A DNA stretch of 35,147 nucleotides. It comes from Spirochaetaceae bacterium. Lineage in GTDB: Bacteria > Spirochaetota > Spirochaetia > DSM-27196 > PWMO01. Shown here piece after piece: positions 1-35,147 of this stretch. Position 1 is the first letter of the stretch. The number at the start of each line of letters is the position of its first letter. The translations under genes were made by a program, and so were the position numbers. The stretch lies in contig REDW01000050.1 in assembly GCA_007693325.1 (NCBI GenBank), positions 1 to 35,147 on the forward strand, written 5' to 3'. The notes beneath the pieces are model-generated. The model had not been told where the DNA came from and searched no databases. It worked only from the letters and a program-made list of their open reading frames with translations.

Positions 1-5
1 GCGGT

Positions 6-740
6 TCAATCGGCCGCTGCGGTAATCGCCAGCAGCAGCGCCGCGCCAATGCCGATCAGGACAACGGTGAACGGCGCCGGCAGACCGCCGGTGGTTATCA
101 TGGCGTTGTAGGTGGTGTGCAGCAGGATTGCGATCAGCCAGGCCGGCAGCAGGCGGCCCGGGCGCAGCGGGGAAGCCACGCCCCAGCCCAGGAATCCAGC
201 GGCTACCGCGTGCAGTGGGACGGCGGTGAAACCACGGAACAACAGCGGCAGGATCCGTTCGGTCACGTACCAGCTGTTCTCTACCAGGGCAAACCCCAGC
301 CCTACCGCGGCTCCGGCTGCCACGGCTTCACTGAAGCCCAGAGGTCCGCGGCCGATGCGCGACAGACATAATGCCGCCAGTTTGCCGGACTCCTCGCTCA
401 ACGCGGCAACGCTCACCACCAGCAGCGCGGCGTGCAACGGATTCCACTCAGCGGCTGCAAACAGCGCGCGCGTTACAACCACCACCAGCGCGGCCAGCAC
501 ACCAAACAGGAACTCGCGTGCAAAAGAGCGCCGGTCTGCGCTGCGCCGCCGGGGGCCTTGCTTGACGCTGCGTTCAATGCGCTGTCCACCAGCACCGGTA
601 GCGCCTGCGCCGCGGCGCTGCTCTGCTCTGCGGTAGAGCCCGGTCAGAAGCGCCAGCAGGCCAAGCGAGAACAGTGCCGTGAGTGCGGTGTTAATCAGCA
701 ACCGCATCGGCGTGCCGATCTGTGGCAGCGAGGGTTGCAT
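6..740 (-). CDS. PrsW-family intramembrane metalloprotease-like protein
   Basis: A 244-residue polytopic membrane protein with the motif order of the PrsW/CPBP-like membrane protease superfamily: a Glu-Glu pair with a following Lys (E116, E117, K120), a second Glu in a helix (E154, in LVENSWY), and two His in later helices (H177 and H208, in LLHTTYNA). These are the expected metal and catalytic positions. One N-terminal membrane segment (about 14-35) is followed by an Arg-rich loop (37-76) and then the helices of the catalytic core. In Bacillus, PrsW cleaves an anti-sigma factor; no such substrate gene is visible here. The start at 740 has an AAAGG sequence 6 nt upstream and overlaps the end of hisC by 50 nt; an internal ATG at 707 lacks a ribosome binding site. 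The family call is solid; the substrate is unknown. Confidence 0.8.
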   Translation of the reverse strand: MQPSLPQIGTPMRLLINTALTALFSLGLLALLTGLYRRAEQRRGAGATGAGGQRIERSVKQGPRRRSADRRSFAREFLFGVLAALVVVVTRALFAAAEWNPLHAALLVVSVAALSEESGKLAALCLSRIGRGPLGFSEAVAAGAAVGLGFALVENSWYVTERILPLLFRGFTAVPLHAVAAGFLGWGVASPLRPGRLLPAWLIAILLHTTYNAMITTGGLPAPFTVVLIGIGAALLLAITAAAD

Positions 741-1785
741 CGAGTGCCTTTAACAAGGCATCGATCTGCTCGTCGCTGCCAATGGTGATCCGGATCCAGC
801 TGTCCAGTCCAAAGCTGGCCAGCGGCCGGATAGTGACGCCGTTGAGTGCCATGGTTTCAGCAAAAGCCCGGCAATCAGCGCCAACGTTGACACAGATGAA
901 ATTGGCCTGGGTGTTAAGGTAGCGCAGGCCGCGCCGGCCGAGCTCGGTGTAGAGCCGGCGGCGGCCGCTGCGGTTGGTTTCCAGCGAGCGCCGGACAAAC
1001 TGATCATCATCGAGCGCTGCTGTTGCCGCAGCCTGCGCAATAATACCGGTATTGAACGGTAGCTTGACCTTGTTCAGCGCGTGGATAATCTGGCGCTGCG
1101 CCATACCGTAGCCCACGCGCAGGCCGGCCAGACCGTAGAGCTTGGAGAAGGTTCGCAATACCAGCAGGTTGGGGTAGCGCTGTATCAGGTGGGTGCCGTC
1201 GGGGGCGTCTGCGGCGTCCATGTATTCGCAGTACGCTTCATCCAGTACAACCAGTACCTCCGGCGGCGCCTGCTGCAGGAGGCGCTCTGTCTCGTCCAGG
1301 TTCAAATAGGTGCCGGTGGGATTGTTTGGATTGCACAGAAAGACAAGCCGTGTGCGCGGCTGAGACTGCAGCGCGCGCAGGAAGGCGTCCGGGTCGTGGC
1401 GGCCATCACGCATTCTGGTGGTGACCACGCGCCCGTCAAACAGGTTGGTTGCAAAGGCGTAGACCGAAAAGGTATGTTCCGCGGTTAACGCTACATCTCC
1501 CGGATTGAGAAACGCCGCCGCGGCGTAGACCATCAGCTCATCTGAGCCGTTGCCGATGATAATCTGATCGGCCGGGACGGACAGCTGCTGTGCCAGACGC
1601 TGCCGCAGCGCAACAGCCGCGCCGTCAGGATAGATGTGCGCTTCGTGCGCGCTGTGTTGCAGTTGCTCAATGGCCCGTGGCGAGGGGCCCAGCGGGTTCT
1701 CGTTCGATGAAAGCTTCAGCACACCGGCGCGCCGCTCTCCGGGGGTATACTCGTGCAGTCTTTCCAGGGCTTCGCGCGGGGACAT
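691..1785 (-). CDS. hisC: Histidinol-phosphate aminotransferase
   Basis: A 364-residue class I/II PLP-dependent aminotransferase. It transfers an amino group between glutamate and imidazole-acetol phosphate in histidine synthesis. The N-terminal SSNENPLGPSP motif is typical of HisC, and the Schiff-base Lys is K215 in FSKLYGLAGLRVGYG. Other hallmarks are NPNNPTG (substrate and PLP contacts) and VVLDEAYCEY, carrying the Asp that contacts the pyridine nitrogen. The length is normal. The ATG at 1785 has AGGAG about 10 nt upstream. It is the middle gene of a short minus-strand run: a DUF3783-like gene lies 30 nt upstream and the PrsW-like gene overlaps its end. No other his genes are in the window. 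Some HisC-like enzymes also act on aromatic amino acids, so the specificity is by family only. Confidence 0.9.
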   Translation of the reverse strand: MSPREALERLHEYTPGERRAGVLKLSSNENPLGPSPRAIEQLQHSAHEAHIYPDGAAVALRQRLAQQLSVPADQIIIGNGSDELMVYAAAAFLNPGDVALTAEHTFSVYAFATNLFDGRVVTTRMRDGRHDPDAFLRALQSQPRTRLVFLCNPNNPTGTYLNLDETERLLQQAPPEVLVVLDEAYCEYMDAADAPDGTHLIQRYPNLLVLRTFSKLYGLAGLRVGYGMAQRQIIHALNKVKLPFNTGIIAQAAATAALDDDQFVRRSLETNRSGRRRLYTELGRRGLRYLNTQANFICVNVGADCRAFAETMALNGVTIRPLASFGLDSWIRITIGSDEQIDALLKALDATLAATDRHADAVAD

Positions 1786-1815
1786 CGTTATAGCGCTCCT
1801 CTGCCTCGTTGCCGT

Positions 1816-2055
1816 CTACTTCTTTGGCGGAAGTTGCGGCGGGTTGTTCTTGAGGTACTCGTGGTCCTGTGACATATCGACAATCAGGTCCTGCAGCGTC
1901 ATGGTAACCGATGTTTCGGTGGTCTTGGCAAAGATCAGATCGCGTGGCGATTCAAACTGGGCCTTGACCGCGCGCATGATCTTGTTGATCTCCTCGTAGC
2001 TGAAGCCGTTCATGATAATGACTTTGTTGTCGAGTTCCTTGGGCCGTTCACTCAT
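1816..2055 (-). CDS. Small DUF3783-like protein
   Basis: A 79-residue protein. Its pattern of a short beta strand (KVIIMNGFS), an amphipathic helix, then FAKTTETSVTMTLQDLIVDM followed by DH resembles my memory of DUF3783, a domain of unknown function found in spirochaetes and anaerobes. The C-terminus is polar with a Pro/Lys tail. I chose the ATG at 2055 because the longer reading would run back into clpB. No good Shine-Dalgarno is visible. A weak promoter-like pair (TTGGAT, 17 nt, TACCTT) ends 6 nt before the ATG, so the message may be leaderless. It probably leads a unit with hisC and the PrsW-like gene. Function unknown. Confidence 0.65.
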   Translation of the reverse strand: MSERPKELDNKVIIMNGFSYEEINKIMRAVKAQFESPRDLIFAKTTETSVTMTLQDLIVDMSQDHEYLKNNPPQLPPKK

Positions 2056-2101
2056 GCTGCAAAGGTACACTAAGCCGGCGCTTGATCCAAGGGGTTTTCG
2101 C

Positions 2102-2130
2102 TTGGTGGGCGGAAGGCTCGGAGTTATATT
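2102..2130 (+). promoter_or_regulatory. Candidate sigma-70 promoter of clpB
   Basis: TTGGTG (2102-2107), a 17-nt spacer and TATATT (2125-2130) lie just before clpB. Transcription would start near 2137 and leave only about 7 nt before the ATG, with AAAGG inside that stretch. I looked for a CIRCE inverted repeat (HrcA operator) in the 88-nt divergent gap and saw none. Confidence 0.4.
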
Positions 2131-2143
2131 ATAAGCAAAGGCT

Positions 2144-4732
2144 ATGAAATACGATCGACTGACTATCAAGACGCAGGAGGCGCTGCAGGACGCGTCCTCG
2201 ATTGCGGCAAAACTGAATCACTCCAGTCTGGAGCCCGAGCATCTGCTGTCGGCACTGCTGCAGCAGACCGACGGTGTGGTGGCGCCGCTTCTGTCGCGGC
2301 TGGGGGTAACCCAAGCGGAGCTGGTGCAGCGGGTGGACGCGCTGTTGCAGAAGAAGCCCAAAGTTTACGGTGACAACGCCGAGATGCACATGTCGCCTGC
2401 GTTGTCGCGGCTGCTGGCGCGCGCCGAGAGCGAAGCGCAGGAACTGAAAGACGAGTACGTCAGCACCGAGCATCTGCTGCTGGCTATGCTCTCGGACTCC
2501 TCGGAGCTGGCGCGTCTGCTGCTGGAAGCCGGGATCAACAAGAAGCACATTCTCAGCGCGCTGCAGGACATCCGTGGTAACCAGCGTGTGACCGATCAGA
2601 ACCCGGAGAACCGCTATCAGGTGCTGGAAAAGTACTGCCGCGACCTGACCGAGCTCGCACGGCGCGAGAAACTGGACCCGGTGATCGGTCGCGATGAAGA
2701 GATCCGCCGCGTTATGCAGGTTCTGTCACGGCGCACCAAGAACAACCCGGTGCTGATCGGGGACCCGGGTGTGGGCAAGACCGCTATTGTTGAGGGGTTG
2801 GCGCGCCGGATTGTCTCCGGTGATGTTCCCGAGTCGCTCAAAGATAAACGCGTGCTCTCGCTGGACCTGGGCGCACTGGTGGCCGGCACCAAGTTCCGCG
2901 GCGAGTTCGAGGAGCGTCTGAAGGCGGTAATCCACGAAATCAGCCAGTCGGACGGCAATATCGTGCTGTTCATAGACGAGCTGCATACGCTGGTTGGTGC
3001 GGGTAGCGCGGAAGGCTCGATGGACGCCTCAAACCTGCTCAAGCCGGCGCTGGCGCGCGGTGAGTTGCGAGCCATCGGTGCAACCACGCTGGATGAGTTC
3101 CGCAAGCACATCGAAAAAGACGCTGCGCTGGAGCGCCGCTTCCAGCAGGTCTTTACCGGTGAGCCGTCGGTAGAAAACACGGTGGCCATTCTGCGCGGGC
3201 TCAAAGAGCGCTACGAGGTGCACCACGGCGTGCGCATCAAGGACGATGCGCTGATCGCGGCGGCTACGCTGTCGGACCGCTATATCACCTCGCGCTTTCT
3301 GCCGGATAAGGCTATCGATCTGATAGACGAGGCCGCCAGCCGGCTCAAGATGGAAATCGAGAGCCAGCCGACCGAGCTGGACCAGATGGACCGGCGCATC
3401 CTGCAGCTGAACATCGAGAAGCAGGCGCTGCAGAAAGAGAGCGATGAAGCGTCGGCTGAGCGGCTGGGCAAGATCGAACAGGAGCTGGCCAACCTCAAAC
3501 AGAGTCGCGACGCCAAACAGCTGCAGTGGCAGAACGAGAAGCAGATTATCGACTCCATTCGCGAGCTTAAGGTGCGCCTCGAGAACGCCAGTATCGAGGA
3601 GAAGCGCTACGAGCGCGAGGGAAACCTGGCCAAGGCGGCCGAGATCAAGCACGGCGTGCTTCCCGGGCTCGAGCGGGAACTGGAAGACAAGAGCGCGCGG
3701 CTAAAAGAAATCCAGAAGGGACAGACGCTGCTGCGCGAAGAGGTCTCCGAAGAGGACGTTGCGCAGGTGGTTTCTGCGTGGACCGGTATCCCGGTATCCA
3801 AGATGCTGCAGTCTGAGCTCGATAAGCTGCTACGCCTAGAGACCATTCTGGCTGAGCGAGTGGTGGGCCAGCAGCGCGCCATCGGTTCGGTAGCCGATGC
3901 TATCCGGCGCAACAAGAGCGGAGTCTCGGACGTCAATCGCCCAACGGGTACCTTCCTGTTCATCGGCCCCACCGGTGTGGGCAAGACCGAGCTTGCCAAG
4001 ACGCTGGCGCAGTTCCTGTTCAACGACGATAAAGCGCTGACCCGCATCGATATGAGTGAGTACATGGAGAAGTTTGCCGTATCGCGGCTGATCGGGGCGC
4101 CTCCGGGCTACGTGGGCTACGACCAGGGCGGTCAGCTGACCGAGACCGTGCGCCGCCGGCCCTACTCGGTGGTACTTTTTGACGAAATCGAGAAGGCGCA
4201 CCCGGATGTATTCAACATCCTGCTGCAACTGCTTGACGAGGGGCGTTTGACCGACGGTCAGGGCAGGCTGGTGGATTTCCGCAACACCATCATCATTATG
4301 ACCAGCAACCTCGGCAGCGAGATCATTCTGCAGGCCGATCGCGTAGAAGATGTTGCCGACCAGATTCATGCTCTGCTGCACGCAACGTTCAAGCCGGAGT
4401 TCCTCAACCGGCTCGACGAAGTGATAACGTTTAACCGCCTGGGACGCGCCGAGATCAAGAGTATTGTCGACATCGAAGTGGCGCGTGTGTGCGGCAGACT
4501 GGAGGAACGGCGCCTCGGTCTCGAGCTGGATGAAACGGCCAGGGAACTGCTGGCCGAACGCGGCTTTGATCCGGCATTCGGTGCGCGGCCGCTCAAGCGG
4601 GCGGTGCAGTCGTTGCTGCAGAATCCGCTGGCAAGACAGATTCTCAGCGGTGCGTTTGCCGAAGGCTCAACAATCAACGTGACCCGTGCCGGAGATGAGC
4701 TGGCGTTCAGTGCTCGTCCAGCGCAAGAGTGA
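2144..4732 (+). CDS. clpB: ATP-dependent chaperone ClpB (Hsp100 disaggregase)
   Basis: An 862-residue hexameric AAA+ disaggregase that works with DnaK to rescue aggregated proteins in the cytosol. Domains in order: Clp N-domain repeats (about 1-145); AAA1 with Walker A GDPGVGKT (206-213) and Walker [10 protein letters not shown]; a long coiled-coil middle domain (about 400-530) that separates ClpB from ClpA and ClpC; AAA2 with Walker A GPTGVGKT (608-615), the pore loop GYVGYDQGG and Walker [15 protein letters not shown]; and the C-terminal D2 small domain ending in [10 protein letters not shown]. Length is normal for the family. It is divergent from the DUF3783-like gene and is followed 57 nt later by argH, which has its own promoter-like sequence. 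Confidence 0.97.
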
Positions 4733-4751
4733 ATAGCTGCAGCCGGGGCGG

Positions 4752-4780
4752 TTGTCCGCGGCGTTGGTTTGCCGTAGAAT
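4752..4780 (+). promoter_or_regulatory. Candidate sigma-70 promoter of argH
   Basis: TTGTCC (4752-4757), a 17-nt spacer and TAGAAT (4775-4780). The -10 box ends 9 nt before the argH ATG, so the predicted transcript start (about 4787) leaves only a few untranslated bases. No Shine-Dalgarno sequence is present. Confidence 0.5.
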
Positions 4781-4789
4781 AGCGGTATT

Positions 4790-6154
4790 ATGGCAACATT
4801 GTGGCACAAAGGGTATCGCGTCAATGAGATTGTACAGCGCTTCACGGTCGGCAGCGACTACCTGCTGGACCGCCGGTTGGTGCGCTGCGACTGCGCCGGC
4901 AGTCTGGCGCACGCTAAGATGCTGGCCGCCATCGGGGTTCTGAGTAATGCCGAGCTCGAGCAGATAGCAAGCGGTATCGCCCGGATCGTAGAGATCGATC
5001 TCAAAGACGGGTTTCCAATCTCGGCTGAAGAAGAAGACTGCCACACCGCTATCGAGAACTGGCTTACCGAGCATCACGCAGAATCCGGCATGAAGATCCA
5101 CACCGGACGCTCGCGCAATGACCAGGTGTTGACCGCAGTGCGGCTCTACACGCGTGCCAAGCTGGCGCGAATCAGCGAACGCGGCTGCGATGCAGCGACG
5201 GCGCTGCTGGAGATGGCATCGCGGTACGAGCACACCCCTATGCCGGGGCGCACCCATCTGCATATCGCAATGCCGTCTTCGGTTGGCCTGTGGGCAGCGG
5301 CTTTTGCCGAGGCGTTGATCGACGATCTGCAGCTCCTGCTGAACGCCTACGAGCTGGCAGACCAGTGCCCGCTGGGGGCTGCCGCCAGTTATGGCGTTCC
5401 GTTGCCGCTGGACCGAGAGTACACCGCCGAGTTGCTGGGCTTCTCGCGGGTGCAGAACAACGTACTCTACGTTAACAATTCACGCGGCAGGATCGAGGCG
5501 GTTGCACTCGACGCAGCTGAAGCGCCGGTTGCTACGGTTTCGAAGCTTGCCTGCGATCTGATGCTCTTCTCGCTGCCGGAATTCGGCTACTTCACGCTGC
5601 CGGCCGAGATGTGTACGGGGAGCAGCATTATGCCGCAGAAGAAAAATCCCGATGCACTGGAGCTGACGCGCGCGCGCGGAGCAACGCTGGCGGGTTTGAC
5701 TGGACAGCTCAGGAATGTGATTCGTAACCTGCCATCGGGCTATAACCGTGATTTTCAGGAGACCAAGGAGCCTCTGCTGCGCGGCCTCGATATTGCCGAG
5801 GATTGCCTCGAAATCATGGCGTTGACGGTGCAGGCGCTCGAGGTCAACAGCGAAGCTCTGCACGCAGCGTGTACCCCGCAGCTGTTCGCTACCGACGAGG
5901 CGTATGCGCTGGTGCAGAAGGGAGTCCCGTTCCGCGAGGCGTACCGCCAGGTTGCCTCACAGCTGGATGACGTGGCGGCGGTCGATCCGGTGGCGGCGCT
6001 GAAGCTACGCACCTCAGCGGGGAGCCCCGGTAATCTGCGGTTGCCGCAGGCACGTGCACGCCTCGAGGCCATCCGCAGCGAACTTGGCGAGCGCAACAGT
6101 CACGCCACGGCCGCTATCGAGCGGCTCTTCGGCCAGACGGTGCCCCTGCTGTAG
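4790..6154 (+). CDS. argH: Argininosuccinate lyase
   Basis: A 454-residue member of the fumarase/aspartase superfamily. It splits argininosuccinate into arginine and fumarate in the last step of arginine synthesis. The signature GSSIMPQKKNPD is intact and includes the catalytic Ser of the mobile loop (S278/S279). The HTGRSRNDQV and TMPGRTHLH-type motifs (here PMPGRTHLHIAM) are also present. The N-terminus MATLWHKG aligns with the usual MALWGGRF start, supporting the ATG at 4790 despite the absence of a Shine-Dalgarno. A few linker and C-terminal segments are shorter than in E. coli. Its end lies only 6 nt from the end of the convergent permease gene, and no terminator is visible between them. 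No argG or other arg gene is in the window. Confidence 0.95.
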   Translation: MATLWHKGYRVNEIVQRFTVGSDYLLDRRLVRCDCAGSLAHAKMLAAIGVLSNAELEQIASGIARIVEIDLKDGFPISAEEEDCHTAIENWLTEHHAESGMKIHTGRSRNDQVLTAVRLYTRAKLARISERGCDAATALLEMASRYEHTPMPGRTHLHIAMPSSVGLWAAAFAEALIDDLQLLLNAYELADQCPLGAAASYGVPLPLDREYTAELLGFSRVQNNVLYVNNSRGRIEAVALDAAEAPVATVSKLACDLMLFSLPEFGYFTLPAEMCTGSSIMPQKKNPDALELTRARGATLAGLTGQLRNVIRNLPSGYNRDFQETKEPLLRGLDIAEDCLEIMALTVQALEVNSEALHAACTPQLFATDEAYALVQKGVPFREAYRQVASQLDDVAAVDPVAALKLRTSAGSPGNLRLPQARARLEAIRSELGERNSHATAAIERLFGQTVPLL

Positions 6155-6160
6155 CAGACC

Positions 6161-7063
6161 TCAGAAGTGGGCATCCATGAAGCGGCGGCGCCGTTGTCCC
6201 CGGGCGCGCAGCGCCGAGTAGGTTATCATCGCTACAACCGTAATTGCGTAGGGCAGGCCGAGCAGGACCGTGCCCGGGATTGCCAGTAAGCCCTGCGCTG
6301 CACCGGCCAGGCTCTCGGTGAAGCCGAACAGCAGTGCGGCTATCAGAATACCGATAGGATGACGATAGCCCAGATAGATGGCTACTAGCGCTATCCAGCC
6401 GCGCCCGGCGCTGATATTGGGCAGGTAGACACCCAGCCGCAGTGATATTGCAGCTCCTGCAAGCCCCGCAGCTACTCCCGATATCAGTACCGCGATACGT
6501 CGGTACGCTACGGCGTCTACTCCGGCAATGATCACGCTGTCTTCGCGCGCGCCCACCGCACGCAAGCGCAGCCCGAACGGTGTGCGGTAGAGCGCCACAA
6601 GCGCCAGCGGTACCAGCAGCCACGCCAGGTAGACTGTGGCGCTGTGACCGAAAAGCAGGCTGTCGATGAAGCCCACCCCGCTGGTCACGCCCTCTAACAG
6701 GCGCGGCAGGCGCGGCAGGTCAGGGAAGCGCAGTACACCCTTGGTGCCAAACATCCAGGTAGAGATGAACGGTATGCTACCGGCGGCCAGCAGATTGACG
6801 GCCAGGCCGGTGATGAAGATGTTGGCTCGCAGCCGGATGCTGAAGAAGGTGAACACCGCCGCCAACAACCCTCCGGCGAGCGCACCGGCCAGCATGCCGA
6901 CCACCAGGCTGCCGCTGGCGGCGCCCGCCAGAATACCGGCAAACGCCCCGGCAAGGATGAGCCCTTCCAGCGCGATGTTCAGGACCCCGGCCAGTTCGGC
7001 AAACAGGCCGCCGAGCGCTGCGAGCAGGATTGGCGTCATGATCTCAACCGCATTGAAAATCAT
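6161..7063 (-). CDS. BMP-type ABC importer, second permease
   Basis: A 300-residue inner-membrane permease of the branched-chain/ribose (BPD_transp_2) class, with about eight to ten hydrophobic helices. It reads like the YufQ/NupQ-type permease of nucleoside importers: FNAVEIMTPILLAALGGL at the start, NIALEGLILAGAF, and an EAA-like cytoplasmic stretch near GLRLRAVGARED. The ATG at 7063 overlaps the TGA of the upstream permease (ATGA), and AGGAG lies 9 nt upstream, so translation is coupled. It is the last gene of the transporter operon. It should pair with the 7060-8127 permease and the twin ATPase to form the importer. The substrate cannot be read from sequence; nucleosides or a sugar are likeliest. 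Confidence 0.88.
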   Translation of the reverse strand: MIFNAVEIMTPILLAALGGLFAELAGVLNIALEGLILAGAFAGILAGAASGSLVVGMLAGALAGGLLAAVFTFFSIRLRANIFITGLAVNLLAAGSIPFISTWMFGTKGVLRFPDLPRLPRLLEGVTSGVGFIDSLLFGHSATVYLAWLLVPLALVALYRTPFGLRLRAVGAREDSVIIAGVDAVAYRRIAVLISGVAAGLAGAAISLRLGVYLPNISAGRGWIALVAIYLGYRHPIGILIAALLFGFTESLAGAAQGLLAIPGTVLLGLPYAITVVAMITYSALRARGQRRRRFMDAHF

Positions 7064-8127
7064 GCTGCCGTGCTCCTGCCGCGCGGACGCAGCCACAGGC
7101 GAGGCAGCGCAACCTGCGCCGTGATCATGAAGAAGATCACAGCCTGGATGATGGCGCCCAGCTCAAAGCTGAACTCGGTGTGCAGCATCGCAGCCTTGGC
7201 ACCGGCTTCCATGTAGGCAAAGATCAGCGCCGCAGGAATAATCAGCAGCGGATGGTTGCGCCCGATAAGCGCCACTGCAATTGCGTTCCAACCGAGCCCG
7301 ATGGTAAACCCCTGGATAGCTGCATGGTGCGTGCCGAGCACCGCAAACGCTCCGCTGAGTCCGTGCAGCCCGCCTGATATTGCCATCGGCATGGCGGTGT
7401 AGGCGCCAATGGCAATTCCGCCGTAGCGCGCAAACTCGCGGTTCAGTCCGGTAATCCGCAGTTCGTAGCCGCGTACGGTGTGGTAGAGCAGGAAGTAGGC
7501 AAGCGGTGCCAGTAGAAGTGCAAACAGCAGCGCCAGGTTGAGGTTAGACGGCGGCAGCAGACGCAGCAGGCGGAAATGCTCGGCTATGCGTTCGGTGGTC
7601 AGCAGATTACTCTGCTGGTTGCGCAGCGGCCCGACAATCAGGTAGCTGACCGAAGGAACAATTGCCGCTGATATCAGAAACGAGGTGATCAGTTCATCTG
7701 TGCCCCAGAGATATTTAAACAATCCGCAGACACCGGCCAGCAGCATTCCTACCGCTACCGCTGCCACAAGGGCCAGCACTATCCCGATCAGCGCCGGCGC
7801 CTGCGGCAGCGCCAGACAGACTACCGCAGCTACCAGTCCCGCGATATAGATCTGTCCGTCTCCCCCGAGATTGAACACCCCGGCGCGAAAGGCGGCACTT
7901 ACCCCCAGGCCGGCTATCAGGAGCAAACCCGCGCCGTCGAGCATATTGCCAAAGTAGTAGCGGTTGGAGAATGGTCCCAGAAAGAAGGCGCGCAGCGCAC
8001 GCGCCGGATTGGGGCTGCCGAAAACCAGCAGTAGCACTGTTACCAGGAGTGCGGCCAGAAGCGCTACTACCGTCTCGGGGGTTTGAGCGCGCGGCGGGGC
8101 GCGCGAGGCTGCCGGTTTCTCAGCCAT
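7060..8127 (-). CDS. BMP-type ABC importer, first permease
   Basis: A 355-residue membrane permease of the same BPD_transp_2 superfamily as its downstream neighbour, similar in style to YufP/NupP. It has a charged cytoplasmic N-terminus (about 1-20), then repeated long hydrophobic helices. The family stretch FRAGVFNLGGDGQIYIAGL is clear, as is the cytoplasmic coupling region near ELRITGLNREFARYGGI. I chose the ATG at 8127: it has GGAGAG 7 nt upstream and overlaps the end of the ATPase gene by 8 nt. The stop overlaps the next permease start. Heterodimeric permeases fit this transporter class. Confidence 0.88.
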   Translation of the reverse strand: MAEKPAASRAPPRAQTPETVVALLAALLVTVLLLVFGSPNPARALRAFFLGPFSNRYYFGNMLDGAGLLLIAGLGVSAAFRAGVFNLGGDGQIYIAGLVAAVVCLALPQAPALIGIVLALVAAVAVGMLLAGVCGLFKYLWGTDELITSFLISAAIVPSVSYLIVGPLRNQQSNLLTTERIAEHFRLLRLLPPSNLNLALLFALLLAPLAYFLLYHTVRGYELRITGLNREFARYGGIAIGAYTAMPMAISGGLHGLSGAFAVLGTHHAAIQGFTIGLGWNAIAVALIGRNHPLLIIPAALIFAYMEAGAKAAMLHTEFSFELGAIIQAVIFFMITAQVALPRLWLRPRGRSTAA

Positions 8128-9742
8128 TGGTTCGCTCTCCTGCGGCGGTGATATTGTGTTCCTGGAACCCGAGCATAAACTCGCCAATCCGTTCGCGCGT
8201 GCGGTCCTCGGCCTCCAGAATACCGGCAATCCGGCCGCGGTACATGACCGCGATGCGGTCGGCCAGACTCAGCACTTCATCAATATCGGCCGAAATCAGG
8301 ACAACCAGCGCCCCCTCGTCGCGCAGTGCGCGCATTTCCGAGTACATCAGGTCACGCGAGCGCAAGTCGAGCCCCCAGCTGGGTTCGGAGAACACCACTA
8401 CCTTGCGCAGGCCGGACAGCTCGCGCGATAGAATCACCTTCTGGATGTTACCCCCCGAGAGCCGTTTCATCGGCTGGTGCAGCACGCCGGTTATGCCGTA
8501 GCGGCGCTTGAGTTCCTCGGTAAACGCGGTGATATCTTTGCGCCGTAGAACGCCGCCGGTCTGCAGCTCCTTGCGCTGCAGCAGAATGAGATTCTCGGCT
8601 ACCGTAGAATCCATGCTGGCGCCGCGGAGAATGCGGTCGGTTGGAATGTAGGAGATGCCGATGTGGCGGAAATGCCGCGGAGAATAGCGTTTGACCGGTT
8701 TGCCGTCCAGCAGCACTACGCCACGGTCGGGCGCAATCGAGCCCGAGAGCACGTCTTCCAGAAACTCAAGTCCGTTTTCGCGGATTCCGGTTACGCCGAG
8801 CACCTCTCCGGCCTGCGCGGTAATGTTGATATTGTCGAGCACCGCAAGAGCGCCAACGTAGACCGAGACCTTATGCAGCTCCAGCGTAGAGTCTCGGCCG
8901 GTAGGCAAAGCTCGGGGGGGACGCGAATGAAGCCCCGTAGCCCCGGCGGCGTGCCCGTCTCCGGCCAGTGCCTGGACCAGTCTGCGGTCAAAATCGCCGA
9001 TCTGGCAATCCTCGCCGATCATCAGTTCGGCTATGCGGGGCGCAGTGGTTTCAGCAACTGCGGTTGTGGCCACAACCGCGCCGTTGCGCATGACTGTGAC
9101 CCGGTCAGCTACCTGCATGACCTCGCCCAGCTTATGCGTGATCAGTATGATCGAAGTGCCCTGGGCCTGCAGGCTGCGCAGTAGCGCAAACATCAGCGCC
9201 ACCTCGGGCTCGGTACACGGAGCAGTGGGCTCGTCCAGAATCAACAGACGTGGTCCGCGCAGAAGGGCGCCCAGCAACGCCACGAAATGTATCTGACTGG
9301 CGGCAAGTCGGTTCATCCGTGCGTGGGGATCAACCGAGATTCCGTAGCGAGATGCACACGCTGTTACCATGTCTGCCGCGGCTCTGCGATCCAGCAGTCC
9401 GGCCCGGCCGGTGCGCTCCATGCCAAGCACGATATTCTCCCAGACGCGAAAGCCGGGAACGTAGGGTGGGTGCTGGTGCACCATAACGATGCCGTGCGCC
9501 AGAGCATCCGCGGGGGAGCGAATCTGGACCGGTTTGCCGTCCACCTCAATGCGTCCGGCGCCGGCGGAAATGTAACCTGACAACACGTGCATCAGGGTTG
9601 ACTTTCCGGCACCGTTTTCTCCTACCAGTGCGTGTACGCTGCCGCAAGCAATATCCAGGTCAACCGCGTCATTGGCGGTGACGTTGTTCTCCGCGAAGTA
9701 GGTGGTGATACCACGTAGTTGAAGCCAGGGGGTTTGTGTCAT
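8120..9742 (-). CDS. BMP-type ABC importer, twin-domain ATPase
   Basis: A 540-residue ATPase with two nucleotide-binding domains in one chain, as in RbsA/MglA/YufO. Domain 1 has Walker A GENGAGKS (41-48), Walker B LLILDEPTA (D170, E171) and the switch His (H203). Its ABC signature, normally LSxGQ, reads LAASQ (147-151). Domain 2 lacks Walker A Gly-Lys-Ser/Thr (GIRENGLEF, 319-327). It also lacks the Walker B Asp (FSEPSWGLD, S452) and the switch His, but keeps the signature LSGGN (428-432). One composite site (domain 1 Walker A plus domain 2 signature) is therefore canonical and the other is fully degenerate. It starts 8 nt after the binding-protein gene and overlaps the next permease. It energises import of an unidentified solute. 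Confidence 0.9.
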   Translation of the reverse strand: MTQTPWLQLRGITTYFAENNVTANDAVDLDIACGSVHALVGENGAGKSTLMHVLSGYISAGAGRIEVDGKPVQIRSPADALAHGIVMVHQHPPYVPGFRVWENIVLGMERTGRAGLLDRRAAADMVTACASRYGISVDPHARMNRLAASQIHFVALLGALLRGPRLLILDEPTAPCTEPEVALMFALLRSLQAQGTSIILITHKLGEVMQVADRVTVMRNGAVVATTAVAETTAPRIAELMIGEDCQIGDFDRRLVQALAGDGHAAGATGLHSRPPRALPTGRDSTLELHKVSVYVGALAVLDNINITAQAGEVLGVTGIRENGLEFLEDVLSGSIAPDRGVVLLDGKPVKRYSPRHFRHIGISYIPTDRILRGASMDSTVAENLILLQRKELQTGGVLRRKDITAFTEELKRRYGITGVLHQPMKRLSGGNIQKVILSRELSGLRKVVVFSEPSWGLDLRSRDLMYSEMRALRDEGALVVLISADIDEVLSLADRIAVMYRGRIAGILEAEDRTRERIGEFMLGFQEHNITAAGERTNG

Positions 9743-9750
9743 TCCCTGTG

Positions 9751-10827
9751 TCAGAATTGAGTCGGCATCTCCAGGCGGAGATCGCCGTCACGCAATCGCG
9801 TTATCATGGCCTCGAGCTCGGACCTGACCTGCTGCGGCACGTGGCGTTCGAAGAGTCGGTGCCCGGTGTCAAATCCTACGAAGCCGTCGCCAACGCCCAG
9901 GACCTCGCCGGTGCCAAACGCCAGCTCACCGTCGATAGCGTCCAGCGTGCGCAGATAGGCAGCCTCATCCAGCTTGACTTCGGTACTGCCGATCACTATG
10001 CCCGGCGCTTCATCGTAGCCGGGCGAGTCGTACCACAGAACGTAGGCGCCCTTGGTGCGCGCGGCCGAGATAACGCCCTGGTTTCCGCCGCCGGAAATTG
10101 TCAGGATGACGTCTGCTCCGTTATCCAGCATGCTGTTGGCCAGTTCGGTTGCTGCTGCAGCATCGTACCAGTTGCCCAGAACGCGAAAGTCGAGTACGGC
10201 GGCTGGATCGACCGATTGCAGACCCAGCTCGAATGCGGGGCGGATGACGCGGTTCATAATCGGGTACTCCTGGCCCGCTAACAGGCCGGCGCGCAGCCCC
10301 GGCTTGGCGTGCTCCATAGAGCTGGTGGAGACCAACCCGGCAAAGTAGCCCGAGAGAAATGCCTGTTCACGCTGATTGAACAGCACGGTATACAGCGACG
10401 GATTGCCCGCCAGGTAGCCGTCAAGAACCAGGAAGCGCTGATCGGGAAAGCTCTGTGAGACTTCTTCGGCAATCTCGGGCATCGACGGATTAGAGGTGAC
10501 GATGAGGTCGTAGTCCTGTGTTGCCGCCAGTGAGGTCATGCTTTGCGGCCATTCGGCCTGATTGAAACCTCCTTCGATAACGCGGACGCCGGTTCCCGGG
10601 CGTTCTTCGGCCGCGCGGCGTACGCCGGCAACAAGCATCTCGTAGGTTGGGCTGCCCTCGACAACGCCGGGTACAAATACTGCAACAGAAAACTCGGCTT
10701 CGGTAGCCGTGTCGCGCGTGCCTAGTGCCGCCGGCTGAGCGGCCGGCAGGATTAGCAGCAGTACGGCACAGAGCAGACCAGACGGTTTAAACCCACGGTC
10801 CCGCTGAGCGTTAGTGCGATATTTCAT
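9751..10827 (-). CDS. BMP-family ABC substrate-binding protein
   Basis: A 358-residue exported binding protein of the BMP/Med (BmpA, TmpC, PnrA) family. Its relatives bind purine nucleosides in spirochaetes, and other members bind sugars or autoinducer-like compounds. The pattern fits: FSVAVFVPGVVEGSPTYEML at the start, DLIVTSNPSM, FLVLDGY, FLSGYFAGL and the ISGGGNQGV loop. The N-terminus has a basic stretch and hydrophobic core (about 10-32). I see no lipobox Cys at the cleavage site, unlike most BMP proteins, so it may be soluble in the periplasm. The ATG at 10827 has GGAGGT about 10 nt upstream. It leads the transporter operon and is divergent from an FGGY kinase. Confidence 0.88.
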   Translation of the reverse strand: MKYRTNAQRDRGFKPSGLLCAVLLLILPAAQPAALGTRDTATEAEFSVAVFVPGVVEGSPTYEMLVAGVRRAAEERPGTGVRVIEGGFNQAEWPQSMTSLAATQDYDLIVTSNPSMPEIAEEVSQSFPDQRFLVLDGYLAGNPSLYTVLFNQREQAFLSGYFAGLVSTSSMEHAKPGLRAGLLAGQEYPIMNRVIRPAFELGLQSVDPAAVLDFRVLGNWYDAAAATELANSMLDNGADVILTISGGGNQGVISAARTKGAYVLWYDSPGYDEAPGIVIGSTEVKLDEAAYLRTLDAIDGELAFGTGEVLGVGDGFVGFDTGHRLFERHVPQQVRSELEAMITRLRDGDLRLEMPTQF

Positions 10828-10866
10828 CGGTAAACCTACCTCCCTTGCTTTACATAACGTGTTCAT

Positions 10867-10895
10867 CGGTATATTACTCAAATCCGCGCATGATT
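10867..10895 (-). promoter_or_regulatory. Candidate promoter of the BMP transporter operon
   Basis: On the minus strand, TTTCAA, a 17-nt spacer and TAATAT lie about 40 nt upstream of the binding-protein start. The -35 is a poor match, so this is a weak call. It faces away from the kinase promoter in the same 132-nt gap. Confidence 0.3.
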
Positions 10896-10906
10896 GAAAG
10901 GCGTTG

Positions 10907-10939
10907 TTGACCGCGATTTCCTGACCATGATAGGGTCAG
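10907..10939 (+). promoter_or_regulatory. Candidate promoter and operator of the FGGY kinase
   Basis: TTGACC (10907-10912), an 18-nt spacer and TAGGGT (10931-10936) form a promoter-like pair. A perfect 6-bp inverted repeat, CTGACC and GGTCAG with a 7-nt centre (10921-10939), covers the -10 box, as a repressor operator would. It sits between the divergent kinase and transporter genes. No regulator gene is adjacent. Confidence 0.4.
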
Positions 10940-10959
10940 CTGTTCACACTGGAGCATCG

Positions 10960-12372
10960 ATGCAGGCACACACGCAGATTTCTTCTTCCGGACGCACGCT
11001 GTTGTGCGTTGACTTCGGCACTTCGGCAATCAAGGCCGGCTGCATCAGCTACAACGGAGTCCTGCAAGACTTCGAGTACGAACGCCTGCCGCAGGCCAAA
11101 GACGCAGACGGCTTCAGCGCAGAGGTCTGGACTACCCGTTTCTCGCGCCTGCTCGGACGCATGAGACTGCTCGACAGCGTAAGCGCGGTGATCATCAGCG
11201 GCAACGGTCCCACCATTGTTGCCGTTGACAACAATGGGCAGGCGCTCGATCCGGTCATGCTCTGGTTTGACGGGCATGATCGGCGTATCGACGGACAGCC
11301 GTCGTTCTTTCTGCCCAAGGTCGCCTGGTTTGCCGGACAGCACCGCGATGCCTTCGCGCGTACACGCTGGTTTCTCTCCTGTCCGGAGTACATCAGCTAC
11401 TGTCTCAGCGGCGTGCCAACCACAATCACGCCGTCTGATGAGTTCGTTCGTTACATCTGGTCGGGCGACGGAATCGAGGCTTACGGTCTCGACCAGCGGA
11501 CCTTTCCGCGCTATGTCCGCATCGGTGAAACCATCGGCCGCGTGACCGAAGCCGCAGCACGCGTCTTTGCCATTCCAACAGGCGTGCCGGTTATCGCCGG
11601 AGGGTCGGATTTCCTGATGAGCCTTATCGGTACTGCTACGGTCAAGCCCGGCAGAACGTGCGATCGCGCCGGCACCTCGGAAGGGATAAACTACTGCTCG
11701 GCCGGCGCGGTCAGCGATGAGCGTTTGCGTTGTCTGCCGCACGCTATCGACGGCATGTACAACGTCGCCGGGATCCTTTCATCGACCGGCCGTATCTTCG
11801 AGTGGTTCCGCGATATTTCCGGGCAGCACGAGGTCAGCTACGCTGAAATGCTGCGTTCAATAACCGAGCTGCCGCAGGACCGCCATATTCCGTGGTTCTT
11901 TCCGACAATCCGTGACGGTGCTGCGTGGGAGTTCAGTCGGGGTATGTTCATCGAGCTCGGCGCACAGCACGGTACCGCCGAGATGGGCAAAGCGGTGGTG
12001 GAATCGATTGGATTTGCGGTGCGTGCGTCGGTCGAGATCCTGGAGCAGGCCGGCTGTCCGATCAGTGAATTACGCGTGTCCGGCGGGCAAGCCAAGAACC
12101 AGCAGTGGAATCAGATGAAAGCAGACATCATCGGTAAGCCGGTGCTGGTGGGGCAGGTGGCAGACGCCGAGATCATGGGGAACGCGTGCGCCGGGCTGGT
12201 GGGAATGGGGCACTTTGCCGGCCTGGTGGAAGCCGCTGAGGCACTCTACACGGTTTCAGCCAGGTTCGAGCCGGACGGCCCGAGTCACCAGCGCTACAGC
12301 GAGGACTACGCGCGCTACTGTGCGGCCTACGAGACGTTCCGGCACGCGCTGCGCGACTGTTTCGCCCTTTGA
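10960..12372 (+). CDS. FGGY-family carbohydrate kinase
   Basis: A 470-residue two-domain sugar kinase of the FGGY superfamily (xylulokinase, gluconokinase, LsrK relatives), which phosphorylates a sugar or polyol with ATP in the cytosol. The N-terminal phosphate-1 motif is VDFGTSAIKAG. The probable catalytic Asp is D217 in AGGSDFLMSLIGT, and the ATP-side motif RVSGGQAKNQQWNQMKADI is near the C-terminus. I chose the ATG at 10960, which has GGAG 5 nt upstream; longer readings have no site. It is divergent from a BMP-type importer, and the shared gap carries a dyad, so the importer may supply its substrate. The exact sugar cannot be read from sequence. Confidence 0.85.
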   Translation: MQAHTQISSSGRTLLCVDFGTSAIKAGCISYNGVLQDFEYERLPQAKDADGFSAEVWTTRFSRLLGRMRLLDSVSAVIISGNGPTIVAVDNNGQALDPVMLWFDGHDRRIDGQPSFFLPKVAWFAGQHRDAFARTRWFLSCPEYISYCLSGVPTTITPSDEFVRYIWSGDGIEAYGLDQRTFPRYVRIGETIGRVTEAAARVFAIPTGVPVIAGGSDFLMSLIGTATVKPGRTCDRAGTSEGINYCSAGAVSDERLRCLPHAIDGMYNVAGILSSTGRIFEWFRDISGQHEVSYAEMLRSITELPQDRHIPWFFPTIRDGAAWEFSRGMFIELGAQHGTAEMGKAVVESIGFAVRASVEILEQAGCPISELRVSGGQAKNQQWNQMKADIIGKPVLVGQVADAEIMGNACAGLVGMGHFAGLVEAAEALYTVSARFEPDGPSHQRYSEDYARYCAAYETFRHALRDCFAL

Positions 12373-12396
12373 ACTGCGGCGCAAATGCACTATATT
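12369..12396 (+). promoter_or_regulatory. Candidate promoter of the small membrane protein gene
   Basis: TTGAAC (12369-12374), a 16-nt spacer and TATATT (12391-12396). It overlaps the kinase stop codon. Transcription would start near 12403, just before an AAGGGG ribosome binding site at 12404-12409. Confidence 0.4.
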
Positions 12397-12417
12397 TGAA
12401 CGCAAGGGGTGAACGAG

Positions 12418-12831
12418 TTGTTTTTCTGGTTTGGCTTTCCTTTTGTGTTCTTCTTCCCGATATTTCTGGCGTTTCTGGCGCTGCGCGCCGGACTGGCGCT
12501 GTTTCGTCCGTCAAGCCGCCTGCGTGACGGCTGTTCCCCCGCACATATCGACGAGCACGAACTGCTGGCGCAACTGCAGAGCGGCGGCTACACCTACCGC
12601 CATATTCAGGGCAGACAGGCGCAGTTGTTCAAGCTGGCGCAGCGTTTAGGCGGCAGGCTGACCGTGTCGGACATTGTGATCGAAACCGGGCTTGGTGTTG
12701 AAGAAGCTGAACGGTTTATTGAAGCGATGGTCGATAACAGCCACGTCCGCATGGACATAGATGACAACGGGATGGTAGTCTACGATTTCCCGGAAATTAT
12801 CGCTCGCCGTGAGCGCGAGACCGATTCATAG
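12418..12831 (+). CDS. Small membrane-anchored protein with winged-helix-like tail
   Basis: A 137-residue protein that I do not recognise as a named family. It begins with a very hydrophobic, Phe-rich segment (about 1-27), likely one membrane anchor. It ends in a soluble region (about 55-130) whose helix-turn-helix-strand pattern (LAQRLGGRLTVSDIVIETGL then VEEAERFIEAMVDNSHVRM and DDNGMVVYDF) looks like a winged helix. I prefer the TTG start at 12418, because AAGGGG lies 8 nt upstream. A GTG at 12409 is in frame but overlaps that AAGGGG. Its 3' end overlaps the convergent glnE gene by 35 nt. Function unknown; the winged-helix reading is only a pattern judgement. Confidence 0.65.
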   Translation: MFFWFGFPFVFFFPIFLAFLALRAGLALFRPSSRLRDGCSPAHIDEHELLAQLQSGGYTYRHIQGRQAQLFKLAQRLGGRLTVSDIVIETGLGVEEAERFIEAMVDNSHVRMDIDDNGMVVYDFPEIIARRERETDS

Positions 12832-15800
12832 GCCGGTCTCCGGTAGCCTCTGCATCAAGCGAAGCGTCAATCAGGTAGCGCAAGAAGGCGTCGCGTACCA
12901 GGGAGCGCACCGCGTCCAGCTGTTGGTAGAAATCCCCACTACTGCCGCTTGAGAGCTGAACCCGGCGAGCCAGCGCGCTGCGCAGCTCGGGGCTTTGCGG
13001 CAGACGATGTACCTGGCGGTCTTCCAATATCTGCAGGAAATGTTCGATACGCCGCAGCAGGATGTAGCCGTGCTGCAGCTGTTCGGCGACGTCAGCCGGC
13101 AAGAGGCTCCGGTGGGCCAGCGCGGTCAGGCCCTCCAGCGTATTCCCGGTCAGCAGCTCAGGATAGCGGTGGCAGTGAAGCAGCTGGAGCCCCTGTACCA
13201 GAAACTCGATATCGCGGATCCCGCCGACACCGTTCTTGATGTCCGTATCGGCGTGTGACTGTGCGATGGCGTTGTCACGCAGCCTGGCTATCGAGTCTGC
13301 GATGGCGCCGCGCCGCCGTTGGGTTGTCAGAACCGGCAGCGCTCGTTCCAGAAAGCGCTCGCCGAGATCCAGGTTGCCGGCAATCGGGCGCAGTTTCAAC
13401 AGCGCCTGGTGCTCCCACAGCGAGGCGTGCTCACGGTAATAGCGCTCGAGCGCCGGTAGACGCTGAACCAGGGCGCCGGATGATCCAAAAGGACGCAGGC
13501 GCAGGTCAACGCGGTAGAGGTAGCCCTGTTCGGTGTGATTGGACAGCGCCGCACGCAGCTGAACCATGACGCTGTCAAATATGCGCTGGTCATCGGCACG
13601 GTCCAGACGTTCGTCGGGCTCGAACAGCGCCAGCAGATCGATATCCGAACTGTAGTTCAGTTCGCGCCCGCCAAGCTTACCGAAGGCCAGAATACAGAAG
13701 CGAGCGGCGGCTGCGCGGTTTGGGTCCTGGCGCCAGATATCGTCCAGGGCTGCCTGAGTCAGCGCCGCGGCAAGATTGGAAAGCTCTTCGGTTATTTCCA
13801 CCAGCGGCGCGTGCAGGCAGATATCTCGTGTTCCAATGCGCAAAATCTCGCGGCGGCGGAAGCGACGCAGCGCGTTAAGCCAGTCGCGACGCGTCTGCTC
13901 CGTTGAGGCAATGACGGCGAGGTCTGCGGCAATTGCAGCTCGTGAACGCACGCTACGCACTACGTCGTGCTCGGTTACCCAGTCCAGGAAGTCTGGATTC
14001 TGGATCAGCGTATCTGAAAGGAACTGGCTTCCAGCAAAGATGGCGATAAGGATGCGCAGCCGCTGCGGTTGCAGTTGCAGGCATCGGATGTGGTCCAGCG
14101 GATCCTCAATTGCCGCCATGAAGCGGTCCCAGTTGTTGAGCGCCATATCGGGATCGGGACAGGAGCGCACCACGGTACGCGCCAGGATCGCCAGCTCGGC
14201 AAACAGAAACTGGCGCTCGCCGCTACCGGCCATGCGGCGCCAGGCGTTGTAGCTGCGTTCAATATTCTGAAAGCCGCCTCGCTTCAGGATTGCGTGCTTG
14301 CGCTGGTTATCGATTTGCCCGCTCAGGATCAGGTCCGCTATGTTGCCCTCTACATCCGTTGGCACCGCATCACGGCCGAGCTCGCGTTCGACAAAGGCTC
14401 GTATTTCGGCCGACCGCGCCTCGAACTCCATGTTGAGCTGCTCTGCCGGCGGCAGTGAGCCGCGGGTGCGATAGCCCATACGACGAGCGAGATGCAGATA
14501 CTCGGGAGAATCGAGCTGGGGCAGAAACAGGTCCTGCGCGTTGCCGCGCAGCATGCGCAGGCCGTTGATCAGGTTGCGAAAGAAACGGTATGCGCCCACC
14601 AGGCGCTCGGCGTAGTCCTGGTGCAGCTTACCGGCCTCCACCAGCGCTTCGAGGGCCAGATGGATTCTTGGTGTTCGCAGCGCACGGTTTGTGCGGCCGT
14701 GGATCACCTGCAGAATCTGAACGCAGTATTCGAGATCAACCAGACCGCCGGGACTGAACTTGGCGTTCAGGCGTCCCGGCTCGCTTTTGTCCTGCAGCTG
14801 CAGCGCGCGTAGACGCTTCAGTTCCTGCAGATCGATCGAGCCTCCGGTGTAGATCAACTGATTGCGGATGCTTTCAATATGCCGACCCAGCTCCAAATCA
14901 CCACCGATGCGCCGCATGCGCACCAGCGCCAGCTTCTCAAGCGCTGCTGCCTCACGGCTGTAATACCTGGTGAAAGATGACAAGCTGACGGCTACCGGTC
15001 CGGACTTGCCGTGTGGGCGCAGACGCAGGTCGATGTGGAAAATCCCCTCGCGCTTGGCGTCTATCAGGGACACCGCATCCTGAAACAGGCGATCGAAGAA
15101 CTCACGGTTGGAAATCGGCTCAGGACCATCGGTCTGGCCGTCATCCGAGTAGAGAAACATCAGCTCTATGTCGGAGGCGTAGCCCAGCGCCTCGCCGCCG
15201 AGTTTGCCCAGCCCCATGATGGCCCAGCTTGCCGGCAGTCCGGCAACCGCACGCGGAGTTCCGTAGCGCTCGACCGCATCCTGGCAGGCAATCTCTACCG
15301 CTGCGCAGACGATGGCTTCTGCAAGTGCGGTGAGCCGCGAGCTGAGAAAGAAGAAATCCAACTCGGGACGCCGGATATGGTCCAGATCGATCAGGTAGTT
15401 CTGGTTGTCCTTGAAATCGTTCAGCAGCGCGCGTTTCTGTGCGCGATCGGCGCCGCCGCTGAGCTTGCGCTGCAATGCTGTGGACATCTGCTGCGGGTCG
15501 AGGCTTAAGAGCTCACTTGCACCGGTTTGGTCAAGCATTGGAAGTACGCTTTCGTGCTGCAGCCGCAGGAAATCCTCCCACAGGTAATCGCTGGCGCCGA
15601 GCAGACGGGAAAGATCCTGCAGCACCTTGGGGCTCGAGAGCAGCGAGCTGATGCGTCCGCGCTGTGAGAGTTGGATGAAGTCCTGGATGAGCGACTCGAA
15701 ACGCTGCAGCGCACTGTACGGATCGGGGGCGTTGGGAAGGAAGTAGGTGAACTGCTTGGTGAACGCCACGGAGAGCCGCAGCTGATTGATGGCCGACTCA

Positions 15801-16600
15801 TCGGTGACCGGTTTCCCCGCTGAATCCACAAAATCAAACTGGTCTTCAACGCGTCTGCCACGCGTGCGGATCTCGACGTGCTCGATAGATAGCCCGTGCA
15901 GCGCGAGCGCGTTACTGAGGGCGTAGAGAAAAAACAGGGTGTCTTCCGAGAGAATCTTCATTCGCGTGAACTCGGGCTGTGAGGTGTCAAATTCCACGTC
16001 CACCGGAAACAGAATCCGCTCTGCCTGCAGATCCATGTCGGACAGCGCCCGCACTACCAGTTCAGTCAATCGCTTCTTGGCCTGTTCCAGGCTTTCGACG
16101 CTATTGGTGTGCAGTAGCTGCATGAAGCTGCCGAGATGTTCGCGGAAGCGCTCTGCCCACTCCTGGCGCGGCGGCGCAGCGGTCCCGGTGAACGTATCCA
16201 CGATAATGCGTCGCCGGTTGTCTGAAGTCAGTTCGCTGAAACGGCGGCGATGACGCTGCAGATAGCGCGCACGAGACTCCTGGTTGGGAAATGCGCGGCG
16301 CAGCGCTTTCTCATCTATCTCCTGCTTCGGTTCCATGCTGCGCGAGGTGTAGATATCTCCCGAGACTATGTTGAAACCGGTTGCCGAGAGCAGCCCGGTG
16401 ATAATCGAAAACTCCGCCGGATAGTCGTAAGCCACTATCGTGACGCTGGTGAGCTCAGGATCGGACTCTGCCGCGCGCACCTCGATCGCAAACGGGGTCT
16501 GGTCACTGAGTTGCTGCTGCATCTGCCGATGCGCGTTCACCTGAGCGTCACTGCATTCGTTGAAATAGCGCGCCGGCATGCGTTCGAGCCATTGGTCCAT
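12797..16600 (-). CDS. glnE: Glutamine synthetase adenylyltransferase (GlnE) with N-terminal ACT-like domains
   Basis: A 1267-residue protein; E. coli GlnE has about 946. GlnE adds and removes AMP on glutamine synthetase to match its activity to nitrogen supply. Two nucleotidyltransferase centres are visible. The N-terminal (adenylyl-removing) one is GLGKLGG with SDIE (463-479), where the usual SDID has become SDIE at D477/E479. The C-terminal (adenylylating) one is AFGKLGG with an intact SDID (972-988). The extra N-terminus carries two ACT-like units. The first is about 51-88, with its last strand displaced to about 131-139 (IIVDTFTG). The second, about 209-263, reads like the GlnD C-terminus (SIEHVEIRTRGRRVEDQFDF). 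An in-frame TAG 15 nt upstream fixes the start at or after 16600. It follows glnK after 176 nt and overlaps a convergent gene by 35 nt. Confidence 0.9.
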   Translation of the reverse strand: MDQWLERMPARYFNECSDAQVNAHRQMQQQLSDQTPFAIEVRAAESDPELTSVTIVAYDYPAEFSIITGLLSATGFNIVSGDIYTSRSMEPKQEIDEKALRRAFPNQESRARYLQRHRRRFSELTSDNRRRIIVDTFTGTAAPPRQEWAERFREHLGSFMQLLHTNSVESLEQAKKRLTELVVRALSDMDLQAERILFPVDVEFDTSQPEFTRMKILSEDTLFFLYALSNALALHGLSIEHVEIRTRGRRVEDQFDFVDSAGKPVTDESAINQLRLSVAFTKQFTYFLPNAPDPYSALQRFESLIQDFIQLSQRGRISSLLSSPKVLQDLSRLLGASDYLWEDFLRLQHESVLPMLDQTGASELLSLDPQQMSTALQRKLSGGADRAQKRALLNDFKDNQNYLIDLDHIRRPELDFFFLSSRLTALAEAIVCAAVEIACQDAVERYGTPRAVAGLPASWAIMGLGKLGGEALGYASDIELMFLYSDDGQTDGPEPISNREFFDRLFQDAVSLIDAKREGIFHIDLRLRPHGKSGPVAVSLSSFTRYYSREAAALEKLALVRMRRIGGDLELGRHIESIRNQLIYTGGSIDLQELKRLRALQLQDKSEPGRLNAKFSPGGLVDLEYCVQILQVIHGRTNRALRTPRIHLALEALVEAGKLHQDYAERLVGAYRFFRNLINGLRMLRGNAQDLFLPQLDSPEYLHLARRMGYRTRGSLPPAEQLNMEFEARSAEIRAFVERELGRDAVPTDVEGNIADLILSGQIDNQRKHAILKRGGFQNIERSYNAWRRMAGSGERQFLFAELAILARTVVRSCPDPDMALNNWDRFMAAIEDPLDHIRCLQLQPQRLRILIAIFAGSQFLSDTLIQNPDFLDWVTEHDVVRSVRSRAAIAADLAVIASTEQTRRDWLNALRRFRRREILRIGTRDICLHAPLVEITEELSNLAAALTQAALDDIWRQDPNRAAAARFCILAFGKLGGRELNYSSDIDLLALFEPDERLDRADDQRIFDSVMVQLRAALSNHTEQGYLYRVDLRLRPFGSSGALVQRLPALERYYREHASLWEHQALLKLRPIAGNLDLGERFLERALPVLTTQRRRGAIADSIARLRDNAIAQSHADTDIKNGVGGIRDIEFLVQGLQLLHCHRYPELLTGNTLEGLTALAHRSLLPADVAEQLQHGYILLRRIEHFLQILEDRQVHRLPQSPELRSALARRVQLSSGSSGDFYQQLDAVRSLVRDAFLRYLIDASLDAEATGDRPMNRSRAHGER

Positions 16601-16609
16601 ACTGGGTAT

Positions 16610-16615
16610 ACTCTA
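16610..16615 (-). promoter_or_regulatory. Possible -10 box just upstream of glnE
   Basis: On the minus strand TAGAGT lies 9 nt before the glnE ATG, the same spacing as at argH and the HAD gene. There is no Shine-Dalgarno. The -35 region is poor, so this is a weak candidate for a separate glnE promoter. Confidence 0.25.
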
Positions 16616-16673
16616 CCCGACAATCGGTTCATAGGAAAGAAGCCCGCCTAGCAGAGAAGCCGAGGATCTGACC

Positions 16674-16735
16674 GGCGGCCGACTACCTGCAACAGCGGCG
16701 CGGCGGACCGTCGGCCGCCGCGCCGCATCTGTTGC
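16674..16735 (-). other. Alternative hairpins between glnK and glnE
   Basis: GGCGCGGCGG (16697-16706) pairs perfectly with CCGCCGCGCC (16715-16724) around an 8-nt loop. The stem is extended by a 7-bp outer helix, GCAACAG (16689-16695) with CTGTTGC (16729-16735). A second segment, GGCGGCCGAC (16674-16683), is exactly complementary to GTCGGCCGCC (16710-16719), which lies in the loop and stem of the first hairpin, so the two folds exclude each other. No U-run follows, so it is not a standard terminator. It could partly separate amtB-glnK expression from glnE, or mark an RNA processing site. Confidence 0.55.
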
Positions 16736-16776
16736 TGCGAATTTGAGAGACGTTGAGAGCAGCGTGTCGCTTCGGC

Positions 16777-17118
16777 TCAGCCGATGGCGTCTTTGCCTTT
16801 CTCACCGCTGCGGATTCGAATGCACTCTTCCAGCGGAACGATGAAGATCTTGCCATCCCCGATTTCTCCGCTGCGAGCGCCGCGGATCAGCGCGTCAACG
16901 GTTGTCTGGACAAATTCGTCGTTGACCGCTATCTCGATCCGCGTTTTCTTCAACAGGTTGACCTCGATGTCCACACCGCGGTAGGACTCGGTGTAGCCTT
17001 TCTGCTGGCCGCAGCCGAGCGAATTGGTGACCGACATCCTGTATACTTCGGCCTTGTACAGCTCTTCTTTGACATCGTTCAGCTTATGCGGCTGGATGTA
17101 GGCGATTATCAGTTTCAT
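16777..17118 (-). CDS. glnK: PII nitrogen regulatory protein (GlnK/GlnB family)
   Basis: A 113-residue trimeric PII signal protein that binds ATP/ADP and 2-oxoglutarate and usually gates AmtB. It aligns with E. coli GlnB through the T-loop without gaps. Nucleotide and 2-oxoglutarate residues are kept (G37, Q39, K40, K58, GDGK at 87-90, R101 and R103). T-loop position 51, the Tyr uridylylated by GlnD in proteobacteria, is Ile, and position 49, the Ser phosphorylated in cyanobacteria, is Val. Y46 and R47 are present. The C-terminus ends GEKGKDAIG. It starts 17 nt after amtB with GGGAGG upstream, so the two are co-transcribed. I use glnK because of the amtB linkage; glnB would be equally defensible. 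Confidence 0.93.
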
Positions 17119-17135
17119 ATCGATCTCGTCCTCCC

Positions 17136-18479
17136 TTACATGTTGGTGAAAATCTGGAACCCAGGATAGGATTCCATTGCGTGTTCGCCGATATCGAGAC
17201 CGATGAGCTCCTCGGTTTCACTGACGCGCAGTTTATTGACGGCTTTGAGAATACCAAAGAGAACCAGAGCGGTCACCACAACCCACACAAATACCGCCAG
17301 GACGCCGATAAGCTGAACCCCAAACTGAGCCATGCCACCGCCGTAGAACAGGCCTACAACGTCGGGATCGTTGACGCCGGTGGCAAACAGCCCTACCGCC
17401 AACGTACCCCAGGCACCGCAGACTCCGTGAACCGATATGGCACCGACAGGGTCGTCAATGTGCAGCACTTTGTCAAAGAACTCTACCGAAGCGACTACCA
17501 GAATACCGGCAAGCAAGCCGATGACGATCGCGCCAAACGGGCTTATGACCCACGTGCCGGCGGTGATGCCAACCAGGCCCGCCAGGGCGCCGTTGAGCGA
17601 GAAACTGGGGTCCGGCTGCCCGAAGGCGATCCAGGAGGTCACCATCGCCGCTATTGCTCCGGCGGACGCCCCCAACGTCGTAGTGACAAACACGTGCGCA
17701 ATGTCCAGATCGGTTCCCGAGAGGGTGCTGCCGCCGTTAAAGCCGTACCAGCCGAACCACAGGATGAACACGCCCAGCGCCGCCAGCGGCATGTTGTGGC
17801 CCGGAATCGCCTTGGGACGGATCTTTCCGTCAATTTTGACGTACTTTCCTTTTCTGGCTCCGAGCATGACGGCGCCGATCATTGCCGCCCACGCGCCTAC
17901 CGAGTGAACAACGGTGCTGCCGGCGAAGTCGTGAAAGCCCATCTCCGCCAGCCAGCCGTTATCGGCCCAGATCCAGTGCCCGGAAACAGGATAGACCAGC
18001 GCAGTGATCACCACGCTGTAGAACAGGTAACCGCTGAACTTGGTGCGCTCGGCCATAGCTCCCGATACAATCGTGGCCGCGGTTGCAGCAAACACCACCT
18101 GGAACATCCAGTCGCGGTAGAGCACATAATCGGCACCGCCGAGAAAGAACTGATCGGTTCCCAGAAATCCGCCGGCGCTGGAACCGTACATCAGGGCCCA
18201 CCCGACTGCCCAGTACGCCAGCGCGCCAACCGAGAAGTCCATCAGGTTCTTCATGATGATGTTGCCGGCGTTCTTGGCTCTTGTGAGACCGGTCTCGACC
18301 ATGGCGAACCCCGCCTGCATGAAAAACACCAGTGCCGCGGCGAGTACCAGCCATATCATATCAAACGAGTCCTGGAACAGTTCCAGAAGCTCCGCTGTGG
18401 CTGCATCCTGTGCGTATAGAGCCGAGCTTGCGAATAGCATCACCGCCGCAAAGCACAGGAGAAGGATCTTTTTGTTCAT
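17136..18479 (-). CDS. amtB: Ammonium transporter AmtB
   Basis: A 447-residue Amt/Mep/Rh channel that takes up ammonium across the inner membrane. It starts with a cleavable signal peptide (1 to about 23, LYAQ-DA), as E. coli AmtB does, followed by the expected set of 11 hydrophobic helices. The twin pore His are H192 (STVVHSVG) and H351 ([10 protein letters not shown]). The [15 protein letters not shown] stretch is typical of the family. The ATG at 18479 has GGAGGG 8 nt upstream. A sigma-54 promoter lies about 45-60 nt upstream. glnK follows, forming the usual amtB-glnK pair (gene order reversed relative to glnK-amtB of E. coli), with glnE beyond. Confidence 0.96.
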
Positions 18480-18523
18480 CGTAGAAGCCCTCCAGAAAGA
18501 CGTAGATTTTCTGGACTGGGATA

Positions 18524-18539
18524 AGCAAGAGCTATGCCA
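18524..18539 (-). promoter_or_regulatory. Sigma-54 (-24/-12) promoter of amtB-glnK
   Basis: On the minus strand, TGGCAT, 5 nt, then TTGCT. The GG and GC doublets are separated by the required 10 bp. The predicted transcript start is near 18513, giving a 34-nt leader with GGAGGG before amtB. I found no TGT-N10-ACA NifA site or NtrC-type site in the rest of the 219-nt gap (18480-18698). Confidence 0.75.
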
Positions 18540-18698
18540 ACATGACCGTCGGAACACTGACAGTAATAAACGTATATGTATCAAAGCAATGGATAAGCAG
18601 CGGAAAAGTTGTTGACGGATTTAGATAATACCATTCCGTAATAATGATAACACAATGCTACCTAAACGTAGCTTAACAGCGTATTGCGCACCGATGCG

Positions 18699-20261
18699 TT
18701 ATTTGCTGTTCCGGAACGCTCTGGGCTCAATCGCGTGCTTGTTGACCCGCAGGCCCATGATCCGCTCACTGATTTTCAACAGGCGCGCCGCCTTGGCCAT
18801 GTTGCCCTTGGTGGATTTGAGCGCGTCCATCAGCAGCTCGCGCTCCAGGTTGTCCAGCGACTCCTGAAGCGAGCCGGTGACCACCGTGTCGGTCGACTCG
18901 GCGCTCTGCAGGCTGGGCGGCAGGTGGTGACTGTGAATAACCTCGTCCACACTCAACAGCACAGCGCGTTCGATACAGTTCTCCAGCTCGCGCACGTTAC
19001 CCGGCCAGTGGTAGTTCATCAACAGATCGATTGCCGGTGTGGATATGCGGCGGATCGGGCTGTGATTCTGCTCGCTGTATTTCTCGACGAAGTGGTCCGT
19101 CAGCAGCAGAATATCGCTTTTGCGATCGCGCAGCGGCGGAATGTGAATCGGAAAGACGTTGAGCCGATAGTAGAGGTCTTCGCGGAAGTCGTTGCTCTCC
19201 AGTAGCTGCTCGAGATTGCGGTTGGTGGCGGTGATGATGCGTACGTTGGCGCGAATGGTCTCGTTGCCGCCGACGCGTTCGAACTCCTTCTCCTGCAAAA
19301 CACGCAACATCTTGACCTGCAGAATTGGCGAAAGGTCACCGATTTCGTCGAGGAAGATGGTGCCGCCGTTGGCCAGCTCAAAGCGCCCCTTGCGCAGGCT
19401 GATGGCTCCGGTGAATGCGCCTTTCTCGTGGCCGAAAAGTTCGCTCTCTATGACTGTCTCGGGCAGCGCGGCGCAGTTTACCTTAATAAACGGCCGCGAT
19501 GCGCGCGGGCTGTTATAGTGAATGGCCTGTGCCACCAGTTCTTTGCCGGTGCCGCTTTCGCCGCGGATCAGCACGGTTGCTTCGCTGCGCGACACCTGCG
19601 CAATCATGTCGAAGACCGCCTGCATGGATTTGGAGTTGCCGATGATGTTGGACGGCTTGTACCTTGCACGCAATTCCTGATGCAGGCGTGTGTTCTCCTC
19701 TTGAAGACGGCGCTTCTCTTCCATGATGTTCTGCCGCACCTTGACCGCCTGTGCGATCAGCGAGCTTACAACCGACAGAACGCGCGCGTCCTCCTCCAGC
19801 TCCTGCTCAGCGCCAATTGGACGATCGACACTGAAGGCGCCGATGGTCTCGTTACCGATCTTGATCGGAACACATATGAACGAGATCTCCTTCTGCTTCT
19901 GCCCCTTGCGGGCCCCGGTCTTGTTGAGAAAGTCCGGGTCGTCGGCGATGCGCGGGATGATCTTCAGCTGTCCGCCCTGTACAACCTTGCCGGTGATTCC
20001 TTCGCCGAGTACGTAGCGTCCGCGCTCGCGTTGGCTGTTGGAGAGGCCGTAGGCAGCTTCAATGAATATCTCGCCGGTCTGGCGATTCAACAGGGTTATC
20101 GCGCCGCGATACATGCCGAGATGATCGGTGACCGCCTTCAGCACCGGATGGATTACCAGCTTGAGGTCCATGCTCTGATCGAGAATCTGGCTGATTTCAA
20201 ACAGCAGCGATAGCTCTTCGAACTTGCCTCGATAGCTGTTGAGTGTTGGCTCCTGTGACAC
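18699..20261 (-). CDS. NifA-like sigma-54-dependent transcriptional activator
   Basis: A 520-residue enhancer-binding protein. A GAF sensor domain (about 20-175) and a short coiled coil (about 178-200) lead into a sigma-54 AAA+ domain with Walker A GESGTGKE (234-241), the sigma-54 contact loop GAFTGA (281-286) and Walker B FLDEIG (303-308). A C-terminal Fis-type helix-turn-helix (about 485-514) ends in [21 protein letters not shown], a NifA-like pattern. The GTG start at 20261 has AGGAGG 9 nt upstream. It sits directly upstream of, and in line with, amtB, which has a sigma-54 promoter, so control of amtB-glnK is likely. No nif structural genes are in the window, so a role in nitrogen fixation is not shown. 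Confidence 0.9.
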
Positions 20262-20294
20262 CGTGCTCTGCCTCCTGCCCTTCGCCTGCCGGGA

Positions 20295-20323
20295 ATACTA
20301 CATCAACGTATGATTGTTCACAA
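20295..20323 (-). promoter_or_regulatory. Candidate sigma-70 promoter of the NifA-like gene
   Basis: On the minus strand TTGTGA, 17 nt, TAGTAT. Transcription would start near 20288, leaving a leader with AGGAGG before the GTG. Its -35 box overlaps the -35 box of the divergent HAD-gene promoter. Confidence 0.5.
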
Positions 20324-20345
20324 GCGGCGGTAAAACTGGTATGAT
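20317..20345 (+). promoter_or_regulatory. Candidate sigma-70 promoter of the HAD-like gene
   Basis: TTCACA (20317-20322), 17 nt, TATGAT (20340-20345), five of six matches in each box. The -10 ends 9 nt before the ATG, so the mRNA would be nearly leaderless. No Shine-Dalgarno is seen. Confidence 0.55.
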
Positions 20346-20354
20346 CCGGCGTTA

Positions 20355-21089
20355 ATGACGGTGTTTCTGGACTTCGACGGCGTGATCTGTGATTCGGTCC
20401 TCGAGGCCTATGTCTCCTCCTGGATCGCGTGGCATCGCGTAATCTGTGCCGAACAACCGGCGGCGGTTCCACTGGTGGAGCGCCGGCTGTTCTACAGTTA
20501 TCGGCCATTTATCCGCAACGGCCAGGACTTTGTACTGCTGCAACGTCTGATAGGGCAGGGGGTAACGATCTCCAGCCAGCAGCAGTTTGATCGGATCCTC
20601 GATCAGGTCGGCGAGGACGAAATGCAGCGCTACCGGCGGGCGATCTACTCGGTGCGCGAAGAGCTGCTGCGCCATGACCGTGACGGCTGGTTGCGGCGCA
20701 ACCGCATCTACCCGCACGTCCGCGATGAGCTCGACTGGCTGGCACAGCGTGATCGCTGCTACATTCTGTCAACCAAGAAGGCCGCCTACATATCCGAGAT
20801 CCTGGCCGCAGACGCGGTCGAGTGGCCACCGCAGCGTATCCTGAGCACCGAAGGCAGGGCCAAGCTGAGCATAATCGGCGAACTGCTGTCCGCCGATGGG
20901 CAACAGAGCGCCGCTTTTGTAGAGGATCAGCCCGATCACTTCCCCTCGTCCAACCAGCGTCTGGATTTTGACCTGAAATGTTATCTTGTACGCTGGGGCT
21001 ACGTACAGCAGCAATGGCTTGATAACCCGCGCTACAGCACTATAGCAGAGAACCAATTCGGGCCGTTGATGCGGCGGCTGGCAGACTAG
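20355..21089 (+). CDS. HAD-superfamily hydrolase-like protein
   Basis: A 244-residue cytosolic protein with haloacid dehalogenase motifs. Motif I is FLDFDGVICDS (nucleophile D6, general acid D8). Motif II is ILSTKK with T140, motif III is probably K141 or a nearby Lys, and motif IV is VEDQPDH (E190-D191). A long helical cap lies between motifs I and II (about 18-115). Such proteins are usually phosphatases acting on small phosphorylated metabolites; the substrate is not evident. The start codon follows a strong promoter-like sequence by 9 nt. The stop TAG shares the palindrome CTAG with the stop of the convergent gene. Confidence 0.75.
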   Translation: MTVFLDFDGVICDSVLEAYVSSWIAWHRVICAEQPAAVPLVERRLFYSYRPFIRNGQDFVLLQRLIGQGVTISSQQQFDRILDQVGEDEMQRYRRAIYSVREELLRHDRDGWLRRNRIYPHVRDELDWLAQRDRCYILSTKKAAYISEILAADAVEWPPQRILSTEGRAKLSIIGELLSADGQQSAAFVEDQPDHFPSSNQRLDFDLKCYLVRWGYVQQQWLDNPRYSTIAENQFGPLMRRLAD

Positions 21090-21553
21090 TCCTGTTCGGA
21101 CTCTTCTTCGTCCTGTTGCAACAGCGACAGGAACTCTTCATGCGAGACCACGTCCTGGTCATCGGGCTCGTCCTGGTCGGTACGCTGCAGCATATTACGA
21201 ATGTCGTCCACGTCCTCGCGGTGCTCGTTGCGATACGCACGCAGCTTGGCAGCGTAGGCTGCCAGATAGACATACAGCGCGGTATTGCTGTCCAGGCAGC
21301 TCTCGAGCACCTCGATCAGTGCGCTCTTGGCGCGCATGATCGAGCGCAGATATTCGGCCCGTCGCAACAGCTTGCGGTTTTCGCATAACCCGCGAAACAG
21401 TTTCTGAATGGTGGTATGGATGAACAGCAGGTCTTCAATGAGCTTGTCGCGAAACAGCTCGGCGTCTACTTCGAGCTGGACCGCCGCCTTGACGGTCTTG
21501 ATCATTGTCTGCAGCAGGAATATGTCGTCCTCGTAGTTTGTTCGAATAGCCAT
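21086..21553 (-). CDS. Conserved hypothetical helical protein
   Basis: A 155-residue, strongly helical cytosolic protein of no family that I recognise. The N-terminal two thirds (about 1-120) are amphipathic helices with many Leu, Arg and Glu residues; the last 30 residues are acidic (DQDEPDDQD, QDEEESEQD). No signal peptide or membrane segment is seen. I chose the ATG at 21553 (MAIRTNYEDD); the ribosome binding site is weak. It lies tail to tail with the HAD-like gene, sharing the stop palindrome CTAG, and is divergent from the rpsF operon. Even base composition and no overlap with a better frame support it as a real gene. Confidence 0.7.
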   Translation of the reverse strand: MAIRTNYEDDIFLLQTMIKTVKAAVQLEVDAELFRDKLIEDLLFIHTTIQKLFRGLCENRKLLRRAEYLRSIMRAKSALIEVLESCLDSNTALYVYLAAYAAKLRAYRNEHREDVDDIRNMLQRTDQDEPDDQDVVSHEEFLSLLQQDEEESEQD

Positions 21554-21594
21554 GGTATCTCTGTGTTTAATTCTCGGAGTGCGGCGCGCCTTAC

Positions 21595-21623
21595 TTGACA
21601 CGCATCAGCCGAAGTGGTAGCTT
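21595..21623 (+). promoter_or_regulatory. Sigma-70 promoter of the rpsF operon
   Basis: Perfect TTGACA (21595-21600), 17 nt, TAGCTT (21618-21623). The predicted start is near 21630. It would drive rpsF-ssb-rpsR-rplI and possibly dnaB. Confidence 0.7.
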
Positions 21624-21637
21624 GTGCAAACCTCTTT

Positions 21638-21673
21638 ACCATCGGTCCCAAAACAACATATCACGCCGATGGT
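21638..21673 (+). promoter_or_regulatory. Leader hairpin of rpsF, possible S6:S18 autoregulatory element
   Basis: ACCATCGG (21638-21645) pairs perfectly with CCGATGGT (21666-21673) around a 20-nt loop, in the rpsF leader just after the predicted transcript start. In many bacteria the S6:S18 complex represses its own operon by binding a leader hairpin that carries a CCG trinucleotide; the 3' arm here contains CCG. Whether the CCG is bulged in the true fold cannot be told by eye. Confidence 0.5.
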
Positions 21674-21695
21674 CATTAGTCCGCAAGGAGGAGCA

Positions 21696-21980
21696 ATGAC
21701 AAGAAGGTACGAGGCGGTGTGCGTCTTTCGTCCGGAGGACGAACCGTTCAGCAAAGGCAAAGAAGTGGTTCGCGCGGAGCTTGAGCAGCTCGGGGCCACG
21801 GTTGTTAAAGAAGATGACATGGGGCAAAGAACGTTTGCCTACCCGATCAAGAAACTGAATCAAGGTCACTACTACGTCTTCGTTGTCGACATGGAACCGG
21901 AGCAGGCTCATCAGACGGAAGCTGCGCTCAAGCACAAGGAAGACCTGCTACGGTTTCTGATGGTACGCCAGGAGAAGTAA
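21696..21980 (+). CDS. rpsF: 30S ribosomal protein S6
   Basis: A 94-residue S6 protein, which binds the central domain of 16S rRNA as a heterodimer with S18. The start MTRRYEAVCVFRPED and the stretch GQRTFAYPIKKLNQGHYYVF are standard for S6. The ATG at 21696 has AAGGAGG (21685-21691) at good spacing; the longer reading back to 21624 lies in the leader and is rejected. It is the first gene of the operon rpsF-ssb-rpsR-rplI, an order conserved across bacteria, and ssb starts 1 nt after its stop. Confidence 0.95.
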   Translation: MTRRYEAVCVFRPEDEPFSKGKEVVRAELEQLGATVVKEDDMGQRTFAYPIKKLNQGHYYVFVVDMEPEQAHQTEAALKHKEDLLRFLMVRQEK

Positions 21981-21981
21981 C

Positions 21982-22419
21982 ATGAAGGATATCAATCATG
22001 TTACCCTTGTGGGCCGTTTGACCCGCGATGCAGAACTGCGCTACACGAACAGCGGCTTGCAGATCTGCAAGTTCTCGGTAGCGGTCAACACCAGCAAGAA
22101 ATCCGGAGACTCCTGGACCGACGAGGCCAACTTCTTTGACGTTGTGCTGATGGGGCGCCAGGCGGAGTCGGTTCACCGGTTTCTGAAAAAGGGTAAACAG
22201 GTTGGCGTCGATGGCGAGTTGCGTCACGATCGCTGGGAACAGGACGGCCAGAAGCGCAGCCGGGTGGAGATATTTGCCCAGTTTGTGCAACTGCTCGGTG
22301 GCGGTGGTTCCGGGGGCGGAGCGCCCGGCGGCGGCAGTTCGGAGCGCAGCGACGAAGGCTCATCCTACGATGCGCCGGTTGCCGAGCCGGACCGGTTTGA
22401 AGACGATGTGCCGTTTTAA
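21982..22419 (+). CDS. ssb: Single-stranded DNA-binding protein
   Basis: A 145-residue SSB. The N-terminal OB fold (about 1-108) starts INHVTLVGRLTRDAELRYT and includes FFDVVLMGRQAE and KGKQVGVDGELRHDRW. A short Gly/Ser-rich linker (about 110-132) leads to the acidic tip FEDDVPF, which recruits DNA repair and replication partners. It is translated with rpsF: the gap is 1 nt and GGAGAAG precedes the ATG. It coats single-stranded DNA during replication and repair, fitting the dnaB gene downstream. Confidence 0.95.
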   Translation: MKDINHVTLVGRLTRDAELRYTNSGLQICKFSVAVNTSKKSGDSWTDEANFFDVVLMGRQAESVHRFLKKGKQVGVDGELRHDRWEQDGQKRSRVEIFAQFVQLLGGGGSGGGAPGGGSSERSDEGSSYDAPVAEPDRFEDDVPF

Positions 22420-22447
22420 TTCAGGTTAGCAGGAGAGAGAGAAGTAT

Positions 22448-22831
22448 ATGTCTGATGAGAACAGCAGAGTTGAATCAGGAAGCCGCGACGAGGGTCAGCA
22501 GGAAACGCGTCGGCCACCGTACCGCGGTGGTGGCGGGGATGACCGTGGTGCCCGTGACGACCGTGGCGGTCGTGATGACCGCGGTGGCGGCAGAGGTGAT
22601 GACCGTGGATTCCGTCCACGCGGCAAGGTCTACTTTCGCAAGAAAGTAGACAAGATCAAAGCCCAGAACCTGGTTATCGACTACAAGCACCCGGAAGTCT
22701 TACGTCGATTTGTGACTGAGAAGGGCAAAATTTTGCCGCGTAGAATCACCGGTACATCGGCCAAGAATCAGCGTCGGTTGATTCGCGAGATCAAACGTGC
22801 CCGCGTGCTCGGGCTGCTGCCGATGGGTTAA
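22448..22831 (+). CDS. rpsR: 30S ribosomal protein S18 with Arg/Gly/Asp-rich N-terminal extension
   Basis: A 127-residue S18; the family is usually 75-90 residues. The conserved core is the C-terminal half (about 60-127), with [19 protein letters not shown] and [13 protein letters not shown] then AIKRAR-type [11 protein letters not shown]. The first 58 residues are a low-complexity tail with four DDRG units (31, 37, 43 and 51) separated by Gly and Arg, giving the look of an RGG box. The ATG at 22448 is preceded by GGAGAG. S18 binds S6, encoded first in this operon. The tail may contact RNA, but that is only a guess. Confidence 0.93.
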
Positions 22832-22847
22832 TGGAGAGTAAGCACCA

Positions 22848-23522
22848 ATGAAAGTCATTCTCAATCGTGATGTTCCCAACCTCGGCGAGGAAGGCGATAT
22901 CTGTGAGGTCGCTCGCGGCTACGCGCGCAACTACCTGATTCCGCGCAACATGGTGTTGATGCACAATCGACAGAATGTGGCAGAAATCGAGGGGCGGCGC
23001 TCTGCTATCGAGCAGCGCAAGCAAGAGAAGCGTAAAGAGGCATCCTCGATCAAAGATCGCATCGAGACCGAGGAATTGGTCATCCGCATGGCGGCCGGTG
23101 AACGTGGCAAGCTCTTTGGATCGGTTACCACTGCCAACATTGTAGATGAGCTCGAGAAGCGCGGTATCACCGTGGAGCGCCGCAAAGTTGACATTACCGA
23201 AAGTACCATCAAGAGTACCGGAACCCATAGCGTGCGGGTGCGCCTCTACGGCGACGAAGAAGCCACGCTGACGGTGCGCGTCGAGTCAGAGACCCCCGAG
23301 ACTGAAGCGCCCAAGCCCGCCGAAGTCCCGGCGGCCGCGGGTGGCGACGAGGAGCCTGCACCCGAGGCGACCGAACCCGAAGCGGGTGAAGCGGCGGTTG
23401 AGACCGCCGCAGCAGAGCCGGCCGAGGCTGACGCAACCGAAGCGGGAGCTGAGGCCGAAGCGGATACCGACGCAGACGCAGATGCAGACTCGGACGCCAG
23501 ACTGGACCAGAGCGCCACGTAG
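22848..23522 (+). CDS. rplI: 50S ribosomal protein L9 with acidic C-terminal tail
   Basis: A 224-residue L9; the family is usually near 148. The N-terminal rRNA-binding domain (VILNRDVPNLGEEGDICEVARGYARNYLIPR pattern, about 1-50), the long connecting helix and the C-terminal domain (about 75-145) are normal. Residues from about 148 on form a tail made almost entirely of Ala, Glu, Pro, Asp, Thr and Gly, ending in a run of Asp-Ala repeats. GGAGAG lies 8 nt before the ATG at 22848. It is the last ribosomal gene of the operon, and dnaB follows after 27 nt. Confidence 0.94.
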   Translation: MKVILNRDVPNLGEEGDICEVARGYARNYLIPRNMVLMHNRQNVAEIEGRRSAIEQRKQEKRKEASSIKDRIETEELVIRMAAGERGKLFGSVTTANIVDELEKRGITVERRKVDITESTIKSTGTHSVRVRLYGDEEATLTVRVESETPETEAPKPAEVPAAAGGDEEPAPEATEPEAGEAAVETAAAEPAEADATEAGAEAEADTDADADADSDARLDQSAT

Positions 23523-23549
23523 TACGCGGGTTGCATAGGGGAAGCTTGG

Positions 23550-24890
23550 GTGGCGTCAGCGCAGCTGAAGGACAGAGTGCCCCCGCACAACCCGGAAGCG
23601 GAGGTCGCTACGCTGGGCGCCATACTGCTCGACCCGGATGCGCTGGGACAGGTGATCAGTTACCTGCGCCCGGTAGATTTCTACCGCAACGCGCATGTGC
23701 GCGTTTTTGATGCTATTCTGGGGCTCTACGAGCGCGGCGAAGAGATCGATCTCATAACCCTGACACAGGAACTGCGCAGCCGCAGTGCGCTCGACAGCGT
23801 TGGCGGTGCCGGTTACGTTGCTTCGTTAACTTCTTCGGTTCCTACCAGCGCCAACATCGAGTACTACGCGCGTATTGTCCGTGGGGCCTCGGTGCGTCGG
23901 CGCCTGCTGAAGATCGCCAATGAGATCATCGCCGAGGCTTACGATGATTCGCAGGAAAGCAGGGCAATCCTCGAGGAAGCCGAACGCAAGATCTTCGAGA
24001 TTACCGACAGCCAACAAGATGCCGGTTTCCAGAAAGCCAGAGACATCGTTGAGGCGACCGTAGAGGCAATCGAGCGCCTGTATCAGACCAAGGACAACTA
24101 TACCGGCATACCGTCGGGGTTTCCCTCGCTGGACAACATGCTCAGCGGTTTTCAGAACTCGGAATTCATCGTGATTGGTGCGCGACCGTCGGTTGGAAAG
24201 ACGGCGCTGGCGTTGACCATGGCCGGCAATATTTCCGTGCACCAGAAGATCGCGGTTGGATTCTTCACGCTCGAGATGTCCAAACAGGCGCTGATGCAAC
24301 GCTTGTTGTCGGCTGAAGCGCGCATTGGCTCCCAGACGCTGCGTACCGGCATGCTCAAGTCTTCTGATTTCAAGAACCTCACCGATGCGGCCGGGTTGAT
24401 CTACGAGGCACCACTGTGGATAGCCGATACCCCCAACATGCGCCTGCTCGACCTGCGCGCTCAGGCTCGGCGTATGGTGGCGCAGCACCAGGTGCGGATC
24501 ATATTTGTGGACTATCTCACGCTTGTATCGGCGGAAAACAGCGAAAGTCCACGCCACGAGCAGATCGCCGAGATTTCGCGTTCACTGAAAGCGCTGGCGC
24601 GTGAACTGGAGGTCCCGGTAGTGGCGCTGTCGCAGGTTACGCGCGATTCGGAAGGCAAGCGGCCGAACCTGGCCAATATCCGCGAGTCCGGCGCGATCGA
24701 GCAGGACGCCGATGTAGTGATGTTTCTGCACCGCGAGCGCGTTTCGGAACAGGAGACACACCAGCAGGCTCAGGTGATAGAGACCGAGCTTATCGTGGCC
24801 AAGCAGCGTAACGGTCCGGTAGGCACTGTCAAGATCGCTTTTGTGCCGCGCTATACCAAGTTCGAATCACTGGCCAACGAGCCGGCATGA
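23550..24890 (+). CDS. dnaB: Replicative DNA helicase DnaB
   Basis: A 446-residue hexameric helicase that unwinds DNA ahead of the replication fork. The N-terminal domain (about 10-110, PPHNPEAEVATLGAILLD) is followed by a linker and a RecA-like ATPase domain with Walker A GARPSVGKT (210-218) and Walker B IIFVDYLTLV (about 320). Downstream come the SQVTRDSEGKRPNLANIRESGAIEQDADVV pattern and MFLHRE, all typical of DnaB. No intein is present. The GTG start at 23550 has GGGGAAG upstream. The rplI-dnaB neighbourhood is common in bacteria. A ComFB-like gene follows 13 nt later. Confidence 0.96.
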   Translation: MASAQLKDRVPPHNPEAEVATLGAILLDPDALGQVISYLRPVDFYRNAHVRVFDAILGLYERGEEIDLITLTQELRSRSALDSVGGAGYVASLTSSVPTSANIEYYARIVRGASVRRRLLKIANEIIAEAYDDSQESRAILEEAERKIFEITDSQQDAGFQKARDIVEATVEAIERLYQTKDNYTGIPSGFPSLDNMLSGFQNSEFIVIGARPSVGKTALALTMAGNISVHQKIAVGFFTLEMSKQALMQRLLSAEARIGSQTLRTGMLKSSDFKNLTDAAGLIYEAPLWIADTPNMRLLDLRAQARRMVAQHQVRIIFVDYLTLVSAENSESPRHEQIAEISRSLKALARELEVPVVALSQVTRDSEGKRPNLANIRESGAIEQDADVVMFLHRERVSEQETHQQAQVIETELIVAKQRNGPVGTVKIAFVPRYTKFESLANEPA

Positions 24891-24903
24891 CGGAGGCAGA
24901 CAG

Positions 24904-25200
24904 ATGGGGTTACGTGATCGCTACGACTTCGACATCCTGGTCAACGAGGCCGAAAAGCTGGTAATCGATGAACTCGAGCGCCAGGCGGCGCTGCCGCAGA
25001 ACCAGGATATCTGTCGTTCGAGTGACTGTGTGCTCGATATTGCCGCCTACGCGCTCAACCTGGTGCAGCCGCTGTACCGCGCCAACCTGCTGGGACGGCT
25101 CTACGCCGATGCGTTGGACCGCGAACACGCCGCAGAAATCCGTAGCGCGGTAGAGAAAGCCATTGAAAAGATCCGGCGCAACCCGCCTCCCGGCAGTTAG
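24904..25200 (+). CDS. ComFB-like small protein
   Basis: A 98-residue protein. The region DICRSSDCVLDIAAYALNLVQPLY (about 36-58) matches the pattern of the late-competence protein ComFB family: a pair of Cys (C37, C42) before a DIAAYALN helix. It has an acidic helical N-terminus and a helical C-terminus. The ATG at 24904 has GGAGG 7 nt upstream; the longer reading overlaps dnaB and is rejected. Bacillus ComFB lies in the comF competence operon, and related domains in other bacteria are reported to bind cyclic dinucleotides. Only one Cys pair is present here. The role is unknown; linkage to dnaB suggests co-transcription. Confidence 0.65.
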   Translation: MGLRDRYDFDILVNEAEKLVIDELERQAALPQNQDICRSSDCVLDIAAYALNLVQPLYRANLLGRLYADALDREHAAEIRSAVEKAIEKIRRNPPPGS

Positions 25201-25220
25201 GGGCGGCAGTTAAGCGCCCC
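25200..25220. terminator. Weak bidirectional terminator-like hairpin
   Basis: GGGGCG and CGCCCC are separated by 9 nt, in the 33-nt gap between the convergent ComFB-like and WD40-like genes. No T-run follows on either strand, so termination would be inefficient or factor-aided. Confidence 0.3.
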
Positions 25221-25233
25221 CGTGCCGGCGCTC

Positions 25234-27318
25234 TTACACGCCGTTGTCGTTGCGTGGCGGCAGCACCAGGCGGAAGTCCTGCAGCCGTCGGCGGCGCGCT
25301 TCACGCGCAGAGGATGGAACAAACGATAGATGCCGTTCGGCCTGCGGGCTGGATACAAAGTAGTAGCCTTCGGCAGTGATAACCGCCCACTGGCCATCGG
25401 TAAACAGAAAGAAGTTCATTACCGGTTCGCCGCTTCGCAGATTCCAGACGCTGACACTACCGTCCCGGTTAATTGCAAACAGGTGACGGCCCACCACGCG
25501 CAGGTCGCGCGCCACGTGTTGAACTGCATCGAGAGTTGCTGTGCGGCGGCCATCCCATACCACAACACCCTCGCGGCCCAGGCTGGTGTAAACCCGACGG
25601 CTGTGCGGATCAAGCGCGATTCGCGCATCGAGATCTTCACCCTCGTAGCTGTGTATGATGCGGCGATTCTGGAAGTTGGTGCCGCGGTGCACCGACAGGG
25701 TAGTCCGTACTCCGGTAGCGGTCTGCTGCAGCCCCAGGGTATAGAGCAGACGTTCGGATCGGTCCCAGGCCATATCGAACACCAGAAAACTGTCGCTGTC
25801 GATGCGCACGGTCTCACCGGTTTGGCTATCGATTCTGAGCAGCGAGGAATCAAACGGGTTGAGGCGGCTCTTACCGATGACAATGGTCTGCTCATCGATT
25901 GAGACCGCAGTCTCCATGCCGTCGGTGCGGTACGAAAAAACCGTATCAAAACTCTGCAGCTCGATCTTGCGCAGCGAACTGTTGTTGTGCAGCAGCAGCA
26001 GGTGGTCTTCAGCGGCATGCAGCGATCGCAGCGAGCGGTGCTCATCCAGCGGCAGCTCGCGGAACAGTGCCGTGGCGGGGTCAAACGATGTGATTACCGG
26101 GTTCTGCCCGGTTGTGTCCCACAGTGCAATGCGCTGGTCGGCAGCGGTTCCGTAGAGGATAGTCGACAACCCGACTCTGCCGCGCAACGGATTGGGCCGG
26201 CTTGTAACGTCCAGGTACTGCACCCGATCCAGCGCAACCTCGCTGAGACCGAACATGTCGGAGTCTATGGAGGTAATGCTGCGTGCGGTCGAGATATGCA
26301 CTGTCTGGTTGGTGGCTGCAATACCGGTAACCGGTTCTATGCGGTTCTCCGCCAGCGTACGTCCCGCTCGGCTGTCGACACGGTAATGGAACAACGATCC
26401 GTCATCGGCGGCCACGTGGAGAGAGTCGCCGTGAAGCGCCACCTGACTGACCGATGGCGGAAAGGCCGGGTTGGTTCGATATCTGCGCTGCAGGCGGTTA
26501 GCTTCGAAAGTGAAATACGCGATCTCGGTCTGCCGACCGCTACGCAGCAGGACCGCAATGTCTCCATTGGCGTGGTTGACCATGATGCGATCGATGCCAT
26601 TCATCGCGTAGCGATCGCGAATCCTGCCGTCGAGAATGTCGACAACTACCAGCTCGTTATCCAGTTTTCCCGCGGCAAAGCGTCGATTTGTCAGCAGAGT
26701 CAGCTTGTCTATGCCGGTCTCGGTAGTGGTGCTCTGTACCTGCCTGCCGGAAACTATCTCCCAATAGATGATCGATCCGTCTGACTCGGTATAGGTCATG
26801 ATGCGTTCTTCGCTGGAAGCGATAGTTGCAAAGGTAACGATCCCGAATCCACGGCGCATGTAGGGCAGGGTACGCCCGCTCTGCGCCGACAGGAAGCGCA
26901 GGCTGTTGAAATCCGTCTGCCCGTAGACCAGAAAGCTTCCCTGGGGCGAGTAATCGAGAAATAGCGGGATTTCCGACAGGTTATGACTGAACAACATGCG
27001 GTTCTCGTGCCAGTTCCATACCGACAGGCTGAAGCGACGGCGTCCGTCACTGTGAACCACCGCTATTTCCGGTTGTTCTGGATGCACCGCGATCGTGTGT
27101 ACCGGCAAGTGCGAGATCTGTATCGATTGGCGCAGAGTGGCCGAATCGAGGTTCCAGACCTTAACCTTGCCGTCCTGGCCACCGGTAATCAGGTGCTGCC
27201 TGCCGGCGTCGTATTCCAGCGCCAGAACCGCTCCAGCGTGGCTGGAGTTTACCTGTATCTGCGCACTGAGCGCCGCTGTAGCCAACAGCAGTACGGCAAG
27301 CAGAAGACTACGTCTCAT
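25234..27318 (-). CDS. Secreted WD40-like beta-propeller protein
   Basis: A 694-residue protein with a clear Sec signal peptide (about 1-20, RRSLLLAVLLLATAALSAQ). A long series of WD40-like blades follows. The clearest is ITGGQDGKVKVWNLDS (about 45-60), with others at INRDGSVSVWNLRSGEP near the C-terminus and weaker ones between, possibly two propellers. The C-terminus is rich in Arg. WD40 propellers are protein interaction platforms; the location should be the periplasm or outside. I prefer the ATG at 27318, with GGAG 6 nt upstream, over the ATG at 27330 that overlaps the rseP stop. It is the last gene of the uppS-cdsA-rseP run, which hints at a cell-envelope role, but no family gives it a name. 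Confidence 0.75.
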   Translation of the reverse strand: MRRSLLLAVLLLATAALSAQIQVNSSHAGAVLALEYDAGRQHLITGGQDGKVKVWNLDSATLRQSIQISHLPVHTIAVHPEQPEIAVVHSDGRRRFSLSVWNWHENRMLFSHNLSEIPLFLDYSPQGSFLVYGQTDFNSLRFLSAQSGRTLPYMRRGFGIVTFATIASSEERIMTYTESDGSIIYWEIVSGRQVQSTTTETGIDKLTLLTNRRFAAGKLDNELVVVDILDGRIRDRYAMNGIDRIMVNHANGDIAVLLRSGRQTEIAYFTFEANRLQRRYRTNPAFPPSVSQVALHGDSLHVAADDGSLFHYRVDSRAGRTLAENRIEPVTGIAATNQTVHISTARSITSIDSDMFGLSEVALDRVQYLDVTSRPNPLRGRVGLSTILYGTAADQRIALWDTTGQNPVITSFDPATALFRELPLDEHRSLRSLHAAEDHLLLLHNNSSLRKIELQSFDTVFSYRTDGMETAVSIDEQTIVIGKSRLNPFDSSLLRIDSQTGETVRIDSDSFLVFDMAWDRSERLLYTLGLQQTATGVRTTLSVHRGTNFQNRRIIHSYEGEDLDARIALDPHSRRVYTSLGREGVVVWDGRRTATLDAVQHVARDLRVVGRHLFAINRDGSVSVWNLRSGEPVMNFFLFTDGQWAVITAEGYYFVSSPQAERHLSFVPSSAREARRRRLQDFRLVLPPRNDNGV

Positions 27319-27329
27319 GGTTCTCTCCA

Positions 27330-28688
27330 TCAGCGTCCCGTCAGAAATAGAATATCACTCAAGAACGCAAAAACAATCAGCGACAGCACAATTGCGGTTC
27401 CAATCATCTGGTAGCGATAAACTACCTTGGGATGCAAGGGGCGTCGTGACAGGCCCTCAACCGTGTAGAGCAGAATCTGTCCGCCATCGAGCACCGGAAT
27501 CGGCAGCAGGTTCATGAAGAACAACGCGATACTCACCAGGCTGAGGAAGTTGAAGAAGGCGCGCACGCCGTCGCCAACTCCGGTGGTTAAACCGGCTGTA
27601 GCGACCTCTCCCACAAAGTAGGTAATGCGAATCGGACCGGCTACCGCCTGGGTAAGATCGACGCCCTGGAACAGTAGTCCGATGCTGTGAATAGTCAGTC
27701 CCAGGGTGCGAAATGTCTCGCGCGTACCACGGTCCACCGCCTGCAGTGGTGTCAAGGACGGAGACGGCATTTCGACTGCCTCAAAAGCAATGCCGACGTA
27801 GAGAGAGCCGTCCTCGCGGGAGCCGGGTACCAGTTCGGTCTCGACTGTGGTTTCGTTGCGCTCCACGGTGATCGGAACCGGCCGCCCGGTAGCCTGCATG
27901 ATCTGCAGTAACTGCATGCTGTTGGCGGTAGCGCTGCCGCCGGCGCGCACGATGCGATCTCCCGGTTGTAATCCGGCGATATCGGCCGGCGAGCCATCAC
28001 TGACTGAGGCCACCACCGGGTCAATCCACGGATAGATACCGATCAGCCCCGCTCCGGTGTCGCGATCCAGCTGCGGGGTTATCGGTTGTTCAAACTGTGT
28101 GTCGTTGCGCGCAATGGTAAACGTCAACTCGCGGCCGGCGGATTGAGCCACTCGTTGCTGTATGTCGCGGAAACTGGCTGTCTCGTGGCCGTCAATCGCT
28201 ACGATACGGTCGCCGGTCTGCAACCCGGCTTCAGCTGCCGGCATCTGGCTCGACTGCTCCGAGTAGTCTGCCGCCAGCACAATCCGGTTCTCGAAGGTCT
28301 GCACTGAAAAGCCGATGCCCCAGATCACCGAGAGGACCAGAATAGCGAATAGCAGATTTACCAGCGGTCCGGCAACCGCGACCAGGATACGCTGCCATGG
28401 GCGTGCGCTGAAGAACGCTCCCGCTTCGTGCGGAATGCGGTCTGTTCCCTGGTCCCACGCGCGTTGCAACAGAACTTCGCCTTTCATCTTGCAGAAACCG
28501 CCGAACGGGAAGATCGAAATCTGGTACTCGGTGCCTTTGTAGTGGAAGCCGGCGATCTTGCGCCCCCAGCCAATGGAGAAGGTCTCCACATCGATACCAA
28601 CCGCTTTGGCCGCGAGCAGATGTCCAGCTTCGTGCACAAAGACTACAATGCCGAGGCCGAGAAGGCCAATGAGAATGTTTATTATCAT
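27330..28688 (-). CDS. rseP: Site-2 membrane metalloprotease RseP
   Basis: A 452-residue intramembrane zinc protease of the S2P family. HEAGH at 19-23 in the first helix and the third zinc ligand region LLPIPVLDGG (D401) near the C-terminus are intact. Two PDZ domains lie between (about 115-190 and 200-285), with GLQTGDRIVAIDG and GLQPGDRIVRAGG as their clear loops. In E. coli it cuts the anti-sigma factor RseA after DegS; in other bacteria it also clears signal peptides. The ATG at 28688 overlaps the cdsA stop by 4 nt (ATGA). The uppS-cdsA-rseP order is widespread in bacteria and supports the assignment. Confidence 0.95.
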   Translation of the reverse strand: MIINILIGLLGLGIVVFVHEAGHLLAAKAVGIDVETFSIGWGRKIAGFHYKGTEYQISIFPFGGFCKMKGEVLLQRAWDQGTDRIPHEAGAFFSARPWQRILVAVAGPLVNLLFAILVLSVIWGIGFSVQTFENRIVLAADYSEQSSQMPAAEAGLQTGDRIVAIDGHETASFRDIQQRVAQSAGRELTFTIARNDTQFEQPITPQLDRDTGAGLIGIYPWIDPVVASVSDGSPADIAGLQPGDRIVRAGGSATANSMQLLQIMQATGRPVPITVERNETTVETELVPGSREDGSLYVGIAFEAVEMPSPSLTPLQAVDRGTRETFRTLGLTIHSIGLLFQGVDLTQAVAGPIRITYFVGEVATAGLTTGVGDGVRAFFNFLSLVSIALFFMNLLPIPVLDGGQILLYTVEGLSRRPLHPKVVYRYQMIGTAIVLSLIVFAFLSDILFLTGR

Positions 28689-29551
28689 ATATTCGCCTGG
28701 GTAAGAAAGAGCATAGTGTAAAGATAATAGAAAACGAAGGCAGAAAACACCGGGGAATCAACGGAATCCAGTAATCCTCCCCGTCCGGGAATCAACTCGC
28801 CCGAATCCTTGACCAGCGCCGAGCGCTTGAGCGCCGATTCGGCAAGATCGCCGATCATCGCTGCCCCGCCGACCGCAGCGCCCAGTACAACTCTGCGCCA
28901 TACACCGCCGGGAAGCACCTGCGGGAAGAAGTAGCCCGCCACAACTACCGCCAGTATCGAGGTTACAAAGCCCCCGACAAAGCCTTCAAGGCTCTTGTTG
29001 GGGCTTATGGGCACCAGCTGCTGGTTGCGCGTACCAAACAGCATCCCAATCACGTAAGCCAGCGAGTCATTGAGATAGACCGTTGCCAGGAAAAGAAGGA
29101 TGATAACCGTAGAAAACGGCAGGGTCGACAGCATCACAATGTAGGAAGCAAACAGGCCGGGATAAATCAGCAGGAAGAACGAAGTTCCCACTGCCGGAAT
29201 GATGCGTTTGAAGCCCGGTTCCTGGCGCCGAAATCCCTGTAACCCCAGCAGGACCGCTGCCAGAGCAGTCAGGGATGCGGGCGCCACAATCAGTGATTTT
29301 CCGGCAAACAGCGCTGCCAGCGTTGCCGCCGGCAGAGCCATTCCGAGCGCCATCGCCGCCGAAGCGCGCAGGCGGTAGCTGTTGGGGCGCGCGGCCAGGA
29401 TTTCGGCCAGTTCTCGGGCGCTGATCCCGGCCACCAGCACCACAAGCAGATTGAACGGCAGATGGAAGTGGTTGGGCAGCAGCAGCACAGCGCCGATCAG
29501 GCCGGGAACGCCAACGGCAAACATGAGCAGGCGGGTAATAACGTTCTTCAT
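28685..29551 (-). CDS. cdsA: Phosphatidate cytidylyltransferase
   Basis: A 288-residue multi-spanning membrane enzyme that makes CDP-diacylglycerol from phosphatidic acid and CTP, the branch point of phospholipid synthesis. The C-terminal signature SALKRSALVKDSGELIPGRGG then LLDSVDS is clear but deviates at two conserved places: the His of PGHGG is Arg and the Arg of LDR is Ser. NKSLEGFVGG is also typical. The start overlaps the uppS stop (ATGA) and the end overlaps the rseP start (ATGA), so the three are translated in series. The deviation may be a lineage variant rather than loss of function. Confidence 0.93.
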   Translation of the reverse strand: MKNVITRLLMFAVGVPGLIGAVLLLPNHFHLPFNLLVVLVAGISARELAEILAARPNSYRLRASAAMALGMALPAATLAALFAGKSLIVAPASLTALAAVLLGLQGFRRQEPGFKRIIPAVGTSFFLLIYPGLFASYIVMLSTLPFSTVIILLFLATVYLNDSLAYVIGMLFGTRNQQLVPISPNKSLEGFVGGFVTSILAVVVAGYFFPQVLPGGVWRRVVLGAAVGGAAMIGDLAESALKRSALVKDSGELIPGRGGLLDSVDSPVFSAFVFYYLYTMLFLTQANI

Positions 29552-30273
29552 CGTGAACCGCCGAAGTTGCGCTTACGGCTGCGGTAATCGGAAACGGCGG
29601 CGGCAAAGTCATCGTGGTCCCAGTCCGGCCAGAGTCTGTCTGAGAAGTAGAGCTCCGCGTAGGCGCACTGCCAGAGCAGGAAATTGCTCAAGCGGCGCTC
29701 TCCGCCGGTACGGATAATCAGGTCGGGGTCGGGAAACTCGGGCAGATCCAGGTGGCGCTGCAGCTCGGCGGTGGTCAGCGGGCCGCCGGATTGGTCGGCC
29801 GTCCGCTGTTTCCAGGCGCGATCTGCAGCACGCACGATCTCGTCGCGTCCGCCGTAATTCAGGGCAAGGTTTACGGTAATTCGCTCAAAGTCGCGAGTGT
29901 CCTTCATCACACCTCTTACCTCGCTCTGGACGGCGCGCGGGAGGCGCTTGAGGTCTCCGCTGTGCACCACACGCACGCCGATCTCCTCGTAGAACGGCTG
30001 TTCCTTGCGCAGATAGCCGGTCACTAGACCCATCAGGAACCGAATCTCATCGGGGGTGCGATTCCAGTTCTCGGTAGAGAAAGCATAAAGTGACAGATAG
30101 CGCGTACCACTGTCCGCAGCGGCGCGCACTATGCGCTTGGCTGCCTCGAGGCCCTCCTGGTGACCACTGGTGCGAGGCAGGTTGCGCAAACTGGCCCAGC
30201 GTCCGTTGCCGTCCATAATAATCCCTACGTGCGTCGGGACGTTATCCGGCTCGCGGGGCCCGTCAAGTGCCAT
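29548..30273 (-). CDS. uppS: Isoprenyl transferase (undecaprenyl diphosphate synthase)
   Basis: A 241-residue cis-prenyltransferase that extends farnesyl diphosphate to the C55 lipid carrier used for peptidoglycan and other wall polymers. The first motif GIIMDGNGRWAS has the catalytic Asp (D21). The RTSGH-type stretch, FSTENWNR, and the late RTGGERRLSNFLLWQCAYAELYF (first 20 residues are the diagnostic part) are intact. Its ATG overlaps the frr stop in TAATG, and its stop overlaps cdsA. The length matches the family. Confidence 0.95.
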   Translation of the reverse strand: MALDGPREPDNVPTHVGIIMDGNGRWASLRNLPRTSGHQEGLEAAKRIVRAAADSGTRYLSLYAFSTENWNRTPDEIRFLMGLVTGYLRKEQPFYEEIGVRVVHSGDLKRLPRAVQSEVRGVMKDTRDFERITVNLALNYGGRDEIVRAADRAWKQRTADQSGGPLTTAELQRHLDLPEFPDPDLIIRTGGERRLSNFLLWQCAYAELYFSDRLWPDWDHDDFAAAVSDYRSRKRNFGGSR

Positions 30274-30827
30274 TAGATCTCCAGAATCTCGTTCTCTTTT
30301 GACTCGAGCGCCCGATTGATCTCTTCGACGTACTTATCAGTCAGTTTTTGTATCTCGTCTTCAGCGCGCTTGAGCTCGTCTTCGGAGAGTTCGCCGTCCT
30401 TTTCCTGCTTCTTCAGTTCATCGTTGGCATCGCGTCTGATGTTACGCACCGCAACGCGCGCCTGCTCCGCCATACTCCTGGCGACTTTGGCGTATTCTTT
30501 GCGCCGTTCTTCGGTCAACGGCGGGATATTGATGCGAATCACCTTGCCGTCGTTGGAAGGATTGACCGACAGTTCGGACTTCTGGATGGCTTTCTCAATG
30601 TCGGAGATGATTCCCTTGTCCCACGGCTGAATCACCACCAGCCGCGCTTCGGGAACCGAAATAGTGGCAACCTGGTTGAGGGGTGTGGGATTGCCGTAGT
30701 ATTCAACCTTGATCTTGTCGAACAGCGCTGCGGACGCACGTCCGGTGCGGATGGTGTTGAACTCCTCTTCCAAGGCGTGCACCGACTTCTTCATACGTTC
30801 TTCAGACTGTTTCTGTACCTGGTCCAT
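30273..30827 (-). CDS. frr: Ribosome recycling factor
   Basis: A 184-residue RRF that, with EF-G, splits the ribosome after termination. The family patterns [47 protein letters not shown] and [13 protein letters not shown] are all present, and the protein is mostly helical with the small domain in the middle. I chose the ATG at 30827 ([15 protein letters not shown]), which has GGAGAG upstream, over a reading 42 nt longer. tsf lies 62 nt upstream and uppS overlaps its stop. The pyrH gene that often sits between tsf and frr is absent here. Confidence 0.96.
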
Positions 30828-30889
30828 GTTCTGCACTCTCCGTCTCAACTGCACCGCCGCACTCAGCACGAGGGCGGCAGATTCGCGTC

Positions 30890-31735
30890 TTAGTCGGCGT
30901 CTTCGCCAACGCGGTAGTAGCGATAGTCGACTACGCTCACCGTTGTACCGGCAGCCTTGCCGACGTCGGCCGCCATCTGGGCCACCGATTTCTTGTCATC
31001 TTTGACAAAGGGTTGATCAACGAGGCATATCTCCGCCAGGTGCTTCTTCATTTTGCCTTTGACAATTCCCTGCAGCACGTTCTCGGGTTTATCGAGGTTC
31101 TGTGCCTGCTTGAGAAAGATTGATTCCTGCTCCGCAAGATAACTCGGCTCGACCCGCTCTGCAGACAGGTACGCCGGTCGGAACGCTGCTACGTGCAGCG
31201 CGAGGTCAAAGGCAAACTGTCTGACCGCTTGACTGTCTGAGGCATCACCGTCGGCCTTTACCTTGACCAATACACCGATATTGCCGCCGTCGCCGTGGAT
31301 GTAGTCCACTGCGGTTTCGCCGGGGGCTACCGGCAGCGATTCAAACCTGCGCAGCGCCATGTTTTCCTTGATGGTACTGATTGCGTTCTTGATCTCAGTG
31401 TTGACCTCGTCCGAGTCCGCGCTGAGTCCCTTGTCCATCATGGTCTCGAGCAGGCGCTTACCGAGCGCGATGAAATCGTTGTTGCGCGCCACAAAGTCGG
31501 TCTCGCAGGAGAGCTCCAGGATCCCGGCTTTGTCTGCTGTTACGCGGGTGAAGATACGTCCCTCGTTGGTTGCGCGTCCCATGCGCTTGGCGGCCGCGGC
31601 CAGGCCCAGTTCCTTGAGGATCTTCTCAGCCTTGGCGGCATCCCCGCCGGCGTCCACCAGCGCCTTCTTGCAGTCCATCATCCCGGCGCCGGTTTTATCT
31701 CGCAGTTTCTTCACGTCGGATGCTTTGATGTCCAC
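30890..31735 (-). CDS. tsf: Elongation factor Ts
   Basis: A 281-residue guanine-nucleotide exchange factor for EF-Tu. The N-terminal UBA-like domain reads [20 protein letters not shown], and the core [14 protein letters not shown] is the classical EF-Ts signature. The C-terminal end [24 protein letters not shown] is normal. The start is GTG at 31735 with AGGAG 6 nt upstream. It follows rpsB by 31 nt, the usual rpsB-tsf pair. Confidence 0.96.
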
Positions 31736-31766
31736 GTGTATCTCCTCTGTGTGTATCGAGAACCGC

Positions 31767-32837
31767 TTACGGTTCTTCGTAGAATTTTTCCTGGTCTATG
31801 CCCGCGTCCTCGGCTACCGCCTCTTCCGGCGTCAGGTGTTCTTTGGCCGCTTCGCGTGCCTGCTTGGCGGCTTCGTCTTCGCTCGGATCGTACTCAGAGT
31901 AGTCCTCTGCGGAAAATCCTTCCTCGGCGGCCTGGTCTTCCTGGGCTACCTGTTCTGCTACTGGCGCGGTTTCGATTTCGGCGGCCGGCGGTGCGGCCTC
32001 TTCCGCGGTAGCGGCAACTTTTTCTTCAGCCTCTGCAGACTCGGTTGCGGTCTCATCCTCGTCCTGAGCAGCGGCCGGTTCTTCTTCAGCCAGGGCTGCC
32101 GACGCAGAGTCTTCGAGATCCTCTTCCTGGAGATGCTCGATGACTTCAAGACCGATCTCGTTATCGGCTTCGATCACCGCCTTGGAGATGATCGACGTGA
32201 AAAGATTGATGGCGCGAATTGCGTCATCGTTACCCGGGATCGGATAGGTGATCCCTTCGGGGTTACAGTTGGTGTCGACAACCGCCACAATCGGGATTCC
32301 CATGCGCTGCGCTTCGGCAACAGCAATGGACTCTTTGCGTGTATCAATCACAAAGACAATTCCGGGCGGCTCTTTCATCTCTTTGATGCCACCCAGGTTT
32401 TTCTCCAGTCGTGCGCGTTCTTTGTTGAGACGTGCAACTTCTTTCTTGGTCAGGCTCTCGAAGGTACCGTCTACTTCCATCTTGTCGATCTTCTTGAGCC
32501 GCATCAGCGAGCGCTTGATGGTAGAGAAGTTGGTCAGCATGCCGCCAAGCCAGCGGTGGTTGACGTAAAACATGCTGCAGTGCTCGGCTTCGCGCTGGAT
32601 AGCCTGCTGAGCCTGTTTCTTGGTTCCCACAAACAGCACGGACTTGTTCTCGAGAACGGCCTTGCGCACCGCGTCGTAGGCGTCCTTGATGCAGACTATC
32701 GTCTTCTGCAGGTCGATAATGTGGATCCCGTTGCGCTCGGCGAAGATGAACTTCTTCATGCGCGGGTCCCAGCGCTTGGTCTGATGGCCAAAGTGCACAC
32801 CTGACTCAAGCAGATTCTTCATGGTCACTACTGCCAC
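31767..32837 (-). CDS. rpsB: 30S ribosomal protein S2 with long acidic C-terminal tail
   Basis: A 356-residue S2; the family is usually 230-260. Residues 1 to about 243 are a normal S2 core: [54 protein letters not shown] and [20 protein letters not shown] (each diagnostic). The last 113 or so residues are low complexity, rich in Ala and Glu with Asp, Pro and Thr. The GTG start at 32837 has AGGAGG 4 nt upstream and gives the standard N-terminus MAVVTMK; the ATG at 32822 is downstream of it. It leads rpsB-tsf-frr. Confidence 0.95.
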
Positions 32838-32852
32838 GTATCCTCCTCGTGT

Positions 32853-32871
32853 GTACCGCCGGCGGCGGCAC
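32853..32871 (-). promoter_or_regulatory. Hairpin in the rpsB leader, possible S2 autoregulatory site
   Basis: On the minus strand GTGCCGCC and GGCGGTAC form an 8-bp stem (one G-U pair) with a 3-nt loop, a few bases before AGGAGG. S2 represses its own mRNA in several bacteria through a leader structure; I cannot tell whether this one matches a known S2 motif. Confidence 0.3.
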
Positions 32872-32888
32872 AATCCTTCACTATTTCT

Positions 32889-32934
32889 CGGGCGGCGCGG
32901 CCGCTCGGAAGATGTGAGACGGTTAATGCGTCTC
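32889..32934 (-). other. Two tandem hairpins between maf and rpsB
   Basis: The first (32916-32934) is GAGACG and CGTCTC around 7 nt and spans the maf stop codon. The second (32889-32907) is an 8-bp stem with one mismatch or wobble and a 3-nt loop. Neither is followed by a U-run on the minus strand. They could slow or process transcripts running from maf into rpsB. Confidence 0.35.
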
Positions 32935-33510
32935 GTTATAGGGCCTTAGAATAGTGTAAACGCGATGGATTGGCAAGCCCATGACTGTTGCGTAGGAGCC
33001 GTTGATCGCGCTGATGAACGCTGCCGCGTGTCCCTGAATGCGATAGCCGCCGGCAACGCCGCGCCACTCTTCGGTGGCAATGTAGGCGTGCAGCTGTTCT
33101 GCGGACAACGGCAGGAAACTGACCTCGGTGGTGTCGGTCAGTTCATGGGTCAGGCCGCCGGCTGACCAGGCGCACGCGGTGACAACAGTGTGGCTGCCGC
33201 CGGCCAGCGCGCCGACGATGCTGTGCGCCTCGGTTGCGCTGCGCGGCTTGCCGAACCTTTGCGTACCGATGAAGACCACGGTGTCGGCTGCCAGCACCAG
33301 CGCCGCCGAATCGGTGTCCTCTGTCATAGCCTTCCGGGCGGCCGCCAGCTTGGCACGTGCGCGCAGCAGGGCGGTCTGAACCGGAGACCGGACGGCGATG
33401 GCCGCCTCGTCCACGCGCGGGGCAGTTACCTCAAACGCAATACCTACCTGACGCAGCAGCGCTGCGCGCCGCGGTGAGGAGGAAGCGAGTATGACTCGTG
33501 ACGTACTCAT
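32923..33510 (-). CDS. maf: Maf-family nucleoside triphosphate pyrophosphatase
   Basis: A 195-residue Maf/HAM1-like house-cleaning enzyme that hydrolyses certain nucleoside triphosphates (dTTP, UTP or modified pyrimidines) to the monophosphate. [18 protein letters not shown] at the start is the family signature, and [20 protein letters not shown] carries the catalytic Asp and Lys region. The late [19 protein letters not shown] stretch is also typical. The ATG at 33510 overlaps the stop of the upstream small membrane gene (ATGA), so translation is coupled; no separate Shine-Dalgarno is seen. rpsB follows after 85 nt. Confidence 0.92.
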
Positions 33511-33743
33511 AACGACTGAAAAAAGCGGATACCGGGATAGACGGCGGCCGCAGTACCGGGGTTGGCGCGTACCCAGACCGCTACAACGTACGCATCGAAG
33601 CCAAGCGGGCCGACCGAGAGGTCGATTGGAACACCAAATCCGCCGAACAGCCGCTCGATAATCTCCCACACCAGGGTACCGATCAGCAGCGACAAAAACA
33701 GGACCCCAACGAAGGTTCCGCGGGTCTTGCTGTTGAGTTTCAT
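33507..33743 (-). CDS. Small DUF4321-like membrane protein
   Basis: A 78-residue protein with one strong hydrophobic helix (about 9-30, TFVGVLFLSLLIGTLVWEII) and a second weaker region (about 48-70). The pattern, with LSVGPLGFDAYVVAVWVRANPG in the middle, resembles DUF4321 proteins that I recall from spirochaetes and clostridia, where maf is a frequent neighbour. The ATG at 33743 is the best start. Its stop overlaps the maf start. Function unknown. Confidence 0.6.
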   Translation of the reverse strand: MKLNSKTRGTFVGVLFLSLLIGTLVWEIIERLFGGFGVPIDLSVGPLGFDAYVVAVWVRANPGTAAAVYPGIRFFQSL

Positions 33744-33843
33744 GCCCGCATTGTAGCCGCCGGCGGGAACCGAGGCAACACGCACGCACGCACTGTCGCG
33801 CGCTGCCACCTTCCTGCCTCTATCTGCGCCGGCCGATTGCCGG

Positions 33844-33849
33844 TAGAAT
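33844..33849 (+). promoter_or_regulatory. Candidate -10 box of the OmpA-like gene
   Basis: TAGAAT ends 6 nt before the ATG at 33856, so the predicted transcript start falls on the A of the start codon. The surrounding sequence is like that before argH (CGTAGAATAG there, GGTAGAATAG here). The -35 region is poor and no Shine-Dalgarno is seen. Confidence 0.4.
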
Positions 33850-33855
33850 AGTGGG

Positions 33856-35073
33856 ATGTCAACCGTTGTCCTGCTGATAGCGCTTCTCGCCGGTTCTGTC
33901 GCTGCGCCGGTTGCCGCACAGGACAGCGGCGCTCCGAGGCGGCTTTGGTACCCTGAACGCTACGAAACCGTAACGCGCTACAACCTGCGCCGCTACGAGG
34001 ACAACCGCTACAGCGGTCTGTCATTCCGCGAAGTGCGCGGGGTAATGCGCAGGATCGGGTCCAGTTTCGAATACGAGGGCCGCTACTACGTTCTGGAGGA
34101 GACGCTGCGCGATATGCGGCAGGCGGCGCGGCGCGTAAATCAGAGCTATAGCGCGTGGATTGACTTTGATGATCCTGTGCCGCACGAGTCGGATGAAGAT
34201 TCCGAGGCAGCCGCGCAACCTGAGCGCAGCGAGCGGCGCAGCAGCTTCCCGCTGTATCGCGGTATTCCGGCGATACCTCAAAGAGTGTTGAGCGTTGGTG
34301 AAAGCTGGGAAGCGCGCGGCGAGGTGGTGATAGATCCATTGTGGCAGGGACGGTTCACGCACGTACCGGTCTATGTACGCTACCGGTTTGAAGGAAACGA
34401 AGTCTATCAGGGAAGAGATGTCCTGCGCATAAGTGGCCGCTACGCTGTGCGCTATTCCGGCGGTCTCGATCAAGCGGGCGATCCCGAGCTGGCCGCGGTC
34501 AGCGGCAGCCATGAGCTGACAATCCTGCTCGACGCGGCCAGCGGCGAACTGGTGCTGCTGCGCGATATGATCGAGCAGCAGCACCGCTACCACAACGGGC
34601 CGGCAATTGGGTTTCGTGGCTTTTCTCTGACCTGGAACAGCCGCTCAGCGCCGCTTGACACACAGCGCATCGACGCCCAGACGCGGCGTACCCTCGAGCA
34701 GGAGCGCATCGCGGTCAGCGAGAGCAGCGCGGGACTTACACTGACGCTGTCGGATATCCTCTTTGTTGCCGATGAGGCCGCTATGCTGCCGGGGCAGGCA
34801 CAGACCCTCGACGCGCTGGCGTATGCGCTGCAAGCGGTACCGCATGCGAGCCTGCTGGTTGTCGGCCACACCGCCGATATCGGCTTGACGGAAAACCAGT
34901 ACCGCCTTTCGGTAGAGCGCGCCGAAGCAGTGATCGCAGAGCTGACCGCCCGCGGGATAGCTGCGGAACGCTTTATCTACGAGGGGCGCGGCGGCAGCGA
35001 ACCGCTAGCCGGCAACACTACCGCAGCCGGACGCGCACAAAACCGGCGTGTGGAGATTACGATTCTGGAGTAG
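33856..35073 (+). CDS. OmpA-family protein
   Basis: A 405-residue exported protein. A signal peptide (about 1-21, ending VAA) precedes an N-terminal region rich in Arg and Tyr (about 28-110), a short acidic and polar linker (about 112-132) and a beta-rich middle domain (about 135-265). A C-terminal OmpA/MotB domain (about 295-405) includes RLSVERAEAVIAELTARGI and GRAQNRRVEITIL. OmpA domains anchor proteins to peptidoglycan. The Asp usually found in GHTD is Ala here (A340 in GHTADIG), while the partner Arg (R355) is present. The N-terminal region is not one I recognise. Its end overlaps a convergent gene by 17 nt. Confidence 0.8.
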   Translation: MSTVVLLIALLAGSVAAPVAAQDSGAPRRLWYPERYETVTRYNLRRYEDNRYSGLSFREVRGVMRRIGSSFEYEGRYYVLEETLRDMRQAARRVNQSYSAWIDFDDPVPHESDEDSEAAAQPERSERRSSFPLYRGIPAIPQRVLSVGESWEARGEVVIDPLWQGRFTHVPVYVRYRFEGNEVYQGRDVLRISGRYAVRYSGGLDQAGDPELAAVSGSHELTILLDAASGELVLLRDMIEQQHRYHNGPAIGFRGFSLTWNSRSAPLDTQRIDAQTRRTLEQERIAVSESSAGLTLTLSDILFVADEAAMLPGQAQTLDALAYALQAVPHASLLVVGHTADIGLTENQYRLSVERAEAVIAELTARGIAAERFIYEGRGGSEPLAGNTTAAGRAQNRRVEITILE

Positions 35074-35147
35074 GCGAGGCCTGAAACGGGATGGTCAGCC
35101 GCGCAACGGCTCCTCCGTCATACGAGAACTCCAGCGTGGCGCCGATT
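35057..35147 (-). CDS. C-terminal end of a probable sensor histidine kinase (partial)
   Basis: Only the last 29 residues are in the window, ending at a TAA at 35057-35059. The stretch GATLEFSYDGGAVARLTIPF reads like the final strands of a histidine-kinase ATPase domain (the LEL-x-GGT-x-VRLxFP pattern). It is tail to tail with the OmpA-like gene. The family call rests on a short sequence and is tentative. Confidence 0.45.
   Translation of the reverse strand, partial: IGATLEFSYDGGAVARLTIPFQASPTPES

Follow-up and report, generated by a model that had tools for sequence, protein, structure and literature searches.

A GlnE-family protein carrying the ACT-domain tail of GlnD at its N-terminus in spirochaetes and other bacteria

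The window, a stretch of 35,147 nucleotides from a Spirochaetaceae bacterium, encodes a GlnE that bears at its N-terminus the complete post-HD tail of GlnD, i.e. the linker, ACT1 and ACT2 (hereafter ACT-GlnE; Table 1). This architecture is real and conserved inside a known family, and it is apparently undescribed: the open-licence literature, the only literature that we searched, yielded no description of a GlnE with ACT domains. Textbooks illustrate cascaded covalent control with the relay of GlnD, PII and GlnE, and ACT-GlnE may read the nitrogen state of the cell directly instead of through this relay. We consider it fairly probable that an amino-acid signal, most likely that of glutamine, enters GlnE directly through the ACT pair and thus bypasses GlnD and PII-UMP.

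Table 1. Features of the ACT-GlnE locus (window positions)
Feature	Position	Strand	Basis
ACT-ACT-GlnE, 1267 aa	12797..16600	-	ATG-start ORF; Pfam and GlnD-profile matches; sole GlnE of the genome
Linker, residues 1-48, RYF...H motif	16457..16600	-	GlnD profiles begin at residue 2; collinear with GlnD before ACT1
ACT1, residues 51-140, variable insertion ~86-131	16181..16450	-	AlphaFold; GlnD alignment
ACT2, residues 200-275, motif SEDTLFFLY, Gly position occupied by Phe	15776..16003	-	Pfam ACT; AlphaFold
H1, first catalytic half, residues 320-805, nucleotidyltransferase (ASDIE) and helical domain	14186..15643	-	PF03710 at 14873-15619
H2, second catalytic half, residues 806-1267, nucleotidyltransferase (SSDID) and helical domain	12800..14185	-	PF03710 at 13346-14050
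PII (glnK), Ile51	16777..17118	-	PF00543, E 4e-25
amt ammonium transporter	17136..18479	-	PF00909, E 1.2e-125; TIGR00836; start taken as ATG 18479, from sequence
Sigma-54-like promoter TGGCATAGCTCTTGCT	18524..18539	-	1 mismatch to TGGCACN5TTGCW; ~45 bases upstream of amt
NifA/NtrC-type sigma-54 activator with GAF domain	18699..20261	-	TIGR01817 (nifA), 563.6 bits, above cut-off

Pfam recognized both PF03710 (GlnE; E 1.5e-102) and GlnD_UR_UTase (PF08335) twice in the ORF, together with an ACT match at residues 227-266 that lies under the Pfam cut-off (E 1.2e-4). The protein scored 467.4 bits against the NCBIfam equivalog PRK11072, below the cut-off of 487, so NCBI-style naming likely misses ACT-GlnE; one relative (L099) clears this cut-off. 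Like E. coli GlnE (b3053; PF03710, PRK11072), ACT-GlnE is built from two halves, in each of which a nucleotidyltransferase is joined to a helical domain, and is accompanied by the tyrosine target motif in glutamine synthetase (GS), with glnA nearby in several genomes. It differs from the E. coli protein by some 320 extra N-terminal residues containing two ACT domains, by an SDxE motif in H1 in place of SDxD, by the uncertain order of its halves and by belonging to a separate clade. The original prediction had estimated the N-terminal surplus at about 320 residues, in agreement with the ~270-350 residues that separate ACT-GlnE from the standard GlnEs of the same phylum (920-1003 aa). A misplaced start or a frameshift fusing two genes is a negligible possibility: we found nothing in its favour, and it is contradicted by the nearest named relative (L085, a Spirochaetales MAG protein, 97% identical), which has the same length of 1267 aa and the same alignment, as well as by conservation in dozens of further relatives. 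A viral-contig scan gave no match.

The N-terminus is related to GlnD over the whole post-HD tail. Indeed, two NCBIfam GlnD profiles match it: PRK05092 (E 3.4e-20; best stretch, residues 2-116 against profile positions 693-804) and TIGR01693 (E 3.1e-17; best stretch, residues 2-274 against positions 621-841 of 850), and residues 1-283 by themselves still match both (E 9e-16 and 1.5e-12, respectively). Aligned with 28 GlnD tails, the N-terminus runs collinear with them throughout the pre-ACT linker (RYF...H), ACT1 and ACT2. Y12 and H24 of the linker are nearly invariant. The TIGR01693 match is confined to the tail, the nucleotidyltransferase core of the GlnD UTase and the HD domain being missing from ACT-GlnE; the two proteins also differ by a long insertion in ACT1 and by the replacement of the ACT2 Gly. 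An AlphaFold model of residues 1-350, built with 64 homologues (pLDDT 85, pTM 0.85), folds residues 51-140 into the beta-alpha-beta-beta arrangement of ACT1 (strands 51-58, 77-85 and 132-140, helix 63-73) and residues 212-258 into a second beta-alpha-beta-beta unit, ACT2. The original prediction had placed ACT-like regions at 51-88, with a displaced strand near 131-139, and at 209-263, which the model bears out closely; the strand appeared displaced because ACT1 carries a low-pLDDT insertion (~86-131) ahead of it. The proposal that a GlnD-type sensor module is fused to the effector thus holds, the ACT pair being of the GlnD-tail type by profile, alignment and fold.

With Foldseek, the ACT-like domains of GL3 and maize R gave TMt values of 0.69-0.73 but E values of 0.36-0.6, and ACT2 plus linker returned only spurious matches in a PDB profile search. 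The best fold match to the N-terminus was the large glutamate dehydrogenase of M. smegmatis (7jsr), a weak one (E 3e-4, TMq ~0.2); this too is an enzyme of nitrogen metabolism, its catalytic part being unrelated.

A Gly in the beta1-alpha1 turn marks ACT ligand sites. It is replaced in the window protein by Ala62 (ACT1) and Phe223 (ACT2), and among 64 ACT-GlnEs it is retained in 22 for ACT1 and in 4 for ACT2, the position being otherwise mostly occupied by Ala or Phe. Ala is also found at the ACT2 position in 5 of the 28 GlnDs. The loop reads DTPxFLY in ACT-GlnE vs DxPGLLY in GlnD, and D59, G69, G81, D220, F224, L225 and D253 are near-invariant in 64 homologues from many phyla. Judged from these alignments, the ligand site of ACT-GlnE is conserved but altered. 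Since the Gly is retained so rarely, we can only infer that the ACT pair binds glutamine, our best guess for the ligand.

Two other readings of the ACT pair have to be weighed here. ACT domains of different enzymes bind different amino acids, and the changed loop could mean a changed specificity; nevertheless, the whole tail is related to that of GlnD, the glutamine sensor, and the target enzyme, GS, makes glutamine, and we regard a ligand other than glutamine as quite improbable. The GlnD ACT domains have been reported as its likely glutamine sensor (PMC3173338), and a single glutamine-binding site has been reported for GlnD (PMC4285133). The plant proteins ACR11 and ACR12 likewise combine two GlnD-like ACT domains with a link to glutamine metabolism, in their case to GS2/GOGAT (PMC3173338), but they are stand-alone chloroplast proteins without a GlnE fusion and have kept the ligand Gly. 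Alternatively, the ACT pair could bind no small ligand and act in dimerisation or in docking, for instance of PII or GS, with the catalytic halves sensing glutamine as in E. coli GlnE. The degenerate ligand Gly and the adjacent PII gene in the window genome fit such a role, as does the regulation of the E. coli ATase, devoid of ACT domains, by glutamine, PII, PII-UMP and alpha-ketoglutarate (Jiang et al. 2007, as cited in PMC5448240); glutamine control of GlnE is therefore not new in itself. A mere docking role is nonetheless unlikely: the residues flanking the ligand Gly hardly vary across 64 sequences drawn from many phyla, some GlnDs share the Ala at the ACT2 position, and one genome (G035) retains ACT-GlnE and GS with neither PII nor GlnD detected; this assembly consists of one 2.7-Mb contig with a completeness score of just 75%.

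The gene set of the window genome (G000; 3.47 Mb, a draft in 150 contigs, 97.5% complete) is consistent with direct sensing by ACT-GlnE. A search for PF08335 returned the ACT-GlnE ORF as its sole match; there is no second GlnD_UR_UTase protein and therefore no GlnD, and the combination of a GlnD with a second standard GlnE was not found. Tyr51 of PII is the target of GlnD (PMC4285133), and the window glnK has Ile at this position. The single GS retains the adenylylation tyrosine (Tyr397 motif, DKDIYDLPPQE), as do the GSs of GlnE-containing genomes, with DK(N/D)(I/L)YDL, the motif having been read in the majority of these genomes; in G040, which has GlnD and no GlnE, the GS has DLFELS. ACT-GlnE is predicted both to adenylylate and to deadenylylate this GS.

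We also surveyed 393 Spirochaetota genomes, 30 of which contain a GlnE above cut-off: 15 long (frames of 1229-1338 aa), 12 standard (one as a partial frame only) and 3 odd or fragmentary. A full GlnD was absent from all 15 spirochaetes with a long GlnE, including the single-contig genomes G130, G203, G006 and G049. The search was able to detect GlnD, since 15 other genomes of the sample gave matches, two of them split across contigs. A full GlnD thus occurs in 0/15 long-GlnE vs 7/12 short-GlnE spirochaetes (Fisher p = 0.0009, a guide only since the genomes are related). Among the PIIs detected in the 15 long-GlnE spirochaetes, Tyr51 survives only in G203 and in a single one of the three of G071, having been lost from all others (the NifI-type PIIs of G006 being left out of this count), and is kept in all GlnD-containing genomes checked, at one PII per genome. 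A GlnD or a second GlnE hidden in an assembly gap, with the ACT pair as an extra layer on a standard cascade, would be compatible with the draft state of the window genome and has a precedent in Deltaproteobacteria (see below); given the 15 spirochaetes without a full GlnD, four of them single-contig, and the lack of Tyr51 in the clear PII of the window genome, we hold this to be very improbable. Note that five spirochaetes with a short GlnE (G052, G059, G084, G109 and G114) gave no GlnD match either; G052 and G059 retain Tyr51, possibly because PII is modified in some other way or because their GlnD has diverged.

The fusion extends well beyond spirochaetes. A scan of named genomes gave 233 relatives, of which the 80 kept carry the labels Spirochaetes, Deltaproteobacteria, FCPU426, Firestonebacteria, Goldiibacteriota, Kiritimatiellia, Lentisphaerae, Chitinivibrionales, Phycisphaeraceae and Planctomycetaceae; most relatives are MAGs, so an isolated label could reflect a binning error. 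Ahead of ACT2, nearly every relative has ~200 residues. ACT-GlnE would also give a way into nitrogen control in numerous uncultured phyla. Within the NaphS2 class, the long form of GlnE (1157-1311 aa) was counted in ~20 genomes and the standard form in 6. In thirteen Deltaproteobacteria at least one full GlnD accompanies the long GlnE, and Tyr51 is present in PII in 5/5 checked. The fusion therefore does not simply take the place of GlnD; instead, its presence probably makes GlnD and Tyr51 dispensable. The shortened cascade put forward in the original prediction hence fits the window genome, with its single GlnE, its PII devoid of Tyr51 and its GS tyrosine, but is not general. Genomes that carry the sensor on the effector enzyme, with no GlnD and an unmodifiable PII, and Deltaproteobacteria that keep the whole cascade offer a natural comparison of what each layer contributes. 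In a tree of the ACT part, 35/35 fused proteins form one clade apart from 28 GlnDs (support 100/100), and the catalytic part likewise forms one clade apart from standard GlnE; a single fusion event is therefore the simplest explanation, as these trees suggest.

The original prediction described complete removing (AR) and adenylylating (AT) halves, in that order; two GlnE halves are indeed present, but their order is doubtful, the second being the more AR-like. Both have their carboxylates (ASDIE and IDLRLRP in H1, SSDID and VDLRLRP in H2), with the H1 active-site motif (residues 475-479, window 15164-15178) being SDxE, not SDxD, in 28/28 long GlnEs compared. For H2, the canonical AR profile outscores the AT profile in 79/80 proteins, and in 19/19 under three training sets, whereas H1 has diverged and is ambiguous between AR and AT. 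Half-by-half trees separate {H1, AT} from {H2, AR} (support 96/92, 93 and 97.9); we judged the order from these, as the tree of the whole catalytic part aligns the halves in collinear register and may suffer if they are swapped. AU tests, however, did not reject the canonical AR-then-AT order (p 0.24 and 0.36), voting over 12 signature columns produced no deciding majority, Foldseek matched ACT plus H1 equally to E. coli AT (3k7d, E 5e-19) and AR (1v4a, E 1e-18), and the NCBIfam placements of the halves differ from homologue to homologue. On this evidence H2 appears AR-like, H1 is probably adenylylating and a permuted order, AT then AR, is plausible. In a quick tree, the actinobacterial AT halves L290 and L291 (Tsukamurella and Nonomuraea) cluster with their own AR halves, not with other AT halves.

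Other arrangements also exist. G035 encodes a 1586-aa GlnE (L084, G035:C1:1404000-1420000, ORF 5298-10058, minus strand) in which an AR-like half is followed by ACT-ACT and an H1-type half (tree support 100), and two planctomycetes have ACT-ACT with one GlnE half (L153:5383-7677 and L162:5410-8145), PF03710 occurring once per genome. We tentatively entertain the idea that these proteins make up a permuted GlnE family of modular build, the GlnD tail being joined directly to the adenylylating half: the window protein and most relatives would read ACT-ACT-AT-AR, the G035 protein AR-ACT-ACT-AT, and the two planctomycete proteins would have ACT-ACT with one half only. Amino acids would then control GS by direct sensing; if this doubtful but possible scheme were true, GS would be controlled in some genomes without any PII input.

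On the minus strand of the window, the NifA/NtrC-type activator is followed by amt, glnK and glnE. The sigma-54-like site upstream of amt is the only one-mismatch match to TGGCACN5TTGCW in the window; at two mismatches the pattern is not enriched (17 found vs 20.7 expected). Relatives L086, L089, L160, L156 and L076 have an equivalent site, located in the interval from activator to amt or immediately ahead of amt; in L156 it lies downstream of the activator. In NaphS2 such a site precedes glnA-glnE, and the fused GlnE adjoins glnA there and in G378, G158, G131, G071, G130 and G246. Under the direct-sensing mechanism that we favour, nitrogen limitation would raise amt-glnK-glnE through sigma-54 and the adjacent activator. 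Once ammonium returned and glutamine rose, the amino acid, most likely glutamine, would bind the ACT pair and tilt GlnE towards adenylylation of GS at the conserved tyrosine; when glutamine fell, deadenylylation would dominate. Unmodified PII would still convey the 2-oxoglutarate/ATP/ADP signal by direct contact with GlnE, while the glutamine signal would arrive at GlnE without GlnD or PII-UMP.

Between glnK and glnE lies a perfect 12-bp GC-rich hairpin (gcggcgcggcgg-8-ccgccgcgccgc; 16695-16726, minus strand) with no T run after it, which may lower glnE expression or separate it. Genes for a Bmp-family lipoprotein and an FGGY kinase (window 9751-12372) adjoin amt-glnK-glnE and have apparent counterparts in L160 (7554-10883), which suggests a conserved neighbourhood. 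Elsewhere in the window, a 698-aa WD40-type beta-propeller protein (25234-27330, minus strand) abuts a run of M50 peptidase, cdsA, uppS, frr, tsf and rpsB genes.
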